Of a DNA stretch of 64,000 bases, positions 1 to 64,000 are shown in pieces. Position numbers and translations under genes: made by a program. The notes below the pieces were generated by a model. It was not told the origin of the DNA. It saw only the letters and a list, made by a program, of their open reading frames with translations, and did no database searches. Within the stretch, counting starts at the first letter, position 1, and each line of letters opens with the position of its first letter. The DNA comes from Cytophagales bacterium (GTDB taxonomy: Bacteria; Bacteroidota; Bacteroidia; Cytophagales; Cyclobacteriaceae), in assembly GCA_017303805.1 (NCBI GenBank), contig JAFLBQ010000002.1, positions 310,001-374,000 on the forward strand, written 5' to 3'.

Positions 1-76
1 CACCGAATAACTTGCTCTTAACTGGAAGCACCTTGTTAGATTGGTGTAATTATTTTACCCTTTTTTGATTTTTAGC

Positions 77-84
77 TAAATTTG
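77..84 (+). promoter_or_regulatory. Candidate Bacteroidota -7 element for the first OmpA gene
   Basis: The octamer TAAATTTG matches the Bacteroidota housekeeping -7 consensus TAnnTTTG and lies 34 bp upstream of the ATG at 119. I do not see a TTG at the ideal 19-bp distance, so this is a weak call. Confidence 0.35.
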
Positions 85-118
85 GTTTCGAATTATAATA
101 CCTAGCCGGTAAAACCTT

Positions 119-2149
119 ATGACCAAACGATTTCTGCTGCTTTTAGCGATTAGTGCGTGCTTTTTCTCTTCATTTGGCCAGTCCGTGCAGTGGGCCACAA
201 AAGTGTTAGGATTTTCAACCGAGCTAACACCCATTCAATATTCGGCACAACAAGCCTTGGGTAAACCTAATGTACTTCCGGCTGGAGGTCAAAACCCCGG
301 AGCCTGGACACCCGACAAGCCCAAGCGCACGGAATACATCAAGTTGGGTTATGCCAACCCGATTCAAATTCAGCAAATAGCCATTGCCGAATCCTACAAC
401 CCGGGTGCTTTGTTTAAGGTGTTTGTCTATGACGAAGCCGGCCGGGAATATCCGGTACATACTTTTAATCCGATGGCAGTGCCCCTGCAAGGGCGCATGC
501 TCAATGTGTTTTTAGAAAAGACAAAATATAAAGTAGCTGCTGTAAAATTAGAATTCGATGGCAGCGCCTTAACCGATTACTTTTCGATTGATGCAGTTGC
601 CATTTCCGATTCGAACATTCCGATTATTGCCGATATAAACCTGCCCGAGTTGTTAAGCAAAGGGTTGGTAGTTGAGCGGCTGGATACAAACGTTAACAGC
701 GAGTTTAGCGAATACAATCCCTTGCTTTCGCCCGATGGTAAAACGCTTTACTTCAGCCGTAAAAACCACCCGGGCAATGTAGGCGGCACCAGCGATAAAG
801 AAGATATCTGGTATTCTGAACTTGGCCCTGATGGCAAGTGGTCATTAGCCAAAAACATGGGGCCACAATTCAATAACAGCCAACCCAATTTTGTAAACAC
901 CGTGTCGGCCACACCCGATGGCAAAGCGGTTGTTCTTTTACTCGGCAACAAATACCTCGACAAAGGTAAAATGGTAGCTGGTGTTTCTATCAGCTCGAAC
1001 GTTGGCGGCACGTGGAGTAAACCTCAGCCCCTTGAAATAGAAAATGATTATAACTACAATGAAAAGGCTAACTACTTTTTGGCTAACACCCGCAAAGCTT
1101 TACTTATGTCGGTTGAGCGTGATGATACCCAGGGTGGCCGCGACTTGTATGTGAGTTTTGAAAAAGATGATGGCAAATGGACACAGCCTCTTAATCTTGG
1201 TAAGACCATTAATACCGTAGGCGAGGAGTCGGCTCCCTTTTTAGCTTCTGACGATCGTACCCTCTACTTTTCATCTAACGGATTTAGTGGCTACGGTGGC
1301 AGCGATGTGTACATGTCCAAGCGGTTAGACGATACGTGGACGAACTGGTCGGCACCGGAAAATCTGGGCTCGGATATCAATACCAAATTAGACGATCTGT
1401 TCTTTAACATTCCCTCTACAAGCGAGTACGCCTATTACTCGCGTGGCGTAACCGCTGACAACTCGGATATTTTCAGAGTAAAGATGCCGATGTTCCTTAC
1501 ACCTGATCCGATTGTGATTGTACGCGGCAAGTTGGTGGATGCTAAAACCGGAGATCCTATCGGAGCCAAGATTATTTACGAACGCCTGCCCGATGGCAAA
1601 GAAGTAGGTGTTACGTATTCCGATCCGAAGACGGGCGAATACGAAATTCATTTACCCGGTGGGCACCTGTATGGGTTTCGTGCAGAGGCCGATGGACATA
1701 TTTCTGAAAATCAGAACCTGGACTTACGCAACTTCAAAAAAGATGGTGTGTTAACCGGCAAAGACATTACGCTGGCACCAATCGAAGTAGCTGTTGTGGA
1801 CGTAAACACCAGCATCAAATTGAACAACATCTTCTTTGATTTTGACAAGGCCGAGTTAAAACCTGAGTCGTTCCCTGAACTGAACCGCATTGTTGCTTTG
1901 ATGAAAGAAAAGAAAACCATGCAGGTTGAAATTGCCGGCCATACCGATCCGGTAGGTACCGAAGCCTACAACCTGGGTCTTTCTGAACGTAGAGCCAAAG
2001 CGGTGAGTGCTTACCTGGTTAAGCAAGGAATTGAGGCCGCCCGAATCAGCACCGTATTTTTTGGCGAAAGTCGCTTGTTGGATTCTTCCAACACACGCGA
2101 GGCGAATCGCAAGAATAGAAGAGTTGAATTTAAAATCTTAAAGCTCTGA
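119..2149 (+). CDS. OmpA-family protein with PD40 propeller and carboxypeptidase-regulatory-like domain
   Basis: This is a probable outer-membrane/periplasmic structural protein that anchors the envelope to peptidoglycan. Residues 1-21 form a signal peptide ending in SSFGQ. The N-terminal ~150 residues are a sugar-binding-like beta domain I cannot name. PD40/WD40-like strands follow (for example LSPDGKTLYFSR near 203 and ASDDRTLYFSSNGFSGYGGSD near 378). A carboxypeptidase-regulatory-like fold starts near 466 (VIVRGKLVDAKTGDPI). A C-terminal OmpA domain starts near 570 (IFFDFDKAELKPES, then IAGHTDPVGTEAYNLGLSERRA) and carries the peptidoglycan-binding Asp/Arg pattern. The order resembles PorE of the type IX secretion system, but the N-terminal TPRs of PorE are absent, so I do not call it PorE. 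It is followed 4 bp later by a second OmpA gene, suggesting an operon. Confidence 0.85.
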   Translation: MTKRFLLLLAISACFFSSFGQSVQWATKVLGFSTELTPIQYSAQQALGKPNVLPAGGQNPGAWTPDKPKRTEYIKLGYANPIQIQQIAIAESYNPGALFKVFVYDEAGREYPVHTFNPMAVPLQGRMLNVFLEKTKYKVAAVKLEFDGSALTDYFSIDAVAISDSNIPIIADINLPELLSKGLVVERLDTNVNSEFSEYNPLLSPDGKTLYFSRKNHPGNVGGTSDKEDIWYSELGPDGKWSLAKNMGPQFNNSQPNFVNTVSATPDGKAVVLLLGNKYLDKGKMVAGVSISSNVGGTWSKPQPLEIENDYNYNEKANYFLANTRKALLMSVERDDTQGGRDLYVSFEKDDGKWTQPLNLGKTINTVGEESAPFLASDDRTLYFSSNGFSGYGGSDVYMSKRLDDTWTNWSAPENLGSDINTKLDDLFFNIPSTSEYAYYSRGVTADNSDIFRVKMPMFLTPDPIVIVRGKLVDAKTGDPIGAKIIYERLPDGKEVGVTYSDPKTGEYEIHLPGGHLYGFRAEADGHISENQNLDLRNFKKDGVLTGKDITLAPIEVAVVDVNTSIKLNNIFFDFDKAELKPESFPELNRIVALMKEKKTMQVEIAGHTDPVGTEAYNLGLSERRAKAVSAYLVKQGIEAARISTVFFGESRLLDSSNTREANRKNRRVEFKILKL

Positions 2150-2153
2150 TAAA

Positions 2154-2867
2154 ATGAAGCGCACCCTGTTCGTGTTAGGATTTATAGTTGGCCTGGGCTC
2201 AACTTGTTTTTCACAAACCGATACGCTGGTTTATGCTTTAGGGTCCATTACCAGTGCGGCTACCAAAGAGCCGGTAAGTGCGCGCATCTCCTACCAAAGT
2301 TTGCCCTATGGCAGCAAGATTGGTTTTGCATCCGGTAGCTCCTTTAATTTTCCGTTGTTCGACAACGAAAAGTATTCTATTGTAGTGGAAGCTGCCGGGT
2401 ACGCTCCGGCTAAATATATTCTCGATCCGGCCGAAGCCGATGCAAATCGCAAGGTGGTGCGCAATATTGAATTGGCGTTACCCAACTCGGCTGCACGCAC
2501 TGCCGAAGAAACACATACGGTAGGCAAGGTAATGCGGTTGGACGATCTGAATTTTGATGCCGGTCGCAGCATTATTGCTGCTTCTTCTTATTCTGAGTTG
2601 GATGAAGTTGCTACGATGCTCAAAAAGAATCCGCGCATGGTAATTCAATTGGAGGGCCACACCGATACGCGTGGAAACGCCAACGCCAACCTGAAACTTT
2701 CGGAAGAGCGGGTGTTAGCTGTTAAAAAGTACCTGGTAACGAAAGGCGCCAATAAAAACCGTGTTAAAACCAAAGCCTTTGGTGGATCACAACCCCTAAG
2801 CATGGAAGACACGGAAGCTGCCCATTCACTTAACCGTAGGGTAGAGGTTAGGATTCTTGAAAATTAG
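2154..2867 (+). CDS. Short OmpA-family protein
   Basis: This 237-residue secreted protein has a signal peptide (1-20, ending in TCFSQ), a central carboxypeptidase-regulatory-like beta domain (residues ~25-105, SITSAATKEPVSARISYQSL) and a C-terminal OmpA domain (~125-237). The OmpA domain contains LNFDAGRSIIAASSYSELDE and QLEGHTDTRGNANANLKLSE. It looks like a cut-down version of its upstream neighbour that lacks the propeller, so the pair may have arisen by duplication and domain loss. The start is 4 bp after the upstream stop, so the two are probably co-transcribed. The 3' end overlaps the convergent downstream gene by 4 bp. A role in peptidoglycan tethering is inferred from the family. Confidence 0.85.
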   Translation: MKRTLFVLGFIVGLGSTCFSQTDTLVYALGSITSAATKEPVSARISYQSLPYGSKIGFASGSSFNFPLFDNEKYSIVVEAAGYAPAKYILDPAEADANRKVVRNIELALPNSAARTAEETHTVGKVMRLDDLNFDAGRSIIAASSYSELDEVATMLKKNPRMVIQLEGHTDTRGNANANLKLSEERVLAVKKYLVTKGANKNRVKTKAFGGSQPLSMEDTEAAHSLNRRVEVRILEN

Positions 2868-3676
2868 CGGGCCGCCACCGAACGATTAATGTAGCCGTAA
2901 AGCGATCTGATAAGATCTACTTTTTCTTCTTGCGGCATCTGGCTATTCACAATGGCGGTAATCAGAATTGCAGCAAACTCGTTGGTGCGGGGCGAATCGT
3001 AAATGCGCACGGCTGCTTTCAATTTTCTTGCGCTTTCAGGCACATCGCCTTCATTAAAAGCTACAATAGCTTGATTGAAAAGTAATAGCCCAGCCAATTG
3101 GTGTGGTTGAACAACCTGGTATAAATTCAAATCAAATTCATAATACACTTTGTTGCCGGCATAGGCCACCGGTTTATTCTGCTGGTAGGTGCTAATGCGC
3201 TGTTCTATTGCCAGGGCATTGGTTACAAACCCGTTTTGCCGATCCGTTGATTCAAGTAAGACTTGGCCATTAGTGGTTTGTACCGAAATAAAAATATGGT
3301 AATTGGTTTCGATAACGGTAAAGTCAAAACCAAATGCATCTAAAACTACGGCAAGCAAACTGGTAGCACTTAAGCAATCGTACTGCGCTTTCTGAAAAAC
3401 ATCGGCAAACTGCGCATACGGTTTATAGGTTTTTAAAAACCTGCGGTGGGTTTCTGAAAAAATCAGTTGCAGAAACGCCTGGTCATTCAGGGTTGTTCTT
3501 TTGTTGTTGAGCCGGGTAATGAATTGACTTATTTCGGTCGAAACCTTATCTCGATCGGCTTGGGGTGTGGTTTGAATCAGGCCGGGCAAAATAGATTGCG
3601 CCACGGCACCTCTTGCCATACCCACAACTAAAATCACAACCGCAACGAGCCTGTACATTATGTCAATATTATGCAA
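2864..3676 (-). CDS. Secreted transglutaminase-like fold protein
   Basis: I do not know a specific function. The N-terminus is a signal peptide (MYRLVAVVILVV...GAVAQS), and the Met at residue 7 (end 3658) is an equally good start. The middle shows a plausible papain/transglutaminase-like triad: Cys101 in YDCLSATSLL, His127 in NYHIFISV and Asp145 in LESTDRQNG. The order and spacing fit a bacterial transglutaminase-like domain. The remaining C-terminus is helical. It shares its upstream region, with the 11-bp-phased repeats, with the divergent aldehyde dehydrogenase gene. Its 3' end overlaps the OmpA gene by 4 bp. Confidence 0.7.
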   Translation of the reverse strand: MHNIDIMYRLVAVVILVVGMARGAVAQSILPGLIQTTPQADRDKVSTEISQFITRLNNKRTTLNDQAFLQLIFSETHRRFLKTYKPYAQFADVFQKAQYDCLSATSLLAVVLDAFGFDFTVIETNYHIFISVQTTNGQVLLESTDRQNGFVTNALAIEQRISTYQQNKPVAYAGNKVYYEFDLNLYQVVQPHQLAGLLLFNQAIVAFNEGDVPESARKLKAAVRIYDSPRTNEFAAILITAIVNSQMPQEEKVDLIRSLYGYINRSVAAR

Positions 3677-3689
3677 AATCCTACTAAAG

Positions 3690-3739
3690 GTAACATTAAG
3701 GTAACATAATCCAAATTTCTGTTAACATTGGCTTAACAT
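3690..3739. promoter_or_regulatory. Pho-box-like array of four direct hexamers
   Basis: Four near-identical hexamers lie on the same strand: GTAACA at 3690, GTAACA at 3701, TTAACA at 3722 and TTAACA at 3733. Steps are 11, 21 and 11 bp, so all sit on one face of the helix. TTAACA-N5-TTAACA is the form of the Bacillus PhoP box, and 11-bp direct repeats are typical of OmpR/PhoB-family regulators. The array lies between two divergent genes and ends 17 bp upstream of the probable -33 element of the aldehyde dehydrogenase promoter. The regulator's identity is inferred. Confidence 0.5.
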
Positions 3740-3755
3740 TGGATTGTGGCCCAAA

Positions 3756-3785
3756 TTGTTTTTGAAAAGCCTTTGGCTACCTTTC
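3756..3785 (+). promoter_or_regulatory. Candidate promoter of the aldehyde dehydrogenase gene
   Basis: TTG at 3756-3758 and TACCTTTC at 3778-3785 are separated by 19 bp. This fits the Bacteroidota TTG-N19-TAnnTTTG pattern with one mismatch in the last base. The coding start at 3808 is 23 bp downstream. Confidence 0.5.
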
Positions 3786-3807
3786 TCAAAGGAAAATTCT
3801 TACTTAG

Positions 3808-5235
3808 ATGCAAACCGAGACCGTTGTTGAAAATCCGTACCGGCAGTTATTTCTTGCACAGCAAGCCAATAGCATTAGCCTGCGGGCGCAATCCTGGAAA
3901 GCGCGCAGAAAGCTGTTAAAAGGTTTTTTGGCTTTCGTTACGGACAACCGCAGCCGCATCCATCAGGCTCTTAACGCTGATTTAGGGAAATCAGAAATTG
4001 AGACCGATATCAGCGAAGTTTATCCGGTTGTTACAGAATTAAAACACGCCATCAACAACCTGTCGAATTGGGTACAACCGGAGCCGGTTGACGCACCACT
4101 TACTTTTTTGGGTACTACATCAGAAGTTCAGTACGAACCCAAGGGCGTTTGCCTGATTATCGGGCCATGGAATTTCCCTTTCAATCTTACCTTAGGGCCC
4201 CTTGTCTCTTGCCTGGCGGCCGGCAACACCGCCATTCTTAAACCTTCGGAGTTTACTGGCAATACTTCGAGGCTCATCCGCGAACTGGTACAGGAATATT
4301 TCCAAGAAGACCAGGTAGCAGTTATTGAAGGCGATGCCGATACTGCAGCCCAGCTTCTTAAACTTCCGTTCGATCATATCTTTTTTACCGGAAGTACAGC
4401 CGTGGGAAAAATTGTAATGCGTGCTGCGGCTGACCATCTTAGTTCGGTTACTCTTGAGCTTGGGGGCAAATCGCCTACAGTAATTGACTCCTCGGCAAAC
4501 TTGCGCGATGCGGCCAAACGAATTGCCTTCGGAAAATTTTTAAATGTAGGCCAGACTTGCGTGGCCCCCGATTACGTATTGATTGATAAGGCTGTGGAGC
4601 GGGAGTTTATTGAGTTGCTGCAGCAAAGTATTATAAGCCTCTTTGGCGTAGATGGCCACCTTACCCCGCAATCCCCACATTATGGTCGAATAATTAATAG
4701 CCGCAACTTTAACCGCATAGATACCCTGGTGCAAGATGCCATCCGGTTGGGGGCCACGGTTGAATTGAATGGTACTTCCGATGCTGCCCAGCGCTTCTTT
4801 CACCCGGTAATTTTAAGTGGCGTTGCTGTTGATTCGAAAATTATGGCCGAAGAAATATTCGGGCCGGTGCTACCCATTTTATCGTACACGCACGAAGACG
4901 AAATCCTGCCCATCATTCAATCGCGCCCCAAGCCCCTGGCATTCTACATCTTTAGTACCCGAAGTGCCTTCCGCCAAAAGCTTACCGATGCGGTTTCTGC
5001 CGGGGCAGTTTGCATGAACGATTGCGTGCTGCAGTTTAGCCATCCTAACCTACCCTTTGGCGGGGTTAATGCCAGTGGGTTTGGCAAAGCACATGGCCGC
5101 CACGGGTTTCTCGCGTTCAGCAACGAAAAGCCTGTGTTAAAACAAAAGCGCGGCTTAACGATGAGTTCGTTTCTCTATCCGCCTTTTAACAATCGCGTAA
5201 AGCGCACGATTAACCTCATGTTACGCTGGCTTTAG
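3808..5235 (+). CDS. NAD(P)-dependent aldehyde dehydrogenase (class 3-like)
   Basis: Oxidises an aldehyde to the acid with NAD(P)+. At 475 residues it has the length of ALDH3-type enzymes. Visible motifs are GPWNFP (119-124), cofactor Lys145 in LKPSE, FTGS (193-196), the general base Glu217 in VTLELGGKSP and the nucleophile Cys251 in GQTCVAPDY. The C-terminal GRHGFLAFSNEKPV is typical of the class 3 group (fatty or medium-chain aldehydes). It has its own promoter and a Pho-box-like array upstream and is followed by an unrelated AsmA gene. The substrate cannot be read from the sequence. Confidence 0.92.
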   Translation: MQTETVVENPYRQLFLAQQANSISLRAQSWKARRKLLKGFLAFVTDNRSRIHQALNADLGKSEIETDISEVYPVVTELKHAINNLSNWVQPEPVDAPLTFLGTTSEVQYEPKGVCLIIGPWNFPFNLTLGPLVSCLAAGNTAILKPSEFTGNTSRLIRELVQEYFQEDQVAVIEGDADTAAQLLKLPFDHIFFTGSTAVGKIVMRAAADHLSSVTLELGGKSPTVIDSSANLRDAAKRIAFGKFLNVGQTCVAPDYVLIDKAVEREFIELLQQSIISLFGVDGHLTPQSPHYGRIINSRNFNRIDTLVQDAIRLGATVELNGTSDAAQRFFHPVILSGVAVDSKIMAEEIFGPVLPILSYTHEDEILPIIQSRPKPLAFYIFSTRSAFRQKLTDAVSAGAVCMNDCVLQFSHPNLPFGGVNASGFGKAHGRHGFLAFSNEKPVLKQKRGLTMSSFLYPPFNNRVKRTINLMLRWL

Positions 5236-5308
5236 CATACCATGCACAGGGTAAACAACGTTTGATTTAAGTATGGGCAACGGGCACAATTGTTGCGTTT
5301 GGTTTTGC

Positions 5309-5316
5309 TAATTTTG
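5309..5316 (+). promoter_or_regulatory. Candidate -7 element of the AsmA gene
   Basis: TAATTTTG matches TAnnTTTG and lies 25 bp before the ATG at 5342. TTG triplets at 5290 and 5293 are the nearest -33 candidates, although the spacing is shorter than 19 bp. Confidence 0.35.
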
Positions 5317-5341
5317 TAACCTGATTTATCTTTTGTAGCGT

Positions 5342-8317
5342 ATGAAAATTGTTAAGAAAATTCTAGTTGGCCTGGCTGTAGTTTTTGTTCTGTTGATTGC
5401 TGCCGCATTTATTATTCCGATTGTGTTTAAAGATAACATCAAGGCTGCCATCGACAAAGAGATTGAGAAAAACGTAAATGCCGATGTGCTCTTTGATGTA
5501 AATAACTTTAGCCTCTCGCTGTTTAGCAACTTCCCCAACGTTACTGCCCAAATAAAAGAGCTTGGGGTTTTTAACCGCGCTCCCTTTGAGGGCGTTCCGC
5601 TATTTTTAGTTGGCCGGATTGATATTGAGGTTAACCTGAAAGATGTTCTATTTGGCGATCAGCTCCGGCTGAAGGGAATTACATTGATAGATCCGCAGAT
5701 AACTGTAAAAGTATTAGCCGATGGTCGCGCCAACTACGACATCACCTACCCATCCACAGAAGCAACTCCTGTTGCACAAGAAGAAGCCGGATCGTTTTCG
5801 TTTGGTATCGACCACTGGGAAATTATTAATGGCGAACTGATTTATGACGATGCCTCGCTCGCCTTCTACACCTCTGTTAAAGGACTAAACCATAGCGGCA
5901 GTGGAGACTTTAACGAAAAAGCATTCGACCTGAAAACTAAAACCGCACTGGAGAGTCTTACGCTTCGGTTTGATGGTGTAGAATACATTACCAACAAGCG
6001 CGCAGAAGTAAATGCAGTAATCGGTATTAGCGAAAACTATTCGCTCTACACTTTTAAAGAAAATGTTACGCGCCTGAATGATTTTGCCCTTAGCGCCAAC
6101 GGCTGGTTTAAAATGAACCCGAATGATTTTGGGATGGACATCGCATTCAGCAGTCCTGAAAACACATTCAAAAGTTTGCTTTCGCTGGTGCCCGGTGTTT
6201 ACACTCAGAACTTTGGCAAAATTGAAACCAAGGGCGACCTGGCATTTTCGGGGTTCGTAAAAGGAACCTTCAGCGAGACACAAATGCCAGCATTTAATCT
6301 GAATCTGAAAGTAGATGAGGCAATGTTCAAGTATCCCGATCTGCCAACAGCTATCACCAACATTAACATGGATTTACTGGTAGATAACAAAACTGGTGTT
6401 ATTGAAAACACGTTGGTTGATCTGAAAAAACTGCATCTCGATTTTGGAAGCAATCCGGTAGATGCGCGATTAATGATCGAAAACCTGAAAGACTACCGCA
6501 TGGATGGCCAGCTAAAGGCATCGCTTAACCTGGCTGAATTAGGTAAAATGTTTCCGATGGAAGGTCTTACCATGGCAGGTTTGTTTGCGGTTGATGCATC
6601 GGCCAAGGGTGTGTACGATAGTTTGAAAAAAATTATTCCAGCCGTAAATGCGGCTATGTCGCTTAAAGAGGGTTACATAAAATCTTCTGAGTTTCCGCTG
6701 CCTCTGGAAAAAGTTCGGTTTACATCTACTGTTAAAAACTCCTCGGGTAAAATGACCGAAACCTTTGTTACCGTTACTGATTTTGGAATGGTGATGGATG
6801 GCGAAAGCTTTGGCGGCAACCTGAGTTTACAAAACCTGGACGACTACACCTGGGACCTGAATGCCAAAGGTGGAATTGATCTGGAGAAGATCACCAAAAT
6901 CTTTCCCCTGGAGGGCATGACCCTGGCGGGAAAAGTGAAGGCCGATATTGAAACAAAGGGTAAATACTCGGATGTAACCGCCAACCGCTACGACAAACTT
7001 CCTACCAGTGGCAACGCCTCGCTTAAAGACTTTAGGTTTACCATGAAGGATTTACCCTATGCTGTTACCATTACACAAGCCGATGCCACGTTTGACCCTA
7101 AGAAGATAGAGCTGAAAAACACAACGGGTACCATTGGTAAAAGCGATTTTGCCGTTAGTGGCGCCATTAATAATTACATTGGCTACGTGTTTGGTAACGA
7201 AACGATAAAAGGAAATGTAAATTTCAATTCAACCTTATTGGATTTGAATGAGTTTATGACCGAAACGGAGCCCGCGCAACCCACTACTGAAAGTACACCA
7301 ATGGGGGTAATACCCGTACCTCAAAACATAGATTTTATTCTCCACTCCAACATCAAAACTGTTAAGATGATGGATTTTGTTATAAGCAATGCAAGCGGAG
7401 ATATACTTGTGAAAGATGGAATAGCCAACCTGAACGGCATAAAGTTTAATTTGCTGGGTGGCGCTTTTTCGGTTACCGGTAGTTACAACACCAAAGACAT
7501 TGCCCATCCATTATACGATTTCGGGTTGAAGATTGAGAACATGAGCGTGCAGCAGGCCGCCAACTCTTTCTCGATTGTAAAAACCTATGCACCCATTGCC
7601 GGCTTGGTGAACGGAAATTTTGGAACCGATTTTAAAATAACCGGTGAGTTGGGGCCGGACATGATGCCGAAGATGAATACCGTAAACGGCAGTGGCCTGA
7701 TTAAAGTAGCACAAGCTGCCCTTACACAATCTAAACTTATTTCGGGTATTACTTCACTTACCAAATTAGACGATGCCGACAATGTAACACTTAAGGATGT
7801 GTTAATGTCTGCCAGTATTAAAGATGGCCAGCTAAGTGTAAAGCCTTTTGATGTAAAGTTTGGCAGTTATGTTACCACGATTAGTGGTAGCACCAACTTA
7901 GATGGTACTATTAACTATGGTTTGAAAATGAATGTACCGGCCGGTAAGCTGGGGGCGCAATTTCAAGGGCTTGTTAATCAATATAGCGGAAGCAAAAACT
8001 CAACTTCAGAAATTCCACTGAATATCGGCCTGGGTGGTTCGTTTACCGATCCGAAAGTAACGCTGCTGGCGCAAGAACAAAAAGAGCAGGTGAAAGAGGC
8101 GGTTACTGCCGCAGCCCAGGAAAAAGGTAAGCAAGCTGTAGAGGGGCTACTGGCTGGCGAAAAACCAAAAGATGCACTTAACAATTTGCTGAATCCTAAA
8201 AAAGATACGACTGCGAAAACAACCGCAGCGGATACAACCAAAACAGATCTTAAACAGGAGGCTCAAAAAGCTTTGGAAAACAAGCTTCAAAATTTGCTAA
8301 AGAAAAAGAAGAATTAA
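5342..8317 (+). CDS. AsmA-family inner-membrane/periplasmic protein
   Basis: A 991-residue protein with one N-terminal membrane anchor (residues ~7-29, ILVGLAVVFVLLIAAAFII). A long, beta-rich periplasmic body with AsmA-type repeats follows (for example NVTAQIKELGVFN, LRLKGITLIDPQITV, KLDDADNVTLKDVLMSASI). The C-terminal ~90 residues are Lys/Ala/Thr-rich and low complexity (EQKEQVKEAVTAAAQEKGKQ). AsmA proteins belong to the bridge-like lipid-transfer family and are thought to move phospholipids to the outer membrane, so that role is inferred here. No partner genes are adjacent. The stop lies 20 bp before the two-hairpin repeat. Confidence 0.85.
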   Translation: MKIVKKILVGLAVVFVLLIAAAFIIPIVFKDNIKAAIDKEIEKNVNADVLFDVNNFSLSLFSNFPNVTAQIKELGVFNRAPFEGVPLFLVGRIDIEVNLKDVLFGDQLRLKGITLIDPQITVKVLADGRANYDITYPSTEATPVAQEEAGSFSFGIDHWEIINGELIYDDASLAFYTSVKGLNHSGSGDFNEKAFDLKTKTALESLTLRFDGVEYITNKRAEVNAVIGISENYSLYTFKENVTRLNDFALSANGWFKMNPNDFGMDIAFSSPENTFKSLLSLVPGVYTQNFGKIETKGDLAFSGFVKGTFSETQMPAFNLNLKVDEAMFKYPDLPTAITNINMDLLVDNKTGVIENTLVDLKKLHLDFGSNPVDARLMIENLKDYRMDGQLKASLNLAELGKMFPMEGLTMAGLFAVDASAKGVYDSLKKIIPAVNAAMSLKEGYIKSSEFPLPLEKVRFTSTVKNSSGKMTETFVTVTDFGMVMDGESFGGNLSLQNLDDYTWDLNAKGGIDLEKITKIFPLEGMTLAGKVKADIETKGKYSDVTANRYDKLPTSGNASLKDFRFTMKDLPYAVTITQADATFDPKKIELKNTTGTIGKSDFAVSGAINNYIGYVFGNETIKGNVNFNSTLLDLNEFMTETEPAQPTTESTPMGVIPVPQNIDFILHSNIKTVKMMDFVISNASGDILVKDGIANLNGIKFNLLGGAFSVTGSYNTKDIAHPLYDFGLKIENMSVQQAANSFSIVKTYAPIAGLVNGNFGTDFKITGELGPDMMPKMNTVNGSGLIKVAQAALTQSKLISGITSLTKLDDADNVTLKDVLMSASIKDGQLSVKPFDVKFGSYVTTISGSTNLDGTINYGLKMNVPAGKLGAQFQGLVNQYSGSKNSTSEIPLNIGLGGSFTDPKVTLLAQEQKEQVKEAVTAAAQEKGKQAVEGLLAGEKPKDALNNLLNPKKDTTAKTTAADTTKTDLKQEAQKALENKLQNLLKKKKN

Positions 8318-8330
8318 TTCTTCGTGTCCT

Positions 8331-8424
8331 TTTTCAAGTATCGTCTCCCGTCTCGGGGACGATACGGTTTAAAGTTTCCGAACCAGCATCGTCCTCTGCG
8401 AGAGACGATGATGGAATTGAGACT
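8331..8424. repeat. Two-hairpin repeat unit, copy 1
   Basis: It contains hairpin A (8338-8365: arms GTATCGTC/GACGATAC, a bulged T, CCCG/CGGG, loop TCT) and hairpin B (8387-8410: CATCGT/ACGATG, a bulged C, CTCT/AGAG, loop GCG), separated by 21 nt. An outer arm AGTTTC/GAGACT (8373-8378 and 8419-8424) can enclose hairpin B. Both hairpins have related arms and a single bulge, as in REP/REPIN-type elements. No transposase is nearby. Confidence 0.75.
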
Positions 8425-8460
8425 CAATCTTTGCGAACAAACCCAAATACCGGATAGTTG

Positions 8461-8553
8461 TTTTCAAGTATCGTCTCCCGTCTCGGGGACGATACGGGTT
8501 TAATGGTTCACGAATACATCGTCCTCTGCGAGAGACGATGCGGGAATGTGAAC
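8461..8553. repeat. Two-hairpin repeat unit, copy 2
   Basis: A second copy lies exactly 130 bp after the first: hairpin A at 8468-8495 and hairpin B at 8517-8540 are both identical to copy 1, and the leading TTTTCAA is shared. The 21-nt spacer differs. The outer arm around hairpin B has also changed on both sides, to GTTCAC (8506-8511) and GTGAAC (8548-8553), which keeps pairing possible. It ends 60 bp upstream of the MFS start. Confidence 0.75.
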
Positions 8554-8613
8554 TTAACGATGGTACTTGTAAAATTATGTTTTTGTGATCCGGATTACCT
8601 ACCTTCAAACCAC

Positions 8614-9777
8614 ATGCTTACCCAGGCCAACAAGGTTCGCGCGCTTTACTTTCTGGTGTTCTCCTGCACCGCATCCTGGTTGCCCATTTTTGCTGATCAT
8701 CTTAAAACACAAGGACTAACCGGAATAGAAATTAGCCTGGTACTAAGCACCACTCCGGTAATGATGTTGCTTATCCAGCCATGGTACGGAGCGTTAGCCG
8801 ATAAAATTGGCATTCGCAAATGTTTAATTGCCTCCACACTATTCGCGGCATTAAGTTTTTTGCTATTCCTGTTACAAGGCGAATTTCTGTTTCTGATTGG
8901 TGCCACTATCGCCATGTCCGTATTCTACAATGCGCTACAACCATTATTGGATAGTGTAACACTCGGTTTGGTGCAGGAACAACCTAACCTTAACTACGGA
9001 AGTCTTCGGCTGGCAGGCGCTGCAGGGTGGGCTTCAACCGGAATTATTGTTGGTTATTTCATCACTTCAATTAACACCAGCGTAATTTTTATTGCTTCTT
9101 CACTCAGCTTGTTTCTGGCTTTCTTCATTTCGCTTTCGCTGAATGATTTTCGGGTTGATTCCAATTCGATCGCACCTGAAAAACAAAACCTGCAGGCAGT
9201 ATTGAAAAACAAAATGCTTTTGTATTTGCTCACAGCGGTTTTGCTGGTTTCAATTGGCGCCACCACCATCTGGAATTTCTACTCTATCTACATGAAAGAA
9301 ATAGGAGCCAGCCCAACGTGGGTCGGCTACGGACTTTCGTTTCAAGGGTTATGCGAATTGCCCTTGTTTTTTCTTTCAGCAGTTATTATTAATCGCCTGG
9401 GTATAAAAACCACTTTGCTTGTAACGCTTGCGGCCACAACGCTTCGGTTGTTTCTATACAGTTGGGTTAACAATCCGCAATGGGCAATTGCTATTGAGTT
9501 GTTGCATGGCATTTCGTGGTCGTTGTTCTGGGTTGTGTGTGTAGAAAGTGTGAACAGCCTGGTGCCCCAACAGTGGCGGGCTACGGGCCAATCAGTTTTA
9601 TATGCCGTTTACTTTGGTGCCGGGCAAATTGCCGGCAACTTCTGGACGGGCTGGCTCTACGATCAGCAGATTTCTATCGGGCGCATTTTTATGCTGAATG
9701 GAATTCTGGTAGCTGTTGTTGCTGCATTGTGTGCTGTGTTTATCCGTTTGGGCAATCAACCCAACAGTGTTTCCTGA
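8614..9777 (+). CDS. MFS transporter (MFS_1-like / HcaT-type permease)
   Basis: A 387-residue, 12-TM major facilitator. The start MLTQANKVRALYF is chosen because the open frame upstream runs through the two-hairpin repeat and is not hydrophobic. The N-terminal half shows SWLPIFADHLKTQGLTGIE and the loop IQPWYGALADKIGIRKCLI (the motif A region). The C-terminal half shows WVGYGLSFQGLCELPLFF and RATGQSVLYAVYFGAGQ. This fits the MFS_1-like family, whose members include the phenylpropionate permease HcaT and nucleoside/H+ symporters. The substrate is not deducible. Its 3' end overlaps the convergent Rieske oxygenase gene by 22 bp, so an uptake-plus-oxidation pairing is possible but unproven. Confidence 0.85.
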   Translation: MLTQANKVRALYFLVFSCTASWLPIFADHLKTQGLTGIEISLVLSTTPVMMLLIQPWYGALADKIGIRKCLIASTLFAALSFLLFLLQGEFLFLIGATIAMSVFYNALQPLLDSVTLGLVQEQPNLNYGSLRLAGAAGWASTGIIVGYFITSINTSVIFIASSLSLFLAFFISLSLNDFRVDSNSIAPEKQNLQAVLKNKMLLYLLTAVLLVSIGATTIWNFYSIYMKEIGASPTWVGYGLSFQGLCELPLFFLSAVIINRLGIKTTLLVTLAATTLRLFLYSWVNNPQWAIAIELLHGISWSLFWVVCVESVNSLVPQQWRATGQSVLYAVYFGAGQIAGNFWTGWLYDQQISIGRIFMLNGILVAVVAALCAVFIRLGNQPNSVS

Positions 9778-10955
9778 ATGCCGGCCTTCATCCGATTAAG
9801 ATACCACTCAATAAATTTTGCTACGTCTATTTCTGCAGGTGCATACGGGCCAGGTTCATAACCACTGGTCTCAATTCCTCTAAAATTATTCTCGCACAAT
9901 TGCCAATCCTGTTCTCCGGTAACTTTCCAAAATTCTATTAAGCGGGTTACCTCATAATCTTTTCCTTCAGTAGCTTCACCATCTACCAGCCAGGTTAAGT
10001 CAAGAATGGTTTCGTTCGGGCCGGTGGCGGTAAGTCGCATGGTCCAGATGTAATCACTTACTGCATCCATCCAAAAATTAGGATAGCACACCAGGCCAAC
10101 TACTCCGGCATCGTAATCAATATGCCCGCCCATCGGTTTGCTTATGGCTTTTCCGTTCAGGCTATACGTGGTTACACCCGGTCGCAGCGGGTAGCGAATG
10201 GCAAAATGAAATGAGTCGTCAACAAAGTTTATGGTATCTGTTGCAAGACCTTTGTTCTTCCAAAGTTCTTGCTTAGCCATTGTTTCGCTTTCTGCGGATT
10301 CGCGCAAGTTGGCGCCAATTACTGCGCTGCAATATTCCGGGTGGGCCGGACCACAATGGTAGCACTCACGGAAATTTTCGGCCACTAGTTTCCAGTTGGT
10401 TCGCAACACATATCGTTTTTGATAAGCCACTTTTGCGCTTGCGAGTTTATATGGCTTAAGAAATGGTTCAAAGTCTCTGCGTACCGGAGCAAAGTCGGGC
10501 GGTGAATCACTTAACGAAATAAAAATCAGACCCTCTACTACTTCAACCGTCACAGGTTTAAGACTGTGGTGCTGCAAATTGAAATCATCGGGCATCAGGC
10601 GCGCTTTGTGCAGCGAGCCATCTTTGTTATACACCCATTGATGGTACGGACACATTAGTTTCGCTGCATGGCCTGATTCCTCCAAGCAGATCAACGAGCC
10701 CCGATGCCGGCAGGCATTATGGTGCGCAAACACTTCGCCCTTATCGCCTCTTATAATCAGTACCGATTCATTCCGCAGTTGATAAACAAAATAATCTCCA
10801 GCATTGGGAATAGCAGCAATTGTTCCGGCAAAGAGCCAATACTTTTTCCAGATCTGGTGCCACTCAGCCTCGTAGATATTCTGGTTTAAGTAAAATGGCT
10901 TGGCCAGGCTGTAGCCGGGTTGATGGTCATCAATAAGCTGCTGCAGTACTGTCAT
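9756..10955 (-). CDS. Rieske non-heme iron oxygenase, alpha subunit
   Basis: Catalytic subunit of a ring-hydroxylating or N-demethylating oxygenase (399 residues). The Rieske [2Fe-2S] ligands are C82 and H84 (ACRHRGS) and C102 and H105 (CPYHQW). The mononuclear iron site is H200 and H205 in NFRECYHCGPAHPEY, with Asp350 in GEQDWQLCENNFRG as the third ligand. The ECYHCGPAHPEY form is closest to choline/carnitine/betaine-type monooxygenases (the GbcA/CntA neighbourhood) rather than classical dioxygenases with a beta subunit. No reductase or beta-subunit gene is adjacent, so electron-transfer partners must be encoded elsewhere. Confidence 0.9.
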   Translation of the reverse strand: MTVLQQLIDDHQPGYSLAKPFYLNQNIYEAEWHQIWKKYWLFAGTIAAIPNAGDYFVYQLRNESVLIIRGDKGEVFAHHNACRHRGSLICLEESGHAAKLMCPYHQWVYNKDGSLHKARLMPDDFNLQHHSLKPVTVEVVEGLIFISLSDSPPDFAPVRRDFEPFLKPYKLASAKVAYQKRYVLRTNWKLVAENFRECYHCGPAHPEYCSAVIGANLRESAESETMAKQELWKNKGLATDTINFVDDSFHFAIRYPLRPGVTTYSLNGKAISKPMGGHIDYDAGVVGLVCYPNFWMDAVSDYIWTMRLTATGPNETILDLTWLVDGEATEGKDYEVTRLIEFWKVTGEQDWQLCENNFRGIETSGYEPGPYAPAEIDVAKFIEWYLNRMKAGIQETLLG

Positions 10956-11045
10956 AATGAGTAATCAAACTTAGCAAATGTTTATTGATTGTGAATGTGT
11001 CTTGTTTCCAAACGGGTTCTACGTGAAATCCCTAGAAATAAAACA

Positions 11046-11078
11046 TTGTCATCAAAATGTCGCCTTAATGACGGCCAA
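11046..11078. promoter_or_regulatory. Three 11-bp phased repeats upstream of the XRE-CPBP pair
   Basis: The units TTGTCATCAAA, ATGTCGCCTTA and ATGACGGCCAA follow each other with an exact 11-bp period, with TGTC/TGTC/TGAC at 11047, 11058 and 11069. They sit just upstream of a candidate -7 box (11092). This makes a plausible operator, perhaps for the XRE protein encoded next. Confidence 0.4.
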
Positions 11079-11091
11079 AAAAATTTAGTGG

Positions 11092-11099
11092 TACTTTTG
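11092..11099 (+). promoter_or_regulatory. Candidate -7 element for the XRE-CPBP operon
   Basis: TACTTTTG matches TAnnTTTG and is 17 bp before the ATG at 11117. No clear TTG lies at 19 bp upstream, so expression may depend on a regulator bound to the 11-bp repeats. Confidence 0.4.
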
Positions 11100-11116
11100 A
11101 ATACCGATAGCTTTGC

Positions 11117-11554
11117 ATGCAAAAAACAATTAAAGAAATGACTGCTTCCTGGTTAAAGGACGGAAGGCTATCGAAAGGACTTACTCAAAAGGAACTTTCA
11201 GAAAGATCGCACATCAGCATCCGCTCTATTCAACGCATCGAAAATGGTGAACTTGTTCCACGAAGCCACACTTTAAAGACCCTGGCCGAAATTCTCGGGC
11301 TATCCTTTGAAGGGTTTATGAAATCAGCCCATGAGCAAGAGTTTACTCTTCCGCAAGATAATTCTGCATTTAATAAACCACAGCGCCTGGTTCTTTCCAT
11401 TGGTATTTGTCTTGTTATTCTGTTGCTGGCTTGGGCTTATTTGGCACAGGCTGCAAAGTTTCCAGAAACGACATTTGAGTTATTGGTCTTTGTAAGTGTT
11501 ACGCTTTCGCTGATAACAGCTCTCTTGTTTTTTATCTGGCATAAAAAGGCCTGA
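11117..11554 (+). CDS. Membrane-anchored XRE-family regulator
   Basis: A 145-residue protein with an N-terminal Cro/C1-type helix-turn-helix (residues 14-68, SKGLTQKELSERSHISIRSI then RIENGELVPRSHTLKTLAEI). A short linker and two C-terminal transmembrane helices follow (about 90-111, LVLSIGICLVILLLAWAYLA, and 120-141). A DNA-binding domain tethered to the membrane is unusual and suggests signal-dependent release or membrane-level sensing. It is 17 bp upstream of a CPBP intramembrane protease gene and is probably in one operon with it. DNA targets are unknown; the 11-bp repeats upstream are the obvious candidates. Confidence 0.85.
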   Translation: MQKTIKEMTASWLKDGRLSKGLTQKELSERSHISIRSIQRIENGELVPRSHTLKTLAEILGLSFEGFMKSAHEQEFTLPQDNSAFNKPQRLVLSIGICLVILLLAWAYLAQAAKFPETTFELLVFVSVTLSLITALLFFIWHKKA

Positions 11555-11571
11555 GGTTAATTTCATTTTTT

Positions 11572-12255
11572 ATGATTGGCATTCTAATTCAATTGGCCTT
11601 GTCTTGGGTTTTGGTTTGGCTCTTCGACAAAAGCAATCTCACTGTGCTAGGATTGAAGCCATCAAAAATACGATTGCTGCATTTTGCAATCTTTCTATTT
11701 ATGGCTGCAGCCTTCAGTGCCTCCGGGTTTGTGTTAAAAATGTGGATTGCTCAACAACGTTGGCAACTGAACCCGGAATGGAGTTGGGCTTTGATTACTG
11801 GTGGTGTTTGGTTCAACCTAAAATCGGTTTTGTACGAGGAACTGATCTTTCGCGGAGTTTTGTTTTACATGCTGATCCGAAAGCTTGGCCCAATAAAGGC
11901 CACATGGATTTCAGCAACATTTTTTGGTATGTATCATTGGTTTTCACAAGGTTCGTGGGGAAACCCAGTGGCTATGTTGGTTACGTTTGTAATTACCGGG
12001 GCAATGGGACTGGTGCTTGCCTATGGTTATACCAAAACACAATCACTCTATATACCGATCGCGATTCACCTGGGTTGGAATTCAATACAACAAGTTGTGT
12101 TTTCGAACGGGCCGATCGGCAAGCAACTGTTAATTGAAGTTCTGCCCCAGCCCGAAGTTACCGTATCTTACTTCAGTTTTTATTTTATGCAGTTCTTCCC
12201 GATTGTGGGGGTGTTGGTGGTGTGTGCGTGGGGGATAAGACGTTTGGAGGATTGA
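11572..12255 (+). CDS. CPBP (CAAX/ABI) family intramembrane metalloprotease
   Basis: A 227-residue polytopic membrane protein with the glutamate/histidine motifs of the CPBP family: EE at 89-90 and Arg94 in YEELIFRG (motif 1), His122 in FFGMYHW (motif 2), and His166 with Asn170 in HLGWNS (motif 3). The family includes Rce1 prenyl-peptidases and bacteriocin-immunity (ABI) proteins. All the residues needed for metal binding appear present. Its partner is the membrane-tethered XRE regulator 17 bp upstream. Cleavage of that regulator, or of an associated peptide, is an attractive but untested inference. Confidence 0.88.
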   Translation: MIGILIQLALSWVLVWLFDKSNLTVLGLKPSKIRLLHFAIFLFMAAAFSASGFVLKMWIAQQRWQLNPEWSWALITGGVWFNLKSVLYEELIFRGVLFYMLIRKLGPIKATWISATFFGMYHWFSQGSWGNPVAMLVTFVITGAMGLVLAYGYTKTQSLYIPIAIHLGWNSIQQVVFSNGPIGKQLLIEVLPQPEVTVSYFSFYFMQFFPIVGVLVVCAWGIRRLED

Positions 12256-12468
12256 TCAAATTGCTATTCGGCTCAAATAATGTCAAAAGATGAGCCGATT
12301 AGAGGGATTATTAGGCTCATTGGCTTTTGTTAGTTGATCTGAAGATGAGCAGAAATCATGTTGGTCAAGAAGACCAATTTAGGTGTCTTCAACACAAAAA
12401 CCTTCACCTTCCAAACCGCCCGCGTTTTGTTGTAAACCCCTGCCTACTGGATACTGCTTCCTGCCTAC

Positions 12469-13788
12469 TTACTTATACCGCTTCCCTTTCTTCACCACCA
12501 GCTTCACATCTTGCAATAATGCCATGTGGCGTAGTACATCGCCCTTCACTGCAATAATATCCGCATATTTGCCTTCACTTACGGTGCCAAAATCTTTTTC
12601 TACACCCATGGCCACGGCCGGCCAATACGTAGCTGCGCGGATGGTGTACATCGGATCAAACCCAAATTTATTTACCCACACATCCAGTTCGTTCCACGTG
12701 CTCTGGCTATGAAACTTCATGGGGATACCGCTATCGGTGCCCACCAATAAAACTACCCCGGCATTTTTCAGTTGATTAACTTTTTTGTCGAGCGTGGGTT
12801 TGCGAATAGGGTTTAAGCCAAAATAGTTTAGGCGGCCCGGGTACTTTATACTTTGTTTTATGTCGGCAATAACCGAATCGGGTAGGCCCAGGTGCCAGCT
12901 TGTATTGTCTAAGTGTTCGGGGTTATCGCGCACATATTCGTAGTTGTACAAACCCTCTACAGTGGGCGTCCAGAAAAGCGGACCGAGGCTCATCTTGGCA
13001 GTGCGTTCTTTGATGGCCGCAATAATATCTTCGGGGTATTCGGGTGCCGCTGCAAGCCCGGTGTGTTCAAAGCAATCTACTCCGGCTTTTAACCCTCTGC
13101 GAATTTCATCGGGCCGGTGCGAGTGGGCTACAACTTTCAACTTATTCTTGTGTGCTTCGTCCACCACGGCCATGTATTCCGCTTCAGTCATTTCATCCTG
13201 ATCGATTAGCTTGATGCAATTCACACCAGCTTTCGCCAACTGTTTTACTTTGGCACGCGCATCTTCTGCTCCTTTCACGCCCCAGCGAAATTCGGCTGTA
13301 CCCGGATACGGTTCGTGCTGAATGAATGGGCCACTCATGTACATAGTGGGGCCGGGTATTTCGCCTTTATTAATGCGATCGCGCACTGAAATGCTGGGGC
13401 CAAGTGGTCCGCCCAGATCGCGTGCACTGGTAACACCTGCCAGCAACAATTGATGGGCACTGGAGGGCATGATTACTTTTTCTTGGATGCCCATGTATTT
13501 TTTATCCCAATGATTGTAATCGCTATGACCGTTGATCATTAAGTGCACATGCATGTCCCATAAACCGGGCAGCACACTCATACCCTCGGTAGAAATTACT
13601 TCGGCTCCTTTCGGGATTTCCAGGTTGCCAACGGTGCCTATGGCTTTGATGCGTTCGCCTTCAATAATGATGACGGAATTTAACAGTGGCTTTCCGCCAT
13701 AGCCATCGATAAGGGTGCCGCCCACAAGGGCTTTGGTTTGAGCTGATACTTGTGTGGCTACAAAAAGCAGGAGCAATAGAATGCGCAT
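12469..13788 (-). CDS. Secreted imidazolonepropionase-like amidohydrolase
   Basis: A metal-dependent hydrolase of the amidohydrolase superfamily (439 residues) with a signal peptide (MRILLLLLFVATQVSAQ), so it acts in the periplasm or outside the cell. Metal-ligand motifs are H80 and H82 in GLWDMHVHL, a later His in VVAHSHRP, another in CFEHTGLA, and the Asp in VGTDSGIPMK. The N-terminal beta strands (LVGGTLIDGYGGKPLLNSVI) and the C-terminal GKYADIIAV complete the usual urease-like subdomain. The family includes prolidase-like and cyclic-amide hydrolases, and the substrate is not deducible. It is a single gene convergent with the XRE-CPBP operon. Confidence 0.88.
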   Translation of the reverse strand: MRILLLLLFVATQVSAQTKALVGGTLIDGYGGKPLLNSVIIIEGERIKAIGTVGNLEIPKGAEVISTEGMSVLPGLWDMHVHLMINGHSDYNHWDKKYMGIQEKVIMPSSAHQLLLAGVTSARDLGGPLGPSISVRDRINKGEIPGPTMYMSGPFIQHEPYPGTAEFRWGVKGAEDARAKVKQLAKAGVNCIKLIDQDEMTEAEYMAVVDEAHKNKLKVVAHSHRPDEIRRGLKAGVDCFEHTGLAAAPEYPEDIIAAIKERTAKMSLGPLFWTPTVEGLYNYEYVRDNPEHLDNTSWHLGLPDSVIADIKQSIKYPGRLNYFGLNPIRKPTLDKKVNQLKNAGVVLLVGTDSGIPMKFHSQSTWNELDVWVNKFGFDPMYTIRAATYWPAVAMGVEKDFGTVSEGKYADIIAVKGDVLRHMALLQDVKLVVKKGKRYK

Positions 13789-14011
13789 GGGTTAGGTTTT
13801 TAGAAATTGAAAGATACAAATGCTGGGGCTGTTTAAAAATGCCTGGACTCTTAAGTTAGTTTCTCGCCAGGTTGGTGCCGCTTCAATTTTCTACGGGTTA
13901 TAAGAAGTACGCCATCCGGGCTAGCACGTATTTTCTCGCATTAGCTGCTTAAAATTTTGGCCACTGCTTTTGGCGGGCACTACATTCGGTAAAGCCCAAT
14001 AAAGTTCCGTT

Positions 14012-14800
14012 ATGAAAAACCTACTAACTGCTCTCTTCGTGGTACTGTGTTGCTCCGCAACGCAAGCGCAAAATCTGGCCGACTTTCAACTAGGTAAAAA
14101 CGATTTTTACGATGAAGGCCACTGGGGTTTTGCCCTGAGCTATTCGGCCATTACCAACCGGCAGGCGCCCAGCCCCGATAATCATAACGCTTCGGGTTTT
14201 GCTATGAAGATAGACTGGAAGAAGTACCGGGCTGGCTCAGGCGAAAGACGCTTTTTCTATCAGAACAAATCAGTTGGCGACATGATTTTTGTTTTGGGTA
14301 GCGAAATAAGACGCGGCACCGGTGTAGAGCGTGGCGAAAACTCAGCGCTGAGTAACCTGGTGGGCTGGAGTAGTTGGGGTTGGAATGTGGTTTCTTCCAG
14401 CAAACTAAATGTTGCTGCCGGATTTAATCTGAACGATTACATGATTGGCAGCACCTACATTTATCGCACTGGCCAGGTAGCACAAAGCCCGGTTACATTA
14501 GAGCCGCAGGGATACTACTGGGGCGGTGGGCCATCTGCTTTTGTGGATTATTTACTAAACGACAACCTGATGATTCAAGGGTTTGCGGCCTACTCGATTG
14601 CCGGGTGGCGCGCGGTTTCTGTTAGCTATGCAACGGTAGATAACAACTACCCTAAGCCACACTTTTTACATCTCAACCTTGAACTTCAGAGCAACCTGTT
14701 TCACCTGTATGGAGGGATTGAATATTGCCGGCTAATTAATCGTGGCGACATACCGAACAATACTACCCGCTTTGACCTGATTGTTGGGTATCGGTTTTAA
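14012..14800 (+). CDS. Predicted outer-membrane beta-barrel protein, unknown function
   Basis: I do not recognise a named family. The 262-residue product has a signal peptide (ending ATQAQ) and then alternating amphipathic beta strands (GHWGFALSYSAIT, FVLGSEIRRG, LNVAAGFNLNDYM, LIVGYRF). It ends in Phe as outer-membrane barrels do. There are no domain motifs. It is flanked by 223 bp of upstream non-coding sequence in which I saw no convincing promoter, and it is convergent with the TPR gene. Confidence 0.6.
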   Translation: MKNLLTALFVVLCCSATQAQNLADFQLGKNDFYDEGHWGFALSYSAITNRQAPSPDNHNASGFAMKIDWKKYRAGSGERRFFYQNKSVGDMIFVLGSEIRRGTGVERGENSALSNLVGWSSWGWNVVSSSKLNVAAGFNLNDYMIGSTYIYRTGQVAQSPVTLEPQGYYWGGGPSAFVDYLLNDNLMIQGFAAYSIAGWRAVSVSYATVDNNYPKPHFLHLNLELQSNLFHLYGGIEYCRLINRGDIPNNTTRFDLIVGYRF

Positions 14801-14824
14801 AATCTTGGCTACTTGTTTTCGAAA

Positions 14825-16867
14825 TTAAGATTTAGGAGTGCCTTCTTGTTCTGTAAAATCGCCTCGTAAAACGCGATAGCGCTTACGGGCCTCGGCTGCA
14901 AATACGCTTCCTGGAAATTTATTCAGAAACTCCCGATAAATCTCCATGGCTTTGTCCGGGTTTTTCAAGTAGCGCTCCTGAATTTCGCCTTGTAAAAAGA
15001 AGGCGTCATCGGCTAGTACATCATCGGCAAATTCTTTCAAGATTTTTTCAAGTAGCGCGAGTGCTGTTTCAAACTCGCCTTTCTTCAGGCGCAGGTTGGC
15101 TTCCAGCCAATACACATCGTCTTTTATTCCAAGCCTCTCGGTGTTTACAATCTCATCAACCCATACCGAATCACTTACTACTGTATCGTTAAACAAATTT
15201 TGTTTCTGTCTTTCTACTTGCTGTTTTAAATCCTGAAGCTGCTTTTCTGTTAGTTGTTTATCCTCCGACCATAACTTTTTTCGAATCGCTTCCTTGCGAC
15301 TCATTTTTACTTTTCGCACCACGATAAAATTCTTAAGCCGGTTCAGCGCAAGCTCATTTTTATTTTGTGCAATCAGCAACTCAATTGCTGCAAACTCCTT
15401 TAGGGCCGATCCCTCCGGATCGAACGCAGTATTTTCTTTGATGCGCATACTCAGGTCAATGGCATCGTTGGCTATTTCGCGCGAGGTTGCTTGCTTCAAA
15501 ATATCCAAATGCTCCTGCGCCAACAGAAAATCGCCTTTGAAGTATGACAGCTTTGCGTTGCGCAATTTAGCTTCGTACCCAATGGGTGTTTCGCGCTGCG
15601 CCTTTTCTACTTGCGAATACAGCAGCGTAGCTTCCCAGGGTTCTTCTTTCAACAGGTAAATATCACCTAACTCTATTTTTGCTTTTGACTTCAGGTTAGG
15701 AGCCACTTTGTTATTTGAAATCAGTTTTTGCAAACTGTTAATTGCCGAATCTTTTTGATCGAGGTAATAGGCATACAACAGCGCCTGGCTTAGTTGGGCT
15801 TCGTAGGCATTTGGATGGTCGGGGTAGTTTTCTTTAAAACCCTGGTATTGCCCGATAAGGTATTTTACAGAGTCGCGATTAACAGGGTATGCCCGCTTTA
15901 CTTTAGCTTCGCGCGCCTGAATAAGGCCGAGCCGGGCCGGCAACTCGTTGGCCGTGCGCGCATATTCTTTCGCAACAAAACCGTAGGCTTTATCGGCATT
16001 TTCATAATCCTGATTGTTGAGCGCAATTTGTGCTATCTCTAACGTTTTGGATTGTTCTTTTTTAAAGCGTTTATCATACGCGCGGGCTTGTACAAACGCT
16101 CCGTAAAAGTTCTTTTGCTGCAGGTTTACCCAAATCAACAAATCGGCAAACACTTCCGAATTTTGATTTTGCTGCACTTTGTCGTAGAGCAATCGCTCAA
16201 GGGCCTCCAGCTCTTCCGGTTTGGAAAGCAGAATCTGCATCAGGTTTTTAACATAGTTGATGTTGGCAGGTGTTTGCGTAACATAGTTAAGATACTCCTG
16301 CACCATTTGCTCGCGCTTACCGGCCATGCGGTATAAATTGGCAAGCTCCAGCGTGTACACATTTCCTCCGGCCACAGCCCGAGCCTGCAACAGGGCTAAA
16401 ATTGCATACTCTGCATGATTGCGGGCGGCCAGGTAATCAGCCATCGTTTTAAGTTTATACGCATCATCGGCCTGTGCTTTTATCAACGCCTTTAAATACT
16501 TATCGGCCTTACTAATATCTCCGGAACGTGTATAGATAATTCCAAGATCCATTTTGTACGAAAGCTTCGAATCGCGCTTAATAAGTTTTTCCACATACTC
16601 TTCAGCTTGGGTAAATCGTGCGGCATCAAGTAAAACATTTAAGTAGTTGTTGTGTATTAGTGGAATGTTCTCTGGCTTTTTAACAAGTTGTTCGTAAAGA
16701 GCAATTGCCTTTTCCTTCTCGCCCTTTAAAATGTATTCATTGGCAATTTGCACTTCCTGTATATCCTGTCCAAACGCTTTTGTAGAAAGCAGTACACATA
16801 GTGTGAATGTATATAGTATTATTATATAATATTTTAAATTTTTATAATTATCGTTAGTGGTGTGCAT
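14825..16867 (-). CDS. Exported tetratricopeptide-repeat protein
   Basis: A 680-residue protein with an N-terminal signal peptide (YYIIILYTFTLCVLLSTKAFGQ) followed by about ten TPR-like helical pairs spread over the whole length (for example EYILKGEKEKAIALYEQLVK, LKKGEFETALALLEKILKEF, EIYREFLNKFPGSVFAAEAR). The last resembles the YbgF/BamD-type TPRs of envelope assembly factors. A scaffold function in the periplasm is inferred. The start ATG is the only Met before residue 115. The first 60 bp of the gene are extremely AT-rich and coincide with a possible DNA-unwinding element beside the DnaA-box cluster. Confidence 0.8.
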   Translation of the reverse strand: MHTTNDNYKNLKYYIIILYTFTLCVLLSTKAFGQDIQEVQIANEYILKGEKEKAIALYEQLVKKPENIPLIHNNYLNVLLDAARFTQAEEYVEKLIKRDSKLSYKMDLGIIYTRSGDISKADKYLKALIKAQADDAYKLKTMADYLAARNHAEYAILALLQARAVAGGNVYTLELANLYRMAGKREQMVQEYLNYVTQTPANINYVKNLMQILLSKPEELEALERLLYDKVQQNQNSEVFADLLIWVNLQQKNFYGAFVQARAYDKRFKKEQSKTLEIAQIALNNQDYENADKAYGFVAKEYARTANELPARLGLIQAREAKVKRAYPVNRDSVKYLIGQYQGFKENYPDHPNAYEAQLSQALLYAYYLDQKDSAINSLQKLISNNKVAPNLKSKAKIELGDIYLLKEEPWEATLLYSQVEKAQRETPIGYEAKLRNAKLSYFKGDFLLAQEHLDILKQATSREIANDAIDLSMRIKENTAFDPEGSALKEFAAIELLIAQNKNELALNRLKNFIVVRKVKMSRKEAIRKKLWSEDKQLTEKQLQDLKQQVERQKQNLFNDTVVSDSVWVDEIVNTERLGIKDDVYWLEANLRLKKGEFETALALLEKILKEFADDVLADDAFFLQGEIQERYLKNPDKAMEIYREFLNKFPGSVFAAEARKRYRVLRGDFTEQEGTPKS

Positions 16868-17117
16868 ATGTGGATAACTGTCCTTTCTTTAACGGCTGTT
16901 AAGACCTTGTGGATATAAAGGTTTATAAAAAACGGGCTTAATTTATCATCGTTAAGGTATTTAATATTTTGTAAACATTTTTGTTAAAAGTGAATTATGG
17001 ATTTTTAGTTACCCACATGGAGTGGATAACCCGTGCACAGCTTCAATTTTTAACAATTTGCCACGAAGGTTTTTTGCTTGTGATCAGTTTGGTGGATAAG
17101 CAGATGCCTTTTCCACA
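16809..17117. other. oriC: Candidate chromosomal replication origin (DnaA-box cluster plus AT-rich element)
   Basis: One perfect DnaA box (TGTGGATAA, 16869-16877) and six sites with one mismatch to TTATNCACA on either strand lie within 257 bp: 16861-16869, 16908-16916, 17009-17017, 17021-17029, 17091-17099 and 17109-17117. The first two abut a stretch (16809-16851) that is about 90% A+T and includes TAG-TAT-TAT-TAT triplets like a DnaA-trio. The non-coding part (16868-17132) lies between two minus-strand genes. mnmG, a common oriC neighbour, and two parS-like sites are 2.5-4.6 kb away. This is an inference from motifs, and part of the AT-rich element lies in coding sequence. Confidence 0.6.
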
Positions 17118-17132
17118 CAATTCACAATCTAT

Positions 17133-18734
17133 TCAGAACTTTATCAATATAGGTCCGTATTCCCAATTTGCCCGGATAGGAAAGGTGTATTTGCCCTCTT
17201 CGGATTTGTAGTAATATATCGGTTCATTTTCTTTTCCGGCACTGAAGTTTCCTACGTCCCATCTGCCGTTGTTGTTCAGGTCTATGAAGTACCTTACTTT
17301 GTAATCTCCAGGCTTAACAAACCGAAACAAAAAGTCTTTGGTGTTCGATACCCGGTCAATTACTTTATCGTCAGTCGATAGAAGTTCAATGACATAATTG
17401 CTTTTTGTGGTTTCTACTTTAACGCTAACAATTCCGGTTTCATCATCCTTTAAAAACTTAATCTCTTTAGAGCTTTGCTTCGAAGTGTCGTTTTCGATGC
17501 TAACAAATGCTGATTTTCTATAATAAAGAATCGTAGGCGCTGGCTTCTTCGCGGTATCTACAGGAATAGTAAAGCTCGTGGTAATACTATGGCGTAAGGT
17601 GTCGTAAGTAAAGTTGTTCTGGTCAAATCCAATTCTTCGTGCACTGTCTATCCTTACATAAATACTATCGCTTATAAGTTTTGTAATGGGTTTATTAATG
17701 CTTACGCGGTGCGTGTAAACTCTTTTAGCATGGTTATAGGTCTCCGAAACTTCTTTTACAGCAAACGACTCGCTTACCATTTTAGTGGCAGACTTTGAAA
17801 TGAAGAAGGTAGAGTCAATGGTATGGGTAAGACTGTCTTTGGCAAATAGTTTTATCGCAATCGAATCGTTCTGGTTGGATAAATGATAGAAGATCAGTTC
17901 TGAGGTTGATTCGCCAAAGTTGTACAGTATCGGTTTGCTGGATTGGATGTGCAGGGAGTCTATGCCTTTGTTAAACCTGACGCGCGAAGTCTTTTCAGAA
18001 TTGCGGATGGAGGTAAGCTGAAGTGGCCTTGAGTCCATTTGGAACAAAGTAAGTTCAACAGAGTCAGTATTCATAGCGACTTGAATGGGCTTAGCTTTGA
18101 ATGAGAACTTTTCTGTTTTGCTATCTACCTTTAGGTTTTTATTCTTATCGTCAAATGCGTAGATGTAGTAGTTGCCTGATTTTAAATTTTGAATTGAGAA
18201 AGTTCCGGTTTTAGATGCTTTTGTAAAATATACCGGTGGCTGATTGAAGATGTTAAATGTGTCGGCCTGGTAAATAGCAACAGTTATTTTTTCTGGGATT
18301 TTTTCAGACAGGGCTTCACGAACGCTGCCAGAAATAGAAAGCGAGTCTATTACCGGTCCGGTGCTAAAAGCAAGTCGCAAATTTTCAGCCGGGTTACCTT
18401 CGGTAAGATCTTGCACGCCATCTCTGAAACTGATGCTATAGGTTGTGTTCTCCTGCCAGGCAAACTCGGGCTCAATCAGTAATTTGTTTTTGCGAACCGT
18501 AAATTTTGTATTCTTTCCAACGGAGGGAGTTATTAGAATTTCCTCTTTCGGGTCCTTTAATTTTATTAACTCACTAAAAGTGAGCTCAAGAGTTTGGCTG
18601 CTGAAATTCTTTTGGTTGTTACGAGGGTTTGAGTCAATGAGGCGCGGAGGCGTTTCATCTTTGGGCCCGCCTGTTGGGGAGGTGGTGCTTGCACAGCCAA
18701 CTAAAACAAGCATTATCGGAATGAGATTTCTCAA
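17133..18734 (-). CDS. Ig-like (SbsA/Big_5) domain lipoprotein
   Basis: A 533-residue lipoprotein: the lipobox is LVGC (Cys14), followed by a Bacteroidota-style tail (STTSPTGGPKDETPPRL). Residues ~30-130 form a bacterial Ig-like Big_5 domain (SFSELIKLKDPKEEI is absent in exact form, but LTFSELIKLKDPKEEILITP and NTTYSISFRDGVQDLTEGNP are diagnostic). A small CNA-like fold follows (SGNYYIYAFDDKNKNLKVD), and the C-terminal part has a calcium-loop-like FIDLNNNGRWDVGNF. Such proteins are common beside T9SS and gliding genes, but I do not claim a role. It overlaps the methyltransferase gene by 4 bp, so translation is likely coupled. Confidence 0.8.
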   Translation of the reverse strand: MRNLIPIMLVLVGCASTTSPTGGPKDETPPRLIDSNPRNNQKNFSSQTLELTFSELIKLKDPKEEILITPSVGKNTKFTVRKNKLLIEPEFAWQENTTYSISFRDGVQDLTEGNPAENLRLAFSTGPVIDSLSISGSVREALSEKIPEKITVAIYQADTFNIFNQPPVYFTKASKTGTFSIQNLKSGNYYIYAFDDKNKNLKVDSKTEKFSFKAKPIQVAMNTDSVELTLFQMDSRPLQLTSIRNSEKTSRVRFNKGIDSLHIQSSKPILYNFGESTSELIFYHLSNQNDSIAIKLFAKDSLTHTIDSTFFISKSATKMVSESFAVKEVSETYNHAKRVYTHRVSINKPITKLISDSIYVRIDSARRIGFDQNNFTYDTLRHSITTSFTIPVDTAKKPAPTILYYRKSAFVSIENDTSKQSSKEIKFLKDDETGIVSVKVETTKSNYVIELLSTDDKVIDRVSNTKDFLFRFVKPGDYKVRYFIDLNNNGRWDVGNFSAGKENEPIYYYKSEEGKYTFPIRANWEYGPILIKF

Positions 18735-19615
18735 GCGTGTGTGGCAGTATAGATGATACTTGAATACTCTCCGCTTGTGGATGCTCTTCGGTTTGACGAT
18801 AAACCAATTTTCAAAGCGTTGAGTCCACGCGAGATCGGGTTTCGGCCGGCATGGCGATAGGTTTCACTAAGTAACGAAACATAGAAGGCGTCAAGCTTCA
18901 TGGGGTAGGTTGCCGTTAGTTTAAAGCCATTCTGTTGAAGCAGTACGCACATCGAATTTTTTGTAAAGTGCCAAAGATGCCTCGGCACATCATAAGCAGC
19001 CCAATCTTTTTGATAATGGTATGCATCAAAGCTTAGCATATTGGGTACAGCAATAAAAATAGTGCCAGATGGTGCGAGGCGTGATTTTAATTCGCGCATT
19101 GTTTCGTTAAGCTGATGTACGTGCTCAAGTACGTGCCATAGCGTTATGCACTCAAAAGTGCTTTCAATAGCCGATAGTGTGTTGACAACCTTATTGTTCT
19201 TACTAGCAATCTGTCGGGCCTCATCAGATGGTTCAACGCCTGTAGTTTCCCAGCCCTTGTTGTGCATATAGTTAATGAAGGCTCCGGTACCGCAACCATA
19301 GTCTAACAGGTTTTTCTTAGGCACCATCCGTTCAACTAAACCGCGTTTCCAGCGCAAGGTAAAATAGCGGGCTACGCGGTATAACCAATCTTGCAAATTG
19401 CGTTTGCCCCCGGTGTGCGAAATGTAGTTGTCGGATTTATAATATTCAGCAATGTGCTGTTGGTCGGGTCGTGGGGTGGTAATACCCAGGCCGCATTGGG
19501 CGCACGTAACAATATGAAAGAGTTGTTTGCTAACAGTGTGGTCTGTTACTGTAAGGTAGTTGTTAAATAGAACCGATTGGCAAACCGGACAGGTAGTAAC
19601 AGGCTCTAACGTCAT
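18731..19615 (-). CDS. Class I SAM-dependent methyltransferase with N-terminal zinc-finger-like CxxC pairs
   Basis: A 294-residue methyltransferase. Cys9/Cys12 (CPVC) and Cys38/Cys41 (CAQC) form a probable zinc knuckle at the N-terminus. The SAM-binding motif I is LLDYGCGTGAFINYM (103-117), and the acidic end of strand 2 is VEPSDEARQ. LWHVLEHVHQLNETM follows, as in Methyltransf_23/UbiG-like enzymes. The substrate is unknown; members of this C4-plus-MTase group often modify sugars or small molecules. It is directly abutted by mnmG (upstream in the operon, zero gap) and overlaps the Ig-lipoprotein gene by 4 bp. Confidence 0.82.
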   Translation of the reverse strand: MTLEPVTTCPVCQSVLFNNYLTVTDHTVSKQLFHIVTCAQCGLGITTPRPDQQHIAEYYKSDNYISHTGGKRNLQDWLYRVARYFTLRWKRGLVERMVPKKNLLDYGCGTGAFINYMHNKGWETTGVEPSDEARQIASKNNKVVNTLSAIESTFECITLWHVLEHVHQLNETMRELKSRLAPSGTIFIAVPNMLSFDAYHYQKDWAAYDVPRHLWHFTKNSMCVLLQQNGFKLTATYPMKLDAFYVSLLSETYRHAGRNPISRGLNALKIGLSSNRRASTSGEYSSIIYTATHA

Positions 19616-21478
19616 TTACTTGCCAAGATAAACGGTTAAGATTGAAACATCAGCAGGTGAGACACCGCTAATGCGCGACATTTGTCCTATAGTTTCCGGA
19701 CGAATGCGTTTAAGTTTTTCACGCGCTTCGGATGATAGTGCTTTTACCCGGTCGTAATCGAAGTCAGGAATAATTTTATAGTTTTCAAGGCTCTCGATTT
19801 TTTCTGCAAGCTTTTGTTCGCGCTCTATGTACGATTCGTACTTCAGGTTTATTTCTACTTGTTGCTGTATTTCATGATCAAACAGATCTAGCGCTTTTTT
19901 TATACGGTTGTCAAGTTGGCCCAGCTGCTTCATTCCAATCTGGGGTCTTTTTAGCAGGGTGGTAACGGCTACCTTTTCTCCAAGTGCTGATGTTCCCAAC
20001 GCTTCGAGTGTTGCATTCACCGCTTCCGGTTCGGCCCGCATCAAGGTCAGTTCTTTTTCAAGTCGAAGCATATCGTTCTTCTTGGTTAACACTTTCTCGA
20101 AACGCGCTTCACTGGCAAGCCCGATTTTATATCCTTTTTCGGTCAGTCTTAAGTCGGCATTGTCTTGTCGTAAAAGTATCCGGTATTCGGCCCGCGAGGT
20201 AAACATACGGTACGGTTCCTGTGTGCCCTTGTTAACCAGATCGTCAATTAAAACACCTATATAAGCCTCCGATCGCTTTAGCACAAACGGTTCTTTGTTG
20301 TTGATTTTCAGATGCGCGTTTATTCCGGCCATTAACCCTTGACTCGCTGCTTCTTCATATCCTGTAGTGCCGTTAATTTGCCCAGCAAAGTACAGATTAT
20401 CAATTAGTTGTGTTTCTAATGTGGTCTTGAGTTGGGTTGGAGGAAAGAAATCATACTCAATAGCATAACCCGGCCTGAACATCTTTGCGTTTTCAAAACC
20501 CGGTATTAGCCTCAGCGCTTCGTATTGAATGTTTTCAGGAAGGGAGGTGGAAAAGCCATTCACATAGATCTCTACAGTATTCCAGCCTTCTGGTTCCACA
20601 AAAATCTGGTGTCTTTCGCGTTCAGCGAAGCGGTTTATTTTATCTTCTATAGAAGGGCAATAGCGGGGCCCTAACCCTTTAATTCTTCCCTGAAACATCG
20701 GAGATTGCTCAAACCCTTGCTCCAGCTTCTTGTGCACCTTTTCGTTGGTGTAAGTAATCCAACAGCTCACCTGCTTTTTGGGCGGTTCTGTATTTGTAAA
20801 GGAAAATTTGCCGGGGTTCTCATCTCCGGGTTGTTCTTCCATTACAGCGAAGTTGAGGCTGCGGCCATCAACCCGTGGCGGAGTGCCGGTTTTCATTCTG
20901 CCGGACTCAAAACCTAATTCAATCAATTGCTCTGTTATTCCGGTTGCGGCCCGTTCGGCAGCCCGGCCGCCACCAAAGTTTTTCTCCCCAATATGGATTT
21001 TGCCATTCAGGAAGGTTCCATTGGTTAGCACAACAGCCTTACTCCTTATTTCTATTCCAAGTGAGGTTTTAACGCCTACTACCCTATTTTTTTCAATAAG
21101 CAGCCCGCTTACCATTTCTTGCCAAAAATCAACGCCACTTGTTTTTTCTAAGGCAAGACGCCACTGCTCGGCAAAAAGCATACGGTCGTTTTGGGTTCGT
21201 GGGCTCCACATTGCCGGCCCTTTTGACAAGTTGAGCATGCGGAATTGAATCATGGATTTGTCTGAGATAATGCCCGAGTATCCACCCAGGGCATCTATTT
21301 CACGGACGATCTGACCTTTTGCGACACCACCCATTGCCGGATTACAGGACATTTGGGCAATAGTGCCCATGTTCATGGTGATCAGGAGCACCCTGGAACC
21401 CATATTGGCAGCAGCAGCAGCAGCCTCACAGCCGGCATGCCCCGCCCCCACAACTATTACATCGTATTCTGCAAACAT
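19616..21478 (-). CDS. mnmG: tRNA uridine-5-carboxymethylaminomethyl modification enzyme MnmG (GidA)
   Basis: With MnmE it makes the 5-carboxymethylaminomethyl group on the wobble U of several tRNAs, using FAD and NADH. At 620 residues it has full family length. The N-terminal FAD motif is VIVVGAGHAGCEAA, followed by MSCNPAMGGVAKGQIVREID and the MnmG signature GPRYCPSIEDKI. The C-terminal helical MnmE-interacting domain ends with RISGVSPADVSIL. I use the ATG at 21478; a TTG codon just before it is less likely. Two parS-like palindromes lie in the 63 bp separating it from ybeY. Confidence 0.96.
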   Translation of the reverse strand: MFAEYDVIVVGAGHAGCEAAAAAANMGSRVLLITMNMGTIAQMSCNPAMGGVAKGQIVREIDALGGYSGIISDKSMIQFRMLNLSKGPAMWSPRTQNDRMLFAEQWRLALEKTSGVDFWQEMVSGLLIEKNRVVGVKTSLGIEIRSKAVVLTNGTFLNGKIHIGEKNFGGGRAAERAATGITEQLIELGFESGRMKTGTPPRVDGRSLNFAVMEEQPGDENPGKFSFTNTEPPKKQVSCWITYTNEKVHKKLEQGFEQSPMFQGRIKGLGPRYCPSIEDKINRFAERERHQIFVEPEGWNTVEIYVNGFSTSLPENIQYEALRLIPGFENAKMFRPGYAIEYDFFPPTQLKTTLETQLIDNLYFAGQINGTTGYEEAASQGLMAGINAHLKINNKEPFVLKRSEAYIGVLIDDLVNKGTQEPYRMFTSRAEYRILLRQDNADLRLTEKGYKIGLASEARFEKVLTKKNDMLRLEKELTLMRAEPEAVNATLEALGTSALGEKVAVTTLLKRPQIGMKQLGQLDNRIKKALDLFDHEIQQQVEINLKYESYIEREQKLAEKIESLENYKIIPDFDYDRVKALSSEAREKLKRIRPETIGQMSRISGVSPADVSILTVYLGK

Positions 21479-21487
21479 CAATTTTGG

Positions 21488-21503
21488 TGTTCCACGTGGA
21501 ACG
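21488..21503. other. parS: parS-like centromere site 1
   Basis: TGTTCCACGTGGAACG contains the perfect 14-bp palindrome GTTCCACGTGGAAC (21489-21502) and matches 14 of 16 positions of the ParB-binding consensus TGTTNCACGTGAAACA. It is 9 bp upstream of the mnmG start codon. Confidence 0.75.
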
Positions 21504-21525
21504 AAGAAGAAGTCAATCCCCCGGT

Positions 21526-21541
21526 TGTTCCACGTGAAACT
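21526..21541. other. parS: parS-like centromere site 2
   Basis: TGTTCCACGTGAAACT matches 15 of 16 positions of the bacterial parS consensus TGTTNCACGTGAAACA. It is 38 bp from site 1 (centre to centre) and touches the 3' end of ybeY at 21542. Its closeness to the consensus makes chance unlikely. Confidence 0.85.
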
Positions 21542-21961
21542 TTATTTCCGCAAAGATAGACAAGCATCCTCGGTTTTGCGCATAAGGGCTTTTTGTCGCT
21601 TTGTCTTGTCTTTAAATCCACAAAGGTGAAGTACTCCATGGATTAGTACCCGGTGAAGTTCTTCGGTGGCGGTTGCCTTAAAGAGTTTAGCGTTCTCGGC
21701 CACGCGCTCAAGGCTTATGTAAATCTCGGCCTCAATAGGCTCTCCTTTCTCTGAAAGCGGAAAAGTAATGATGTCTGTTAATGTGCTGTGCTTTAGAAAG
21801 CGGGTGTTTATATCGAGCAGGTAGGAATCGGAGCAGAAGACAAAACTTAGGCTGGCTATTTTAGCATTGTACTTGCGAGAGACGGCTTTAATCCAGGAGG
21901 TGGTTTTTGATTTATTAACCCGGGGTGCCGTTACATCTGCCGCAAAAAAATCTACCTGCAT
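21542..21961 (-). CDS. ybeY: Endoribonuclease YbeY (rRNA maturation factor)
   Basis: A 139-residue metal-dependent RNase for 16S rRNA 3' maturation and ribosome quality control. The N-terminal region has the usual strand/loop pattern (STLTDIITFPLS). The metal site is HGVLHLCGFKDK, with His108 and His112 in place, but the third His of the canonical HGxLHLxGYDH is Asp118 here. To my knowledge Asp at this position recurs in Bacteroidota, so it is probably a lineage variant and not a loss of function. The ATG is immediately after the stop of the upstream ATPase gene (zero gap), so translation is likely coupled. Confidence 0.92.
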   Translation of the reverse strand: MQVDFFAADVTAPRVNKSKTTSWIKAVSRKYNAKIASLSFVFCSDSYLLDINTRFLKHSTLTDIITFPLSEKGEPIEAEIYISLERVAENAKLFKATATEELHRVLIHGVLHLCGFKDKTKRQKALMRKTEDACLSLRK

Positions 21962-22363
21962 TTAATTGATGTAGAAACAAAGTTCCACCACCTTCCCCGA
22001 TTCTGAGAAATCAACTTCATCGGCTAGGTGTTTCATTAAAAAGATGCCCCGGCCACCAGGCTTCTCAAGATTTTCGGGGGCGGTTGGGTCTGGCAGGTTG
22101 TGGAAATCAAAGCCATGGCCTTCATCCTCCACTCTAAATTTTATCATTCCTTCGTCCAGGCTTAATGCCAACGAAACATTTTTGCCCGAATCACTCCGGT
22201 TGCCGTGTTTAATTGCATTGTTTACGGCTTCGGTTACGGCAATCATAATGTTTCCATAGATATCATCATCCAGTTTGTACTTGTCTTTGGCGTTATCAAT
22301 AAAGCTTTCGATCATCCTGATGTTTTCAGAAAGAGAAGGAATTTCAATTCGGATGTTCTTCAT
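21962..22363 (-). CDS. RsbW-like ATP-binding protein (anti-sigma-type HATPase)
   Basis: A 133-residue stand-alone GHKL ATPase domain. N box: AVTEAVNNAIKHGNRS. G1 box: VEDEGHGFDF. G2 box: GGRGIFLMKHLADEV. This matches the RsbW/SpoIIAB serine kinase group (HATPase_c_2), which binds or phosphorylates anti-sigma-factor antagonists. There is no STAS-domain antagonist, sigma factor or PP2C phosphatase nearby, so its partner is unknown. The start is ATG at 22363 (MKNIRIEIPS). It lies 10 bp downstream of DUF4175 and abuts ybeY, in a minus-strand operon. Confidence 0.85.
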   Translation of the reverse strand: MKNIRIEIPSLSENIRMIESFIDNAKDKYKLDDDIYGNIMIAVTEAVNNAIKHGNRSDSGKNVSLALSLDEGMIKFRVEDEGHGFDFHNLPDPTAPENLEKPGGRGIFLMKHLADEVDFSESGKVVELCFYIN

Positions 22364-22373
22364 GCCAGCCAAC

Positions 22374-25300
22374 TTAGTTCTGGGTTTTAATTCGCTTAAA
22401 GTACTCGCCTACCTCCTGCTTATAGTATGGAAAAAGCCGGGGCGGCACGGTTTTCAGCAATTCTACTTCTTTTTCTTTTAATCTTAAATATTCGTCAAAT
22501 GCACGCGGAATTTCCCTGTTGTAATGGCGGGCAGCCTCCCCTTTTCTTTCATCATCCTGGTCTTGTTCGCGCATCGACTTCTCCGATTCCAATAATCTGC
22601 TTAAAATTTCTTTCTGGCGTTGTATCGTCTGCTCTGTAATCTGCTTATTAACCAGATCGAGTTCGGTTTGTTCCATTTTTGCCGGAAGGTCATCGCCAGG
22701 AACCTGGCCACCTTGCTGCTTTAATTTATCCTGCATTTCTTGCAGCGCCCTGCGAATGCGCTCCTGTTCCGCAGCCATACGGGCAAACTCCTCCGATAGT
22801 TCTCTTCCTTGTTTGCCACCACCTTTGCGCAGTTCTTCCATTTGCTGATTGAGCATCTCTTGCATTTTGCCCATGCTATTCGGCTGCCCGGATTTCTTCT
22901 TGCCCTTGCCAGGCTTTGCATTGGCCATCATGTTCATCATCATTTCGAAGTGATCGTTTAGCATCAATGCCAGGTTGTTAATGCTTGTCATCGACAATTG
23001 CATTTCGGTACTCGCATTTGCTTTTCGTCTTTCTTTAATGTTGTACACAGCTTTATCGATGTGGTCGTTGAGCTCACCCACCTCGCGTGTAACAACCGAT
23101 CCCATAAACGCATCCTTCTTCGACAGCTCTAACAGGCTGTCTTCCAACACCTTAGCATCATCTTTTACTTTTACCTGAAGTTGCGAAAGCGACACATACC
23201 GCGGGTCTGTTTGTTGCACTGGGCCAAAATCTTTTATCAAGGCCTCTTGATCGTACGAAAGCTTGATAAGACCATGAATAATCTGACGAAGGCTCTCAAG
23301 GTTTTGCATCTCCATTTCCATCTGCATAGAACTTTGCATTCCACTCAGCTTTTGCTGCATTTCTTTCATTTTAGAAATGGCTTTCTTTTGTTGCTGGCCG
23401 GATTTTTTCGAGTCGCCATTCTCCAAAGACTCCTTACTGTTTTGCTGCGAGTCGTTAATCTGCTCTTGTGTGTCTGCGTCCGAGGCATCGTCCTTATTCA
23501 GTTCATCGCCCAACTGGTCTAACTCGTTAAGCTGGTTCTCCAGCTTTTCAAACTGTTGCTTTAGATTTTCCTGCTCTTTAGCCAACTGCTGGCTCTCGTC
23601 TTTTCCCTTCGGGCTGTCTTTTTGGTTTTCAGTTTTTTCCAAAAGCTTTTCCTGGGCTTCGGTTTGTTTTTTCAACTCCTGTATAGCCTGATCTAACTTG
23701 TAATCGTATTGCAACTCTTTAAACAACGAAAGGGTGCGCTCCAATTCTTTCTCCAGGTTAATCTCTTTCCGGTCTAACTTATCCAGCATTTTCTGAACCT
23801 GGTTTATGTCTGTATTCTCCTGTAAAAGTCGTTGTAGTTCGTCAAACATCTTTTTGGTTTCTTCATCAAGCAGTTCGTCCATTAACTTTTGAATTTGCTG
23901 CGACTTTTCCCGAATGCGTTCGTTCTCTTCCGAAAATGCATCCTTCTTTTGTTCAAGCAGCGCGTTTTCTTTCTGCAACTCTTTGATGGCCTCTTCTAAT
24001 TTTGCCTTCTGGTTTATAAGATCTTCCAGCATTTTTTTGTCTTGCCAATCCAGGGCCTGCTTGCCGCGCAACTTTTGCTGCGCATCGTCAATCGACTTTT
24101 GCAGCTCGCGGGCGCGTTGCAAGCTTTGATCTATTTTGCGTTCGGCCGAGCGTTGGTTCTGACTGATCTCGGCCTTGAGATCTTCTTGGCCCGGTACCGC
24201 GAAAGTATATTCTGCCGTGCGAGTGGACTTTCTTCCATTTACACCATCATTATCCCAAACCTGAAGGTGATAGCTGAGTTTATCGCCTGGTTTTAACTTT
24301 AGGGAATCGAGAGCCCACTCAAAAAAGAAGTTCTGTTGCTTCGTATTTCTTGCAATTGCAATTGTTTTGTTTTGAATGGGTAGTTCTTTGCTGCCCGAGT
24401 GAATGGTATAATTTAATTGAAGTGCGGTAAGGCCATAATCATCGGTAATGGATCCACCCAACAGGATGCGCTTGTAGAGAACAGAATCGCGCAGGTTTTC
24501 AACGGCAATTTGAGGGTACTGATCTTTTATTATCTCAACGCGATAGGCAAGCTTGTCTTTATTCTTGCTGTTAGAGTTGGTTAACTCCACCCAGTAGTCT
24601 TCGGGGTTCCGGAAGGATTTTCCGAATGTAAACAGGTTGTCGTCTGCCCGTAGCATTACAGATGGTTCCTTACCCCCGAAGTAAATGGTGGCTTCGTTTG
24701 CATAGGCGGCAGCAATGAACCACGTAACTTTTGTTCCTTCTGGAATTTCAAGGTTGCCGGCATTATTAAGTTCTTGCTTTATAAGACCAAGGTAGGCCGG
24801 GTACTCTATAGCTACTTTAAGATTGTTGATCTCTGGCCGGTTAATAATTGTGAGATGGTATTGACTGGAATAATAACCGGCCGCCTCCAATACAAAATCA
24901 ACCGGTTGCTGAATGTTATCAAACACATAGCTGAATTGGCCAGTTGTTACGGTTTGCATTTTCCAGCGTTGCTCACCGGCCACTATGTAAACCGCATTAG
25001 GAATAGCCTCTCCTTTTAAATGCACCGAAAGTGTAAAGTCTTCATTAAAAAAAGCGTTCAACTCGTTATTGGCAATTTCAAATTGAAATGGCGCCTGTGG
25101 TGAAAACTCCTGATTGAACTGAACAATGCGCTTGGTACTTTCTGTGAAGATGCCCGAATTAATAAACAAGAGCGCGGCTATGATAGCAGCCGGAAAGAGT
25201 AAAAACTTTAAATACTTTCGGTTGCCCCGCAAGTCAATGGCCCCCTCAAATGAGATCTCATCCATTTGCCTGGCCTTTTGTGCAACACTTGCCTGGGCCA

Positions 25301-25667
25301 GGGAATTTGAATGGGTTAGCGTCTCTAACTGCAGCAGGTTTAGCAATTTATCGGCAACCAAAGGGAAGTAACTACCAATTATACGCGCGCTCTCCTCGTG
25401 TGCGAGGCCCCGCTTGTAGAGCAGCCACCGAAGCGGCTCGCGCAAAAACCGGAACAAGGTGAAAATAACAACGGCAAAGAATGCTGAAAAAATAAACAAC
25501 CGACCGCTTCGGCCCAGCCATAAATTATACTCGATTAATGTTGCAACCAGAAAATAAGCCAGTAAGATTGCCAGCGAAAGAATGGTGCCTTTTAATAAAA
25601 GGTTTAGGTAATACTTACGGGTAAATAAATTCAGTTTCTCTTCAATCTTGCTGGTGCCCACCCTCAT
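22374..25667 (-). CDS. DUF4175 membrane protein with very long Glu/Gln/Lys-rich coiled coil
   Basis: The 1097-residue product has three N-terminal membrane helices (about 22-45, 55-75 and 153-172) and a beta-rich periplasmic section to ~500. It then has roughly 590 residues of charged coiled coil, with stretches such as KMLEDLINQKAKLEEAIKEL and Met-rich MKEMQQKLSGMQSSMQMEME. The family (DUF4175) is recognised, but no biochemical function is known to me. The layout recalls membrane-tethered filaments or tension sensors. It is the first gene of a tight minus-strand run that continues with the RsbW-like ATPase, ybeY and mnmG. Confidence 0.8.
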   Translation of the reverse strand: MRVGTSKIEEKLNLFTRKYYLNLLLKGTILSLAILLAYFLVATLIEYNLWLGRSGRLFIFSAFFAVVIFTLFRFLREPLRWLLYKRGLAHEESARIIGSYFPLVADKLLNLLQLETLTHSNSLAQASVAQKARQMDEISFEGAIDLRGNRKYLKFLLFPAAIIAALLFINSGIFTESTKRIVQFNQEFSPQAPFQFEIANNELNAFFNEDFTLSVHLKGEAIPNAVYIVAGEQRWKMQTVTTGQFSYVFDNIQQPVDFVLEAAGYYSSQYHLTIINRPEINNLKVAIEYPAYLGLIKQELNNAGNLEIPEGTKVTWFIAAAYANEATIYFGGKEPSVMLRADDNLFTFGKSFRNPEDYWVELTNSNSKNKDKLAYRVEIIKDQYPQIAVENLRDSVLYKRILLGGSITDDYGLTALQLNYTIHSGSKELPIQNKTIAIARNTKQQNFFFEWALDSLKLKPGDKLSYHLQVWDNDGVNGRKSTRTAEYTFAVPGQEDLKAEISQNQRSAERKIDQSLQRARELQKSIDDAQQKLRGKQALDWQDKKMLEDLINQKAKLEEAIKELQKENALLEQKKDAFSEENERIREKSQQIQKLMDELLDEETKKMFDELQRLLQENTDINQVQKMLDKLDRKEINLEKELERTLSLFKELQYDYKLDQAIQELKKQTEAQEKLLEKTENQKDSPKGKDESQQLAKEQENLKQQFEKLENQLNELDQLGDELNKDDASDADTQEQINDSQQNSKESLENGDSKKSGQQQKKAISKMKEMQQKLSGMQSSMQMEMEMQNLESLRQIIHGLIKLSYDQEALIKDFGPVQQTDPRYVSLSQLQVKVKDDAKVLEDSLLELSKKDAFMGSVVTREVGELNDHIDKAVYNIKERRKANASTEMQLSMTSINNLALMLNDHFEMMMNMMANAKPGKGKKKSGQPNSMGKMQEMLNQQMEELRKGGGKQGRELSEEFARMAAEQERIRRALQEMQDKLKQQGGQVPGDDLPAKMEQTELDLVNKQITEQTIQRQKEILSRLLESEKSMREQDQDDERKGEAARHYNREIPRAFDEYLRLKEKEVELLKTVPPRLFPYYKQEVGEYFKRIKTQN

Positions 25668-25747
25668 AAAATTTAAAACGAAGTATAAACCAATTAGTTT
25701 TATGCGTTTCTAAGATAAGGGCAAGTGGGCGAGAAATCAAGCCATGG

Positions 25748-26128
25748 TTAGGAATCCCGCGTTACCGAATCGAACTGCCAGCCATATTCGGCTTCAAAAT
25801 ATTCGAGCACGTAAATCTTTAACAGTTTTTCCTGCTCCAGTAAGTCAAAGTGTGGCAGTTTTTTAATGAGTTTCCAATGTGGCCACCCATTTTCGTCTTG
25901 CCCCTCCAACTCGTAATACCCGGCCAGGCTAAGTACTTTGCAAATGGCAATGTGCAGCAGGTCTTGCTTTTCTTCTTTGCTAAACCGTGCGGGCCCGCGG
26001 CCCAATTCCTGCAGGCCAATCAAAAACAAAACACCATTCAGGTCCTTAGGCTTTTTGCTTACGGTTTTTTCCAGTTCGGCAAGCAGTGCGTGCCATTTGC
26101 GTTGTAAATCGAGATCGCGCTGAAACAT
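25748..26128 (-). CDS. Conserved-looking hypothetical protein
   Basis: I do not recognise the family. This 126-residue, soluble, mostly helical protein (LQRKWHALLAELEKTV, KEEKQDLLHIAICKVLSLAG) has no signal peptide and no Cys. Its C-terminus is rich in aromatics (GYYELEGQDENGWPHWKLI, EYFEAEYGWQFD). It lies 3 bp downstream of the CMD-family gene and is probably co-transcribed with it, so a linked role is possible. Codon use looks like its neighbours. Confidence 0.65.
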   Translation of the reverse strand: MFQRDLDLQRKWHALLAELEKTVSKKPKDLNGVLFLIGLQELGRGPARFSKEEKQDLLHIAICKVLSLAGYYELEGQDENGWPHWKLIKKLPHFDLLEQEKLLKIYVLEYFEAEYGWQFDSVTRDS

Positions 26129-26131
26129 ACC

Positions 26132-26473
26132 TTAGGCCTTACCAAGTTCTTCCCAATATTCGAACGCCCTGCGCAAGTGCGGTACTACTATTGTTCCGCC
26201 CACGAGCGTAGCAACCCCCATTGCCTCGTTTACTTCGGCAGTGGAAAAGCCAAGTTCGTGGCATTTTCCCAAATGGTACTTCACGCAATCATCGCAGCGC
26301 AAAACGAGCGAGCAGGTTAAACCTATCAGTTCTTTAGATTTTACATCCAGCACACCTTCCTGGTAGGCATTGGTGTCAAGGTTAAAAATTCGTTTTAAGA
26401 TCAGGTTGTCGGCCGCAAGAATTTTGTCATTCATCTTGCTGCGGTATTCATTAAATTGCTCTACTAGTCCCAT
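26132..26473 (-). CDS. Carboxymuconolactone decarboxylase (AhpD-like) family protein
   Basis: A 113-residue CMD-domain protein with the CxxC-x3-H motif RCDDCVKYHLGKCHELGF, the pattern seen in AhpD-type alkylhydroperoxidases. A thiol-based peroxidase/reductase or antioxidant role is therefore likelier than decarboxylation. I start at the ATG at 26473 (MGLVEQFNEYRS). A longer frame from a TTG at 26518 would overlap the divergent comF region and is less likely. It is paired with the downstream 126-residue hypothetical. Confidence 0.82.
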   Translation of the reverse strand: MGLVEQFNEYRSKMNDKILAADNLILKRIFNLDTNAYQEGVLDVKSKELIGLTCSLVLRCDDCVKYHLGKCHELGFSTAEVNEAMGVATLVGGTIVVPHLRRAFEYWEELGKA

Positions 26474-26546
26474 AAATGCTGAAAATAATTTTTCAAAGAT
26501 GCGGCCTATTAAGCTCAAATCAAATGCGGGCGCTTTTCTGAGGTCT

Positions 26547-27224
26547 ATGCTTCAGGGTTTTGTTTCGCTGATTTACCCGGCATATTGCCTGGGGTGCTCC
26601 AACACCCTTTACAAAGGCGAAACCATTTTGTGCACCCATTGCATCAGCAATCTGCCAAAAACAAACTATCTCTACCAATATCAAAACCCCATGTTTCTGC
26701 GGCTGCACGGCCGTCTTAAACTTAAATATGGTCTCGCATTTTTAAAGTTTCGCAAGCACGGCATGGTTCAGAGGTTGTTGCATCAATTAAAGTACAACAA
26801 CCATCCGGAGGTTGGCGAAGCGCTTGGCAAGTTGTTGGGTCACGAAATGTATACGAATGGCTATGCCGGTGAGTTTGACCTTGTAATACCGGTACCTTTG
26901 CATAGTAGTCGTAAAAGAGCCCGTGGCTATAATCAAAGTGCATGCATTGCAAAAGGGCTGGCCGAAGCGCTTTCAATAGATTGGGAAGAAACGGTAAGCA
27001 CGCGAATGGTAAGCACAAAAACCCAAACCCGAAAAACAAAGACCGAGCGTTGGCATAATGTACAGAGTGTTTTTGCGGTAGCGGATGTTGAAAAAATCCG
27101 GAACAGACGAATCTTGCTGGTTGACGATGTAATGACAACCGGGGCCACCTTGGAAGCATGCGGAACTTGCTTGCTGGAGGCCGGCTGTAAAGAACTGAGT
27201 GTTGCGTGCCTGGCCGAGGCATAA
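26547..27224 (+). CDS. comF: ComF-family phosphoribosyltransferase-like protein
   Basis: A predicted competence/DNA-uptake accessory protein (225 residues). The N-terminal zinc finger has CLGC (Cys9 to Cys12) and CTHC. A phosphoribosyltransferase fold follows, with the PRPP loop RRILLVDDVMTTGATLEACG near the C-terminus and VIPVPLHSSRKRARGYNQSA in the middle, both typical of ComFC/GntX proteins. ATG at 26547 (MLQGFVSLIYPAYCLGC) matches usual family length; an in-frame ATG at 26499 would add 16 residues. It is the only plus-strand gene in this part of the window and ends at a bidirectional terminator. Confidence 0.88.
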   Translation: MLQGFVSLIYPAYCLGCSNTLYKGETILCTHCISNLPKTNYLYQYQNPMFLRLHGRLKLKYGLAFLKFRKHGMVQRLLHQLKYNNHPEVGEALGKLLGHEMYTNGYAGEFDLVIPVPLHSSRKRARGYNQSACIAKGLAEALSIDWEETVSTRMVSTKTQTRKTKTERWHNVQSVFAVADVEKIRNRRILLVDDVMTTGATLEACGTCLLEAGCKELSVACLAEA

Positions 27225-27271
27225 AAGGAAACCGGTTGCAATTCAAGGATGCCCTGGCCTCACCCAAAATA

Positions 27272-27305
27272 AAAAGAGGCTGCCCTTTTTAGGACAGCCT
27301 CTTTT
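27272..27305. terminator. Bidirectional terminator between comF and gldJ
   Basis: An 11-bp perfect stem AAAAGAGGCTG/CAGCCTCTTTT (27272-27282 and 27295-27305) encloses a 12-nt loop that itself can pair CC/GG. A/T tracts on both sides serve both strands. It separates the convergent comF and gldJ genes. Confidence 0.85.
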
Positions 27306-27323
27306 GATCAAAGTGAAAGTCTT

Positions 27324-28622
27324 TTAATAGTTAGATCCTGCACGGATCATTGCGCAACGGAAACCGATAGTTGCTGTTGCGGAGTCTTCATCTAAGAATC
27401 TGCGGGTACCGGGCGACATCCAATAAGCTACATCTTTCCATGAACCACCTTTGTAAACACGTACCTTATCAGAGATAAGGGAAATAAAACCTTGCGGGTT
27501 TTTAGTGTATTCAAACGTGCGAATGTTTTTGGTTGTACCATCAGGAAGTGTAACGGTAGAGTCTTTCGCATTTTTGTTGTAGCGGTTGCGATACTCCGAG
27601 TGACTGTCAATAAAGTCATCTCTGCGTATCGGGTTCAGGTCATCAAAATCCTGGTGCGACAATGGTCTGTAGATATCCATTACCCACTCGCTAACGTTAC
27701 CAGCCATGTTGTACAAGCCGTAGTCGTTAGGAGGGTATTCGTAAATGTAAGAGGTAATCAAGGCGCCATCATTTAACCTTCCGGCAATACCGGCATAGTC
27801 ACCACGGCCTCTTTTAAAGTTGGCCAGGAAAGAACCCATCTGCTTGCCATAAGGGTTACGCAATGCGTGGCCATCCCATGGGTAAATGCGTTGGTGCGTC
27901 TGCATTTCGTCTAACCATTGTGTACCGATAAGGGCCTGCGCAGCATATTCCCATTCAGCTTCGGTAGGGAGGCGGTAGGCAGGTATTACAACCCCGGATT
28001 CGAGCGGAATTCTGCCAGCGCCAGTTTCGGGGGCGGCAATTCCTGCGCGTTCGGCAAGGTTAGCATTCACCTTAGCAGTACGCCATTTTGCATATTCGTT
28101 TGCCTGTTTCCACTTAACACCCACTACCGGAAAATACCGGAAGCCAGGGTAACGCAGATAGTGATCTACATAAGGATCGTTAAAAGCAAGATTGCTTCTC
28201 CAAACGGTAGTATCGGGTAGGGCCAGCGAATACGCTTTGCCTCCATCTACCTTGGTAGAGTCAACAGAAAGATAATACAGGTATTCAAGCCAATGGATGT
28301 TGGCAATTTCGGTTTCGTCCATGTAAAACGTAGCTACCGAAACGGTTCTTTCTACGTTATCGCGAAAAGACATGATATCCTCTTCCAAAGAACCCAAAAC
28401 TGTACGACCACCCTCAATCAGTACCATGTTGGGTGCATCAGGCTGGGAATTGTAGGGCATTACGGCAAAACCTTCGGCATTATCGCGTGTGTAGCGTAAG
28501 CCGGTGGCTGTGCTTATCTGACCGGGATTTTGGGCTGTTGGCTTACCACCCTGGCGCAGGAAACAAGACGAAACAGTTAATGAAAGCCCTACTAAAAACA
28601 GGAGTGACTTGAAATAGTTCAT
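27324..28622 (-). CDS. gldJ: Gliding motility/type IX secretion lipoprotein GldJ
   Basis: GldJ is an outer-membrane-linked lipoprotein needed for gliding and for stability of the T9SS GldK ring component. The 432-residue product starts at MNYFKSLLFLVG with a lipobox ending VSSC (Cys20). It then has an FGE-sulfatase/SUMF1 fold (MVLIEGGRTVLGS, YRLPTEAEWEYAAQALIGTQ, YNMAGNVSEWVMDIYRPL, KGGSWKDVAYWMSPGTRRFL, IGFRCAM). A long Asp/Arg/Asn-rich insertion (FDDLNPIRRDDFIDSHSEYR) is characteristic of GldJ/GldK. A frame reading 34 residues further upstream lacks sense as a signal peptide. No other gld genes are adjacent. Confidence 0.9.
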   Translation of the reverse strand: MNYFKSLLFLVGLSLTVSSCFLRQGGKPTAQNPGQISTATGLRYTRDNAEGFAVMPYNSQPDAPNMVLIEGGRTVLGSLEEDIMSFRDNVERTVSVATFYMDETEIANIHWLEYLYYLSVDSTKVDGGKAYSLALPDTTVWRSNLAFNDPYVDHYLRYPGFRYFPVVGVKWKQANEYAKWRTAKVNANLAERAGIAAPETGAGRIPLESGVVIPAYRLPTEAEWEYAAQALIGTQWLDEMQTHQRIYPWDGHALRNPYGKQMGSFLANFKRGRGDYAGIAGRLNDGALITSYIYEYPPNDYGLYNMAGNVSEWVMDIYRPLSHQDFDDLNPIRRDDFIDSHSEYRNRYNKNAKDSTVTLPDGTTKNIRTFEYTKNPQGFISLISDKVRVYKGGSWKDVAYWMSPGTRRFLDEDSATATIGFRCAMIRAGSNY

Positions 28623-28772
28623 TTGAGTTAGGTTATACATAAAAGCAACCGCTAATATAATCAGATAAATATATGTTTTCCAAAGGGTAGTGTTTTTTTG
28701 ATAAATCCTTAATAGAACCACCAAACCCGGAACCGATTGCTTTAACGTACCCGATTGGCCGGTAGTATGGCG

Positions 28773-31700
28773 TTAGGCGGTAACAGGTGCCGGCAGCCGA
28801 TAATCGGCCAGGGGGGCAAGTATATTAATGGCCGCATCTACCGATTTTATCGATTCAATAATGAGCACGAGTTTGCCGCCACTTTCTTTCATGCGGCAAA
28901 GTTTGCTATGGGTTTGAACAAAACTCAATACGGTGCCAAAAGTTTCGGATTTAAAGTAGGCATCGTTACCCGAAATAAATGAGCCCCTCAATTTTTCGTT
29001 CTTGAGGCTCAACTTTTCAAACCCGAGTTTCTCACCAATCCACCGTAACCGAACGGAATTAATTAGTTGTTCCACCGATTCGGGGATAACACCAAAGCGA
29101 TCCTTCATCGAATCGCGGAAATTAGTCAGGCCTTTTTCGTCTTGTATATTATCAAGTGTAGCATAAAGTTGCAGCCGCTCGCTGGTGTTGTTGATGTACG
29201 TATCCGGAATCAATATCTCAAGATCGGTTTCGATGGTACAATCCATTACGAGGGTTTTGGCTTTAGCCGATAGTTCTTCGGCAAACAGTTCTTTGAACTC
29301 CGTTTCTTTTAATTCCTGAATGGCATCGTCCAGAATTTTGTGGTACGTATCAAAACCCAGGTCAGTAATAAACCCGGTTTGTTCGGCACCCAATAAGTTA
29401 CCCGCTCCGCGAATGTCCAGATCGCGCATAGCCACTTTAAAACCATCGCCTAACTCAGAAAATTCTTCCAATGCAGCCAATCGCTTGCGCGAGTCGGAGG
29501 ATAAAACCGAACTGGGCGGAGTAAGCAAATAGCAAAATGCTTTTTTGTTAGAGCGGCCTACGCGCCCGCGCATCTGGTGCAAATCGCTAAGACCAAACAT
29601 GTGTGCCTGGTTTATTATAATGGTGTTGGCATTGGGAATATCCAACCCCGATTCAATAATATTGGTTGAGACCAGCACATCGTACTCGGCTTCGATAAAC
29701 TTCAACATTACTTTCTCCAATTTGTCGCCATCCATTTGGCCGTGGGCAATACCAATGCGGGCTTCGGGAACAAGCTTAAAAATGGTGTTGGCTAATTGGT
29801 CAATGTCGCTTACGCGATTGTGCACAAAAAATACCTGCCCACCCCTGCGCAATTCAGTACTTACTGCATCGCGAATGGTTGCTTCATCGTAGGTGTGAAG
29901 TTCGGTAGTTACCGGTTGGCGGTTGGGCGGTGGCGTGGAGATAATGCTCAGATCGCGCGCGCCCATCAACGAAAAATGCAAGGTGCGTGGAATGGGTGTA
30001 GCCGTAAGCGTAAGCACATCCACATTTACTTTCAACTCCTTTAGGCGGTCTTTAACTTTTACTCCAAACTTTTGCTCTTCGTCTATTATCAAGAGGCCCA
30101 GGTTTTTAAATTCCACATCTTTACTTACAACCCGGTGTGTACCGATAACGATGTTAATGTTTCCTTCTTTAACCTCTTTAATAATTTGCTTTATCTCCTT
30201 ATCTGTTTTAAACCTTGATACATAGTCAATCTTTACCGGCAGATTAGCGAGGCGATCGGAAAACGTGCGATAATGTTGCATGGCCAGAATGGTAGTGGGC
30301 ACTAACACTGCAACTTGTTTTCCTTCGCTGGCAGCCTTAAAGGCCGCACGAATGGCTACCTCAGTTTTTCCAAAACCCACATCGCCACACACTAACCTAT
30401 CCATTGGGTGTGGCTTTTGCATATCGCGTTTTACATCTTCAGTGGCCTTGGCCTGGTCGGGTGTATCTTCATAGATAAAGGAAGACTCCAGCTCGGCTTG
30501 CAAAAAGCTGTCTTCACTAAACGCATACCCGGGCGCACTTTTTCTCTTGGCGTAAAGGTCAATCAGTTCTTTGGCAATGTCTTTTACCTTCTTCTTTACC
30601 TTAGCCTTCTTGCTGTCCCACTCGCCACTTCCTAATTTACTTATAGCTGGTGGCGATCCGTCTTTGCCCGCATACCTGGAAATTTTATGAAGCGCATGGA
30701 TGCTTACGGTAAGAATATCGTCATCTCTAAATACAAGCCGGATGGCTTCCTGCTCCTTGCCATCAACTACTTTTTTCTCCAGGCCGGCAAACTTACCAAT
30801 GCCATAGTCTATGTGAGTAACAAAATCGCCTGGTTGCAGGCTTTGCAACTCCCGAAAGGTAAGAGCCTTGGTTTTGGTAAACTTTTCTTTTTGTTTGTAA
30901 CGATAGAAGCGTTCAAAAATCTGGTGATCGGTATAACAAACCACCTTGGTAATATGATCTACAAACCCCTCGCGCAACGAAAACTCCAGCGCCTGAAATT
31001 TTAGTTCAGGATGAATTTCTTCAAAGATGCCGTGCAGGCGCTCCACCTGCCGGGGTTGTTCGGTAGCAATAAAGTTGCCATACCGCTGTTGCTGATGCTC
31101 CAACAAGTTGGCAGCCAGCAATTCGAAATTTTTATTAAACGATGGCTGTGCCGATGAGGATAAGGCTATGGGAATTGCAGACTTAAAAAAACCGCGGGAC
31201 CCAAACTCCACGCAGGTAAAGGTTTCCAAACTCTTCAGCGCAACTTCGCCCGAATTAAAAAGGTGCATGGGTTCTAAAACCACTTTAGTGTTGCCGCTTT
31301 CGCGAAGAATTTTATCGAACGAAGAACTTGCCTTTTGAAAACACGCTTCGATAACATCTTTATACAGCTCCACATCTTTTATCCAGATTTTGGTGGAGGC
31401 AGAAATAAACTCGAAGAACGATTGGCGTTCTTCCTGCACCAGCCGCGTTTGCACGTTAGGCATCAGGCTTATCTTCTCCAGCGAAGTTACCGAAAGCTGT
31501 GAGCCGGGGTCGAACGATCGGATGCTATCCACCTCATCACCAAAAAGCTCGATGCGGTAGGGTAGCTCATGCGCGTACGAAAACACATCCACAATACCAC
31601 CGCGCACCGCAAACTGGCCAGCTTCATACACAAAGTCGGTTTTCTCGAAATCGTAATTGTGCAGAAACTCTTCCAGAAAAGTAAGATCCAGATTTTCGCC

Positions 31701-32144
31701 TTTGGCAATAACAAACGTATTGCTGGCAAGCGATTTTTTGTTAATCACTTTTTCGGCAAGGGCCTCGGGGTAAGTAACAATTATGTTCCCATCGGCATGT
31801 TGCCCTACCTGATTCAGCACCTCGGCCCGCATTAAAATGTTGGCGTTCTCTACTTCATCAAATTCATAAGGCCGCTTGTACGACATCGGAAACAACAGAA
31901 CCTCCTTCGCGCCAAGCAATTGCTGCAAGTCGTTAACAAGGTAGGCGGCTTCTTCTTTGTTTTGTGCTATGAGCAGGTGAGAGGCGCGCACGCTTTTATA
32001 GAGTGCCGCAAAAAGGACTGCATCCAGGCTGCCGTGAATTCCTTTAACTCTGATTTTTACCGCACCGGACGTACGAATTCCCTCGGCCAATGTTTGCACC
32101 ACACTGTCCGCACGGAAAATGGTAAGAAAATCGTGCGCCTTCAC
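28773..32144 (-). CDS. mfd: Transcription-repair coupling factor Mfd
   Basis: Translocase that removes stalled RNA polymerase and recruits UvrA to lesions (1123 residues). In order it has a UvrB-like N-terminal module (LLFPMSYKRPYEFDEVE), the CarD-like RNAP-interaction domain (PGDFVTHIDYGIGKFAGLEK), and a helicase core with Walker A GDVGFGKTEVA, motif II DEEQKFG, ATPIPRTLHFSLMGARDLSI and QMRGRVGRSNKKAFCYL. The TRCF C-terminal domain completes it. I choose a GTG start at 32144 because the following KAHDFLTIFRADSVV fits the family N-terminus. Codons upstream encode an unrelated cysteine-rich stretch from a TTG. Confidence 0.95.
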   Translation of the reverse strand: MKAHDFLTIFRADSVVQTLAEGIRTSGAVKIRVKGIHGSLDAVLFAALYKSVRASHLLIAQNKEEAAYLVNDLQQLLGAKEVLLFPMSYKRPYEFDEVENANILMRAEVLNQVGQHADGNIIVTYPEALAEKVINKKSLASNTFVIAKGENLDLTFLEEFLHNYDFEKTDFVYEAGQFAVRGGIVDVFSYAHELPYRIELFGDEVDSIRSFDPGSQLSVTSLEKISLMPNVQTRLVQEERQSFFEFISASTKIWIKDVELYKDVIEACFQKASSSFDKILRESGNTKVVLEPMHLFNSGEVALKSLETFTCVEFGSRGFFKSAIPIALSSSAQPSFNKNFELLAANLLEHQQQRYGNFIATEQPRQVERLHGIFEEIHPELKFQALEFSLREGFVDHITKVVCYTDHQIFERFYRYKQKEKFTKTKALTFRELQSLQPGDFVTHIDYGIGKFAGLEKKVVDGKEQEAIRLVFRDDDILTVSIHALHKISRYAGKDGSPPAISKLGSGEWDSKKAKVKKKVKDIAKELIDLYAKRKSAPGYAFSEDSFLQAELESSFIYEDTPDQAKATEDVKRDMQKPHPMDRLVCGDVGFGKTEVAIRAAFKAASEGKQVAVLVPTTILAMQHYRTFSDRLANLPVKIDYVSRFKTDKEIKQIIKEVKEGNINIVIGTHRVVSKDVEFKNLGLLIIDEEQKFGVKVKDRLKELKVNVDVLTLTATPIPRTLHFSLMGARDLSIISTPPPNRQPVTTELHTYDEATIRDAVSTELRRGGQVFFVHNRVSDIDQLANTIFKLVPEARIGIAHGQMDGDKLEKVMLKFIEAEYDVLVSTNIIESGLDIPNANTIIINQAHMFGLSDLHQMRGRVGRSNKKAFCYLLTPPSSVLSSDSRKRLAALEEFSELGDGFKVAMRDLDIRGAGNLLGAEQTGFITDLGFDTYHKILDDAIQELKETEFKELFAEELSAKAKTLVMDCTIETDLEILIPDTYINNTSERLQLYATLDNIQDEKGLTNFRDSMKDRFGVIPESVEQLINSVRLRWIGEKLGFEKLSLKNEKLRGSFISGNDAYFKSETFGTVLSFVQTHSKLCRMKESGGKLVLIIESIKSVDAAINILAPLADYRLPAPVTA

Positions 32145-32210
32145 TTCCAAAAACAGGGCGCAAATATAACGCGCGCAAACAAGGTTGCCAACGGTGGTTT
32201 GCGCAGAAAG

Positions 32211-32229
32211 CAAAGGTTCTCAACCTTTG
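32211..32229. repeat. Perfect 8-bp hairpin at the start of the 66-residue gene
   Basis: CAAAGGTT-CTC-AACCTTTG is a perfect inverted repeat with a 3-nt loop ending 4 nt before the ATG at 32234. It could be a small REP-type repeat or a translational control hairpin that would hide the start. Confidence 0.55.
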
Positions 32230-32233
32230 TAGT

Positions 32234-32434
32234 ATGTACCACTTCCGGTTATTTATACTTCTGCTTGCGCTAACGGCATTTTTGTTTTTGGTAATAGGCT
32301 TAATAAAGCCCTGGCTAATGTTATGGTGGGAAGATGTACAAAACCGGATGAAAGTGATAAAGCTTTACGGAACAGTAGCGCTGCTTTTTCTAATCTTTTA
32401 CCTCCTGCTTGGTTTCTGGAATGGAGTGCAATAA
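32234..32434 (+). CDS. Small two-helix membrane protein
   Basis: A 66-residue protein of unknown function with two predicted transmembrane helices (residues ~5-28, FRLFILLLALTAFLFLVIGL, and 43-62, LYGTVALLFLIFYLLLGFW). They are joined by a conserved-looking loop, KPWLMLWWEDVQNRMKVIK. The Trp-rich membrane-interface loop and clean start/stop argue that it is real, although small. It is divergent from mfd. A perfect hairpin immediately precedes the start codon. Confidence 0.6.
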   Translation: MYHFRLFILLLALTAFLFLVIGLIKPWLMLWWEDVQNRMKVIKLYGTVALLFLIFYLLLGFWNGVQ

Positions 32435-32440
32435 AAAAAA

Positions 32441-32469
32441 ATAAGGCCCGAATTGGATTCAGGCCTTAT
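32441..32469 (-). terminator. Terminator of the 95-residue secreted-protein gene
   Basis: ATAAGGCC/GGCCTTAT (32441-32448 and 32462-32469) with an inner GAAT/ATTC stem makes a long hairpin. The nine A residues at 32432-32440 become the T-run for minus-strand transcription. On the plus strand no T-run follows, so it mainly serves the minus strand. Confidence 0.7.
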
Positions 32470-32487
32470 GCAAAACAGAGGTAGTTA

Positions 32488-32775
32488 TTATTTTCTTCCT
32501 ACCCGCTGCACGCCCTTCGAAATAGTCCACGTAGGATATCCTTTGGAGGGTACGTTGCCGGTGGTAACTTCTGCAACAGGGGCAGCTTGTCGTTTTGTAT
32601 TTACAAACGCAGGAGTTCCCAGCGATTGAACTTCGGTAGCTTTAAACTCATTCAGACTTTTGTTGCTGATAAGGTTTACAGCTTTCGATACAGGCCAGCC
32701 AGTGGTTTGTGCCTGCGCACCTGTAACAACAAATACAAACGCGACAAGCGCAAGAACTTTGAGGTAGTTTTTCAT
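32488..32775 (-). CDS. Small secreted protein with internal repeat
   Basis: A 95-residue protein with a signal peptide (MKNYLKVLALVAFVFVVTGAQAQ). The mature part is only about 72 residues, and I do not recognise its family. It carries two related segments, GWPVSKAVNLI near the N-terminus and GYPTWTISKGVQRV near the C-terminus, joined by a polar linker. This suggests a duplicated short motif (G-[WY]-P-x-SK-[AG]-V) that may bind a ligand or the cell surface. It has its own terminator and is followed upstream by another small secreted protein gene on the same strand. Confidence 0.65.
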   Translation of the reverse strand: MKNYLKVLALVAFVFVVTGAQAQTTGWPVSKAVNLISNKSLNEFKATEVQSLGTPAFVNTKRQAAPVAEVTTGNVPSKGYPTWTISKGVQRVGRK

Positions 32776-32837
32776 AACGGTAAATTTTTGAAGTGAAAGG
32801 AATTAGTAAGCGGTAGGTAGGTTGGTACGCTCGCTTC

Positions 32838-33152
32838 TTAAATCAAAAAAACCTGTTTGAAAAGATAGATGGGAATAGAAACCTGTTTACTAAAGTGTGG
32901 ATGTAATTTAGACTTGGCCTCGGCCAAAGTAACGCGGGGCGCTCGGTACTTATTAGAAATTTGAGGAACGGGAACATTTACTTTTCTACCGCCTACAAAA
33001 AGCGATTCAAAGTTGCTGCTTAACCCTTCGGTACGCGCCTCATTTGTCTCGGTTAATTCTTTTTCGGCCCCTTCGCAATACAGCGTAACAGACGATACGC
33101 TAACCGTAGCAACGGAGAACAATACAATCCAACAAAGGGTAATGGTTCGCAT
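32838..33152 (-). CDS. Small secreted hypothetical protein
   Basis: A 104-residue product starting at MRTITLCWIVLFSVATVSVS, which is a likely signal peptide; a Met 4 codons earlier is also possible. The mature part has no motif I recognise (acidic ELTETNEARTEGLSSNFESL, then VGGRKVNVPVPQISNKYRAP). Length, strand and spacing from the neighbouring small secreted gene (62 bp) suggest a tandem pair, but the coding call rests only on the open frame and signal peptide. Confidence 0.45.
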   Translation of the reverse strand: MRTITLCWIVLFSVATVSVSSVTLYCEGAEKELTETNEARTEGLSSNFESLFVGGRKVNVPVPQISNKYRAPRVTLAEAKSKLHPHFSKQVSIPIYLFKQVFLI

Positions 33153-33294
33153 CATCAACAACATATACGAATCTCTTGTAGTGTGGTTTCAAAATTAATT
33201 AGGTGCTTGATTTTGTCTTACAACAACAACCAATAATTTTACTTTTTAACTTTAAGCAACTAATTTCCAGTAACAGGTATTATTTAACCTTCGC

Positions 33295-33783
33295 ATGAAA
33301 AATTTCTTAACTATTTTTTTGTTGATGGTTTTGTTTACATCGTGCACTAAACAAGACAAGACGGAAAACGTAACCACCAGGGTAATAAATGAGCTGCCGC
33401 ACCTAAAATTTACCTCGCTGGATGGTACAATAAAATCAACGCGCGACCTGCCCACACCCTTAATATTGGTATTGTTCAATGCCGATTGTGACCATTGCCA
33501 GCGGCAGGCGCAGGAAGTAGGAAAGCATTTGAATGAGGTAAGCAACATTACCCTGCAGTTTATTGCTGCCGATGATTTGCCCGCCATTCAGAAGTTTGCA
33601 ACAGAGTATGGCCTTAACAACCAACCCAATCTAAACTTTGGCCGGGCCGATGCTACCGATGTGTACATGAACTTTGGGTCAATACCTACCCCGGCCATTT
33701 ATTTATACTCGGCCGATAAAAGGTTGCTCAAAAATTTTAAAGGCGAAACTCCGGTTGCGGAATTGGTTGCTCCGTTTCGGTAA
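33295..33783 (+). CDS. Thioredoxin-like (TlpA-type) lipoprotein
   Basis: A 162-residue periplasm-facing redox lipoprotein. The lipobox is LFTSC (Cys17). The thioredoxin fold has the active-site CDHC (Cys65/Cys68) in FNADCDHCQRQAQ and the cis-Pro loop FGSIPTPAIYLY. The CDHC dipeptide is a variant of the usual CxxC of TlpA/AhpC-TSA reductases. Reduction or disulfide exchange of envelope proteins is inferred. It is followed by a convergent sensor kinase gene. Confidence 0.85.
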   Translation: MKNFLTIFLLMVLFTSCTKQDKTENVTTRVINELPHLKFTSLDGTIKSTRDLPTPLILVLFNADCDHCQRQAQEVGKHLNEVSNITLQFIAADDLPAIQKFATEYGLNNQPNLNFGRADATDVYMNFGSIPTPAIYLYSADKRLLKNFKGETPVAELVAPFR

Positions 33784-33813
33784 CGGGCCGAATGAAAATT
33801 TTTTTATAGCGAG

Positions 33814-34665
33814 TTAACGGATTGAATTCAACTTTACAGTAAACGTGGTGCCACTTCCTTCTTCGCTCTCGCAAAAAATTTCACTACCCATTTTTTCAAC
33901 CAGCGTTTTAACAATAGAAAGTCCAAGGCCGGTAGAGCTTTCGCCACCGGTTGGCCGGGCCGAAAGCCGTTGAAATTTTCGATAGAGATTTTTTTGATCC
34001 TCTTTAGAAATGCCGGGGCCTTCGTCTTTGATTTTTACAAGAATGTTATCTCCTTCGGTAACCGAAACATAAATATTCTTTCCCTCGGGCGAGAACTTTA
34101 GGGCATTGGAAATCAGGTTCTCAAAAATCCGGTTAAGGTATAACTTATCGGCCCGCACCTGGATTTGGCCGGGGGGGTCGAAATGAATCTGGATTTTTTT
34201 CTTCACCGCCAGGTTGCGGTAGTTTTTGATCATAGAACCCAACACCAGGGTAAGGTTTAAGTTTTCGGGGGTTTGATCAATGCCCTGGTCTTCCAACCTT
34301 CGGTTGTCCAGCAGGTTTCGAATCATACTTAACCCATCGGCAACAATCTGATGAATTTTACCTAAGTACTCGTGCTGCTCTTCGGTTAAGTTTTCGCTGG
34401 TTAATTCCATTAACTGAATAAGGGCAAAGATGCGATTGAAGGGCCCTTTTAAGTCGTGTGAAACCAATCCGATAAGTTGTTGTTTTTCGTGCACCAGGTC
34501 GCCAACTTCTTTATTGCGTTTTTCCTGCTCTTGTATCTGTCGTTTTATTTCGCGGCTTTGAACCAGTATGAGCTTGTTTTTTTGTTTAAGTTTTAGGTAT
34601 GCGCGAACCTGAAAGATTATAACAATTAGCAACAGACCTATTAAAATGAGTACCAGGCTCTCCAT
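33814..34665 (-). CDS. Membrane sensor histidine kinase (short)
   Basis: A 283-residue kinase with a single N-terminal transmembrane helix (residues ~3-20) and a coiled-coil linker. The HisKA domain has phosphoacceptor His70 in IGLVSHDLKGPFNR. The HATPase domain has N box ENLISNALKFSP, G1 DEGPGIS and G2 STGLGLSIV. There is no periplasmic or PAS sensor domain, so the input is probably membrane or cytoplasmic, or the protein partners with another sensor. No response regulator gene is adjacent (an orphan). Start is ATG at 34665 (MESLVLIL). Confidence 0.9.
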   Translation of the reverse strand: MESLVLILIGLLLIVIIFQVRAYLKLKQKNKLILVQSREIKRQIQEQEKRNKEVGDLVHEKQQLIGLVSHDLKGPFNRIFALIQLMELTSENLTEEQHEYLGKIHQIVADGLSMIRNLLDNRRLEDQGIDQTPENLNLTLVLGSMIKNYRNLAVKKKIQIHFDPPGQIQVRADKLYLNRIFENLISNALKFSPEGKNIYVSVTEGDNILVKIKDEGPGISKEDQKNLYRKFQRLSARPTGGESSTGLGLSIVKTLVEKMGSEIFCESEEGSGTTFTVKLNSIR

Positions 34666-34783
34666 GCAAAAGCAGATCAAACAATTAGCTTAGTAAATGT
34701 AAAGGTTTTAAACCCCACCCCACAACCCAAAAAATGCCTGTTGGCTAAGATTTTTTCTACCGAAAGAGGCAGAGTGCGTTTAT

Positions 34784-35239
34784 CTAAAGACGAATGCGCA
34801 TTTCTTCGCGGTGCTTTACCGGAACCTTTACGGTTACCCCATGCATGGCCACGCGCACATACCCCACATATTGCACCTCGTATTTTTTTCCACCCAGTAA
34901 ATTTCGAATGGTGTCCAGAAGGCCGAGTTCTTTTAACGAAAGAGTTGCCTGCAGGGGCACCATAAAATCCGAGCGCGGGGAAATTTTAAGTTGCAACTTC
35001 TGGCGCACCTCTGCCGAAAGTTTTCCGTCCACCAGCACATCCACATGAATTTCTTTCAGTTTCATACCCACGTTGTTGGGGTTGTGAAAGTGGGCCTTGG
35101 CCAGCAACTCCGGGTTATTGGTGCTGCCTACCTGAACTTCCACATTGCTAATGCCCTTAAAAACAATTTCTTCTTTTGGAGCGCACGCGTGTGCTACAGC
35201 CAAACAAAAAATCAACAAAGCTTTTATTCCGTTACTCAT
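34784..35239 (-). CDS. LEA14-like (LEA type 2) lipoprotein
   Basis: A 151-residue lipoprotein (signal and lipobox AVAHACAPKEE) with a late-embryogenesis-abundant type 2/WHy beta-sandwich: VEVQVGSTNNPELLAKAHFH, NPNNVGMKLKEIHVDVLVDG and SDFMVPLQATLSLKEL. LEA14-like proteins in Bacteroidota are anchored in the envelope and are thought to be structural or stress-related. Start is ATG at 35239 (MSNGIKALLIF). It is divergent from the 2OG-Fe(II) oxygenase gene across a 48-bp gap. Confidence 0.8.
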   Translation of the reverse strand: MSNGIKALLIFCLAVAHACAPKEEIVFKGISNVEVQVGSTNNPELLAKAHFHNPNNVGMKLKEIHVDVLVDGKLSAEVRQKLQLKISPRSDFMVPLQATLSLKELGLLDTIRNLLGGKKYEVQYVGYVRVAMHGVTVKVPVKHREEMRIRL

Positions 35240-35287
35240 ACACGTCAAAGTTAACTTCTGCACGTAAATTCGCACCACCTTATTTTT

Positions 35288-35908
35288 ATGACTCCCCAAG
35301 ATAAACTAAACCAGTTGGCCGATGGCCTTGCCGAAAGCGGCTTTGCAGTTATTGATGACTTTCTCTTACCGGCAGAAGTAAATGCGATTCTTCAACTGGA
35401 CGAATTTCAAACCGGATTGTTACACTTTAAAAAAGCAGGCATTGGGCATCGGCAAGAAAAGCAAGTTAACGAGGGCATACGGGGCGATTATATACAATGG
35501 ATTGATCGTACCCAGGCGGCACCCGCCCTGCAGGTTTACTTAGAAAAACTTCAACAGGTAATTGGCTTTGTTAACCAAACACTTTATCTCAGTTTGAAAG
35601 ATTACGAATTGCACCTTACCCAGTATCCAACAGGTACTTTTTACAAGCGGCATCTCGATCAGTTTAAAAAAGATGATCACCGAAAGCTTTCGGCTATTTG
35701 TTATCTCAACACCAACTGGAAGCCCGAAGAAGGCGGGCAATTAAAATTATATTTACCCCACCAGCAGTTAGAAATTTTTCCTATTGCCGGTCGGCTTGTT
35801 TGCTTTCGCAGCGATTTAATAGAGCACGAAGTACTGCCGGCTTCCCGCCCCAGGCTTAGCCTTACGGGATGGTTACTCGACCAGGTGGCTGACTTGCGGC
35901 ATCTTTAG
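35288..35908 (+). CDS. 2-oxoglutarate/Fe(II)-dependent oxygenase (SM-20/PHD-like)
   Basis: A prolyl-hydroxylase-type dioxygenase of 206 residues. The iron facial triad is H122 and D124 in YKRHLDQFKK and H180 in LIEHEV. The 2-oxoglutarate-binding Arg lies in the RPRLSLTGW segment (Arg189 likely). AICYLNTNW and GGQLKLYLP are further double-stranded beta-helix markers of the SM-20 family. The substrate is unknown; related bacterial enzymes hydroxylate EF-Tu or small peptides. Its 3' end overlaps the PIN toxin gene by 4 bp. Confidence 0.88.
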   Translation: MTPQDKLNQLADGLAESGFAVIDDFLLPAEVNAILQLDEFQTGLLHFKKAGIGHRQEKQVNEGIRGDYIQWIDRTQAAPALQVYLEKLQQVIGFVNQTLYLSLKDYELHLTQYPTGTFYKRHLDQFKKDDHRKLSAICYLNTNWKPEEGGQLKLYLPHQQLEIFPIAGRLVCFRSDLIEHEVLPASRPRLSLTGWLLDQVADLRHL

Positions 35909-36345
35909 CCATCGTTTCGGATTTGTTTGATGGTTTCGGTATCTAAAACCCAATCAACACCTTTCTTAGTTAATCCATTAATTAGTTTTTTGTCGCCCGT
36001 CCAAAGAGGCGAACCCAACTCTAAACTAAGCGCAATAAATGGGGCATCGAATTGATCTACACCCATAGTTAACTCAAGCGCTTGCTGCCATGTTGCATGT
36101 GGAATTGATTCTAAGTCAATCAGGTCAATTTTCTTCAAAATAGTACGAGTCAAAAAATCGAGCTCGGATTCTGATAAACCGGATAGTTTTAAAAGTTTTT
36201 GATGATACGTTTTGAGTTCTTCCAAAATTGCGGATGGAGCATAGAAGTCAAACTTCTCGCTTGAGTTGAGTAAAAGGTCGCAGATTGTACCCTTAGGGCT
36301 AAGAATTCCGCTGAATACAATGTTTGTATCAACTACTAAAATCAC
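35905..36345 (-). CDS. PIN-domain toxin of a type II toxin-antitoxin module (COG1569-like)
   Basis: Probable endoribonuclease toxin (146 residues). The catalytic acidic residues are Asp6 in VVDTNIVFSG, Glu43-44 in AILEELKTY, the Asp in QFDAPFIALS and the Asp in WTGDKKLING. The start codon overlaps the stop of its antitoxin by 4 bp, a typical toxin-antitoxin arrangement. Targets such as tRNA or rRNA are unknown. It overlaps the convergent oxygenase gene by 4 bp. Confidence 0.85.
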   Translation of the reverse strand: MILVVDTNIVFSGILSPKGTICDLLLNSSEKFDFYAPSAILEELKTYHQKLLKLSGLSESELDFLTRTILKKIDLIDLESIPHATWQQALELTMGVDQFDAPFIALSLELGSPLWTGDKKLINGLTKKGVDWVLDTETIKQIRNDG

Positions 36346-36545
36346 TTAACAAACCTGCTTTTGTTTTTATTCCACCAGGTGGACTTTGATTTCTTGGCAA
36401 GGTCATCGATTTGTTTCTGGTTGCCTTTGCTTTTGGAAGCTATTTCCCTGAATTTTATGTAGTCTAAAATTCGTTGCAAGCCGGTTAGGTCAGTGTTTAA
36501 TGAAACCCGGATCAAAATTTCGGTATCTGTTTTTTCGATTTGCAT
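36342..36545 (-). CDS. Antitoxin of the PIN-domain module
   Basis: A 67-residue protein (start MQIEKTDTEILIRV). It has a short beta-strand N-terminus (EILIRVSLNT) and a helical middle (LQRILDYIKFREIASKSKG). The basic C-terminus contains Trp (TWWNKNKSRFVK) and probably inserts into the toxin. It lacks an obvious HTH or ribbon-helix-helix. Translation is coupled to the toxin by a 4-bp overlap. The family is not certain, and the antitoxin role is inferred from gene order. Confidence 0.7.
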   Translation of the reverse strand: MQIEKTDTEILIRVSLNTDLTGLQRILDYIKFREIASKSKGNQKQIDDLAKKSKSTWWNKNKSRFVK

Positions 36546-36708
36546 ACTCAAATATAATTAATCCAAATTTATAGCGCGGTCCTACCTTTTAGGCAACGCT
36601 TCATAGATCAATCTCTTATATGAAATATTACGATAACTTTTAATCTTTTAAACCAGATTCATTCTCAAATCAATATTTTTGTCTCCTGGTTTTAAATAAA
36701 TATTCTTT

Positions 36709-38094
36709 ATGAGCTACCGCATAGAAAAAGACACAATGGGCGAAGTACAAGTGCCTGCCGATAAATACTGGGGTGCACAAACAGAACGCTCGCGCAACAA
36801 TTTTAAAATCGGGCCCGAGGCCAGCATGCCCAAAGAAATTATCTATGCTTTTGGATACCTGAAAAAGGCAGCAGCCATTACCAACTTTGAGCTGGGCGTA
36901 CTCGCAGCCGATAAGAAAGACCTGATCGCTACCGTGTGCGATGAAATTATTGCCGGAAAGTTAGATGATCAGTTTCCGTTGGTAATCTGGCAAACCGGTT
37001 CGGGCACACAAAGCAACATGAATGCGAACGAGGTAATTGCATACCGGGCCCACGTGTTGAGTGGGGGCAAACTTACCGATGAGAAAAAGATCTTGCACCC
37101 CAACGATGATGTAAACAAATCGCAAAGCAGCAACGACACCTTTCCTACGGCCATGCATATTGCTTCTTACAAGCAAGTGGTAGAAATCACCCTTCCGGGG
37201 ATGAAGAAACTACGCGATACATTGGCAAAGAAATCGGCCGAATATAAAAACATTGTGAAGACGGGCCGTACCCACTTTATGGATGCTACCCCGCTTACCC
37301 TGGGCCAGGAGTTTGGCGGTTACGTGCAACAAATCGATAACAGCATGAAAGCCATTAACAATGCGTTGGAAGCCGTAAAGGAGTTGGCCTTAGGTGGTAC
37401 CGCGGTGGGCACCGGGTTAAATACCCCAAAAGGATACGATGTATTAGTAGCCAAACACATTGCTGCACTTACCGGCTTTCCGTTTGTAACTGCCCCCAAC
37501 AAATTCGAGGCGTTGGCAGCACATGATGCCATGGTCGAACTTTCTGGCGCACTCAAGCGGGCAGCCGTTGCGCTTATGAAAATCGGCAACGACATCCGCA
37601 TGTTAAGCTCAGGCCCACGTTCAGGTATTGGTGAAATTATTATTCCTGATAACGAACCAGGCTCATCTATTATGCCGGGCAAAGTAAACCCCACGCAACC
37701 CGAAGCGCTAACTATGGTGTGTGCACAGGTAATTGGCAATGATGTAGCCGTAGCAGTGGGCGGTGCAAACGGGCATTTTGAGTTGAATGTTTTCAAACCT
37801 GTAATAGCGGCTAATGTATTGCAATCAGCGCGGTTGATTGGCGATGCGTGCGTGTCGTTTAACGATAAGTGCGCAGTGGGTATCGAACCCAATCTTTCCA
37901 TTATTAAACAACACATGGAAAACTCGCTGATGTTGGTTACATCGTTGAACACACACATTGGCTACGAGAATGCGGCTAAGATTGCTAAGAAAGCACACAA
38001 GGAAAACAAAACCTTGCGCGAAGCCGCCATTGAGTTAGGATTAGTTACTTCCGAACAATTCGATCAATGGGTAAGACCGGAGAAGATGGTGTAG
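36709..38094 (+). CDS. fumC: Fumarate hydratase class II
   Basis: Converts fumarate to malate in the TCA cycle (461 residues, the usual length). Visible are [12 protein letters not shown] (substrate contacts), [28 protein letters not shown] and the superfamily signature [15 protein letters not shown]. The C-terminal helices show LRE-x-AIELG. The 163-bp upstream gap is AT-rich, and I see no convincing promoter in it. The gene is not linked to other TCA genes here. Confidence 0.96.
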
Positions 38095-38280
38095 CGGGCC
38101 GCTGAAAAATTTGATCGGTAAAAGCTAAGCACGTATCAGACAAAGTCGCGGTTATTCTTTCCTCGACCAACCGTTGATTCAACCCGGCCACTAACTTTCA
38201 AAAAAGCTGGTCATTTCCGCCAATTCCAATTATTTTCTTACTTTTAACCTCAGATTAAAACCAACACAACCAAAATTAAA

Positions 38281-38913
38281 ATGAAAACTAAAGTTGCACT
38301 CCTTTGCCTGGCGCTGATTTTTTCCGGCATGCAAGTTTTCGCCCAACTCTCTAAAACAGAGAAGAAGGAATGGAAAAAGAAAGCCAAAGAATACGCCAAG
38401 AACCCGTCTAACCTAAAAACATTTACCGAAGCCAAGCAGGCAGCCGATAACGACAACACCTCGTTGAAAGGCCAGGTAAGTACCCTTAACAGCCAGATAA
38501 GCCAAAAGAACACCCGCATTGCCGAACTGGAAGATCAACTTTCGCGCATGCGTGGCGATCTAACCTCTGCCCGGGCCGAACTCGAACAACTTAAGGCGGC
38601 CCCACCTTCTAACTCGATGGACTTTTCGCGTGGGGTAGTGTTTAAGGTGCAGATTGGGGCCTTTAAAAATAAAGACCTGAGCAAGTACTTCGATAATAAT
38701 CCCAACTTTGGTGGCGAAGCAACAGACAAAGGCGAGCAGAAGTTTACAATTGGAATCTTCCGCGATTATTGGGAAGCCGACAAGTTTAAAAAATACATGC
38801 GCGAAATGGGCGTAAAAGATGCCTGGATTGTTCCCTACAAAGACGGACAACGTGTGGAAATAAAAGATGTATTGGAAGGAGTAGTAGCCGAAAAGGCTGG
38901 CGCAGGCAAATAA
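38281..38913 (+). CDS. Secreted coiled-coil protein with a C-terminal SPOR-like domain
   Basis: A 210-residue protein with a signal peptide (to VFAQ, residue 22), a Lys-rich stretch and a coiled coil (~55-110, SLKGQVSTLNSQISQKNTRI). The C-terminal SPOR-like domain (~120-200: FSRGVVFKVQIGAFKNKDL, EADKFKKYMREMGVKDAWI) is the denuded-peptidoglycan-binding fold of division proteins. A septal or envelope role is inferred. It is followed by a strong hairpin terminator. Confidence 0.82.
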   Translation: MKTKVALLCLALIFSGMQVFAQLSKTEKKEWKKKAKEYAKNPSNLKTFTEAKQAADNDNTSLKGQVSTLNSQISQKNTRIAELEDQLSRMRGDLTSARAELEQLKAAPPSNSMDFSRGVVFKVQIGAFKNKDLSKYFDNNPNFGGEATDKGEQKFTIGIFRDYWEADKFKKYMREMGVKDAWIVPYKDGQRVEIKDVLEGVVAEKAGAGK

Positions 38914-38934
38914 ATTTAAGGTATTATTATTGTA

Positions 38935-38969
38935 AGAAAGGCGACCCGGGGGGCCGCCTTTCTGTTTTT
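38935..38969 (+). terminator. Rho-independent terminator after the SPOR-protein gene
   Basis: The stem AGAAAGGCG/CGCCTTTCT (38935-38943 and 38955-38963) encloses a G-rich loop (ACCCGGGGGGC) and is followed by GTTTTT. It separates this gene from the collagen-like gene. Confidence 0.85.
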
Positions 38970-38998
38970 AGCCCAATAGTTATGCTTAATTTTACACG

Positions 38999-39778
38999 AT
39001 GTTGAGATTGCTGTGTGGTATTTTTTTTAGTGTTTGGAGTCTCTCTGCACTGGCGCAGATCAGAATGGATAAACTGGTAGTGCAGCCAGGCAAAAAATTT
39101 CTAATAGAGGGCTCCGATATTCTGGTTGTAGATACCCTCATCCTGGCCGATTCAGCACAGCTTATTTTAAATCGAGCCAAACCAGAAAACTTTATTCATG
39201 CTAAAGTTGCACGCATTGGTAAAGGTTGCCTGATTTTAGGTTCAGGCCAACACGGAGCCAATGGCGCCAACGGAGTTAACGGAGCCGACCAACCAACACC
39301 CTGTCGGCAGGCTTACGAGGGCACCGATGGCGAAAACGGAGCCGATGGCGAAAACGGAACCACACTTTTTATATATTCAGACGACATTCAGATTTCCGGA
39401 TCGTTAACCATAAATCTAAATGGCGGCAATGGCGGCATAGGCGGCAATGGTGGTAACGGTGGTGGTGGTGGCCCGGGCACACGCGTGTGTGCCGGTGGCG
39501 ATGGTGGTGCCGGTGGCAATGGCATGCGTGGCGGCCACGGTGGCAATGGCGGCAACATAACCATACAATGCAAGCGCTGCCCAGATCTTCCTATTTGGTT
39601 GCACACAGGGCTACAGATTAAAAATTATGGTGGCATTGGGGGCGAAGGCGGCAAAGCGGGCTTAGGTGGTTCGGCTGGCCTCGGCACGGTGCGCGATGGC
39701 CGCAATGGGCTGCGCGGCTCTCATGGCGAAGAAGGAAATGCTGGTAAAAGCGGAAGTGTAACTTTTACCCGAAAGTAA
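38999..39778 (+). CDS. Secreted collagen-like/glycine-rich repeat protein
   Basis: A 259-residue exported protein (signal peptide to about ALAQ, residue 20). An N-terminal beta domain (LVVDTLILADSAQLILNRA) precedes two repeat blocks. Residues ~82-120 have collagen-like G-x-x triplets (GANGANGVNGAD, GTDGENGADGENG). Residues ~140-185 have Gly-rich GGNGGIGGNGGNGGGGG and AGGDGGAGGNGMRGGHGGNG, suited to a polyglycine-II sheet. More G-x-x triplets follow at the C-terminus (GIGGEGGKAGLGG, GRNGLRGSHGEEGNAGKSG). Four Cys may form disulfides. An adhesive or structural surface role is inferred. It is 1 bp upstream of recJ and is probably co-transcribed. Confidence 0.75.
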   Translation: MLRLLCGIFFSVWSLSALAQIRMDKLVVQPGKKFLIEGSDILVVDTLILADSAQLILNRAKPENFIHAKVARIGKGCLILGSGQHGANGANGVNGADQPTPCRQAYEGTDGENGADGENGTTLFIYSDDIQISGSLTINLNGGNGGIGGNGGNGGGGGPGTRVCAGGDGGAGGNGMRGGHGGNGGNITIQCKRCPDLPIWLHTGLQIKNYGGIGGEGGKAGLGGSAGLGTVRDGRNGLRGSHGEEGNAGKSGSVTFTRK

Positions 39779-39779
39779 G

Positions 39780-41480
39780 ATGGAGAAGCGCTGGCAACAT
39801 AAACCAATACCTCCGCCTTCGGAATTGGAAGGGCTTTCAAAAATAATAAACGTTAATCCTTACCTCGCCACAGTATTGTGGCAACGGGGCATTCGTGATT
39901 TTACTACGGCCAAAGATTTTTTCAGACCGTCTTTAGATCACCTGCACGATCCATTTCTGCTTACCGACATGCACCCGGCAGTAGAGCGCATCAAAAAAGC
40001 CATCGATGGCCAGGAAAAGATTTTGGTTTATGGCGATTACGATGTGGACGGCACTACGGCTGTAGCCCTGGTGTACAGCTACCTCAAACAATTTTATCCG
40101 CACTGCGAGTTTTACATACCCGATCGGTACAGCGAAGGCTATGGGGTATCAGAAGCAGGAATAGTGTGGGCCGAAGAAAACGGATTCACCCTCATCATTG
40201 CGCTCGACCTGGGCATCAAAGCCTCGGACATGGTAACGCTGGCGCGGCACAAGGGCATCGATTTTATAATTTGCGATCACCACTTGCCGGGTGGAGAAAT
40301 ACCCAATGCCGTTGCCGTGCTGGACCCCAAGCGGGCAGACTGTACCTATCCCTTTAAAGAACTTAGCGGGTGTGGCCTTGGCTTCAAATTAGTTCAGGCA
40401 TATTCCAGTTGCTATGGCAACCCGGAAGACGCCTACCAGTATCTTGATTTGGTTGTTGTAAGTATTGCTTCGGATATAGTTCCTATAAATGGCGAGAACC
40501 GGGTGCTTGCCTATTTTGGATTGCAGAAACTAAACGAATCGGCCCGTCCGGGTTTGCAGGCACTTAAAGATATTGCCGCTATTAAAACAGACCTTGATGT
40601 ATCGGGCATAGTGTTTACACTGGGCCCACGCATTAATGCTGCCGGGCGCGTAGCGCATGCCCGTGCGGCTGTAGAGTTGTTAATAAGCACCTCGTTGCAA
40701 CAGGCTAATGAACTGGCCGAAAAAATAAATCTGAAAAACGATTTGCGAAGAGAGTTTGACTTAAGCATTACTGAAGAGGCCATTGCGATGATCGAATCAA
40801 ACGATCAACTGCGCCAGGCTAAGTCAACTGTATTATTTAAAGAAACCTGGCACAAAGGCGTAATTGGTATTGTGGCTGCGCGGTGTGTGGAAAAATTCTA
40901 CCGGCCCACCGTAATCTTAACCGAGTCGAACCATAAGATAACCGGCTCGGCCCGCAGTGTTCAAAATTTTGATCTCTATGAAGCCATTCGGGCCTGTAGC
41001 GATTTGTTGGAAAAATTCGGGGGTCACAAATATGCAGCCGGGCTTACGTTAGATAAGTCTAACCTCGTGGCTTTTCAGCAACGCTTTGAGGAGGTAGTGG
41101 CAAAAAATCTTACCGAAGAAATGCGCACACCCATTGTGGAGATAGATGTAGCCGTGCAGTTGGATGCGCTCAATGCCAAGTTTAACAACGTGCTTAAACA
41201 AATGGCACCCTTCGGGCCCGAAAACCATAAGCCGGTATTTGAAGCCGCGGGCGTATTTGTACAAAATGCGCTCACAAGTTTTAAGGATAAGCACATTCGT
41301 TTTATCGTTGGCCAGGAAGGAAACGCAAGTGTGTTTAGTGCTGTTGCATTTGATGCCATGCAGCACTACGAAGCGCTCGCCTCGGGTGCCTCCTTTCGTA
41401 TGGCCTTTACAGTAGAAGAGAACACCTACAATGGGCTAACATCAATTCAATTACGAATTAAAGACCTAAAATTTGATTAA
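39780..41480 (+). CDS. recJ: Single-stranded-DNA-specific 5'-3' exonuclease RecJ
   Basis: RecJ acts in RecF-pathway recombination and mismatch/base-excision repair (566 residues). DHH-family motifs are [11 protein letters not shown] (metal ligands), the Asp motif [19 protein letters not shown] (DHH) and the DHHA1 glycine motif [10 protein letters not shown] with [10 protein letters not shown]. The C-terminal OB-like domain is present. The start is 1 bp after the collagen-like gene's stop, and lptB begins 2 bp after its own stop, so the three likely share a transcript. Confidence 0.95.
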
Positions 41481-41482
41481 CC

Positions 41483-42226
41483 GTGGTACTGCAAGCAGAA
41501 AATCTGATTAAGCGCTACAAGAAGCGCACGGTAGTAAACAACGTATCGGTGCGGGTGCAACAAGGCGAAATTGTTGGTTTGCTTGGCCCGAATGGAGCCG
41601 GTAAAACCACCAGTTTTTATATGATTGTTGGCCTGATTAAACCCAACGAAGGAAAAATTTTACTCGACCAACAGGATATAACGTTGCTGCCCATGTACCA
41701 ACGGGCCAAATTAGGTATCGGCTATCTTGCTCAAGAGGCCTCCGTTTTTCGCAAACTTACTGTTGAAGAAAACATCATGGCCCCGTTGGAGATGCGTGAG
41801 ATGTCTAAGAAAGATCGGAAGGAAAAAGTAGAGCGCCTGTTGGAAGAGTTCAGTCTCACACACGTGCGCAAAAATCAAGGCATGGTGCTTTCGGGAGGCG
41901 AGCGCAGAAGAACAGAAATAGCGCGCGCACTTGCCGTTGATCCCAGCTTTGTTTTACTCGATGAACCTTTTGCCGGGGTAGATCCGATTGCCGTGGAGGA
42001 AATCCAGGGAATTGTAGCCAAATTGAAAAAGAAAAACATTGGAATCTTAATTACCGATCACAACGTGGACGAAACCCTATCTATAACCGACCGCGCCTAC
42101 CTGATGGTAGAAGGCAAACTGTTTAAAGCTGGCACAGCCGAAGAACTGGCCAATGACCCGATGGTACGCAAGGTTTACCTGGGCCAAAACTTTCAGCTAC
42201 GCAGGGCGCCCGTAGCCAGCCATTAG
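41483..42226 (+). CDS. lptB: LPS-export ABC transporter ATPase LptB
   Basis: ATPase of the LptB2FG complex that extracts LPS from the inner membrane (247 residues). Walker A is GPNGAGKTT, the Q-loop is near YLAQEASVF, the ABC signature is [10 protein letters not shown], Walker B plus D-loop is [13 protein letters not shown] and the switch is [15 protein letters not shown] and the [12 protein letters not shown] segment are typical of LptB rather than other ABC ATPases. The start is GTG at 41483. It lies 2 bp after recJ. The cytoplasmic-coupled partners LptF/G/C are not in the window. Confidence 0.9.
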
Positions 42227-42270
42227 CGTTTGGCTAATCCCTCTGCCTGCTCTATTTTTGGAACCTACCT

Positions 42271-43797
42271 ATGCAGATCCTAAACTCCATCCTTACCTGG
42301 GTAATGAAGAAGCGCATTCATCAGATTGAGCTTTTTAAAAAATACCCCCACGATGTACAAGATGAAGTATTGAAAAAGCTTTTAGCCACTGCGCGCTATA
42401 CCGAGTTCGGCCAGCAATATGCATTTGATGAATTGGTGGACTACGAAGATTTTAAACGGAGAGTACCCGTACATACCTACGAGCAACTCTTTCCGTACAT
42501 CGATCGGTCCATGCGGGGCGAACAAAATGTACTATGGCCATCGGAAGTAAAGTGGTTTGCCAAATCCAGCGGCACCACCAATGCACGTAGTAAATTTATT
42601 CCTGTTACTAACGAAGCATTGGAAGAGTGTCATTTCAAAGGCGGTAAAGATTTGTTGTCAATTTATGTAAACAACTTTCCGGACACACAAATGTTTAGCG
42701 GCAAAGGATTAGCCGTTGGCGGCAGTGCCCAGGTAAACGAATTTGATCCTACTGCCAACTCACATTATGGCGATGTATCGGCCGTAATCATGCACAACCT
42801 GCCACCCTGGGCGCAATTCATTCGCACGCCCAGCCTGGAGGTGGCCCTTATGCCCAACTGGGAAGAAAAGATAGAACGCCTTGCACGCGAAACCATAGAG
42901 GTAAATGTAACCAACATTGCAGGCGTACCTACGTGGACGGTTCTGTTGCTACAACACATTCTTACTACAGAGAATAAAAGCTCCATTCTGGAAGTGTGGC
43001 CCAACCTGGAAGTATTCTTTCATGGGGCGGTGGCATTCAAACCATATCGCAATTTGTTCCGCTCGCTCATTCCCAGCGATACGATGAAATACTGGGAAAC
43101 CTATAATGCCAGCGAAGGCTTTTTTGGAATTCAGGATCAGCCCGATAGCGAAGACTTGTTGTTGATGCTGGACTATGGCGTGTATTATGAATTTATTCCC
43201 GTAGAAGAATTAGAAAAAGAATACCCCGAGGCAATTTCATTAGCCGATGTAGAACTTGGTAAGAATTACGCCATGCTGATTACTACCAATGCCGGCTTGT
43301 GGCGCTACAGCATTGGCGACACAGTAAAATTTACCAGCATTGCACCCTACCGCATTCGCATCTCAGGAAGAACAAAGCATTTTATAAATGCTTTTGGCGA
43401 AGAAGTGATAATCGAAAATGCGGAAACGGCTATTACCAAAGCCTGCGAACTAACCGGAGCCATTATCGATAACTTTACGGCCGCACCCATCTACCTTCAA
43501 AAGTCAAAACGTGGTGGCCACGAATGGATAGTTGAGTTTAAAGTAAAGCCACGCGATCCAAATGAATTTCGGGCAGTGCTGGACGATACCCTGCGCAAAG
43601 TAAACTCTGACTACGATGCCAAACGCACACACGATATTGCCCTGGTGGCCCCAACCATTCATGCCGTGGCCGAAGGCACCTTCTATAACTGGATGAAGCG
43701 AAGAGGCAAGTTGGGTGGTCAAAATAAGGTACCGCGTTTAAGTAATTCGCGCGAATACGTGGACGACATTCTTGCCATGGTAAACAGCGGGCAGTAA
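42271..43797 (+). CDS. GH3-family acyl-adenylating enzyme
   Basis: A 508-residue member of the GH3 (auxin-responsive) fold, an ANL-type adenylating ligase that conjugates carboxylic acids to amino acids or amines in plants. Visible are the ATP-loop-like FAKSSGTTNARSKFIPV, the middle motif YNASEGFFGIQDQ and YRIRISGRTKHFINAFGEEV near the C-terminal domain. Bacterial GH3 proteins have no well-established substrate. It lies 44 bp downstream of lptB in the same direction. A role in envelope or natural-product acyl transfer is speculative. Confidence 0.85.
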   Translation: MQILNSILTWVMKKRIHQIELFKKYPHDVQDEVLKKLLATARYTEFGQQYAFDELVDYEDFKRRVPVHTYEQLFPYIDRSMRGEQNVLWPSEVKWFAKSSGTTNARSKFIPVTNEALEECHFKGGKDLLSIYVNNFPDTQMFSGKGLAVGGSAQVNEFDPTANSHYGDVSAVIMHNLPPWAQFIRTPSLEVALMPNWEEKIERLARETIEVNVTNIAGVPTWTVLLLQHILTTENKSSILEVWPNLEVFFHGAVAFKPYRNLFRSLIPSDTMKYWETYNASEGFFGIQDQPDSEDLLLMLDYGVYYEFIPVEELEKEYPEAISLADVELGKNYAMLITTNAGLWRYSIGDTVKFTSIAPYRIRISGRTKHFINAFGEEVIIENAETAITKACELTGAIIDNFTAAPIYLQKSKRGGHEWIVEFKVKPRDPNEFRAVLDDTLRKVNSDYDAKRTHDIALVAPTIHAVAEGTFYNWMKRRGKLGGQNKVPRLSNSREYVDDILAMVNSGQ

Positions 43798-43868
43798 ACT
43801 AAGCAGATTCTTTTGTTAGAACCAACGCAGCGTTCGCAGTTGATTTTCCTTATAGAGTTTACTGCCAA

Positions 43869-44138
43869 TTACGAATTTTCTTCTTTTCCGTTCGGGTATT
43901 TAAGATCGTGCTCAGTTAACTCTTGCTGAGCAAGTTTTAACCAATAGTCCAAGTCGAAATCCCTGCCACCCCAGCTTTTACTTATTGCCCGCGCCTCTTC
44001 CAAGGGCAAACTAAGTCTGTAGGTGCCAGCCGCCACATCGTAATAAATTCCCATCAGGTAATCGAATTGCTGGTTTACAAATTCAATCTCATGCCTGCGG
44101 CTATCCTTATTAAATACGATATCGTAAAAAAGCGCCAT
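43869..44138 (-). CDS. Hypothetical acidic protein
   Basis: I do not recognise the family. The 89-residue product starting MALFYDIVFNKDSRRHEIEF (a Met 14 codons earlier is possible) is soluble and rich in aromatics and acids (FDYLMGIYYDVAAGTYRL, GGRDFDLDYWLKLAQQEL). There is no signal peptide or Cys. The strand and length give modest support as a gene. It lies divergently from the S9 peptidase gene, and its 5' end is 80 bp from that ATG. Confidence 0.45.
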   Translation of the reverse strand: MALFYDIVFNKDSRRHEIEFVNQQFDYLMGIYYDVAAGTYRLSLPLEEARAISKSWGGRDFDLDYWLKLAQQELTEHDLKYPNGKEENS

Positions 44139-44218
44139 CGAAAGTTTTTTCCGTTTATCCCAAATCGGGTTGGATAGCAAAAGGGATTACATCAATTTAC
44201 AAGTATAAAAAAAATAAA

Positions 44219-46396
44219 ATGAAGTGGATTAAAATAATCGTGCTGGTGCTGGTTGTAGTTGCCGGCCACAGTCAAACCAAAAGCCCCATAGTGGCTTCTG
44301 ACTTAATGAAGATAGCTACAACCAATCAAATCCAGATTTCGCCCGATGGTACTAAAGCGGTGCTGGTGGTAAATCGCAAAGCAGTTAAAAACGAAAACGA
44401 GTATTACTATACGCGCAATCTTTACTTATTAGATCTGGTAAGCAAAGGCGAACCGGTGCAGCTAACCTTTGGCGACAAAAATGATCTTGCACCCCAATGG
44501 AGCCCCGATGGCAAGCAGATTCTTTTTGTGAGAACCGATGGCGATAAATCGCAACTGTGGTTGCTGCCGTTAAGTGGTGGCGAAGCTCACGCCATTACCA
44601 AATCAGAATACGGTGCGGGCAACCCTCGTTGGTCGCCCGATGGAAAAAAGATTTTGTATTCGGCCAGTATTCCCTTTTCCAAAATAGAAGGTAAAACCCC
44701 ATGGGTTTACGAGCGGCCCGGTCGCACACAAGGAGACGAGCCCAACTTTAAAGCTATGAAAGCCGATGATCGCAAAGCGGTGGCCAACAGTCCTGATGGC
44801 TCACTGAGTGAAGTGCGTGCATGGTTAGCAAAAAATAATTTTGATAATAATCCGCGCGTGCTCCTGCGTCAGGATTTACAAGGCGAACTAAATCTTAACC
44901 CCGAAGAAAGTTTTACCCACCTTTTCATTAAAACAATCGGCTCAGACGATAAAGACATTCAGCTTACAGAAGGATTTCAGGATTTTCAATCGGCAAGCTG
45001 GTCGCCCGATGGGAAAAGTATTATCTGTCATTCGCGGGTGTATAAAATTCATCCCGATCGCGAACAGGATAGTGATCTGTGGATAATTGATATAGCTACT
45101 AAAAACGCAAAAGAGTTTTTAACCTGGCCAGGCTACAGTATTTCAAATCCAACTTACTCGCCCGATGGCACACAGGTTACCTTTTATGCTACCGCGATTG
45201 ATAATCGTCATGCTACACAAAACAATCTGGCTATAGTAGCTGCGGCCGGTGGTAAGCCTGCACTTTTAACGGCTTCACTTGATCGCGACATCGGTAGCCA
45301 TGTGTGGTCGGTTGACGGTAAGACCATTTATTTTACCTCGCAAACAGAAGGCGATATTCCGTTGTTCAGTATTCCCGCCAAGAGTGGAGCCATTACGAAA
45401 ATTTTTGGTAACGATAATGGCGTAAACGATTTTGATGTGCGTGGCGACAGAGTTGTGTATGCCCTTACCGAAACTAAAAACCCGTGGGAAGTCTATCTCT
45501 ACAACCTGAAGGATAAGAGCAATCGCCAGTTAACACAACTAAACGAAGGTTGGGTTAAGAACCGTCTTATCAGTTCGCCAAAAGAATATTGGTTCACACG
45601 CCCTGACGGAACAAAGATTCAGTATTGGGTACAAGAACCGACCAACAAAAAAGATGGACTGAAATATCCAACCATTCTCAATATTCATGGTGGGCCATCG
45701 GCTATGTGGGGCCCTGGTATTTTTAGCATGTGGCACGAGTATCAATTGGAAAATAGTTGGGGCTATGGTTTGGTGTATTGCAATCCGCGTGGTAGTGGTG
45801 GCTATGGCGATAAGTTTAAGAAAGGAAATTTTAAAGACTGGGGAACCGGCCCTGCAGGTGATATTCTTGCTTCGTTAGATGAAGCTATACAGCAACATGC
45901 GTGGATAGATAAAGATCAGTTGTTTGTGGAAGGTGGAAGTTATGCCGGTTATATGGTGGCCTGGATTGTTGGCCATGACAATCGCTTTAAAGCCGCAAAT
46001 GCACAACGCGGAGTTTATGAGCTTACTACGTTTATGGGTGAAGGCAACGCCTGGCGTTTAGTGCCCACCAACTTTGGGGGTTGGCCATGGGAGAAAGACA
46101 CCAAAGCGTTGTTGGATTCCGAATCGCCACTTACGTATGTAGATAAAATCAATACTCCGTTGTTGATTATACATGGCGACCAGGATTTGCGCACAGGCGT
46201 AATGCAATCAGAAATGCTGTACAAAAGTTTAAAGATTTTGAACAAACCCGTAGAGTATATCCGTTACCCGCGCGAAGGCCATGAACTTACCCGCAGCGGT
46301 AACCCTGGCAGAATGATGGATCACATGTTACGCGTAATTGAATTTTTTGAGCGCTATGCAAAACATCCGGAGGCCGCACCGGCTACGGTGAGGTAA
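44219..46396 (+). CDS. Secreted S9-family prolyl oligopeptidase (DPP-IV/acylaminoacyl-peptidase type)
   Basis: A 725-residue serine peptidase with a signal peptide (ending VAGHSQT, ~21 residues). A beta-propeller made of PD40 repeats follows (APQWSPDGKQILFVR, SASWSPDGKSIICHS), then an alpha/beta-hydrolase domain. The catalytic Ser is ~572 in GGSYAGYMVAW (the nucleophile elbow GxSxxG reads GSYAG rather than GSYGG), the Asp is in HGDQDLRTG (~651) and the His in EGHELTRSG (~687). Peptide degradation in the periplasm or medium is inferred. It is followed by a long hairpin, a likely terminator. Confidence 0.9.
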   Translation: MKWIKIIVLVLVVVAGHSQTKSPIVASDLMKIATTNQIQISPDGTKAVLVVNRKAVKNENEYYYTRNLYLLDLVSKGEPVQLTFGDKNDLAPQWSPDGKQILFVRTDGDKSQLWLLPLSGGEAHAITKSEYGAGNPRWSPDGKKILYSASIPFSKIEGKTPWVYERPGRTQGDEPNFKAMKADDRKAVANSPDGSLSEVRAWLAKNNFDNNPRVLLRQDLQGELNLNPEESFTHLFIKTIGSDDKDIQLTEGFQDFQSASWSPDGKSIICHSRVYKIHPDREQDSDLWIIDIATKNAKEFLTWPGYSISNPTYSPDGTQVTFYATAIDNRHATQNNLAIVAAAGGKPALLTASLDRDIGSHVWSVDGKTIYFTSQTEGDIPLFSIPAKSGAITKIFGNDNGVNDFDVRGDRVVYALTETKNPWEVYLYNLKDKSNRQLTQLNEGWVKNRLISSPKEYWFTRPDGTKIQYWVQEPTNKKDGLKYPTILNIHGGPSAMWGPGIFSMWHEYQLENSWGYGLVYCNPRGSGGYGDKFKKGNFKDWGTGPAGDILASLDEAIQQHAWIDKDQLFVEGGSYAGYMVAWIVGHDNRFKAANAQRGVYELTTFMGEGNAWRLVPTNFGGWPWEKDTKALLDSESPLTYVDKINTPLLIIHGDQDLRTGVMQSEMLYKSLKILNKPVEYIRYPREGHELTRSGNPGRMMDHMLRVIEFFERYAKHPEAAPATVR

Positions 46397-46400
46397 CTAT

Positions 46401-46441
46401 AGCCACAGATTCACTGATTTTCTATCTGTGAATCTGTGGCT
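46401..46441. repeat. Long perfect inverted repeat after the S9 peptidase
   Basis: AGCCACAGATTCAC pairs perfectly with GTGAATCTGTGGCT (46401-46414 and 46428-46441, 14 bp, 13-nt loop). It starts 4 bp after the peptidase stop. It could be a terminator or a dispersed Bacteroidota hairpin repeat; the following sequence (CTGATTTTA) has only a weak T-run. Confidence 0.7.
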
Positions 46442-46515
46442 CTGATTTTATTCAATCCATTTGGTTGTTCTACCTGATGTTACTAACATGTACCCGATTT
46501 AAAACTACCTGTACT

Positions 46516-46830
46516 ATGAAAATTGAAGTAAACACCGACCGGCACATTGAAAGCAGCCAACGACTTATCGACTACTGTAAAACAACCCTTGAAGCCGAGT
46601 TTGATCGCTTTGAGGAATACGTTACCCGAATGGATGTACACTTTAGCGATGAGAACGGAGCCAAAGGTGGCGATGATGACAAACGATGCCTTATTGAAGC
46701 AAAACTAAAAGGCTTGCATCCGGTAACGGCCAGTAACCACGCTTCTAATCTGGATGATGCACTGAGTGGGGCAATAGATAAGATGGCATCTATTCTTGAT
46801 TCTACGCTCTCTAAATTGCGGGGGCATTAA
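46516..46830 (+). CDS. Ribosome hibernation factor-like protein (HPF/RaiA family, short)
   Basis: A 104-residue protein starting MKIEVNTDRHIESSQRLIDY. It has the beta-alpha-beta-beta-beta-alpha pattern of HPF/YfiA (RLIDYCKTTLEAEFDRFEEY, RMDVHFSDENG, CLIEAKLKGLHPVTASNHAS, LDDALSGAIDKMASILDSTL). The short form would bind the 30S subunit and dampen translation in stationary phase. The basic ribosome-contact patches are less obvious than in E. coli HPF, so the assignment is by fold pattern. It sits between a hairpin repeat and a vapBC module. Confidence 0.75.
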   Translation: MKIEVNTDRHIESSQRLIDYCKTTLEAEFDRFEEYVTRMDVHFSDENGAKGGDDDKRCLIEAKLKGLHPVTASNHASNLDDALSGAIDKMASILDSTLSKLRGH

Positions 46831-46885
46831 GACGAGTGAGTAATTCTTAAAATTTAGACGGAATCTGCAATGTGTACAATTTTGC

Positions 46886-46893
46886 TAAATTTG
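46886..46893 (+). promoter_or_regulatory. Promoter -7 element of vapBC, with probable leaderless start
   Basis: TAAATTTG matches TAnnTTTG, with its last G only 6 nt before the vapB ATG at 46899. A transcript would begin at or next to the start codon. The surrounding ACAATTT-TGCT-AAATTTGT forms an imperfect dyad that could be the VapB operator. Confidence 0.5.
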
Positions 46894-46898
46894 TGTGT

Positions 46899-47102
46899 AT
46901 GAAAACAACACGCACCAACATTGTACTGCGCGATGATCTGATTGAAGACATTATGCGCTTTGGCCATGCTAAAACCAAACGCGAAGCTGTAGAAGAAGCG
47001 CTGGTTGCACATGTCAATTGGTTGAAGAGACAGAAACTTAGATCTCTTCGGGGAAAGATTAAATGGGAGGGTGACCTGATGAAGATGCGCCAAGGTAAAT
47101 GA
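46899..47102 (+). CDS. vapB: VapB-family antitoxin
   Basis: A 67-residue antitoxin (MKTTRTNIVLRDDLIEDIMR). The N-terminal ribbon-helix-helix binds its own promoter (TNIVLRDDLIEDIMRFGHAK), TKREAVEEALVAHVNW is the dimer helix, and the basic tail contacts the toxin. This matches VapB_antitoxin. The stop overlaps the toxin start (ATGA), so the two are translationally coupled. The promoter is 6 nt upstream. Confidence 0.85.
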   Translation: MKTTRTNIVLRDDLIEDIMRFGHAKTKREAVEEALVAHVNWLKRQKLRSLRGKIKWEGDLMKMRQGK

Positions 47103-47500
47103 TCTTTGACTCAACCATCTGGATTGATTTTTTAAGAGGTAGAAAATCGAGCAAAACCGATCTGCTTGACAAATTTCTGGCTGAGTATGATCCAGTTAAT
47201 GTTCATTTATGTCCACCCATTTTTCAGGAAGTGCTTCAGGGGCTAAGCAAAGATGATAACCCACTCCTTATCAGAGATCTTCTTATGACCTGCCAATTCC
47301 TATATCTGGATCCTTACTTTGTTGCTGAGCGGGCCGCCTCACTCTATCGCGAACTTCGAGAGAAGGGTTTAACCATCAGGAAGCCTAACGATTGTATCAT
47401 CGCATATTATACCATTCACTTCAAAATGGAACTTGCCCACAACGACAAGGACTTTGAGACGATTGCAAAGCATACGCCTTTGAAGACCTACTCGCATTAA
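47099..47500 (+). CDS. vapC: VapC-type PIN-domain ribonuclease toxin
   Basis: A 133-residue toxin. PIN acidic residues are Asp4 in MIFDSTIWIDFLRG, a Glu in PPIFQEVLQGL, Asp in RKPNDCIIAYY and Asp in LAHNDKDFETI. It probably cleaves initiator tRNA or rRNA, as VapC enzymes do. It overlaps vapB by 4 bp. It is a complete module, the second of three toxin-antitoxin pairs in this window. Confidence 0.88.
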   Translation: MIFDSTIWIDFLRGRKSSKTDLLDKFLAEYDPVNVHLCPPIFQEVLQGLSKDDNPLLIRDLLMTCQFLYLDPYFVAERAASLYRELREKGLTIRKPNDCIIAYYTIHFKMELAHNDKDFETIAKHTPLKTYSH

Positions 47501-47509
47501 AACTTAGGT

Positions 47510-48685
47510 TTACTCCACATACAATACCAATCCTTTTAAATACTCGCCTTCCGGGTGGTAGAGCGATACGGGATGATCGGCCGGTTGTGCAAGATGATGC
47601 AATACTTTTATTTGACGCCCGGCCTGTATCCCGGCCGAAACAATGGTATCATAAAACAACTGCCGGTCAACTACCTGCGAACATGAGAAAGTGAAGATGA
47701 TGCCCCCTGGTTTAATCATCTTCATCGCTTCGGCATTTAGCCGCTGGTAGCCTTTCACCGCCTGGTGGCGCGAGTCTTTGTGTTTGGCAAACGCAGGCGG
47801 ATCAAGGATGATCAGGTCATACACATCTTGCTTGTCCTTCAGAAAATCGAAGGTGTCTTCGGCTGCACACGCATGCGTGGTAGGATCAAAGCCATTCAGC
47901 TCCAGATTTTTCCGCGTAAGCGCAATGGCCTTTTCCGAAGCATCTACCGAATGAACCAGCTTTGCTTCGTTTTGCAACGCATAAATTGAAAAACCACCAG
48001 TGTAACAAAACGTGTTGAGTACGGTTTTCCCTTTTGCCATTTCGCCCAGCAATTTTCTGTTTTCGCGTTGGTCTAAAAAGAAGCCGGTCTTCTGGCCTTC
48101 TTCCCAATCGATATAAAACCTGTTGCCGTGTTCTTTCACAACATGTGGCACCGCGGCCATCCCCAGCAGGTATTCGCTTGCGGCCTTTTCCTGCATCGAC
48201 TTAAAGTAAACGGCAGTGTTTCCCAGGCCGGTCTCTGTCAAGCTAGCATGCACCGCGGCAGCAATCAAGGCCCGATCGCGCAACATTCCGGTTGAGTGTG
48301 CCTGCACAACGGCCACCTCGCTATAGACATCTATTATCAACCCCGGCAATCCATCGCCCTCGCCATGTAGTAGCCGGTAAGCATTGGTTTTATCTGAGAT
48401 TACTTCTGCTTCTCTGCGTACCTGGAGCGCTTTCTTCAGTTTGGATTCATATAAATCAGCCGCAGGTTTGGCAGCACCAAACGTTAGCATGCGCACCGTT
48501 ATCGTTCCTTTTTGATAATGTCCATAACCTACCGTGGTTTTGCGGGCATCTACTACTTCTACCCAATCGCCATCCTGAAGAGTTTCTGTGGCAAATTGAA
48601 TTGCTCCTGAAAAAATCCACGGATGAAAGCGTTTTACAGAGTGATCGCGCCCGTGCTTAAGCGTTATGGTTCCTTGTATGTTCAC
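47510..48685 (-). CDS. rlmI: 23S rRNA (cytosine) methyltransferase RlmI-like
   Basis: A 391-residue protein with an N-terminal PUA domain (~1-75; GTITLKHGRDHSVKRFHPWI, GDWVEVVDARKTTVGYGHYQ). A central EEHEA-type region (YRLLHGEGDGLPGLIIDVYS) and a class I methyltransferase follow, with the SAM motif NTFCYTGGFSIYAL, LILDPPAFAKHKDSR (catalytic LDPPxF) and a final FTFSCSQ. This fits RlmI, which makes m5C1962 in 23S rRNA. It is a single gene convergent with vapC. Confidence 0.9.
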   Translation of the reverse strand: MNIQGTITLKHGRDHSVKRFHPWIFSGAIQFATETLQDGDWVEVVDARKTTVGYGHYQKGTITVRMLTFGAAKPAADLYESKLKKALQVRREAEVISDKTNAYRLLHGEGDGLPGLIIDVYSEVAVVQAHSTGMLRDRALIAAAVHASLTETGLGNTAVYFKSMQEKAASEYLLGMAAVPHVVKEHGNRFYIDWEEGQKTGFFLDQRENRKLLGEMAKGKTVLNTFCYTGGFSIYALQNEAKLVHSVDASEKAIALTRKNLELNGFDPTTHACAAEDTFDFLKDKQDVYDLIILDPPAFAKHKDSRHQAVKGYQRLNAEAMKMIKPGGIIFTFSCSQVVDRQLFYDTIVSAGIQAGRQIKVLHHLAQPADHPVSLYHPEGEYLKGLVLYVE

Positions 48686-48697
48686 AAAAATTTAGTC

Positions 48698-48729
48698 TTG
48701 ACAAAGCGCAAAGTTAGGTAATATATTTC
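48698..48729 (+). promoter_or_regulatory. Candidate promoter of the MORN lipoprotein gene
   Basis: TTGACA at 48698 and TATATTTC at 48722-48729 are separated by 21 bp (from TTG). This fits the Bacteroidota TTG/TAnnTTTG pattern with one mismatch. The start codon is 20 bp further on. Confidence 0.4.
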
Positions 48730-48748
48730 GCTGTAAAATTTATTAAGT

Positions 48749-49333
48749 ATGTGTGTACGATATAGTGTTTTGGTTTTAATTCTTACTACAGTCAGCGCGT
48801 GCAATTCATCTTCGTCTGGTAGTAAAAGCGGTTCAACGGATTTAGGGTTACCTGTTGGGGCTATACAAGAAGAATTTAGCAATACACCGGGATTGAAGCA
48901 TGTTACACTCAAGAATAATGAAGGTAAGGTAAGTGCAATGGGGACCTATTTAAATAATCAGCGTGAAGGTTCTTGGGTGGAATATCATAACAATGGCCTG
49001 CCGAAATCCATAACCACTTACGTGAACGGGAAAAAGGAGGGCATCCACCTGGAGTTTACCGAAAACGGCCAAACCGTTAAACGCATCAATCATCACAATG
49101 ATTTACGCCATGGCGAGTACCGGGAATTCAATTACACAACGGTAAAGGAGGAGCGATTTTATGACAATGGAAAATTGGAAGGCACAGTTAAAATTTATTA
49201 TGCCGATAGTAAGCTAATGGAAGAAAGTAATTATAAAAACGGCTTGCGCGATGGTCTCTCCCGATGGTACGATCAGCAAGGAAACCTGACAATTGAATAC
49301 GAATACAGAAACGGAGAACTGATAAAAAGATGA
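48749..49333 (+). CDS. MORN-repeat-variant lipoprotein (YwqK-like)
   Basis: A 194-residue lipoprotein (lipobox TVSAC, Cys18; then a Ser/Gly-rich linker). It carries repeated 20-24-residue Tyr/Gly/Asn motifs: NNQREGSWVEYHNNGLPKSI, NGKKEGIHLEFTENGQ, NDLRHGEYREFN, NGKLEGTVKIYYADSK and NGLRDGLSRWYDQQGN. These are MORN_2/YwqK repeats, which form curved beta structures. The name 'antitoxin' used for YwqK in Bacillus should not be taken as functional evidence here. A surface or envelope role is inferred. Confidence 0.8.
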   Translation: MCVRYSVLVLILTTVSACNSSSSGSKSGSTDLGLPVGAIQEEFSNTPGLKHVTLKNNEGKVSAMGTYLNNQREGSWVEYHNNGLPKSITTYVNGKKEGIHLEFTENGQTVKRINHHNDLRHGEYREFNYTTVKEERFYDNGKLEGTVKIYYADSKLMEESNYKNGLRDGLSRWYDQQGNLTIEYEYRNGELIKR

Positions 49334-49520
49334 AAAAATGTCAGACTTTCGTGAACCTAAACCAAGCCCGGTGTCGTTTTAACCCCACTGGCACTTCTTT
49401 TGATTTTGCAGGAACTGAGATGAACGGTTCGAAAAAAATTAACAAAACTTATTAAAACTTTTAATGATAGCAATTCATCTTGCCGCATTGGGTAAACTTT
49501 CTTTAGAAATTTAAAAACAA

Positions 49521-51038
49521 ATGAGTATGAAACGGTTTGGATCACTGGTGTTGGCTGCGGTGTTGGGGAGTGTGATAACTATCGTAGCCACACACAACTT
49601 CTTAAAGCAAGAAGTAAACGGAGTTAAAATTGAACATGTAAGCGGGTTGCCGGTAAGCCAGGTTGCCTATACCACTAACGAGAAGGGCGAAGTGGTTCCG
49701 CTTGATTTTACTGGCACTGCCGAAAAAGTAACGAAGGCGGTAGTACACATAAGATCTACGCAAGAGTCGCGCACAAGTGGCAACAGCCAGGTTCCGGATG
49801 CGTTCCGGCAATTCTTTTTCGATAGCCCTTTCGAAAATCAAATGCCCCGCCAAAGTACCGGTTCGGGTGTAATCATTAACCGCGATGGCTACATTGTTAC
49901 CAACAACCACGTGGTGGAGGGTTCCGAAATTGTGCAAGTAACGTTATCGGATAACCGCGAGTTGAAGGCCGAGGTAATTGGTACCGACCCCGATACCGAC
50001 CTGGCAGTGATAAAAGTAAACGCTAAAGACCTGCCTTATCTTTCGTTTGTTAACTCAGACGAAACCAAAGTTGGGCAATGGGTATTGGCGGTAGGCAATC
50101 CTTTCAATTTAAATTCTACCGTTACAGCCGGCATCATTAGCGCCAAGGGTCGAAACATCAACATCATTAATTCAAACCGGTCTAACCGCAACGTTAACCA
50201 GGCACCGGCAGCCAATACAGCCATCGAATCGTTTATTCAAACCGATGCAGCTATTAATCCTGGAAACAGCGGTGGTGCCTTGGTTGATTTGAATGGCGGA
50301 TTGGTAGGTATTAATACAGCCATTGCGAGTCCTACCGGATCGTACTCTGGCTACGGCTTTGCCGTGCCGGCCAACATTGTAAGCAAAATTACCGAAGACC
50401 TGATTGCTTTTGGAACCGTGCAACGTGGCTGGCTGGGAATTAATATCGGCAGTGTAACCAGCGACCTGGCCAAAGAGAATGACCTGGCTGTAAGTGAAGG
50501 TGCTTATGTTGCCGGCTTTGGCGATGCCCCGGACAAGAGCGCTGCAAAGGCAGCCGGTATTAAAGAGGGCGATGTAGTGGTTAAATTAGACAACATGGCT
50601 ATTAAATCCAGCACCGCGCTTATAGAATACATAGGCCGCAAGCGCCCGGGCGATAAGGTGAATGTTACAGTTAATCGCAAAGGGAAAGAGATAGAGATAC
50701 CGGTAACGTTAAAAAACCGCGAAGGGAGCACCGCAGCCGTTAAACGCGAAGAAAAGGCCGAGGCAGCCGCGCTGGGTGTGGAGTTAGAAGAAGTGGATGC
50801 CAAAGTGATTAAACGGCTGGATGTGGCAGGCGGAGCAAGGGTAAAAACACTGGACAGCAAATTGAAACGCACGGGCATGCGCGAGGGCTTTATTATTACG
50901 CATGTAGATGATAAACCCGTAAAATCCACCAAAGAGGTAAACGAAATCTTAAAAAAGAAGAAGTCCGGAGACTTAATTACTTTCGCTGGTGTTTATGAAG
51001 ATTATCCGCGTGAGTATATTTATGCGTTAAGAATGTAA
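49521..51038 (+). CDS. Periplasmic serine protease/chaperone, HtrA (Do/DegP-like)
   Basis: A 505-residue protein with an N-terminal signal/anchor (FGSLVLAAVLGSVITIVATH), a trypsin-like domain with the His~128/Asp/Ser~249 triad (IVTNNHVVEGSE, DPDTDLAVIKVN, AAINPGNSGGALVD), and two PDZ domains (GWLGINIGSV... and EGFIITHVDDKPV). It degrades or refolds misfolded envelope proteins. A small basic gene follows 17 bp later and is likely co-transcribed. Regulation by an envelope-stress ECF sigma factor is common but not shown here. Confidence 0.92.
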   Translation: MSMKRFGSLVLAAVLGSVITIVATHNFLKQEVNGVKIEHVSGLPVSQVAYTTNEKGEVVPLDFTGTAEKVTKAVVHIRSTQESRTSGNSQVPDAFRQFFFDSPFENQMPRQSTGSGVIINRDGYIVTNNHVVEGSEIVQVTLSDNRELKAEVIGTDPDTDLAVIKVNAKDLPYLSFVNSDETKVGQWVLAVGNPFNLNSTVTAGIISAKGRNINIINSNRSNRNVNQAPAANTAIESFIQTDAAINPGNSGGALVDLNGGLVGINTAIASPTGSYSGYGFAVPANIVSKITEDLIAFGTVQRGWLGINIGSVTSDLAKENDLAVSEGAYVAGFGDAPDKSAAKAAGIKEGDVVVKLDNMAIKSSTALIEYIGRKRPGDKVNVTVNRKGKEIEIPVTLKNREGSTAAVKREEKAEAAALGVELEEVDAKVIKRLDVAGGARVKTLDSKLKRTGMREGFIITHVDDKPVKSTKEVNEILKKKKSGDLITFAGVYEDYPREYIYALRM

Positions 51039-51055
51039 AACCAAACCTTTTGTGC

Positions 51056-51229
51056 ATGAGAAAACTGTTTAAGAAAGGAGAGCGCGTCCGCAGTAAGATT
51101 GATGGCAAAGTGATGGAAGTGCTCAAGTATTTAAAGTCGAACCTGGTAGAAGTGCGGTGGTTCGATTTGCAGGCCAAGGAAGTGAGAGTTAACAAGATCA
51201 AAGAAGACAAACTTTCGAAGGCCGCCTGA
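51056..51229 (+). CDS. Small basic protein (DUF2158/YodC-like)
   Basis: A 57-residue gene easily missed by length filters. It begins MRKLFKKGERVRSKIDGKVM and ends KIKEDKLSKAA, with a K-G-x-x-V-x-x-x-x-x-G-x-V-M-x-V pattern and VEVRWFDLQAKEVRV. This SH3-like beta pattern resembles the YodC/DUF2158 family. It starts 17 bp after htrA and is followed by a strong terminator, so the two probably form an operon. The function is unknown. Confidence 0.65.
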   Translation: MRKLFKKGERVRSKIDGKVMEVLKYLKSNLVEVRWFDLQAKEVRVNKIKEDKLSKAA

Positions 51230-51245
51230 AATAGATTTTCAACCT

Positions 51246-51281
51246 TTAAGCGCCCCGGTTAACAGCCGGGGTTTTTTAATG
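51246..51281. repeat. 36-nt terminator repeat, copy 1
   Basis: This 36-nt segment is almost identical to 52085-52120; only 51271 differs (G here, A in copy 2). It includes the terminator hairpin described separately. The two copies flank the higBA module. Confidence 0.85.
51253..51277 (+). terminator. Rho-independent terminator after htrA and the 57-residue gene
   Basis: CCCCGG/CCGGGG stem (51253-51258 and 51266-51271), loop TTAACAG, followed by six T (51272-51277). Confidence 0.9.
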
Positions 51282-51305
51282 CCCGGATTATCGAGTGCTT
51301 TCAGG

Positions 51306-51324
51306 TTTATCATATTTTGATAAA
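51306..51324. promoter_or_regulatory. Candidate HigA operator
   Basis: TTTATCA-TATTT-TGATAAA is a perfect 7-bp inverted repeat 33 bp upstream of the toxin start, at the place an autoregulated toxin-antitoxin promoter would need it. Confidence 0.5.
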
Positions 51325-51356
51325 TCCTCATTCTCGCCTATGTTTACTAAGATTTT

Positions 51357-51677
51357 ATGATTGTTTTATTCGAGAATACAGATTTAGAAGATTTATTCGA
51401 GGGAAAAACCAATCGCAAAACAAAAAAGATTGATTTAATTCTGGTTCGTAAATTCATTAAAACCGTAAAACTTTTAAGTTACATAGAGAGTGTTCAGAAA
51501 CTGAGCCAACACGATGGACTAAATTTTGAAGCTTTAAAAGGAGGGCACAAAGGAAAATATTCTGTAAGAATAGACAGTCGGTACCGGTTGATTTTACGAA
51601 TAGAAAACGACACCATTTTAGTGGACAGGATTTTGATAATCGAGGAATTAACAGATCACTACAAACGAATGATTTAG
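51357..51677 (+). CDS. higB: HigB/RelE-superfamily toxin
   Basis: A 106-residue ribosome-dependent mRNA-interferase-like toxin. The ParE/RelE fold is shown by the C-terminal GGHKGKYSVRIDSRYRLILR and VDRILIIEELTDHYKRM, with a basic Arg/Lys face. The toxin-first order and spacing (2 bp to the antitoxin) are typical of HigBA. It has an inverted-repeat operator candidate upstream and is bracketed by the 36-nt terminator repeats. Confidence 0.85.
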   Translation: MIVLFENTDLEDLFEGKTNRKTKKIDLILVRKFIKTVKLLSYIESVQKLSQHDGLNFEALKGGHKGKYSVRIDSRYRLILRIENDTILVDRILIIEELTDHYKRMI

Positions 51678-51679
51678 GA

Positions 51680-52045
51680 ATGAGCGGAAATTTCAAAATA
51701 CTAAGCAAAGACAGGCGTGAATTAAAAAGCCATGTTACGCTACACCCAGGGGAAGTGCTTGCCATGGAATTGGAGGCGCGGGGTATATCCAAAACAGTCT
51801 TTGCTTCGGCTTTGGGATTAAAGCTAACCAATCTGAGCGGCTTGCTGCACCAAAACCGCCATTTGAATGCCAAGCTGGCCTTAAAGTTAGAAGCTCTATT
51901 GGGTATTGATGCCGAGTTTTGGATGCGCGTGCAGTCTGGCTTTGATTTGGATGAAGCGCGGAAAAAATTCAGATCCCCTTCAAAATTATCAGTAAGGCGA
52001 ATGGGTAAACCAGCGAAAGAACGATCTGTTAGATCAAAGTCTTAA
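51680..52045 (+). CDS. higA: HigA-family XRE antitoxin
   Basis: A 121-residue antitoxin with a Cro/C1 HTH (LHPGEVLAMELEARGISKTV, LGLKLTNLSGLLHQNRHLN). The PGEVL and dimer-forming helix LALKLEALLGIDAEFWMRVQ segments are diagnostic of HigA/VapI-type addiction-module antidotes. The C-terminal ~25 residues are basic and probably disordered. It is translated 2 bp after higB and likely represses the module. Confidence 0.88.
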   Translation: MSGNFKILSKDRRELKSHVTLHPGEVLAMELEARGISKTVFASALGLKLTNLSGLLHQNRHLNAKLALKLEALLGIDAEFWMRVQSGFDLDEARKKFRSPSKLSVRRMGKPAKERSVRSKS

Positions 52046-52084
52046 GAATGATTTTATAGGCGAAAGCCTTTTTAATATTTCACC

Positions 52085-52120
52085 TTAAGCGCCCCGGTTA
52101 ACAGCCGGGATTTTTTAATG
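52085..52120. repeat. 36-nt terminator repeat, copy 2
   Basis: A 36-nt copy of 51246-51281 with one difference (A at 52110). Its hairpin (CCCGG/CCGGG, 52093-52097 and 52105-52109, then six T at 52111-52116) would terminate higBA transcripts. Confidence 0.85.
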
Positions 52121-52140
52121 GCAGCCCCATACTGAAATTC

Positions 52141-52182
52141 ACATTTTGTAAGTTACATTTTGTAAGTTACATTTTGTTACAT
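52141..52182. repeat. 14-bp tandem repeats overlapping a promoter
   Basis: ACATTTTGTAAGTT is repeated exactly at 52141-52154 and 52155-52168, with a degenerate third copy at 52169-52182 (ACATTTTGTTACAT). Each repeat contains a TTTTG. The copies lie 12 bp upstream of the ATG at 52194. Confidence 0.85.
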
Positions 52183-52189
52183 ACATTTG
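52160..52189 (+). promoter_or_regulatory. Promoter of the ATPase gene
   Basis: TTG at 52160-52162 (inside repeat copy 2) and TACATTTG at 52182-52189 are exactly 19 bp apart, an excellent Bacteroidota promoter. The G at 52189 is 5 nt before the ATG, so the transcript is probably leaderless. Confidence 0.7.
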
Positions 52190-52193
52190 GCTT

Positions 52194-53327
52194 ATGGCAG
52201 AGCCGTTCAATCCGTTTCCGATCTATGGCTATTTTGGGCCCACCTATTTCTGCAATCGCGACCGCGAAAAGAGTAGTATAATTTCTGCATTGCAGAACGG
52301 GCGCAACCTTACCCTGTATGCACCTCGAAGAATAGGTAAGACCGGACTCATTCACCATGTGTTTCATCACCTCGGTAAAAAGTGGAATTGTGTTTACTTA
52401 GATGTGCAAGAGGCCTTTTCATTTAAAGACTTTACCAATGCACTGCTGGCGGCTGTACTCAACGCGGTTTCTAAAAACAGCTCGGTGCTCAAGAAGTTTC
52501 AGGATTGGATTTTAACCCTGCGGCCGGTTATGTCAGCTAATCCACACTCGGGCAGTCTGCAATTAGAAATTGATTTTGCAAGCGATGCCCAGCAGCGCAC
52601 AACGGTAAAGGAAGCCTTGCGCTTGTTAGATTCGTTTGGGCCGGGTGTAATTGCCTTAGACGAATTTCAGCAGATCAACGCCTGGGATAAGGACTCGGTT
52701 TCGATTGAAGGCTGGTTACGATCGGAGGTGCAGCACCTCAAAAACATTCGTTTCATTTTCTCGGGCAGCCAGTTTCACTTGCTTTCCGAAATGTTTAATT
52801 CGGCCAAGCGACCTTTTTATGCCAGCACGCAGGCTGTTGCAATTGGAAAAATTACTGCACCGGATTACACGGCTTTTATCCAGCATCATTTTAAAGACAA
52901 CCGGTTAAAAATCGGTACGGAAGAAATTAATCAGATTATTAACTGGGCCGATGGCAACACCTACAACATACAGTTGTTTTGCAACCGCGTGTTTTCTAAA
53001 ACCAGAAAGGAGGCAACACCCGAAATACTCAACGACTCCATTCTTGAGATTTATGCTGAGAATAAGCTTTCGTACCTGGCCTTAAGCACTTCCATGTCGA
53101 AATACCAGTGGAGGGTTTTAACAGCCATAGCGCTGGAAGGTAAAGTCTATCAAACCACGTCTAAAGATTTTATTACGCGGCACGATCTCGGCTCCAGCGC
53201 CTCCGTGTTGCGCGCGCTGGAGTTTTTAACCTCGCGCGAATTGGTGTACCAATACCTGGACGAAGCCGGTAAATCGTACTATGAAATTTATGACATTATT
53301 CTGATGCGGTGGCTTCAGAAGAAATGA
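52194..53327 (+). CDS. AAA-type (archaeal-ATPase/STAND-like) ATPase
   Basis: A 377-residue P-loop ATPase with Walker A APRRIGKTGLIHH (~43-55), Walker B GVIALDEFQQI, a sensor-like IRFIFSGSQFHLLS and a C-terminal winged-helix-like region (KYQWRVLTAIALEGKVYQTT). It resembles the archaeal-ATPase/DEXX-box group (PF01637), which is often found in mobile or defence contexts. It has no fused effector domain and no adjacent partner. The promoter lies in 14-bp tandem repeats. Function unknown. Confidence 0.8.
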   Translation: MAEPFNPFPIYGYFGPTYFCNRDREKSSIISALQNGRNLTLYAPRRIGKTGLIHHVFHHLGKKWNCVYLDVQEAFSFKDFTNALLAAVLNAVSKNSSVLKKFQDWILTLRPVMSANPHSGSLQLEIDFASDAQQRTTVKEALRLLDSFGPGVIALDEFQQINAWDKDSVSIEGWLRSEVQHLKNIRFIFSGSQFHLLSEMFNSAKRPFYASTQAVAIGKITAPDYTAFIQHHFKDNRLKIGTEEINQIINWADGNTYNIQLFCNRVFSKTRKEATPEILNDSILEIYAENKLSYLALSTSMSKYQWRVLTAIALEGKVYQTTSKDFITRHDLGSSASVLRALEFLTSRELVYQYLDEAGKSYYEIYDIILMRWLQKK

Positions 53328-53377
53328 AGTAATTTTGATGCCACTATCTAGTTAATCTTGATTTAAAATTAAGGGTT

Positions 53378-54595
53378 ATCAAAAAGTTCGACATCCCCGT
53401 TTATTACCGCTCTTCCATTACCGGCAAGGTAAAGGAGAGCCGAAGAGTAAAAGATCTGCGTAAGCAGGATTTTTCTCCGGCCGTTCTTGATTTTGGCCCG
53501 TTGCAGTTTATACTTGCGCGCCACTTTGGTTTTTGTTATGGCGTAGAAAACGCCATCGAAATCTCCTACCGTGCACTGGAAGAATCGGCCGGAAAGAATG
53601 TCTATCTGCTCAGCCAGATGATACATAACCAGGAGGTAAATAACGACCTGGAAAGCCGGGGTATAAAATTTATAATGGATACCGATGGCGCACAGTTTAT
53701 TCCGTGGGAAAAAATAACCAAAGACGATGTGGTTATTATTCCGGCTTTCGGCACCACCTTAGAGATTGAGCATTTGCTGTTAGACAAAGGTGTAGAGGTA
53801 CAAAAGTACAATACCACCTGCCCGTTTGTAGAAAAGGTGTGGAACCGTGCAGCGAAACTGGGCAAAGAGAATTACACCATTATTATTCATGGCAAACCCA
53901 AGCACGAAGAAACTAAAGCTACCTTTTCGCACAGTGCGCACAATGGCCCCTCGGTAATTGTACGCGATATGGAAGAAGCACAGCGGCTGGGCAACTACAT
54001 TTTGGGCAGTAAGACCAGGGCCGAATTTTACGAAGAGTTTGCCGGCAAGTTTTCGGGCGGGTTTGATCCGCATCTGCACTTGCAGCGGGTAGGCGTGGTT
54101 AATCAAACCACCATGCTGGCCACCGAAACCCAGGCTATTGCCGACTTCTTTAAACAAGTGATGATTACCAAATTCGGAAGCGAAAATGTGAAACAACACA
54201 TTGCCGATACACGAGATACCTTGTGCTACGCCACTAACGATAACCAGGATGCAACGTACCAGTTATTGGAAACCGATGCCGACCTGGCCGTAGTAGTGGG
54301 CGGTTATAACAGTTCTAACACCTCGCACATTGCAGAACTCTGCGAGCGAAAGTTTCCTACCTTTTTTATTAACGCTGACTCCGAAATAAAATCGAGCACC
54401 GAAATCCATCACTTCAACTATCCGCGCAAGCAGAAAATTGTTACCCACCAATACCTGCCCGATAAAAATCCGGTGCGCATTGTACTTACCAGTGGCGCTT
54501 CCTGCCCCGATACACTGGTGGATCGTGTGATGCTTAGGCTGGCGTCTTTTTTTGAGCCAGTAAAAACCGTAGCCGAAGTATTAGCTGCATTTTAG
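53378..54595 (+). CDS. ispH: 4-hydroxy-3-methylbut-2-enyl diphosphate reductase IspH, with non-canonical start
   Basis: The last enzyme of the MEP isoprenoid pathway. The [4Fe-4S] cysteines lie in GFCYGVENA, YNTTCPFVEKV and TSGASCPDTLV. Homologous N-terminal sequence (IKKFDIPVYYRSSITGKVKE, SPAVLDFGPLQFI) is open in frame upstream of a TTG at 53501. That sequence has no ATG, GTG or TTG between the in-frame stop and 53501. The family expects this segment to be translated, so I place the start at an ATC codon at 53378. TTG at 53501 would give a 364-residue enzyme lacking the extension. tonB-receptor and kinase genes follow in the same direction. Confidence 0.7.
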   Translation: MKKFDIPVYYRSSITGKVKESRRVKDLRKQDFSPAVLDFGPLQFILARHFGFCYGVENAIEISYRALEESAGKNVYLLSQMIHNQEVNNDLESRGIKFIMDTDGAQFIPWEKITKDDVVIIPAFGTTLEIEHLLLDKGVEVQKYNTTCPFVEKVWNRAAKLGKENYTIIIHGKPKHEETKATFSHSAHNGPSVIVRDMEEAQRLGNYILGSKTRAEFYEEFAGKFSGGFDPHLHLQRVGVVNQTTMLATETQAIADFFKQVMITKFGSENVKQHIADTRDTLCYATNDNQDATYQLLETDADLAVVVGGYNSSNTSHIAELCERKFPTFFINADSEIKSSTEIHHFNYPRKQKIVTHQYLPDKNPVRIVLTSGASCPDTLVDRVMLRLASFFEPVKTVAEVLAAF

Positions 54596-54606
54596 TTTGC
54601 ACCTGT

Positions 54607-54614
54607 TACATTTG
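54607..54614 (+). promoter_or_regulatory. Candidate -7 element before the TonB receptor
   Basis: TACATTTG (TAnnTTTG), with its last G 5 nt before the GTG at 54619, the same geometry as in the ATPase gene. No TTG at -33 is visible. Confidence 0.4.
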
Positions 54615-54618
54615 GCTG

Positions 54619-56670
54619 GTGAAACCGCGTTTACTATTTCTATTCATTATTGCCGCACGCGTTGCCAACGGCCAGCAGGACAGCGTAAAAGTTTTACAAG
54701 AAATAACGGTGCGTGCGTACGAAGCAAACCGGCCCTTGCTTCAGGTTCCGGCTTCGGTAGGGTTGGTTGTAAAGGAAGACCTGCACCGATTTAACAACAC
54801 CTCGTTGGTTTCGGCTACGAATATGCTACCCGGTGTGCGCATGGAAGAACGCTCGCCCGGCAGTTACCGGTTTTCTATCAGGGGCAGTTCGCTGCGGGCG
54901 CCTTTTGGCGTGCGCAATGTAAAAGTGTATTGGAACGAATTGCCGGTAACCGATGCCGGGGGCAATACCTATTTAAATCAATTGGATGCCAACACCATTC
55001 AACAACTGGAAATTATTAAAGGGCCGGGTTCTAGTTTGTACGGAGCGGGTACCGGAGGGGTTATATTGTTGTCATCGCCACAACTCCATAAAGAAACAGA
55101 AGTAACAGGTTCTTTCCTTGGGGGAAGTTACGGCCTGCAAAATCATCAACTGGCTTTAAGAACAGGAACAGACCATACAAGTCATTACGTGGGCTACCAG
55201 CATCAACAAGCCGATGGGTATCGCGAACAAACGCGCATGGTGCGCGATAATCTTACAAGCACGTTTCGTTTTTCCCTTTCTGATAAGGAAGAGTTAGAGG
55301 CTGCTATCTTTTATACAGATTTGTATTATCAAACCCCGGGCGGGTTAACCTTGGCCGAGTACAATGCTAACCCACGCCAGGCGCGGCCCGCAGCCGGAGC
55401 TACGCCCGGGGCAGTTGAGCAAAATGCCGGGGTTTCGTTGCGCTCGTTTTATTCAGGCGTTTCGCATCAATATCATTTTAGTAAAACGCTCCATAACCGC
55501 ACCGGAGTTTTTGGAAACTTTGTTCAGTTTAATAACTCGGCAATTAGAAATTATGAGCACAGAGCCGAGCAGAATGTAGGTGTTCGCACCGTAACCGACT
55601 TCTCAACTTCGGTAGGCCTATGGAATTTTAAACTGATGGGTGGGGCCGAATTACTGAGTGGATTTTCGCCCATTAAAACCTATCAGAATTTGCAGGGCCG
55701 AACGGGAACACTTCAAAGCGATGACGAGCTCTACATTCGGCAATACAGTGTATTTGGTCAAGCCGAAATAACATGGAGCAATTGGTTGGTAACAACAGGC
55801 CTTAGCGTGAACCGGGCCGATTACAAATTTCAACGGCTAAGTACTGTTCCGGCCATTGTACAAAGCACCAACTTCAAGCCCGAGCTTGCTCCCCGCGTAG
55901 CGATGTTGCGAAAGTTGAGTGCTGCATTTAGTACGCACGCCAGTGTAAGCTGGGGATTTTCGCCACCTACTTTAGCTGAGGTGCGGCCATCCAACACGGT
56001 ATTCAACCGCGATCTTCAAGCGGAAAGAGGAATTCAGGCCGAGGTTGGAGCCCGGGGTTATTTTGGCAACCGAAGATTTTTTGTTGATGCCGCACTCTAC
56101 CACTTTGCATTAAAAGAAACTATTGTGGTACGCAGAGATGCGGATGGAGCCGACTACTTTGTGAATGCCGGAGCTACCAGCCAAAATGGATTGGAGCTTT
56201 TAATAAACTGGCAACCGACCGTGTCTGGATTTTCTCACTTTAAAGTGTGGAGTGGGTTAACCTTAAACGACTATACGTTTAAAGAATACACCAAGGACAA
56301 TACCACCTTTAACGGAAATAAAGTAACGGGTGTACCCGGTCGTGTACTTACTGGTGGTGTTGATGCCGAAATCAAAAAACGTTTTTATGCACACGTTACA
56401 GCAATCTATACAGCAACACTTCCGTTGAATGATGCCAACACGATAGTAGCCGATTCGTACACCTTGTTAGGTTGTAAAGTTGGTTATAAAATTTATGGCG
56501 ACAAGAAACTGCCCGTAGAGATTTTTGCCGGAGCCGACAACCTGTTGGATGAGAAGTATAGTTTGGGAAATGATTTGAATGCAGCTGGCTCGCGATTTTA
56601 TAATGCCGCGGCCGGGCGCAACTACTTTGTGGGTCTTACTACAAACCTTCGCCTACTGGCTGCACACTAA
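54619..56670 (+). CDS. TonB-dependent outer-membrane receptor
   Basis: A 683-residue gated barrel (signal peptide VKPRLLFLFIIAARVANGQ; GTG start). A plug domain (LQEITVRAYEANRPLLQVP, YRFSIRGSSLRAPFGVRNVK, IEIIKGPGSSLYGAGTGGVI) and a 22-stranded barrel follow, with the final strand ending NYFVGLTTNLRLLAAH. There is no N-terminal carboxypeptidase-like or STN extension, so it is closer to siderophore/cofactor receptors (FecA/CirA type) than SusC. Energy comes from TonB-ExbBD elsewhere. It starts 23 bp after ispH and is followed by a sensor kinase gene, suggesting a linked signalling role. Confidence 0.9.
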   Translation: MKPRLLFLFIIAARVANGQQDSVKVLQEITVRAYEANRPLLQVPASVGLVVKEDLHRFNNTSLVSATNMLPGVRMEERSPGSYRFSIRGSSLRAPFGVRNVKVYWNELPVTDAGGNTYLNQLDANTIQQLEIIKGPGSSLYGAGTGGVILLSSPQLHKETEVTGSFLGGSYGLQNHQLALRTGTDHTSHYVGYQHQQADGYREQTRMVRDNLTSTFRFSLSDKEELEAAIFYTDLYYQTPGGLTLAEYNANPRQARPAAGATPGAVEQNAGVSLRSFYSGVSHQYHFSKTLHNRTGVFGNFVQFNNSAIRNYEHRAEQNVGVRTVTDFSTSVGLWNFKLMGGAELLSGFSPIKTYQNLQGRTGTLQSDDELYIRQYSVFGQAEITWSNWLVTTGLSVNRADYKFQRLSTVPAIVQSTNFKPELAPRVAMLRKLSAAFSTHASVSWGFSPPTLAEVRPSNTVFNRDLQAERGIQAEVGARGYFGNRRFFVDAALYHFALKETIVVRRDADGADYFVNAGATSQNGLELLINWQPTVSGFSHFKVWSGLTLNDYTFKEYTKDNTTFNGNKVTGVPGRVLTGGVDAEIKKRFYAHVTAIYTATLPLNDANTIVADSYTLLGCKVGYKIYGDKKLPVEIFAGADNLLDEKYSLGNDLNAAGSRFYNAAAGRNYFVGLTTNLRLLAAH

Positions 56671-56675
56671 AATTG

Positions 56676-59600
56676 ATGTTGCGGTTATTTAGTACCTTCA
56701 CTAGCATGAAGGTGATGCCGCTTCTTTTCTTGTTCGCCCTCTCTTACACCTCTGCGCAGGATTCAATTCGATTCAAGCGCATTGTACGCAGCAACGCCTC
56801 CAGTATTACCAGTATTTGGAGTTTTCATCAAGACGTTGAAGGTTATATCTGGATGGGGGCCCCCGCCAGCGATTTGATTCGATTTGATGGTACTAACTTT
56901 CGGCAATACAGTTATAAGGATTTCCAAAACCCGCAATTTCAAAGTTCGTACGTAGCGCTGGTGTTTGAAGACGCGAAGCACCAAGTATGGGCCGGCACCG
57001 ATGCAGGCGGGCTCTATAAATACAATCGCAATAACGATACGTTTACGCTGGCAAATGATAGCGTCCGCTCGCCTAAGGCGCGCATTTCTTGTTTTACACA
57101 AGGGCCAGATGAAAGTTTTTGGTTGGGGTCGTTGGGTGGAGGATTGATTATGTTTCAACCCGAAACCAATACATTTAAACACTTCAAAGCAGAGAAAGGA
57201 AATACAGCAACCCTGCCAGACAATTACATAACAGCCCTTGCTTACGATGCCGATGGCCTGCTGTGGGTGAGCACCACCGGTGGCTTGTGTAGTTACGATG
57301 CAAGTACCGATCGGTTCCAAACCTATACATTAAATAACGCTAACCCCGATGACACGTACCGGTACCGGGTAATTCGAACCATGCACCTGAGTAGAGATAA
57401 AATCTATTTAGGCACCTATGGCGGATTGCAAGTCTTTGATCGGATTTCCAAAACCAGTGAGCACCTTATTCATAGGCCCAACGTTAAGAATTCTTTAAGT
57501 CATAATTCTATTTTCAGAATAGTGGCGGATGAGGACGGAAAATTCTGGATAGCCACATTTGGTGGCGGACTAAATTGTTTCGATCCATCAACCCAGGAGT
57601 TTACAAATTGGAAAAGTGACCCTTTCAACACCGAAAGCCTCCCCAGTAATAACTTATTCTCGCTTTATCTCGATAGATCCAATCTGATTTGGGTTGGAGC
57701 AGCCGACAACACCGTTGCTGTGCTCGATAGGCATTCCAAAAGGTTTCATAGACTAAAAAACAGGATGAATGACCCGAATGGAATTTCCAGCGGCTGGATA
57801 CGCACTATGGTGCAAGAGAACGATTCGATTTTTTATTTTGGGTTTAATGGCCAGGGACTCAATAGACTTAATCTTAAAACCGGGCTTGCCGAAAAATTTG
57901 TTCATCTTCCAGAAAGCCCGAACAGCATTGGGCACAATTCAATAGTGGGTTTAGCCAGCGATGCGGCTCATAAAATCTGGATTGCCCTGGAAGGAGGTGG
58001 GTTAAATAAATTTGATCCGGTAACCAAAAAGTTTACCCGGTACGTGGCAGGTAAAAACTCTATTAACAACAATGCACTTTCTGCATTACTGGTGGATTCA
58101 GATAACCTGATCTGGACCACCGCCTACCGCGATGGGCTGAACATCTACGACATTAACCAAAATAAATTTACACGCATAAACAACGATTCGCTGCAGCGAG
58201 CCACCGGCATCTCGCTGGCGTTTGTTGAAAGTATTTTTGAGGTAAACGGAAACATCTGGTTTAACGCCCAAAACCAGGTGGTGCTCTACGATAAGGCGCG
58301 AAATCAGTTTGTGAAGATAGCTCAAAACGAGCGGGCAGTACCGGTTAACAAATCATTTTTTTTAGAAATAAAGCCATACTCCAACACCGAAGTGTTGTTG
58401 GCCACACAAGACGAGGCCCGGATTGTTCGGTATTTCAATCCGGACAGCATCGTGTCGCTATCAATATTTAAAGCGAAAGAGGCAGAAAGACTGAAGTCTT
58501 TCGTAGTTCATCGGGATGAAATCTGGTACACAGCAAATAACCAATTGGTGCGATGGAACCCGGCAAAGAATGAAACACATGCTTATACACAAGCAGATGG
58601 CCTTGTTGCCAGCGACCTCAATAAATTGTACATAGACAAGCAAGGAAGAATTTTTGTAACCTCAATCGATGGCCTTACCTGGTTTTATCCGGACGAGATT
58701 CGCGATGATACCCTTGCACGGAAAATTGTTTTTACAGATTTTAAGCTGTTCAATAATTCGGCCAGCCAGAAGCCCGATTCTATTTACCACTTCAGTATTG
58801 CAATGCAGCCTTCGCAACTAAAATCGGTTCAACTCAACCATACTCATTCTTTCTTTTCGATTAGCTATACGGCCCTCGAGTTTATGGCTCCGGAGAAAAT
58901 TCAGTATGCATACCGCCTTACTGGTTTTGATAAGGACTGGGTGTACGTGGGCAATCGTACTTTTGCCAGTTATACCAACTTAGACCCAGGCACCTATTTA
59001 TTTGAGGTAAAATCAACCAACCCGGATGGTTACTGGGGAAATGAGTTTGCAGCACTCACCCTTATTATTCAACCTCCTTTTTGGCGCACGGGCTGGTTTA
59101 TGTTGCTTGTGCTGCTCGCCACCGGTACCCTGCTTTACATGATACACCGCTACCGGCTTGCCCAGAGTTTAAAACTGGAGCGGTTGCGAACAAAAATTGC
59201 CAGCGATTTACACGATGAAGTTGGATCGAGCCTTACCAAAATTTCAATTTATTCAGAACTCGTTCAAAACGGACTTGGAGAAAAGGAAAAGGCCAACTAC
59301 CTGCAATCCATTGGTTCGCTTAGTCGCGAGGTAGTAAGCACCATGAGCGATATTGTTTGGTCTATAAACAACAACAACGATACGCTTAGCGAGCTTACCA
59401 ACCGAATGAAAGACTTTGCCACCGAGGTGTTGGAGGCAAAGGGAATTGACTTTGAATTTGTACTCGATAAAGTAGAAAAAGATAAAAGCCTGGAGCCAAT
59501 AGTTCGCCAAAATATCTATTTGATTTTTAAAGAGGCCATCAACAATGTGGTAAAGCACGCAAAAGCCAGCCATGTAAAAGTATATATTACCTCCCAACCG

Positions 59601-59762
59601 CAATTTGAGTTGCACATTATCGATAATGGAATCGGGTTGCCGGCCCAGGAGACTTATTCCGGTAACGGTTTGCGGAACATGAGAAGACGAGCCCAATCCA
59701 TTGGCGGCTCACTTTCTATTTCGCCAACAGCAGGCACAACCATTAAGCTTGCAGTGCCCTAA
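56676..59762 (+). CDS. Propeller/Y_Y_Y-domain sensor histidine kinase (LuxR-type partner)
   Basis: A 1028-residue membrane kinase. The signal (MLRLFSTFTSMKVMPLLFLF, or from the Met at 56706) is followed by a large beta-propeller of two-component regulator repeats (SIWSFHQDVEGYIWMGAPAS, ALLVDSDNLIWTTAYRDGL). A Y_Y_Y domain (YRLTGFDKDWVYVGNRTFAS), a transmembrane helix (GWFMLLVLLATGTLLYMIHR), HisKA_3 (SDLHDEVGSSLTKI) and HATPase (FKEAINNVVKHAKASHV, NGIGLPAQET) follow. This is the Bacteroidota carbohydrate/oligomer-sensing type. A LuxR regulator is 0.9 kb downstream, with a barrel gene between. Confidence 0.9.
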   Translation: MLRLFSTFTSMKVMPLLFLFALSYTSAQDSIRFKRIVRSNASSITSIWSFHQDVEGYIWMGAPASDLIRFDGTNFRQYSYKDFQNPQFQSSYVALVFEDAKHQVWAGTDAGGLYKYNRNNDTFTLANDSVRSPKARISCFTQGPDESFWLGSLGGGLIMFQPETNTFKHFKAEKGNTATLPDNYITALAYDADGLLWVSTTGGLCSYDASTDRFQTYTLNNANPDDTYRYRVIRTMHLSRDKIYLGTYGGLQVFDRISKTSEHLIHRPNVKNSLSHNSIFRIVADEDGKFWIATFGGGLNCFDPSTQEFTNWKSDPFNTESLPSNNLFSLYLDRSNLIWVGAADNTVAVLDRHSKRFHRLKNRMNDPNGISSGWIRTMVQENDSIFYFGFNGQGLNRLNLKTGLAEKFVHLPESPNSIGHNSIVGLASDAAHKIWIALEGGGLNKFDPVTKKFTRYVAGKNSINNNALSALLVDSDNLIWTTAYRDGLNIYDINQNKFTRINNDSLQRATGISLAFVESIFEVNGNIWFNAQNQVVLYDKARNQFVKIAQNERAVPVNKSFFLEIKPYSNTEVLLATQDEARIVRYFNPDSIVSLSIFKAKEAERLKSFVVHRDEIWYTANNQLVRWNPAKNETHAYTQADGLVASDLNKLYIDKQGRIFVTSIDGLTWFYPDEIRDDTLARKIVFTDFKLFNNSASQKPDSIYHFSIAMQPSQLKSVQLNHTHSFFSISYTALEFMAPEKIQYAYRLTGFDKDWVYVGNRTFASYTNLDPGTYLFEVKSTNPDGYWGNEFAALTLIIQPPFWRTGWFMLLVLLATGTLLYMIHRYRLAQSLKLERLRTKIASDLHDEVGSSLTKISIYSELVQNGLGEKEKANYLQSIGSLSREVVSTMSDIVWSINNNNDTLSELTNRMKDFATEVLEAKGIDFEFVLDKVEKDKSLEPIVRQNIYLIFKEAINNVVKHAKASHVKVYITSQPQFELHIIDNGIGLPAQETYSGNGLRNMRRRAQSIGGSLSISPTAGTTIKLAVP

Positions 59763-59916
59763 AGCCCCCATGTTTATGGGATTGAATACCATTGCGGATG
59801 CACATAGCTTCGTTGTGTAAAAACAATCGCGATGAAACGGCCAGTAGCTTCTACACCGAAAGGGGCATGAGTGTTCTGGCGATTTCTCGTGACCATAAAA
59901 AAAAAATTATAAACCT

Positions 59917-60612
59917 ATGAAAACACTTATTGCAAGTTGCGTGCTGCTTTTGGTTGCCGTTGGTGCACAAGGGCAATGGAAGTTTGAATTGGTTGCTGGC
60001 CCATCGCTAACAACATTTACCGGAGGCGAAAAGAAGGATTGGGGTGGTACCGGAACCAACCCAAAGCTCGTACTCCGCGGTAACCTCGGCTTTCGGTTGG
60101 ACAGGTTGCTCTCTGAAAAATTTTTGGCAGGTGGCGGAATTGTATTTGCCTTGAAGGGTACGGCCTACCAGGGCGATGTGAACTATTACAACCAGGCCAC
60201 CAACAACCTTGAAACACTAAAAGTTAAGTACAACAAAGTACTAAGCTATGTGGATGTGCCAGTATATGTAAAATATGTGGCTTCTGACAAAATTAAATTG
60301 CTTGCCGGTTTGCAACCTTCGTTTCTGCTATCTGCAAAAATCAAAAACGATAAAAATGCCCGCACCGCATATCCCAGCTTGGCAAAAACCGAAGACGCAA
60401 AGGATTATTACACCGGGTTTGATCTGGCTTTTCTGTTAGGCCCGCAATACACTATTAGCGAAAAGGTGGCTGTGCAAATGCTGGTAAACCCGGGCTTATT
60501 AAAGATGGCTAAGGCCGAAGAGTACGTTAACGAAGGCGAATTAAAAGAACGAAAATTCAAAGTAAACAATACAACAGTGTCCTTCACAATTGTTTACTTT
60601 ATAGGGCAATAA
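59917..60612 (+). CDS. Outer-membrane beta-barrel protein (PorT-like)
   Basis: A 231-residue protein with a signal peptide (ending VGAQGQ) and eight-to-ten amphipathic strands (FELVAGPSLTTFTGGE, NLGFRLDRLLSEKFLAGGGI, YVDVPVYVKYVASDKIKLLA, DLAFLLGPQYTISEKVAVQM). It ends in FTIVYFIGQ. This is an outer membrane beta-barrel/PorT-family fold. Its gene lies between the kinase and its probable response regulator and 8 bp before the regulator. It could be a structural gene under their control or a ligand-sensing component. Confidence 0.8.
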   Translation: MKTLIASCVLLLVAVGAQGQWKFELVAGPSLTTFTGGEKKDWGGTGTNPKLVLRGNLGFRLDRLLSEKFLAGGGIVFALKGTAYQGDVNYYNQATNNLETLKVKYNKVLSYVDVPVYVKYVASDKIKLLAGLQPSFLLSAKIKNDKNARTAYPSLAKTEDAKDYYTGFDLAFLLGPQYTISEKVAVQMLVNPGLLKMAKAEEYVNEGELKERKFKVNNTTVSFTIVYFIGQ

Positions 60613-60620
60613 CTTATCCG

Positions 60621-61250
60621 ATGATTTTTGTTGGCATTGTTGAAGACGATGATCAGATCCGTACGAGCATTCAGGATTATCTGAATCGTCAAAATGATTT
60701 TCGGTGCGACTGGGCGTTTAGCTCAATCGAAACGTTGCTTGTAGATTTTGAGAACGGCAATGTGCCAGAAGTTTTGATTATGGACCTGGGCCTGCCCGGC
60801 ATGTCGGGCATTGACGGCATGAAATTGATCAAGCAACGCTATCCGCAAATAGACCTGGTGGTATTTTCGGTGTACAACGACCCGCAGAAAATTTTTGACT
60901 CGCTTTGTGCCGGGGCTACGGGTTATCTCTTAAAAAGCACACCGCTCGATGAAATAAAAACCGGTCTTGAACTTTTGGTAAATGGAGGTTCGCCTATGTC
61001 GCCACAAATAGCCCGCAAGGTGGTTGAGTTTTTTGCGCCTCGTGGCAAACGCGAAGTTGTATCTCCGTTATCCGCCAAGGAAAAAGAAATTGTAGTTGCG
61101 TTGGTAGATGGCTTGAGTTATAAACTGATTGCTGACAGGCTTAGCATTTCTATCGAAACGGTACGGTTTCATATTAAAAACATCTACCGCAAATTACATG
61201 TACATGGCAAAGCCGAAGTAATTTCAAAATCGTTGCGCGGTGAAATTTGA
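60621..61250 (+). CDS. LuxR-family (NarL/FixJ) response regulator
   Basis: A 209-residue regulator. The receiver domain has the acidic pocket EDDDQ (8-11), phospho-acceptor Asp55 in LIMDLGLPGMSG and Lys in LLKSTP. The C-terminal LuxR HTH (LSAKEKEIVVALVDGLSYKL, IETVRFHIKNIYRKL) binds DNA. It is the likely partner of the propeller kinase 0.9 kb upstream. ATG at 60621 is 8 bp after the barrel gene. Confidence 0.92.
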   Translation: MIFVGIVEDDDQIRTSIQDYLNRQNDFRCDWAFSSIETLLVDFENGNVPEVLIMDLGLPGMSGIDGMKLIKQRYPQIDLVVFSVYNDPQKIFDSLCAGATGYLLKSTPLDEIKTGLELLVNGGSPMSPQIARKVVEFFAPRGKREVVSPLSAKEKEIVVALVDGLSYKLIADRLSISIETVRFHIKNIYRKLHVHGKAEVISKSLRGEI

Positions 61251-61274
61251 TGCTGCCGAGATTACTTTTTAGTA

Positions 61275-61282
61275 TAAATTTG
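61275..61282 (+). promoter_or_regulatory. Candidate -7 element of the lipoprotein gene
   Basis: TAAATTTG matches TAnnTTTG and is 28 bp upstream of the ATG at 61311. The best -33 candidate (TTTG at 61246) has a spacing of 25 bp, longer than ideal. Confidence 0.35.
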
Positions 61283-61310
61283 AATATAGCCAAAACCCAA
61301 ACAATTACTT

Positions 61311-61829
61311 ATGAAAATCAAACACCTGTTTTCTGTTGCGTTGGTACTTGGTATCAGCACATTTACCTCCTGCGATCTTTTCGATAAAGCAGATGATGTA
61401 AACTTCGATGTGGATGTTCCATTGAATTTTGTTGTCAACATCTCGGAAGTTTTAACTTTTTCCGATGAAGCCTTGTTGAATGCCAAAACGAACTCGGATG
61501 TGGCCAAATACGCTTCAAAGATAGAATCGTTTAAAATGAATAAAATAACCTATAGTATAGAGGGATCCAATGCATCGTCACAAACCTTCTCGGGTTCGCT
61601 GGTAATTGCAGAAGGCGGGCAAACACTGGGCACATTAACAAATGTTGCCGTAACCAATACATTGGAGACAGACTTGCCTGTAAATGTGGACGGGCTGAAC
61701 GCACTGGCAAGTAAGTTATTAGATGATAAAGAAGAACTGGTACGAGTAGCAGGTCAGTTTTCGGATGGCAGCGTTAATTTTACGCTTAAGCTACGGTTTT
61801 ACCTTACTATCAAAGCAAATGCACTATAA
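61311..61829 (+). CDS. Lipoprotein of unknown function
   Basis: I do not recognise the family. The 172-residue product has a signal peptide with a lipobox (STFTSC, Cys21) followed by acidic residues (DLFDKADDVNFDVDVPLNF). The rest is beta-rich with conserved hydrophobic strands (FKMNKITYSIEG, SGSLVIAEGGQTLGTLTN, VNFTLKLRFYLTI). It lies 60 bp downstream of the response regulator in the same direction, behind its own candidate promoter. Confidence 0.65.
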   Translation: MKIKHLFSVALVLGISTFTSCDLFDKADDVNFDVDVPLNFVVNISEVLTFSDEALLNAKTNSDVAKYASKIESFKMNKITYSIEGSNASSQTFSGSLVIAEGGQTLGTLTNVAVTNTLETDLPVNVDGLNALASKLLDDKEELVRVAGQFSDGSVNFTLKLRFYLTIKANAL

Positions 61830-61881
61830 GCCTAAGGTTGAAGGCATAACACCGCAAAGAAGAATTTCTTTCTTTCGCGTG

Positions 61882-62850
61882 CTACTTAGTCTGGTAATGC
61901 TTTATTATTAATTCAGCATGCGCCCGCGAGTTTTCTATAAACCACTTATTGGTTTGCAAGCCACCCACTACCACCCCGGCCAGGTATAGGCCGGGGACGT
62001 TGCTCTCCATGGTTTCCGGATTATAAACCGGGGTATGAGCTGCATCACTCTGAAATTTAACTCCGGCCGCTTTCATAAATTCAAAAGGCGGTTGATAGCC
62101 CGTCATGGCCAACACGAAATCATTTTCAATTGTAATTATCCCTTCTGGGGTTTTTATGTCTATTGTTTGAGCTGCAATGCGATGAACGGTTGAATTAAAA
62201 TAAGCTTTGATCGAGCCTTCCTTAATACGATTTTCAATGTCGGGCTTTACCCAATATTTTACGCTTTCGCGGATGGTGGCCTCGCGGATTATCATTGAAA
62301 CCTCAGCCCCCTTGCGCCAGGTCTCTAATGCGGCATCTACGGCCGAGTTGGCAGCACCAACAATGGCAACCTTCTGCGCAAAGTATGGGTGGGGTTCATC
62401 ATAGTAATGTTTCACTTTCGGCAACGCTTCGCCTTCTACATGCAGCAAGTAAGGTAAATCATAAAAGCCTAAAGCAAGTACAACTGCTTTTGCAACATAA
62501 ACACCCTTTGAGGTAGTAACGGTAAAGTCTTCACTTTTACTAACTGCAAGCACGCGTTCATACAGCTTTACATTCAATTGCCAACTGGCGCACACCCTTC
62601 GGTAATATTCCAGGGCTTCGGGTCGCGTGGGTTTTGCATTGTTCGATATAAAAGGAACTTCGCCAATCTCCAGCCTGTCGCTGGTAGAAAAGAAAGTCAT
62701 GTTGTGCGGATAGTTGTAAAGTGAGTTTACAAGGCAGCCCTTTTCAATTATCAAATGGCGCAAGCCTGCCTTTTTTGCTTCAATAGCACACGCCAGCCCA
62801 ATGGGCCCGGCACCGATTATTATAATATCCCACTTGCTTCTGGCTTCCAT
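61882..62850 (-). CDS. ypdA: YpdA-family flavin-dependent (bacillithiol-disulfide) reductase
   Basis: A 322-residue NADPH/FAD oxidoreductase of the thioredoxin-reductase-like group. The FAD-binding motif is DIIIIGAGPIGLACAIEAKK, the second dinucleotide motif is VAIVGAANSAVDAALE and the C-terminal FAD motif is GLYLAGVVVGG. The redox CxxC of thioredoxin reductases is missing, as in YpdA (Bdr). Start is ATG at 62850 (MEARSKWD). The reductant target in this organism (bacillithiol or another low-molecular-weight thiol) is inferred. Confidence 0.85.
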   Translation of the reverse strand: MEARSKWDIIIIGAGPIGLACAIEAKKAGLRHLIIEKGCLVNSLYNYPHNMTFFSTSDRLEIGEVPFISNNAKPTRPEALEYYRRVCASWQLNVKLYERVLAVSKSEDFTVTTSKGVYVAKAVVLALGFYDLPYLLHVEGEALPKVKHYYDEPHPYFAQKVAIVGAANSAVDAALETWRKGAEVSMIIREATIRESVKYWVKPDIENRIKEGSIKAYFNSTVHRIAAQTIDIKTPEGIITIENDFVLAMTGYQPPFEFMKAAGVKFQSDAAHTPVYNPETMESNVPGLYLAGVVVGGLQTNKWFIENSRAHAELIIKHYQTK

Positions 62851-62931
62851 TTTGGTATCTAAGATCAATCAAAAGTAACATCCTTAAATGGGAGTTTGAG
62901 TGAGAATTTTCTTTTGAGTTATTTTTACTTA

Positions 62932-63027
62932 ATGGAAGGTGCGCACATCGAATTTCAGAGCACTCCGGTGTGGCTTAGTGCCTACGAAACCATAAAGAGT
63001 GTAGTATCTGTAAACGCAGGCATGTAA
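62932..63027 (+). CDS. Very short ORF upstream of the TPR gene
   Basis: A 31-codon frame (MEGAHIEFQSTPVWLSAYET...) ends in TAA directly before the next ATG (ATG-TAA-ATG). It could be a leader peptide that couples translation, or chance. No family is recognised. Confidence 0.2.
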   Translation: MEGAHIEFQSTPVWLSAYETIKSVVSVNAGM

Positions 63028-63927
63028 ATGAAGCAACCAAATCAGGAAAAGCGGGCAAAGCGATTCTGGCGTCTGGCGATTGCTTCAGCCTTTTTGCTGG
63101 CGTTAGTGTGGCCCCTCGGAAGTTTTATAGTGTGGCCCCTGGGTGGGCTTTCTGCATATTTTATTTTTCTGGCCCGCTATTATTCACCAGGTAAACCGAA
63201 AGGGTTTACTTTCCAGGCAACCAAAAGGCGCGAACCTTCGCGGGCAAACAGCACGCAGCGGCCTGTGAAGCCAATAACCCCGCAGCAGAAAAGGCGATTG
63301 GTGTTTATAGTTATCGCTGGCTCCACTTTATTTATTTTCATTTACTTTTTCGTGTCGCTTATTCAGTTTGTGCAATCAGAAGGCTCGGGTGCAATTGATG
63401 AGACTGACCGGCAAACGCTGGCGATTGATCCCAACAACCTGGACGCACTCACCAACCTGGGGAACGACTACTACAGTAACAAGCAATATGATTCGGCACT
63501 TTATTACTATAACCGGGTACTACAGGTTGATTCTGAAAATAGCAGCGGCCTGTTTAACACAGCCCTGGTTTTTTTTCAGCAGCAGCGCTACAGTCAGTCC
63601 ACCGAGTTGTTGAGGCGGTGCATTCGTTTATATCCCGATAACACCGATGCCTACATGTTAGTGGGCGATAATTACTACATACAAAACTTGTATTCCGAGG
63701 CCCTGCCCTGGTACCGCCAGGCATACGATAAAGGGGTGCGTGCTGCTGAGATGCTGAACATTATGGGGTATTTGTATGAACAGCAAAACAACACCACTGA
63801 ATCCATTCGGTTTTACAAAGAAACATTGCAACAAGACAGCAGTTTGGTGGAGGTATATGACCGGTTGGCGGTACTTGATATCGCAAACGCTGGGCGATAT
63901 AAATCCCTCTCAGCTCGTTGGAAATAA
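63028..63927 (+). CDS. Membrane-anchored TPR protein
   Basis: A 299-residue protein with two N-terminal membrane segments (residues ~12-50, LAIASAFLLALVWPLGSFIV and LGGLSAYFIFLARYY, and ~91-113, RLVFIVIAGSTLFIFIYFFV). Four TPR-like helical pairs follow (DALTNLGNDYYSNKQYDSAL, LLRRCIRLYPDNTDAYMLVG, EALPWYRQAYDKGVRAAEML, TTESIRFYKETLQQDSSLVE). A docking scaffold in the cytoplasm or periplasm is inferred. The start codon is preceded by the TAA of a 31-codon frame. Confidence 0.75.
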   Translation: MKQPNQEKRAKRFWRLAIASAFLLALVWPLGSFIVWPLGGLSAYFIFLARYYSPGKPKGFTFQATKRREPSRANSTQRPVKPITPQQKRRLVFIVIAGSTLFIFIYFFVSLIQFVQSEGSGAIDETDRQTLAIDPNNLDALTNLGNDYYSNKQYDSALYYYNRVLQVDSENSSGLFNTALVFFQQQRYSQSTELLRRCIRLYPDNTDAYMLVGDNYYIQNLYSEALPWYRQAYDKGVRAAEMLNIMGYLYEQQNNTTESIRFYKETLQQDSSLVEVYDRLAVLDIANAGRYKSLSARWK

Positions 63928-63970
63928 TTCTTTTCGCTTTCTCCCTTTTCTTTGCCATCTTTCTAAATCT

Positions 63971-64000
63971 ATGACCACTATGAAGGTTTTGACTTTGCTT
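63971..64000 (+). CDS. Start of a truncated gene at the window edge
   Basis: ATG at 63971 opens MTTMKVLTLL, with a second possible start at 63980. The hydrophobic start suggests a signal peptide. Only 10 codons are visible. Confidence 0.4.
   Translation, partial: MTTMKVLTLL

What the first reader, a model, noticed from the sequence alone, without database searches (positions are those of the whole stretch)
16809..21541. Probable replication origin and centromere around mnmG
The sequence shows one perfect and six single-mismatch DnaA boxes within 257 bp next to a 43-bp AT-rich stretch with TAG-TAT triplets. Two parS palindromes, 14/16 and 15/16 matches to the known consensus, lie 4.4-4.7 kb away beside mnmG, which is an oriC neighbour in many bacteria. 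The combination is unlikely by chance. The AT-rich element would be partly inside coding sequence, which is unusual.
Basis: partly seen in the sequence, partly recalled or inferred. Interest (0 to 1): 0.75.

Follow-up and report, generated by a model that had tools for sequence, protein, structure and literature searches.

The report
Chromosome origin overlapping a gene start
This stretch is very probably where a Bacteroidota bacterium starts copying its chromosome, with its segregation sites 4.4 kb away, and in this group of bacteria the DNA that has to be pried open appears to double as the start of a gene for an exported protein.

Summary
One perfect and six one-mismatch DnaA boxes lie in 16861-17117, the densest cluster of the 712,722-bp contig; the 43-bp AT-rich stretch is unmatched there; the two parS cores are the only exact ones in the 4.29-Mb genome. 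The reading as oriC plus centromere is supported: exact parS lies just upstream of mnmG in 62 of 80 relatives, and the densest box cluster lies at mnmG +3.7-5.0 kb in 38 of 51 Cytophagales loci. I add a basal-unwinding-type module: a tandem box pair unique in this genome, a spacer, then a conserved trio motif in most anchored relatives. dnaA is on another contig. GC skew agrees only coarsely: the minimum is 22 kb off, and 3 of 4 changepoints fall on the mnmG side. The unusual part holds up: in the window and its 10 closest relatives the frame of a TPR gene is open across the trio/AT-rich region, with its first ATG in or at the end of the second box (10 of 11) or among the trios, giving Asn/Tyr-rich signal peptides. 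In 14 more distant relatives the first ATG comes at +57 or later. Any function of the overlap is untested.

The parts
16861..17117 (.). DnaA-box array of oriC: 16861-16869 (-), 16869-16877 (- perfect), 16908-16916 (-), 17009-17017 (+), 17021-17029 (-), 17091-17099 (-), 17109-17117 (+)
   Evidence: conserved position in relatives
16861..16877 (-). tandem DnaA-box pair TTATCCACA/ATATGCACA, offset 8 bp, sharing one base; first part of a basal unwinding system
   Evidence: the only place in the genome within 1 mismatch of the 17-mer, the 10 others having 3
16843..16860 (-). 3-bp spacer (16858-16860), then DnaA-trio register from 16857 leftwards (minus strand CTA ACG ATA ATT ATA; 4 of 5 have T in the middle, i.e. 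3'-NAN-5' on the window + strand)
   Evidence: rule from PMC8287927
16809..16851 (.). AT-rich candidate unwinding element (41/43 A+T), overlapping codons of the TPR gene
14825..16867 (-). TPR-repeat protein gene with a signal-peptide-like start; ATG 16865-16867 inside the second DnaA box; MHTTNDNYKNLKYYIIILYTFTLCVLLSTKAFGQ is encoded by the trio/AT-rich region
   Evidence: signal peptide judged by eye, no predictor run
17133..18734 (-). Ig-like (Big_5) / DUF2141 protein gene, ends 15 bp from the box array; conserved neighbour
18731..19615 (-). methyltransferase gene, conserved neighbour
19616..21481 (-). mnmG (gidA)
21488..21503 (.). parS 1, TGTTCCACGTGGAACG
21526..21541 (.). parS 2, TGTTCCACGTGAAACT
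21542..21961 (-). ybeY, flanks the parS pair

Best explanation
This is the chromosomal origin (oriC) and the ParABS centromere of a Cytophagales bacterium related to Chryseotalea and Chryseosolibacter. DnaA binds the seven-box array, oligomerises from the tandem pair (16861-16877) onto trios on the window + strand and opens the AT-rich stretch 16809-16851, where the helicase is loaded. ParB, encoded with ParA on another contig, loads at the two parS sites beside mnmG and spreads over the 4.4 kb to oriC for segregation. In this clade the opened DNA is also the first ~20 codons of an exported TPR protein: the start codon lies in or at the end of the second DnaA box, and the trios, read one base out of codon register, give the Asn/Tyr-rich start of the signal peptide. 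Shown by sequence: architecture, uniqueness, conservation, an open reading frame over the DUE. Inferred: DnaA and ParB binding, unwinding, initiation here, translation from that ATG, and any coupling between TPR expression and initiation.
For: Densest box cluster of C6. The tandem pair is the only place in the genome within 1 mismatch of the 17-mer; the 10 others have 3, against 9 for the reversed-pattern control. Exact parS within 600 bp upstream of mnmG in 62 of 80 loci, a one-mismatch site in 8 more. Densest box cluster unique at mnmG +3.7-5.0 kb in 38 of the 44 loci tested, or 38 of 51 if the seven Pontibacter/Hymenobacter-type loci not given to that call are added (none of the seven qualifies). 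Of 28 relatives searched, 25 have exact parS and in 23 of these every exact site is within 1.7 kb upstream of mnmG. NTAA[C/T/G] at +20 from the first box in 28 of 48 hand-anchored loci, +19 in 6: an 11-bp box-to-trio spacer, within the published 10-13 bp peak. Cumulative GC skew of C6 is a V with minimum at 348,615; 0 of 1000 block shuffles were as deep; changepoint 346 kb, 95% 294-404 kb, which includes oriC at 327 kb. DnaA and ParB/ParA are encoded. Coding DUE: in 11 of 11 clade members the TPR frame is open from before the ATG, whereas in 12 of 14 outgroups a stop lies between +21 and +90 before the first ATG; over 75 nt from the ATG the other two frames hold 35 and 28 stops, at least one in each sequence; N+Y 4-7 of the first 20 residues against 0-3 in the 14 outgroups; clade support 100/99.
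Against: The GC-skew minimum of C6 is 21.7 kb, and the changepoint about 19-20 kb, from the boxes on the mnmG side; changepoints of Chryseotalea (+45 kb) and Litoribacter (+19 kb) fall on the same side, that of SZAS-64 158 kb on the other; Litoribacter's cumulative minimum is 41 kb on the other side; with only 400 kb used, the C6 interval widens to 226-453 kb. Most large ORFs at 17-36 kb run head-on to a fork leaving to the right. The window's trios are imperfect (the second lacks the conserved base), counted from the strong box the three consecutive trios start at 17 bp where the published limit is 16, and the register breaks early in L003-L005. In Chryseotalea (G009) the mnmG cluster ties with one at 376.9 kb and a better tandem match lies at 464.3 kb beside parS; in G005 the 17-mer is not found at the array within 3 mismatches. 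6 of 44 loci fail the cluster test, plus the seven not given to it; 10 of 80 have no parS there. The zero in-frame stops follow partly from how the ATG was chosen (first ATG in the open TPR frame); two outgroups, L031 and L040, are open across the region too, without an ATG there (L040 has a TTG). L011 rests on a weak anchor. G043, as similar in its TPR protein as overlap-bearing G102, lacks the overlap.
Confidence: 0.85

Rival explanations
1. oriC and parS are real, but the overlap with the TPR gene is only apparent: translation starts downstream and the open frame over the DUE is chance or unused.
For: Such AT-rich sequence is open by chance in about 7-14% of letter shuffles per sequence, the sequences are related, and L031 and L040 are open there without an ATG; outgroups have their first ATG later.
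Against: 11 of 11 clade members are open with an ATG at +10, +16 or (L011) +23; the other two frames are closed in 11 of 11; the reading gives complete signal-peptide-like starts, and in the window the next in-frame start (GTG at +124) would remove it.
Confidence: 0.09
2. The origin lies about 20 kb to the right, near window 36-38 kb, where gene direction and skew switch; the box cluster is a DnaA-titrating or regulatory site.
For: Cumulative GC and AT minima of C6 at window 38.6 and 36.7 kb; changepoints of Chryseotalea and Litoribacter also fall on the mnmG side, 45 and 19 kb off.
Against: No box cluster or tandem pair at window 36-38 kb nor among the listed top clusters near 504 kb in Chryseotalea; the C6 interval 294-404 kb includes the array; Litoribacter's cumulative minimum falls on the other side; the array is conserved together with parS.
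Confidence: 0.05
3. The boxes serve only DnaA-dependent transcription control of the TPR gene; initiation is elsewhere.
For: Start codon inside a box; DnaA is also a transcription factor (general knowledge).
Against: The array persists at the same place in loci where tblastn finds no relative of the TPR protein (Algoriphagus and others), and it is next to the only exact parS of the genome.
Confidence: 0.03

Closest known systems
Basal unwinding system (BUS) of Bacillus subtilis and other bacteria (PMC8287927: two sections read; PMC6669920: passages seen)
   Same: Tandem boxes with the stronger one upstream, short spacer, first trio [C/T]TA (3'-GAT/AAT-5') 11 bp after the strong box, AT-rich continuation. 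That B. subtilis has the same 8-bp offset is recalled, not from a call.
   Different: Not beside dnaA; in this clade the module overlaps a start codon and encodes a signal peptide; the window's trios are imperfect.
gidA/mnmG-linked oriC of Enterobacterales (between gidA and mioC; passage in PMC10225481)
   Same: Origin near mnmG.
   Different: Here 2.5 kb downstream of the mnmG end, behind a methyltransferase and a Big_5 gene, and with parS on the other side of mnmG.
ParABS chromosome segregation with origin-proximal parS
   Same: Exact parS core, ParB and ParA present in the genome, sites within 5 kb of oriC.
   Different: parAB is on another contig (C11); only two exact sites, both in the gap between mnmG and ybeY.

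Membership tests
bacterial oriC | cluster of DnaA boxes far above background | tested here: met
   on C6
bacterial oriC | AT-rich unwinding element beside the boxes | tested here: met
   (sequence only)
bacterial oriC | GC-skew switch at the site | tested here: inconclusive
   C6 minimum 21.7 kb away inside a 110-kb interval; relatives poor, 3 of 4 changepoints on the mnmG side
bacterial oriC | conserved position in relatives | tested here: met
   38 of 44 loci; 38 of 51 with the seven loci left out of it
bacterial oriC | initiation of replication / autonomous replication | not testable with these tools
   needs cells
basal unwinding system | box with <=2 mismatches, second box <=4 mismatches | tested here: met
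   0 and 2 mismatches
basal unwinding system | at least three consecutive 3'-NAN-5' trios within 16 bp of a box | tested here: met
   ATA ATT ATA starts 9 bp after box 2, itself within 2 mismatches; from box 1 it is 17 bp; three NTN in AT-rich DNA are not rare, so weak alone
basal unwinding system | DnaA-dependent strand separation | not testable with these tools
   needs purified DnaA
ParABS centromere | 16-bp parS palindrome near oriC | tested here: met
ParABS centromere | ParB and ParA encoded | tested here: met
   (ParB TIGR00180 179.3 bits, cut-off 58.45; ParA by resemblance, below the models' cut-offs)
ParABS centromere | ParB occupancy of the sites | not testable with these tools
   needs ChIP

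The most novel reading that the evidence does not exclude
A dual-coded replication origin: one clade of Cytophagales has overprinted its unwinding element with the signal peptide of an exported TPR protein, so that DnaA loading on box 2 and the trios physically covers the gene's start, coupling initiation and expression of an envelope protein. The Asn/Tyr-rich start of the peptide would be the protein-level imprint of DnaA-trios.
Probability: 0.35. Interest if true: 0.65.

Novelty: new variant of a known kind. Interest (0 to 1): 0.5.

Why it matters
It gives an alignable description of oriC for many Cytophagales that does not depend on dnaA or on weak GC skew and is usable in draft genomes (about 4.4-4.9 kb after the mnmG start, tandem boxes plus trio motif, parS before mnmG). 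The overlap with a signal peptide is a natural test of how far an unwinding element can be constrained by a second code, and it would give a protein-level fingerprint of the origin.

Tried and rejected
GC skew as a precise locator: rejected, intervals of 100 kb or more and inconsistent relatives. Sigma-70-type promoters in 16700-17300: five weak consensus hits against a shuffle mean of 2.5, not used. The Bacteroidota-type TAnnTTTG (motif recalled) was not found in 16700-17300 and once, at 21558 on the minus strand, in 21400-21700.

Literature: ten searches. I saw titles and abstract starts of at most 20 papers each (two lists were cut: 20 of 58, 20 of 104) and none of these pointed to this origin, its place at mnmG in Cytophagales, or an unwinding element inside a signal-peptide gene. 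Of PMC8287927 I read section 13 and part 1 of 2 of section 14; of PMC10225481, PMC2768785, PMC6669920, PMC5288383 and PMC13342612 only passages. The library is open-licence only and DoriC was not available. Plasmids marked oriC are used in Cytophaga hutchinsonii (passage in PMC5288383), but I could not see where that origin maps. So priority for the location is not claimed.

Rows dropped: the 48 rows were picked by hand from the 80 loci plus window; left out were 3 loci too short and 30 whose best tandem I did not judge a credible origin, so its counts are for picked rows. Only tandem offsets 8 and 9 were tried. The anchors of L006 and L021 come, because chose another site. One search tested the cluster in 44 loci of a list that I made by hand (L002-L043, L045, L050, L069; L016 too short) and left out L052-L054, L061, L066, L071 and L081. 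One search was given 29 of the 80 loci, and L021 was not held. One search was given 14 of those 28 genomes.

Full report
Setting. The window is positions 310,001-374,000 of contig C6 in a 4,285,222-bp, 13-contig genome given as 99.99% complete. Its MnmG is 86% identical to that of a MAG labelled Cyclobacteriaceae (L002). In an MnmG tree of 47 rows it lies in an 11-row group (100/99) with Chryseotalea sanaruensis and Chryseosolibacter indicus, genera of Chryseotaleaceae, Cytophagales, in NCBI taxonomy. dnaA is on C9 and parB-parA on C11.

Observation. The counted features are there: 1 perfect plus 6 one-mismatch boxes against TTATNCACA in exactly 257 bp, a 41/43 A+T stretch at 16809-16851, and two parS at 21488-21541. 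On C6 the cluster has 7 boxes where the best 257-bp stretch elsewhere has 3, and no other place is as AT-rich; the other contigs were not scanned for density. Over the whole genome the parS core occurs exactly at these two places only; the 24 other places listed have 2 mismatches, fewer than the 53 of the reversed-pattern control. Total box numbers in the window are at chance level, so it is clustering that counts.

Conservation. I fetched 80 named mnmG loci. Exact parS cores lie within 600 bp upstream of mnmG in 62 of 80, one-mismatch ones in 8 (all Larkinella, Dyadobacter or Runella), none in 10. Of 44 loci on a hand-made Cytophagales list with at least 5.2 kb held after the mnmG start, 38 have their single densest DnaA-box cluster at +3.7 to 5.0 kb and 6 do not. 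Seven more loci (Pontibacter, Hymenobacter, L071) were not on that list and none has its densest cluster in that range, so the fuller count is 38 of 51. Genome-wide, 25 of 28 relatives searched have exact parS; in 23 of these the number of sites equals the number already seen within 1.7 kb upstream of mnmG, one (Flammeovirga) has an extra on another contig, and one (Hymenobacter) has its only site elsewhere. The order mnmG - methyltransferase - Big_5 protein is seen in 39 of the 42 loci L002-L043. Of 14 relatives searched for dnaA, the best hit is on another contig in 9, on the same contig in 3 (about 130 kb away in Roseivirga, 610 kb in Pedobacter deserti, at the far end of the Litoribacter scaffold), and outside the fetched locus in 2 whose contigs I could not match.

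Anatomy. Read in the direction of mnmG (window minus strand), the array ends with TTATCCACATATGCACA, two boxes offset by 8 bp. It is within 1 mismatch of the ideal 17-mer; the other 10 hits in the genome have 3 mismatches, like the 9 of the reversed control. Most anchored relatives show a pair with offset 8 (offsets 8 and 9 were tried) followed by a motif of the type gccCTAATAAC. NTAA[C/T/G] first appears at +20 from the first box in 28 of 48 picked loci, at +19 in 6, later in 4 and not in 10; in the overlap clade it is at +20 in 9 of 11. The spacer between strong box and first trio is thus 11 bp, inside the 10-13 bp peak reported by PMC8287927, which found candidate systems in 1755 of 2070 origins. 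In the window the register reads CTA ACG ATA ATT ATA, 4 of 5 with the conserved base.

Skew. Cumulative GC skew of C6 is a V with its minimum at 348,615 (window 38,615); AT skew has its minimum at 346,693. A two-level fit puts the change at 346 kb, 95% 294-404 kb; 0 of 1000 shuffles of 20-kb blocks gave so deep a V. With 400 kb only, the change stays at 347 kb and the interval is 226-453 kb. The array at 327 kb lies inside but 22 kb from the minimum, and most large ORFs at 17-36 kb run head-on to the rightward fork. In relatives the signal is weaker: +45 kb (Chryseotalea), -158 kb (SZAS-64, no usable signal), +19 kb by changepoint and -41 kb by cumulative minimum (Litoribacter), plus meaning the mnmG side. 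Three of four changepoints on one side is a point for the rival of an origin some 20 kb off, though no box cluster was found there. Samples in Litoribacter change sign between 110-130 and 140-160 kb (array about 167 kb), those in Pedobacter deserti between 605-625 and 630-650 kb (mnmG 618 kb) but with scattered exceptions, and those of L002's genome are too weak to use. Skew supports the region, not the base.

The coding DUE. The gene left of the array (14825-16867, minus) encodes a TPR protein with a signal-peptide-like start (judged by eye). Its ATG (16865-16867) lies inside the second DnaA box. In the window, L002, L004 and L009 the ATG is at +10, in L003, L005-L008 and L010 at +16 (its A is the last base of box 2), in L011 at +23. 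The frame is open from before the ATG in 11 of 11. Because I took the first ATG of the open TPR frame, absence of stops after it is partly by construction; the informative contrasts are that 12 of 14 outgroups have a stop between +21 and +90 before their first ATG, which comes at +57 to +100, while L031 and L040 are open but have no ATG there, and that in the clade the other two frames hold 35 and 28 stops over 75 nt, at least one in each sequence. Shuffling letters leaves each sequence open with probability 0.07-0.14; the product, 9e-12, overstates the case because the sequences are related. N+Y number 4-7 of 20 residues in the clade and 0-3 in those outgroups. The MnmG tree puts the 11 on one side of one branch. 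Two further unnamed family members (G093, G102) share the overlap; six others (G043, G079, G064, G033, G056, G053) do not, and G043 is as similar to the window in its TPR protein (57%) as G102, so a secondary loss or a narrower clade is possible. ATG positions +10 and +16 share one phase, so the trio register at +20 is one base out of codon register in 10 of 11, which turns trio DNA into AAT/TAT codons (Asn, Tyr). This is what the peptides show.

Mechanism. The most likely course is ordinary DnaA loading, filament growth from the tandem pair onto trios, opening of the AT-rich stretch, helicase loading, and ParB loading at parS with spreading towards oriC. These steps are inferred from B. subtilis and other models. 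That DnaA occupancy would also cover the start of the TPR gene follows from the geometry; that it regulates the gene, or that transcription of the gene helps opening, is a guess.

Verdict. The finding is right and better supported than its author could know. Origin and centromere are a well-placed member of a known kind; the clade-wide overprinting of the unwinding element by a signal peptide makes it a new variant.

Noticed in passing
L010 (Chryseotalea sanaruensis), 337-317 bp upstream of mnmG; G009:C2 464334: A second small DnaA-box pair lies between the two parS sites, with a better tandem match (2 mismatches) than the main array (3).
   Followed up: no
L029, L032-L035, L037, L042, L045: Larkinella, Dyadobacter and Runella carry only a one-mismatch parS at mnmG, while their DnaA-box arrays are among the densest seen (8-11 boxes in 300 bp). 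The three searched whole (L029, L042, L045) have no exact core in the genome. A changed ParB specificity could explain it.
   Followed up: partly
L050 (Flammeovirga sp. SJP92), +5095 and +7544 from the mnmG start: Two equally dense DnaA-box clusters flank the TPR gene; one extra exact parS lies on another contig.
   Followed up: no
window 17133-36345: Most large ORFs right of the origin run head-on to the expected fork, and the skew switch on C6 coincides with the change of gene direction near 36-38 kb; a past inversion could explain both.
   Followed up: partly
L047, L049, L051, L068, L076, about 6.0-6.7 kb after the mnmG start: Pedobacter/Mucilaginibacter loci show a diverged tandem (like TTATAAACA-ATACCAACA, offset 9) followed by cactaataaac-type sequence, suggesting weaker or shifted DnaA boxes there.
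   Followed up: no
G013 (Litoribacter populi), eight places: Two sets of four equal-scoring DnaA-family ATPase hits (frames of 284 and 246 aa), probably multi-copy transposon helper ATPases.
   Followed up: no
L116 (G000:C11): parA and parB are adjacent, beside an ORF that resembles the C-terminus of YidC (recalled resemblance, not tested), on a contig other than that of parS.
   Followed up: partly
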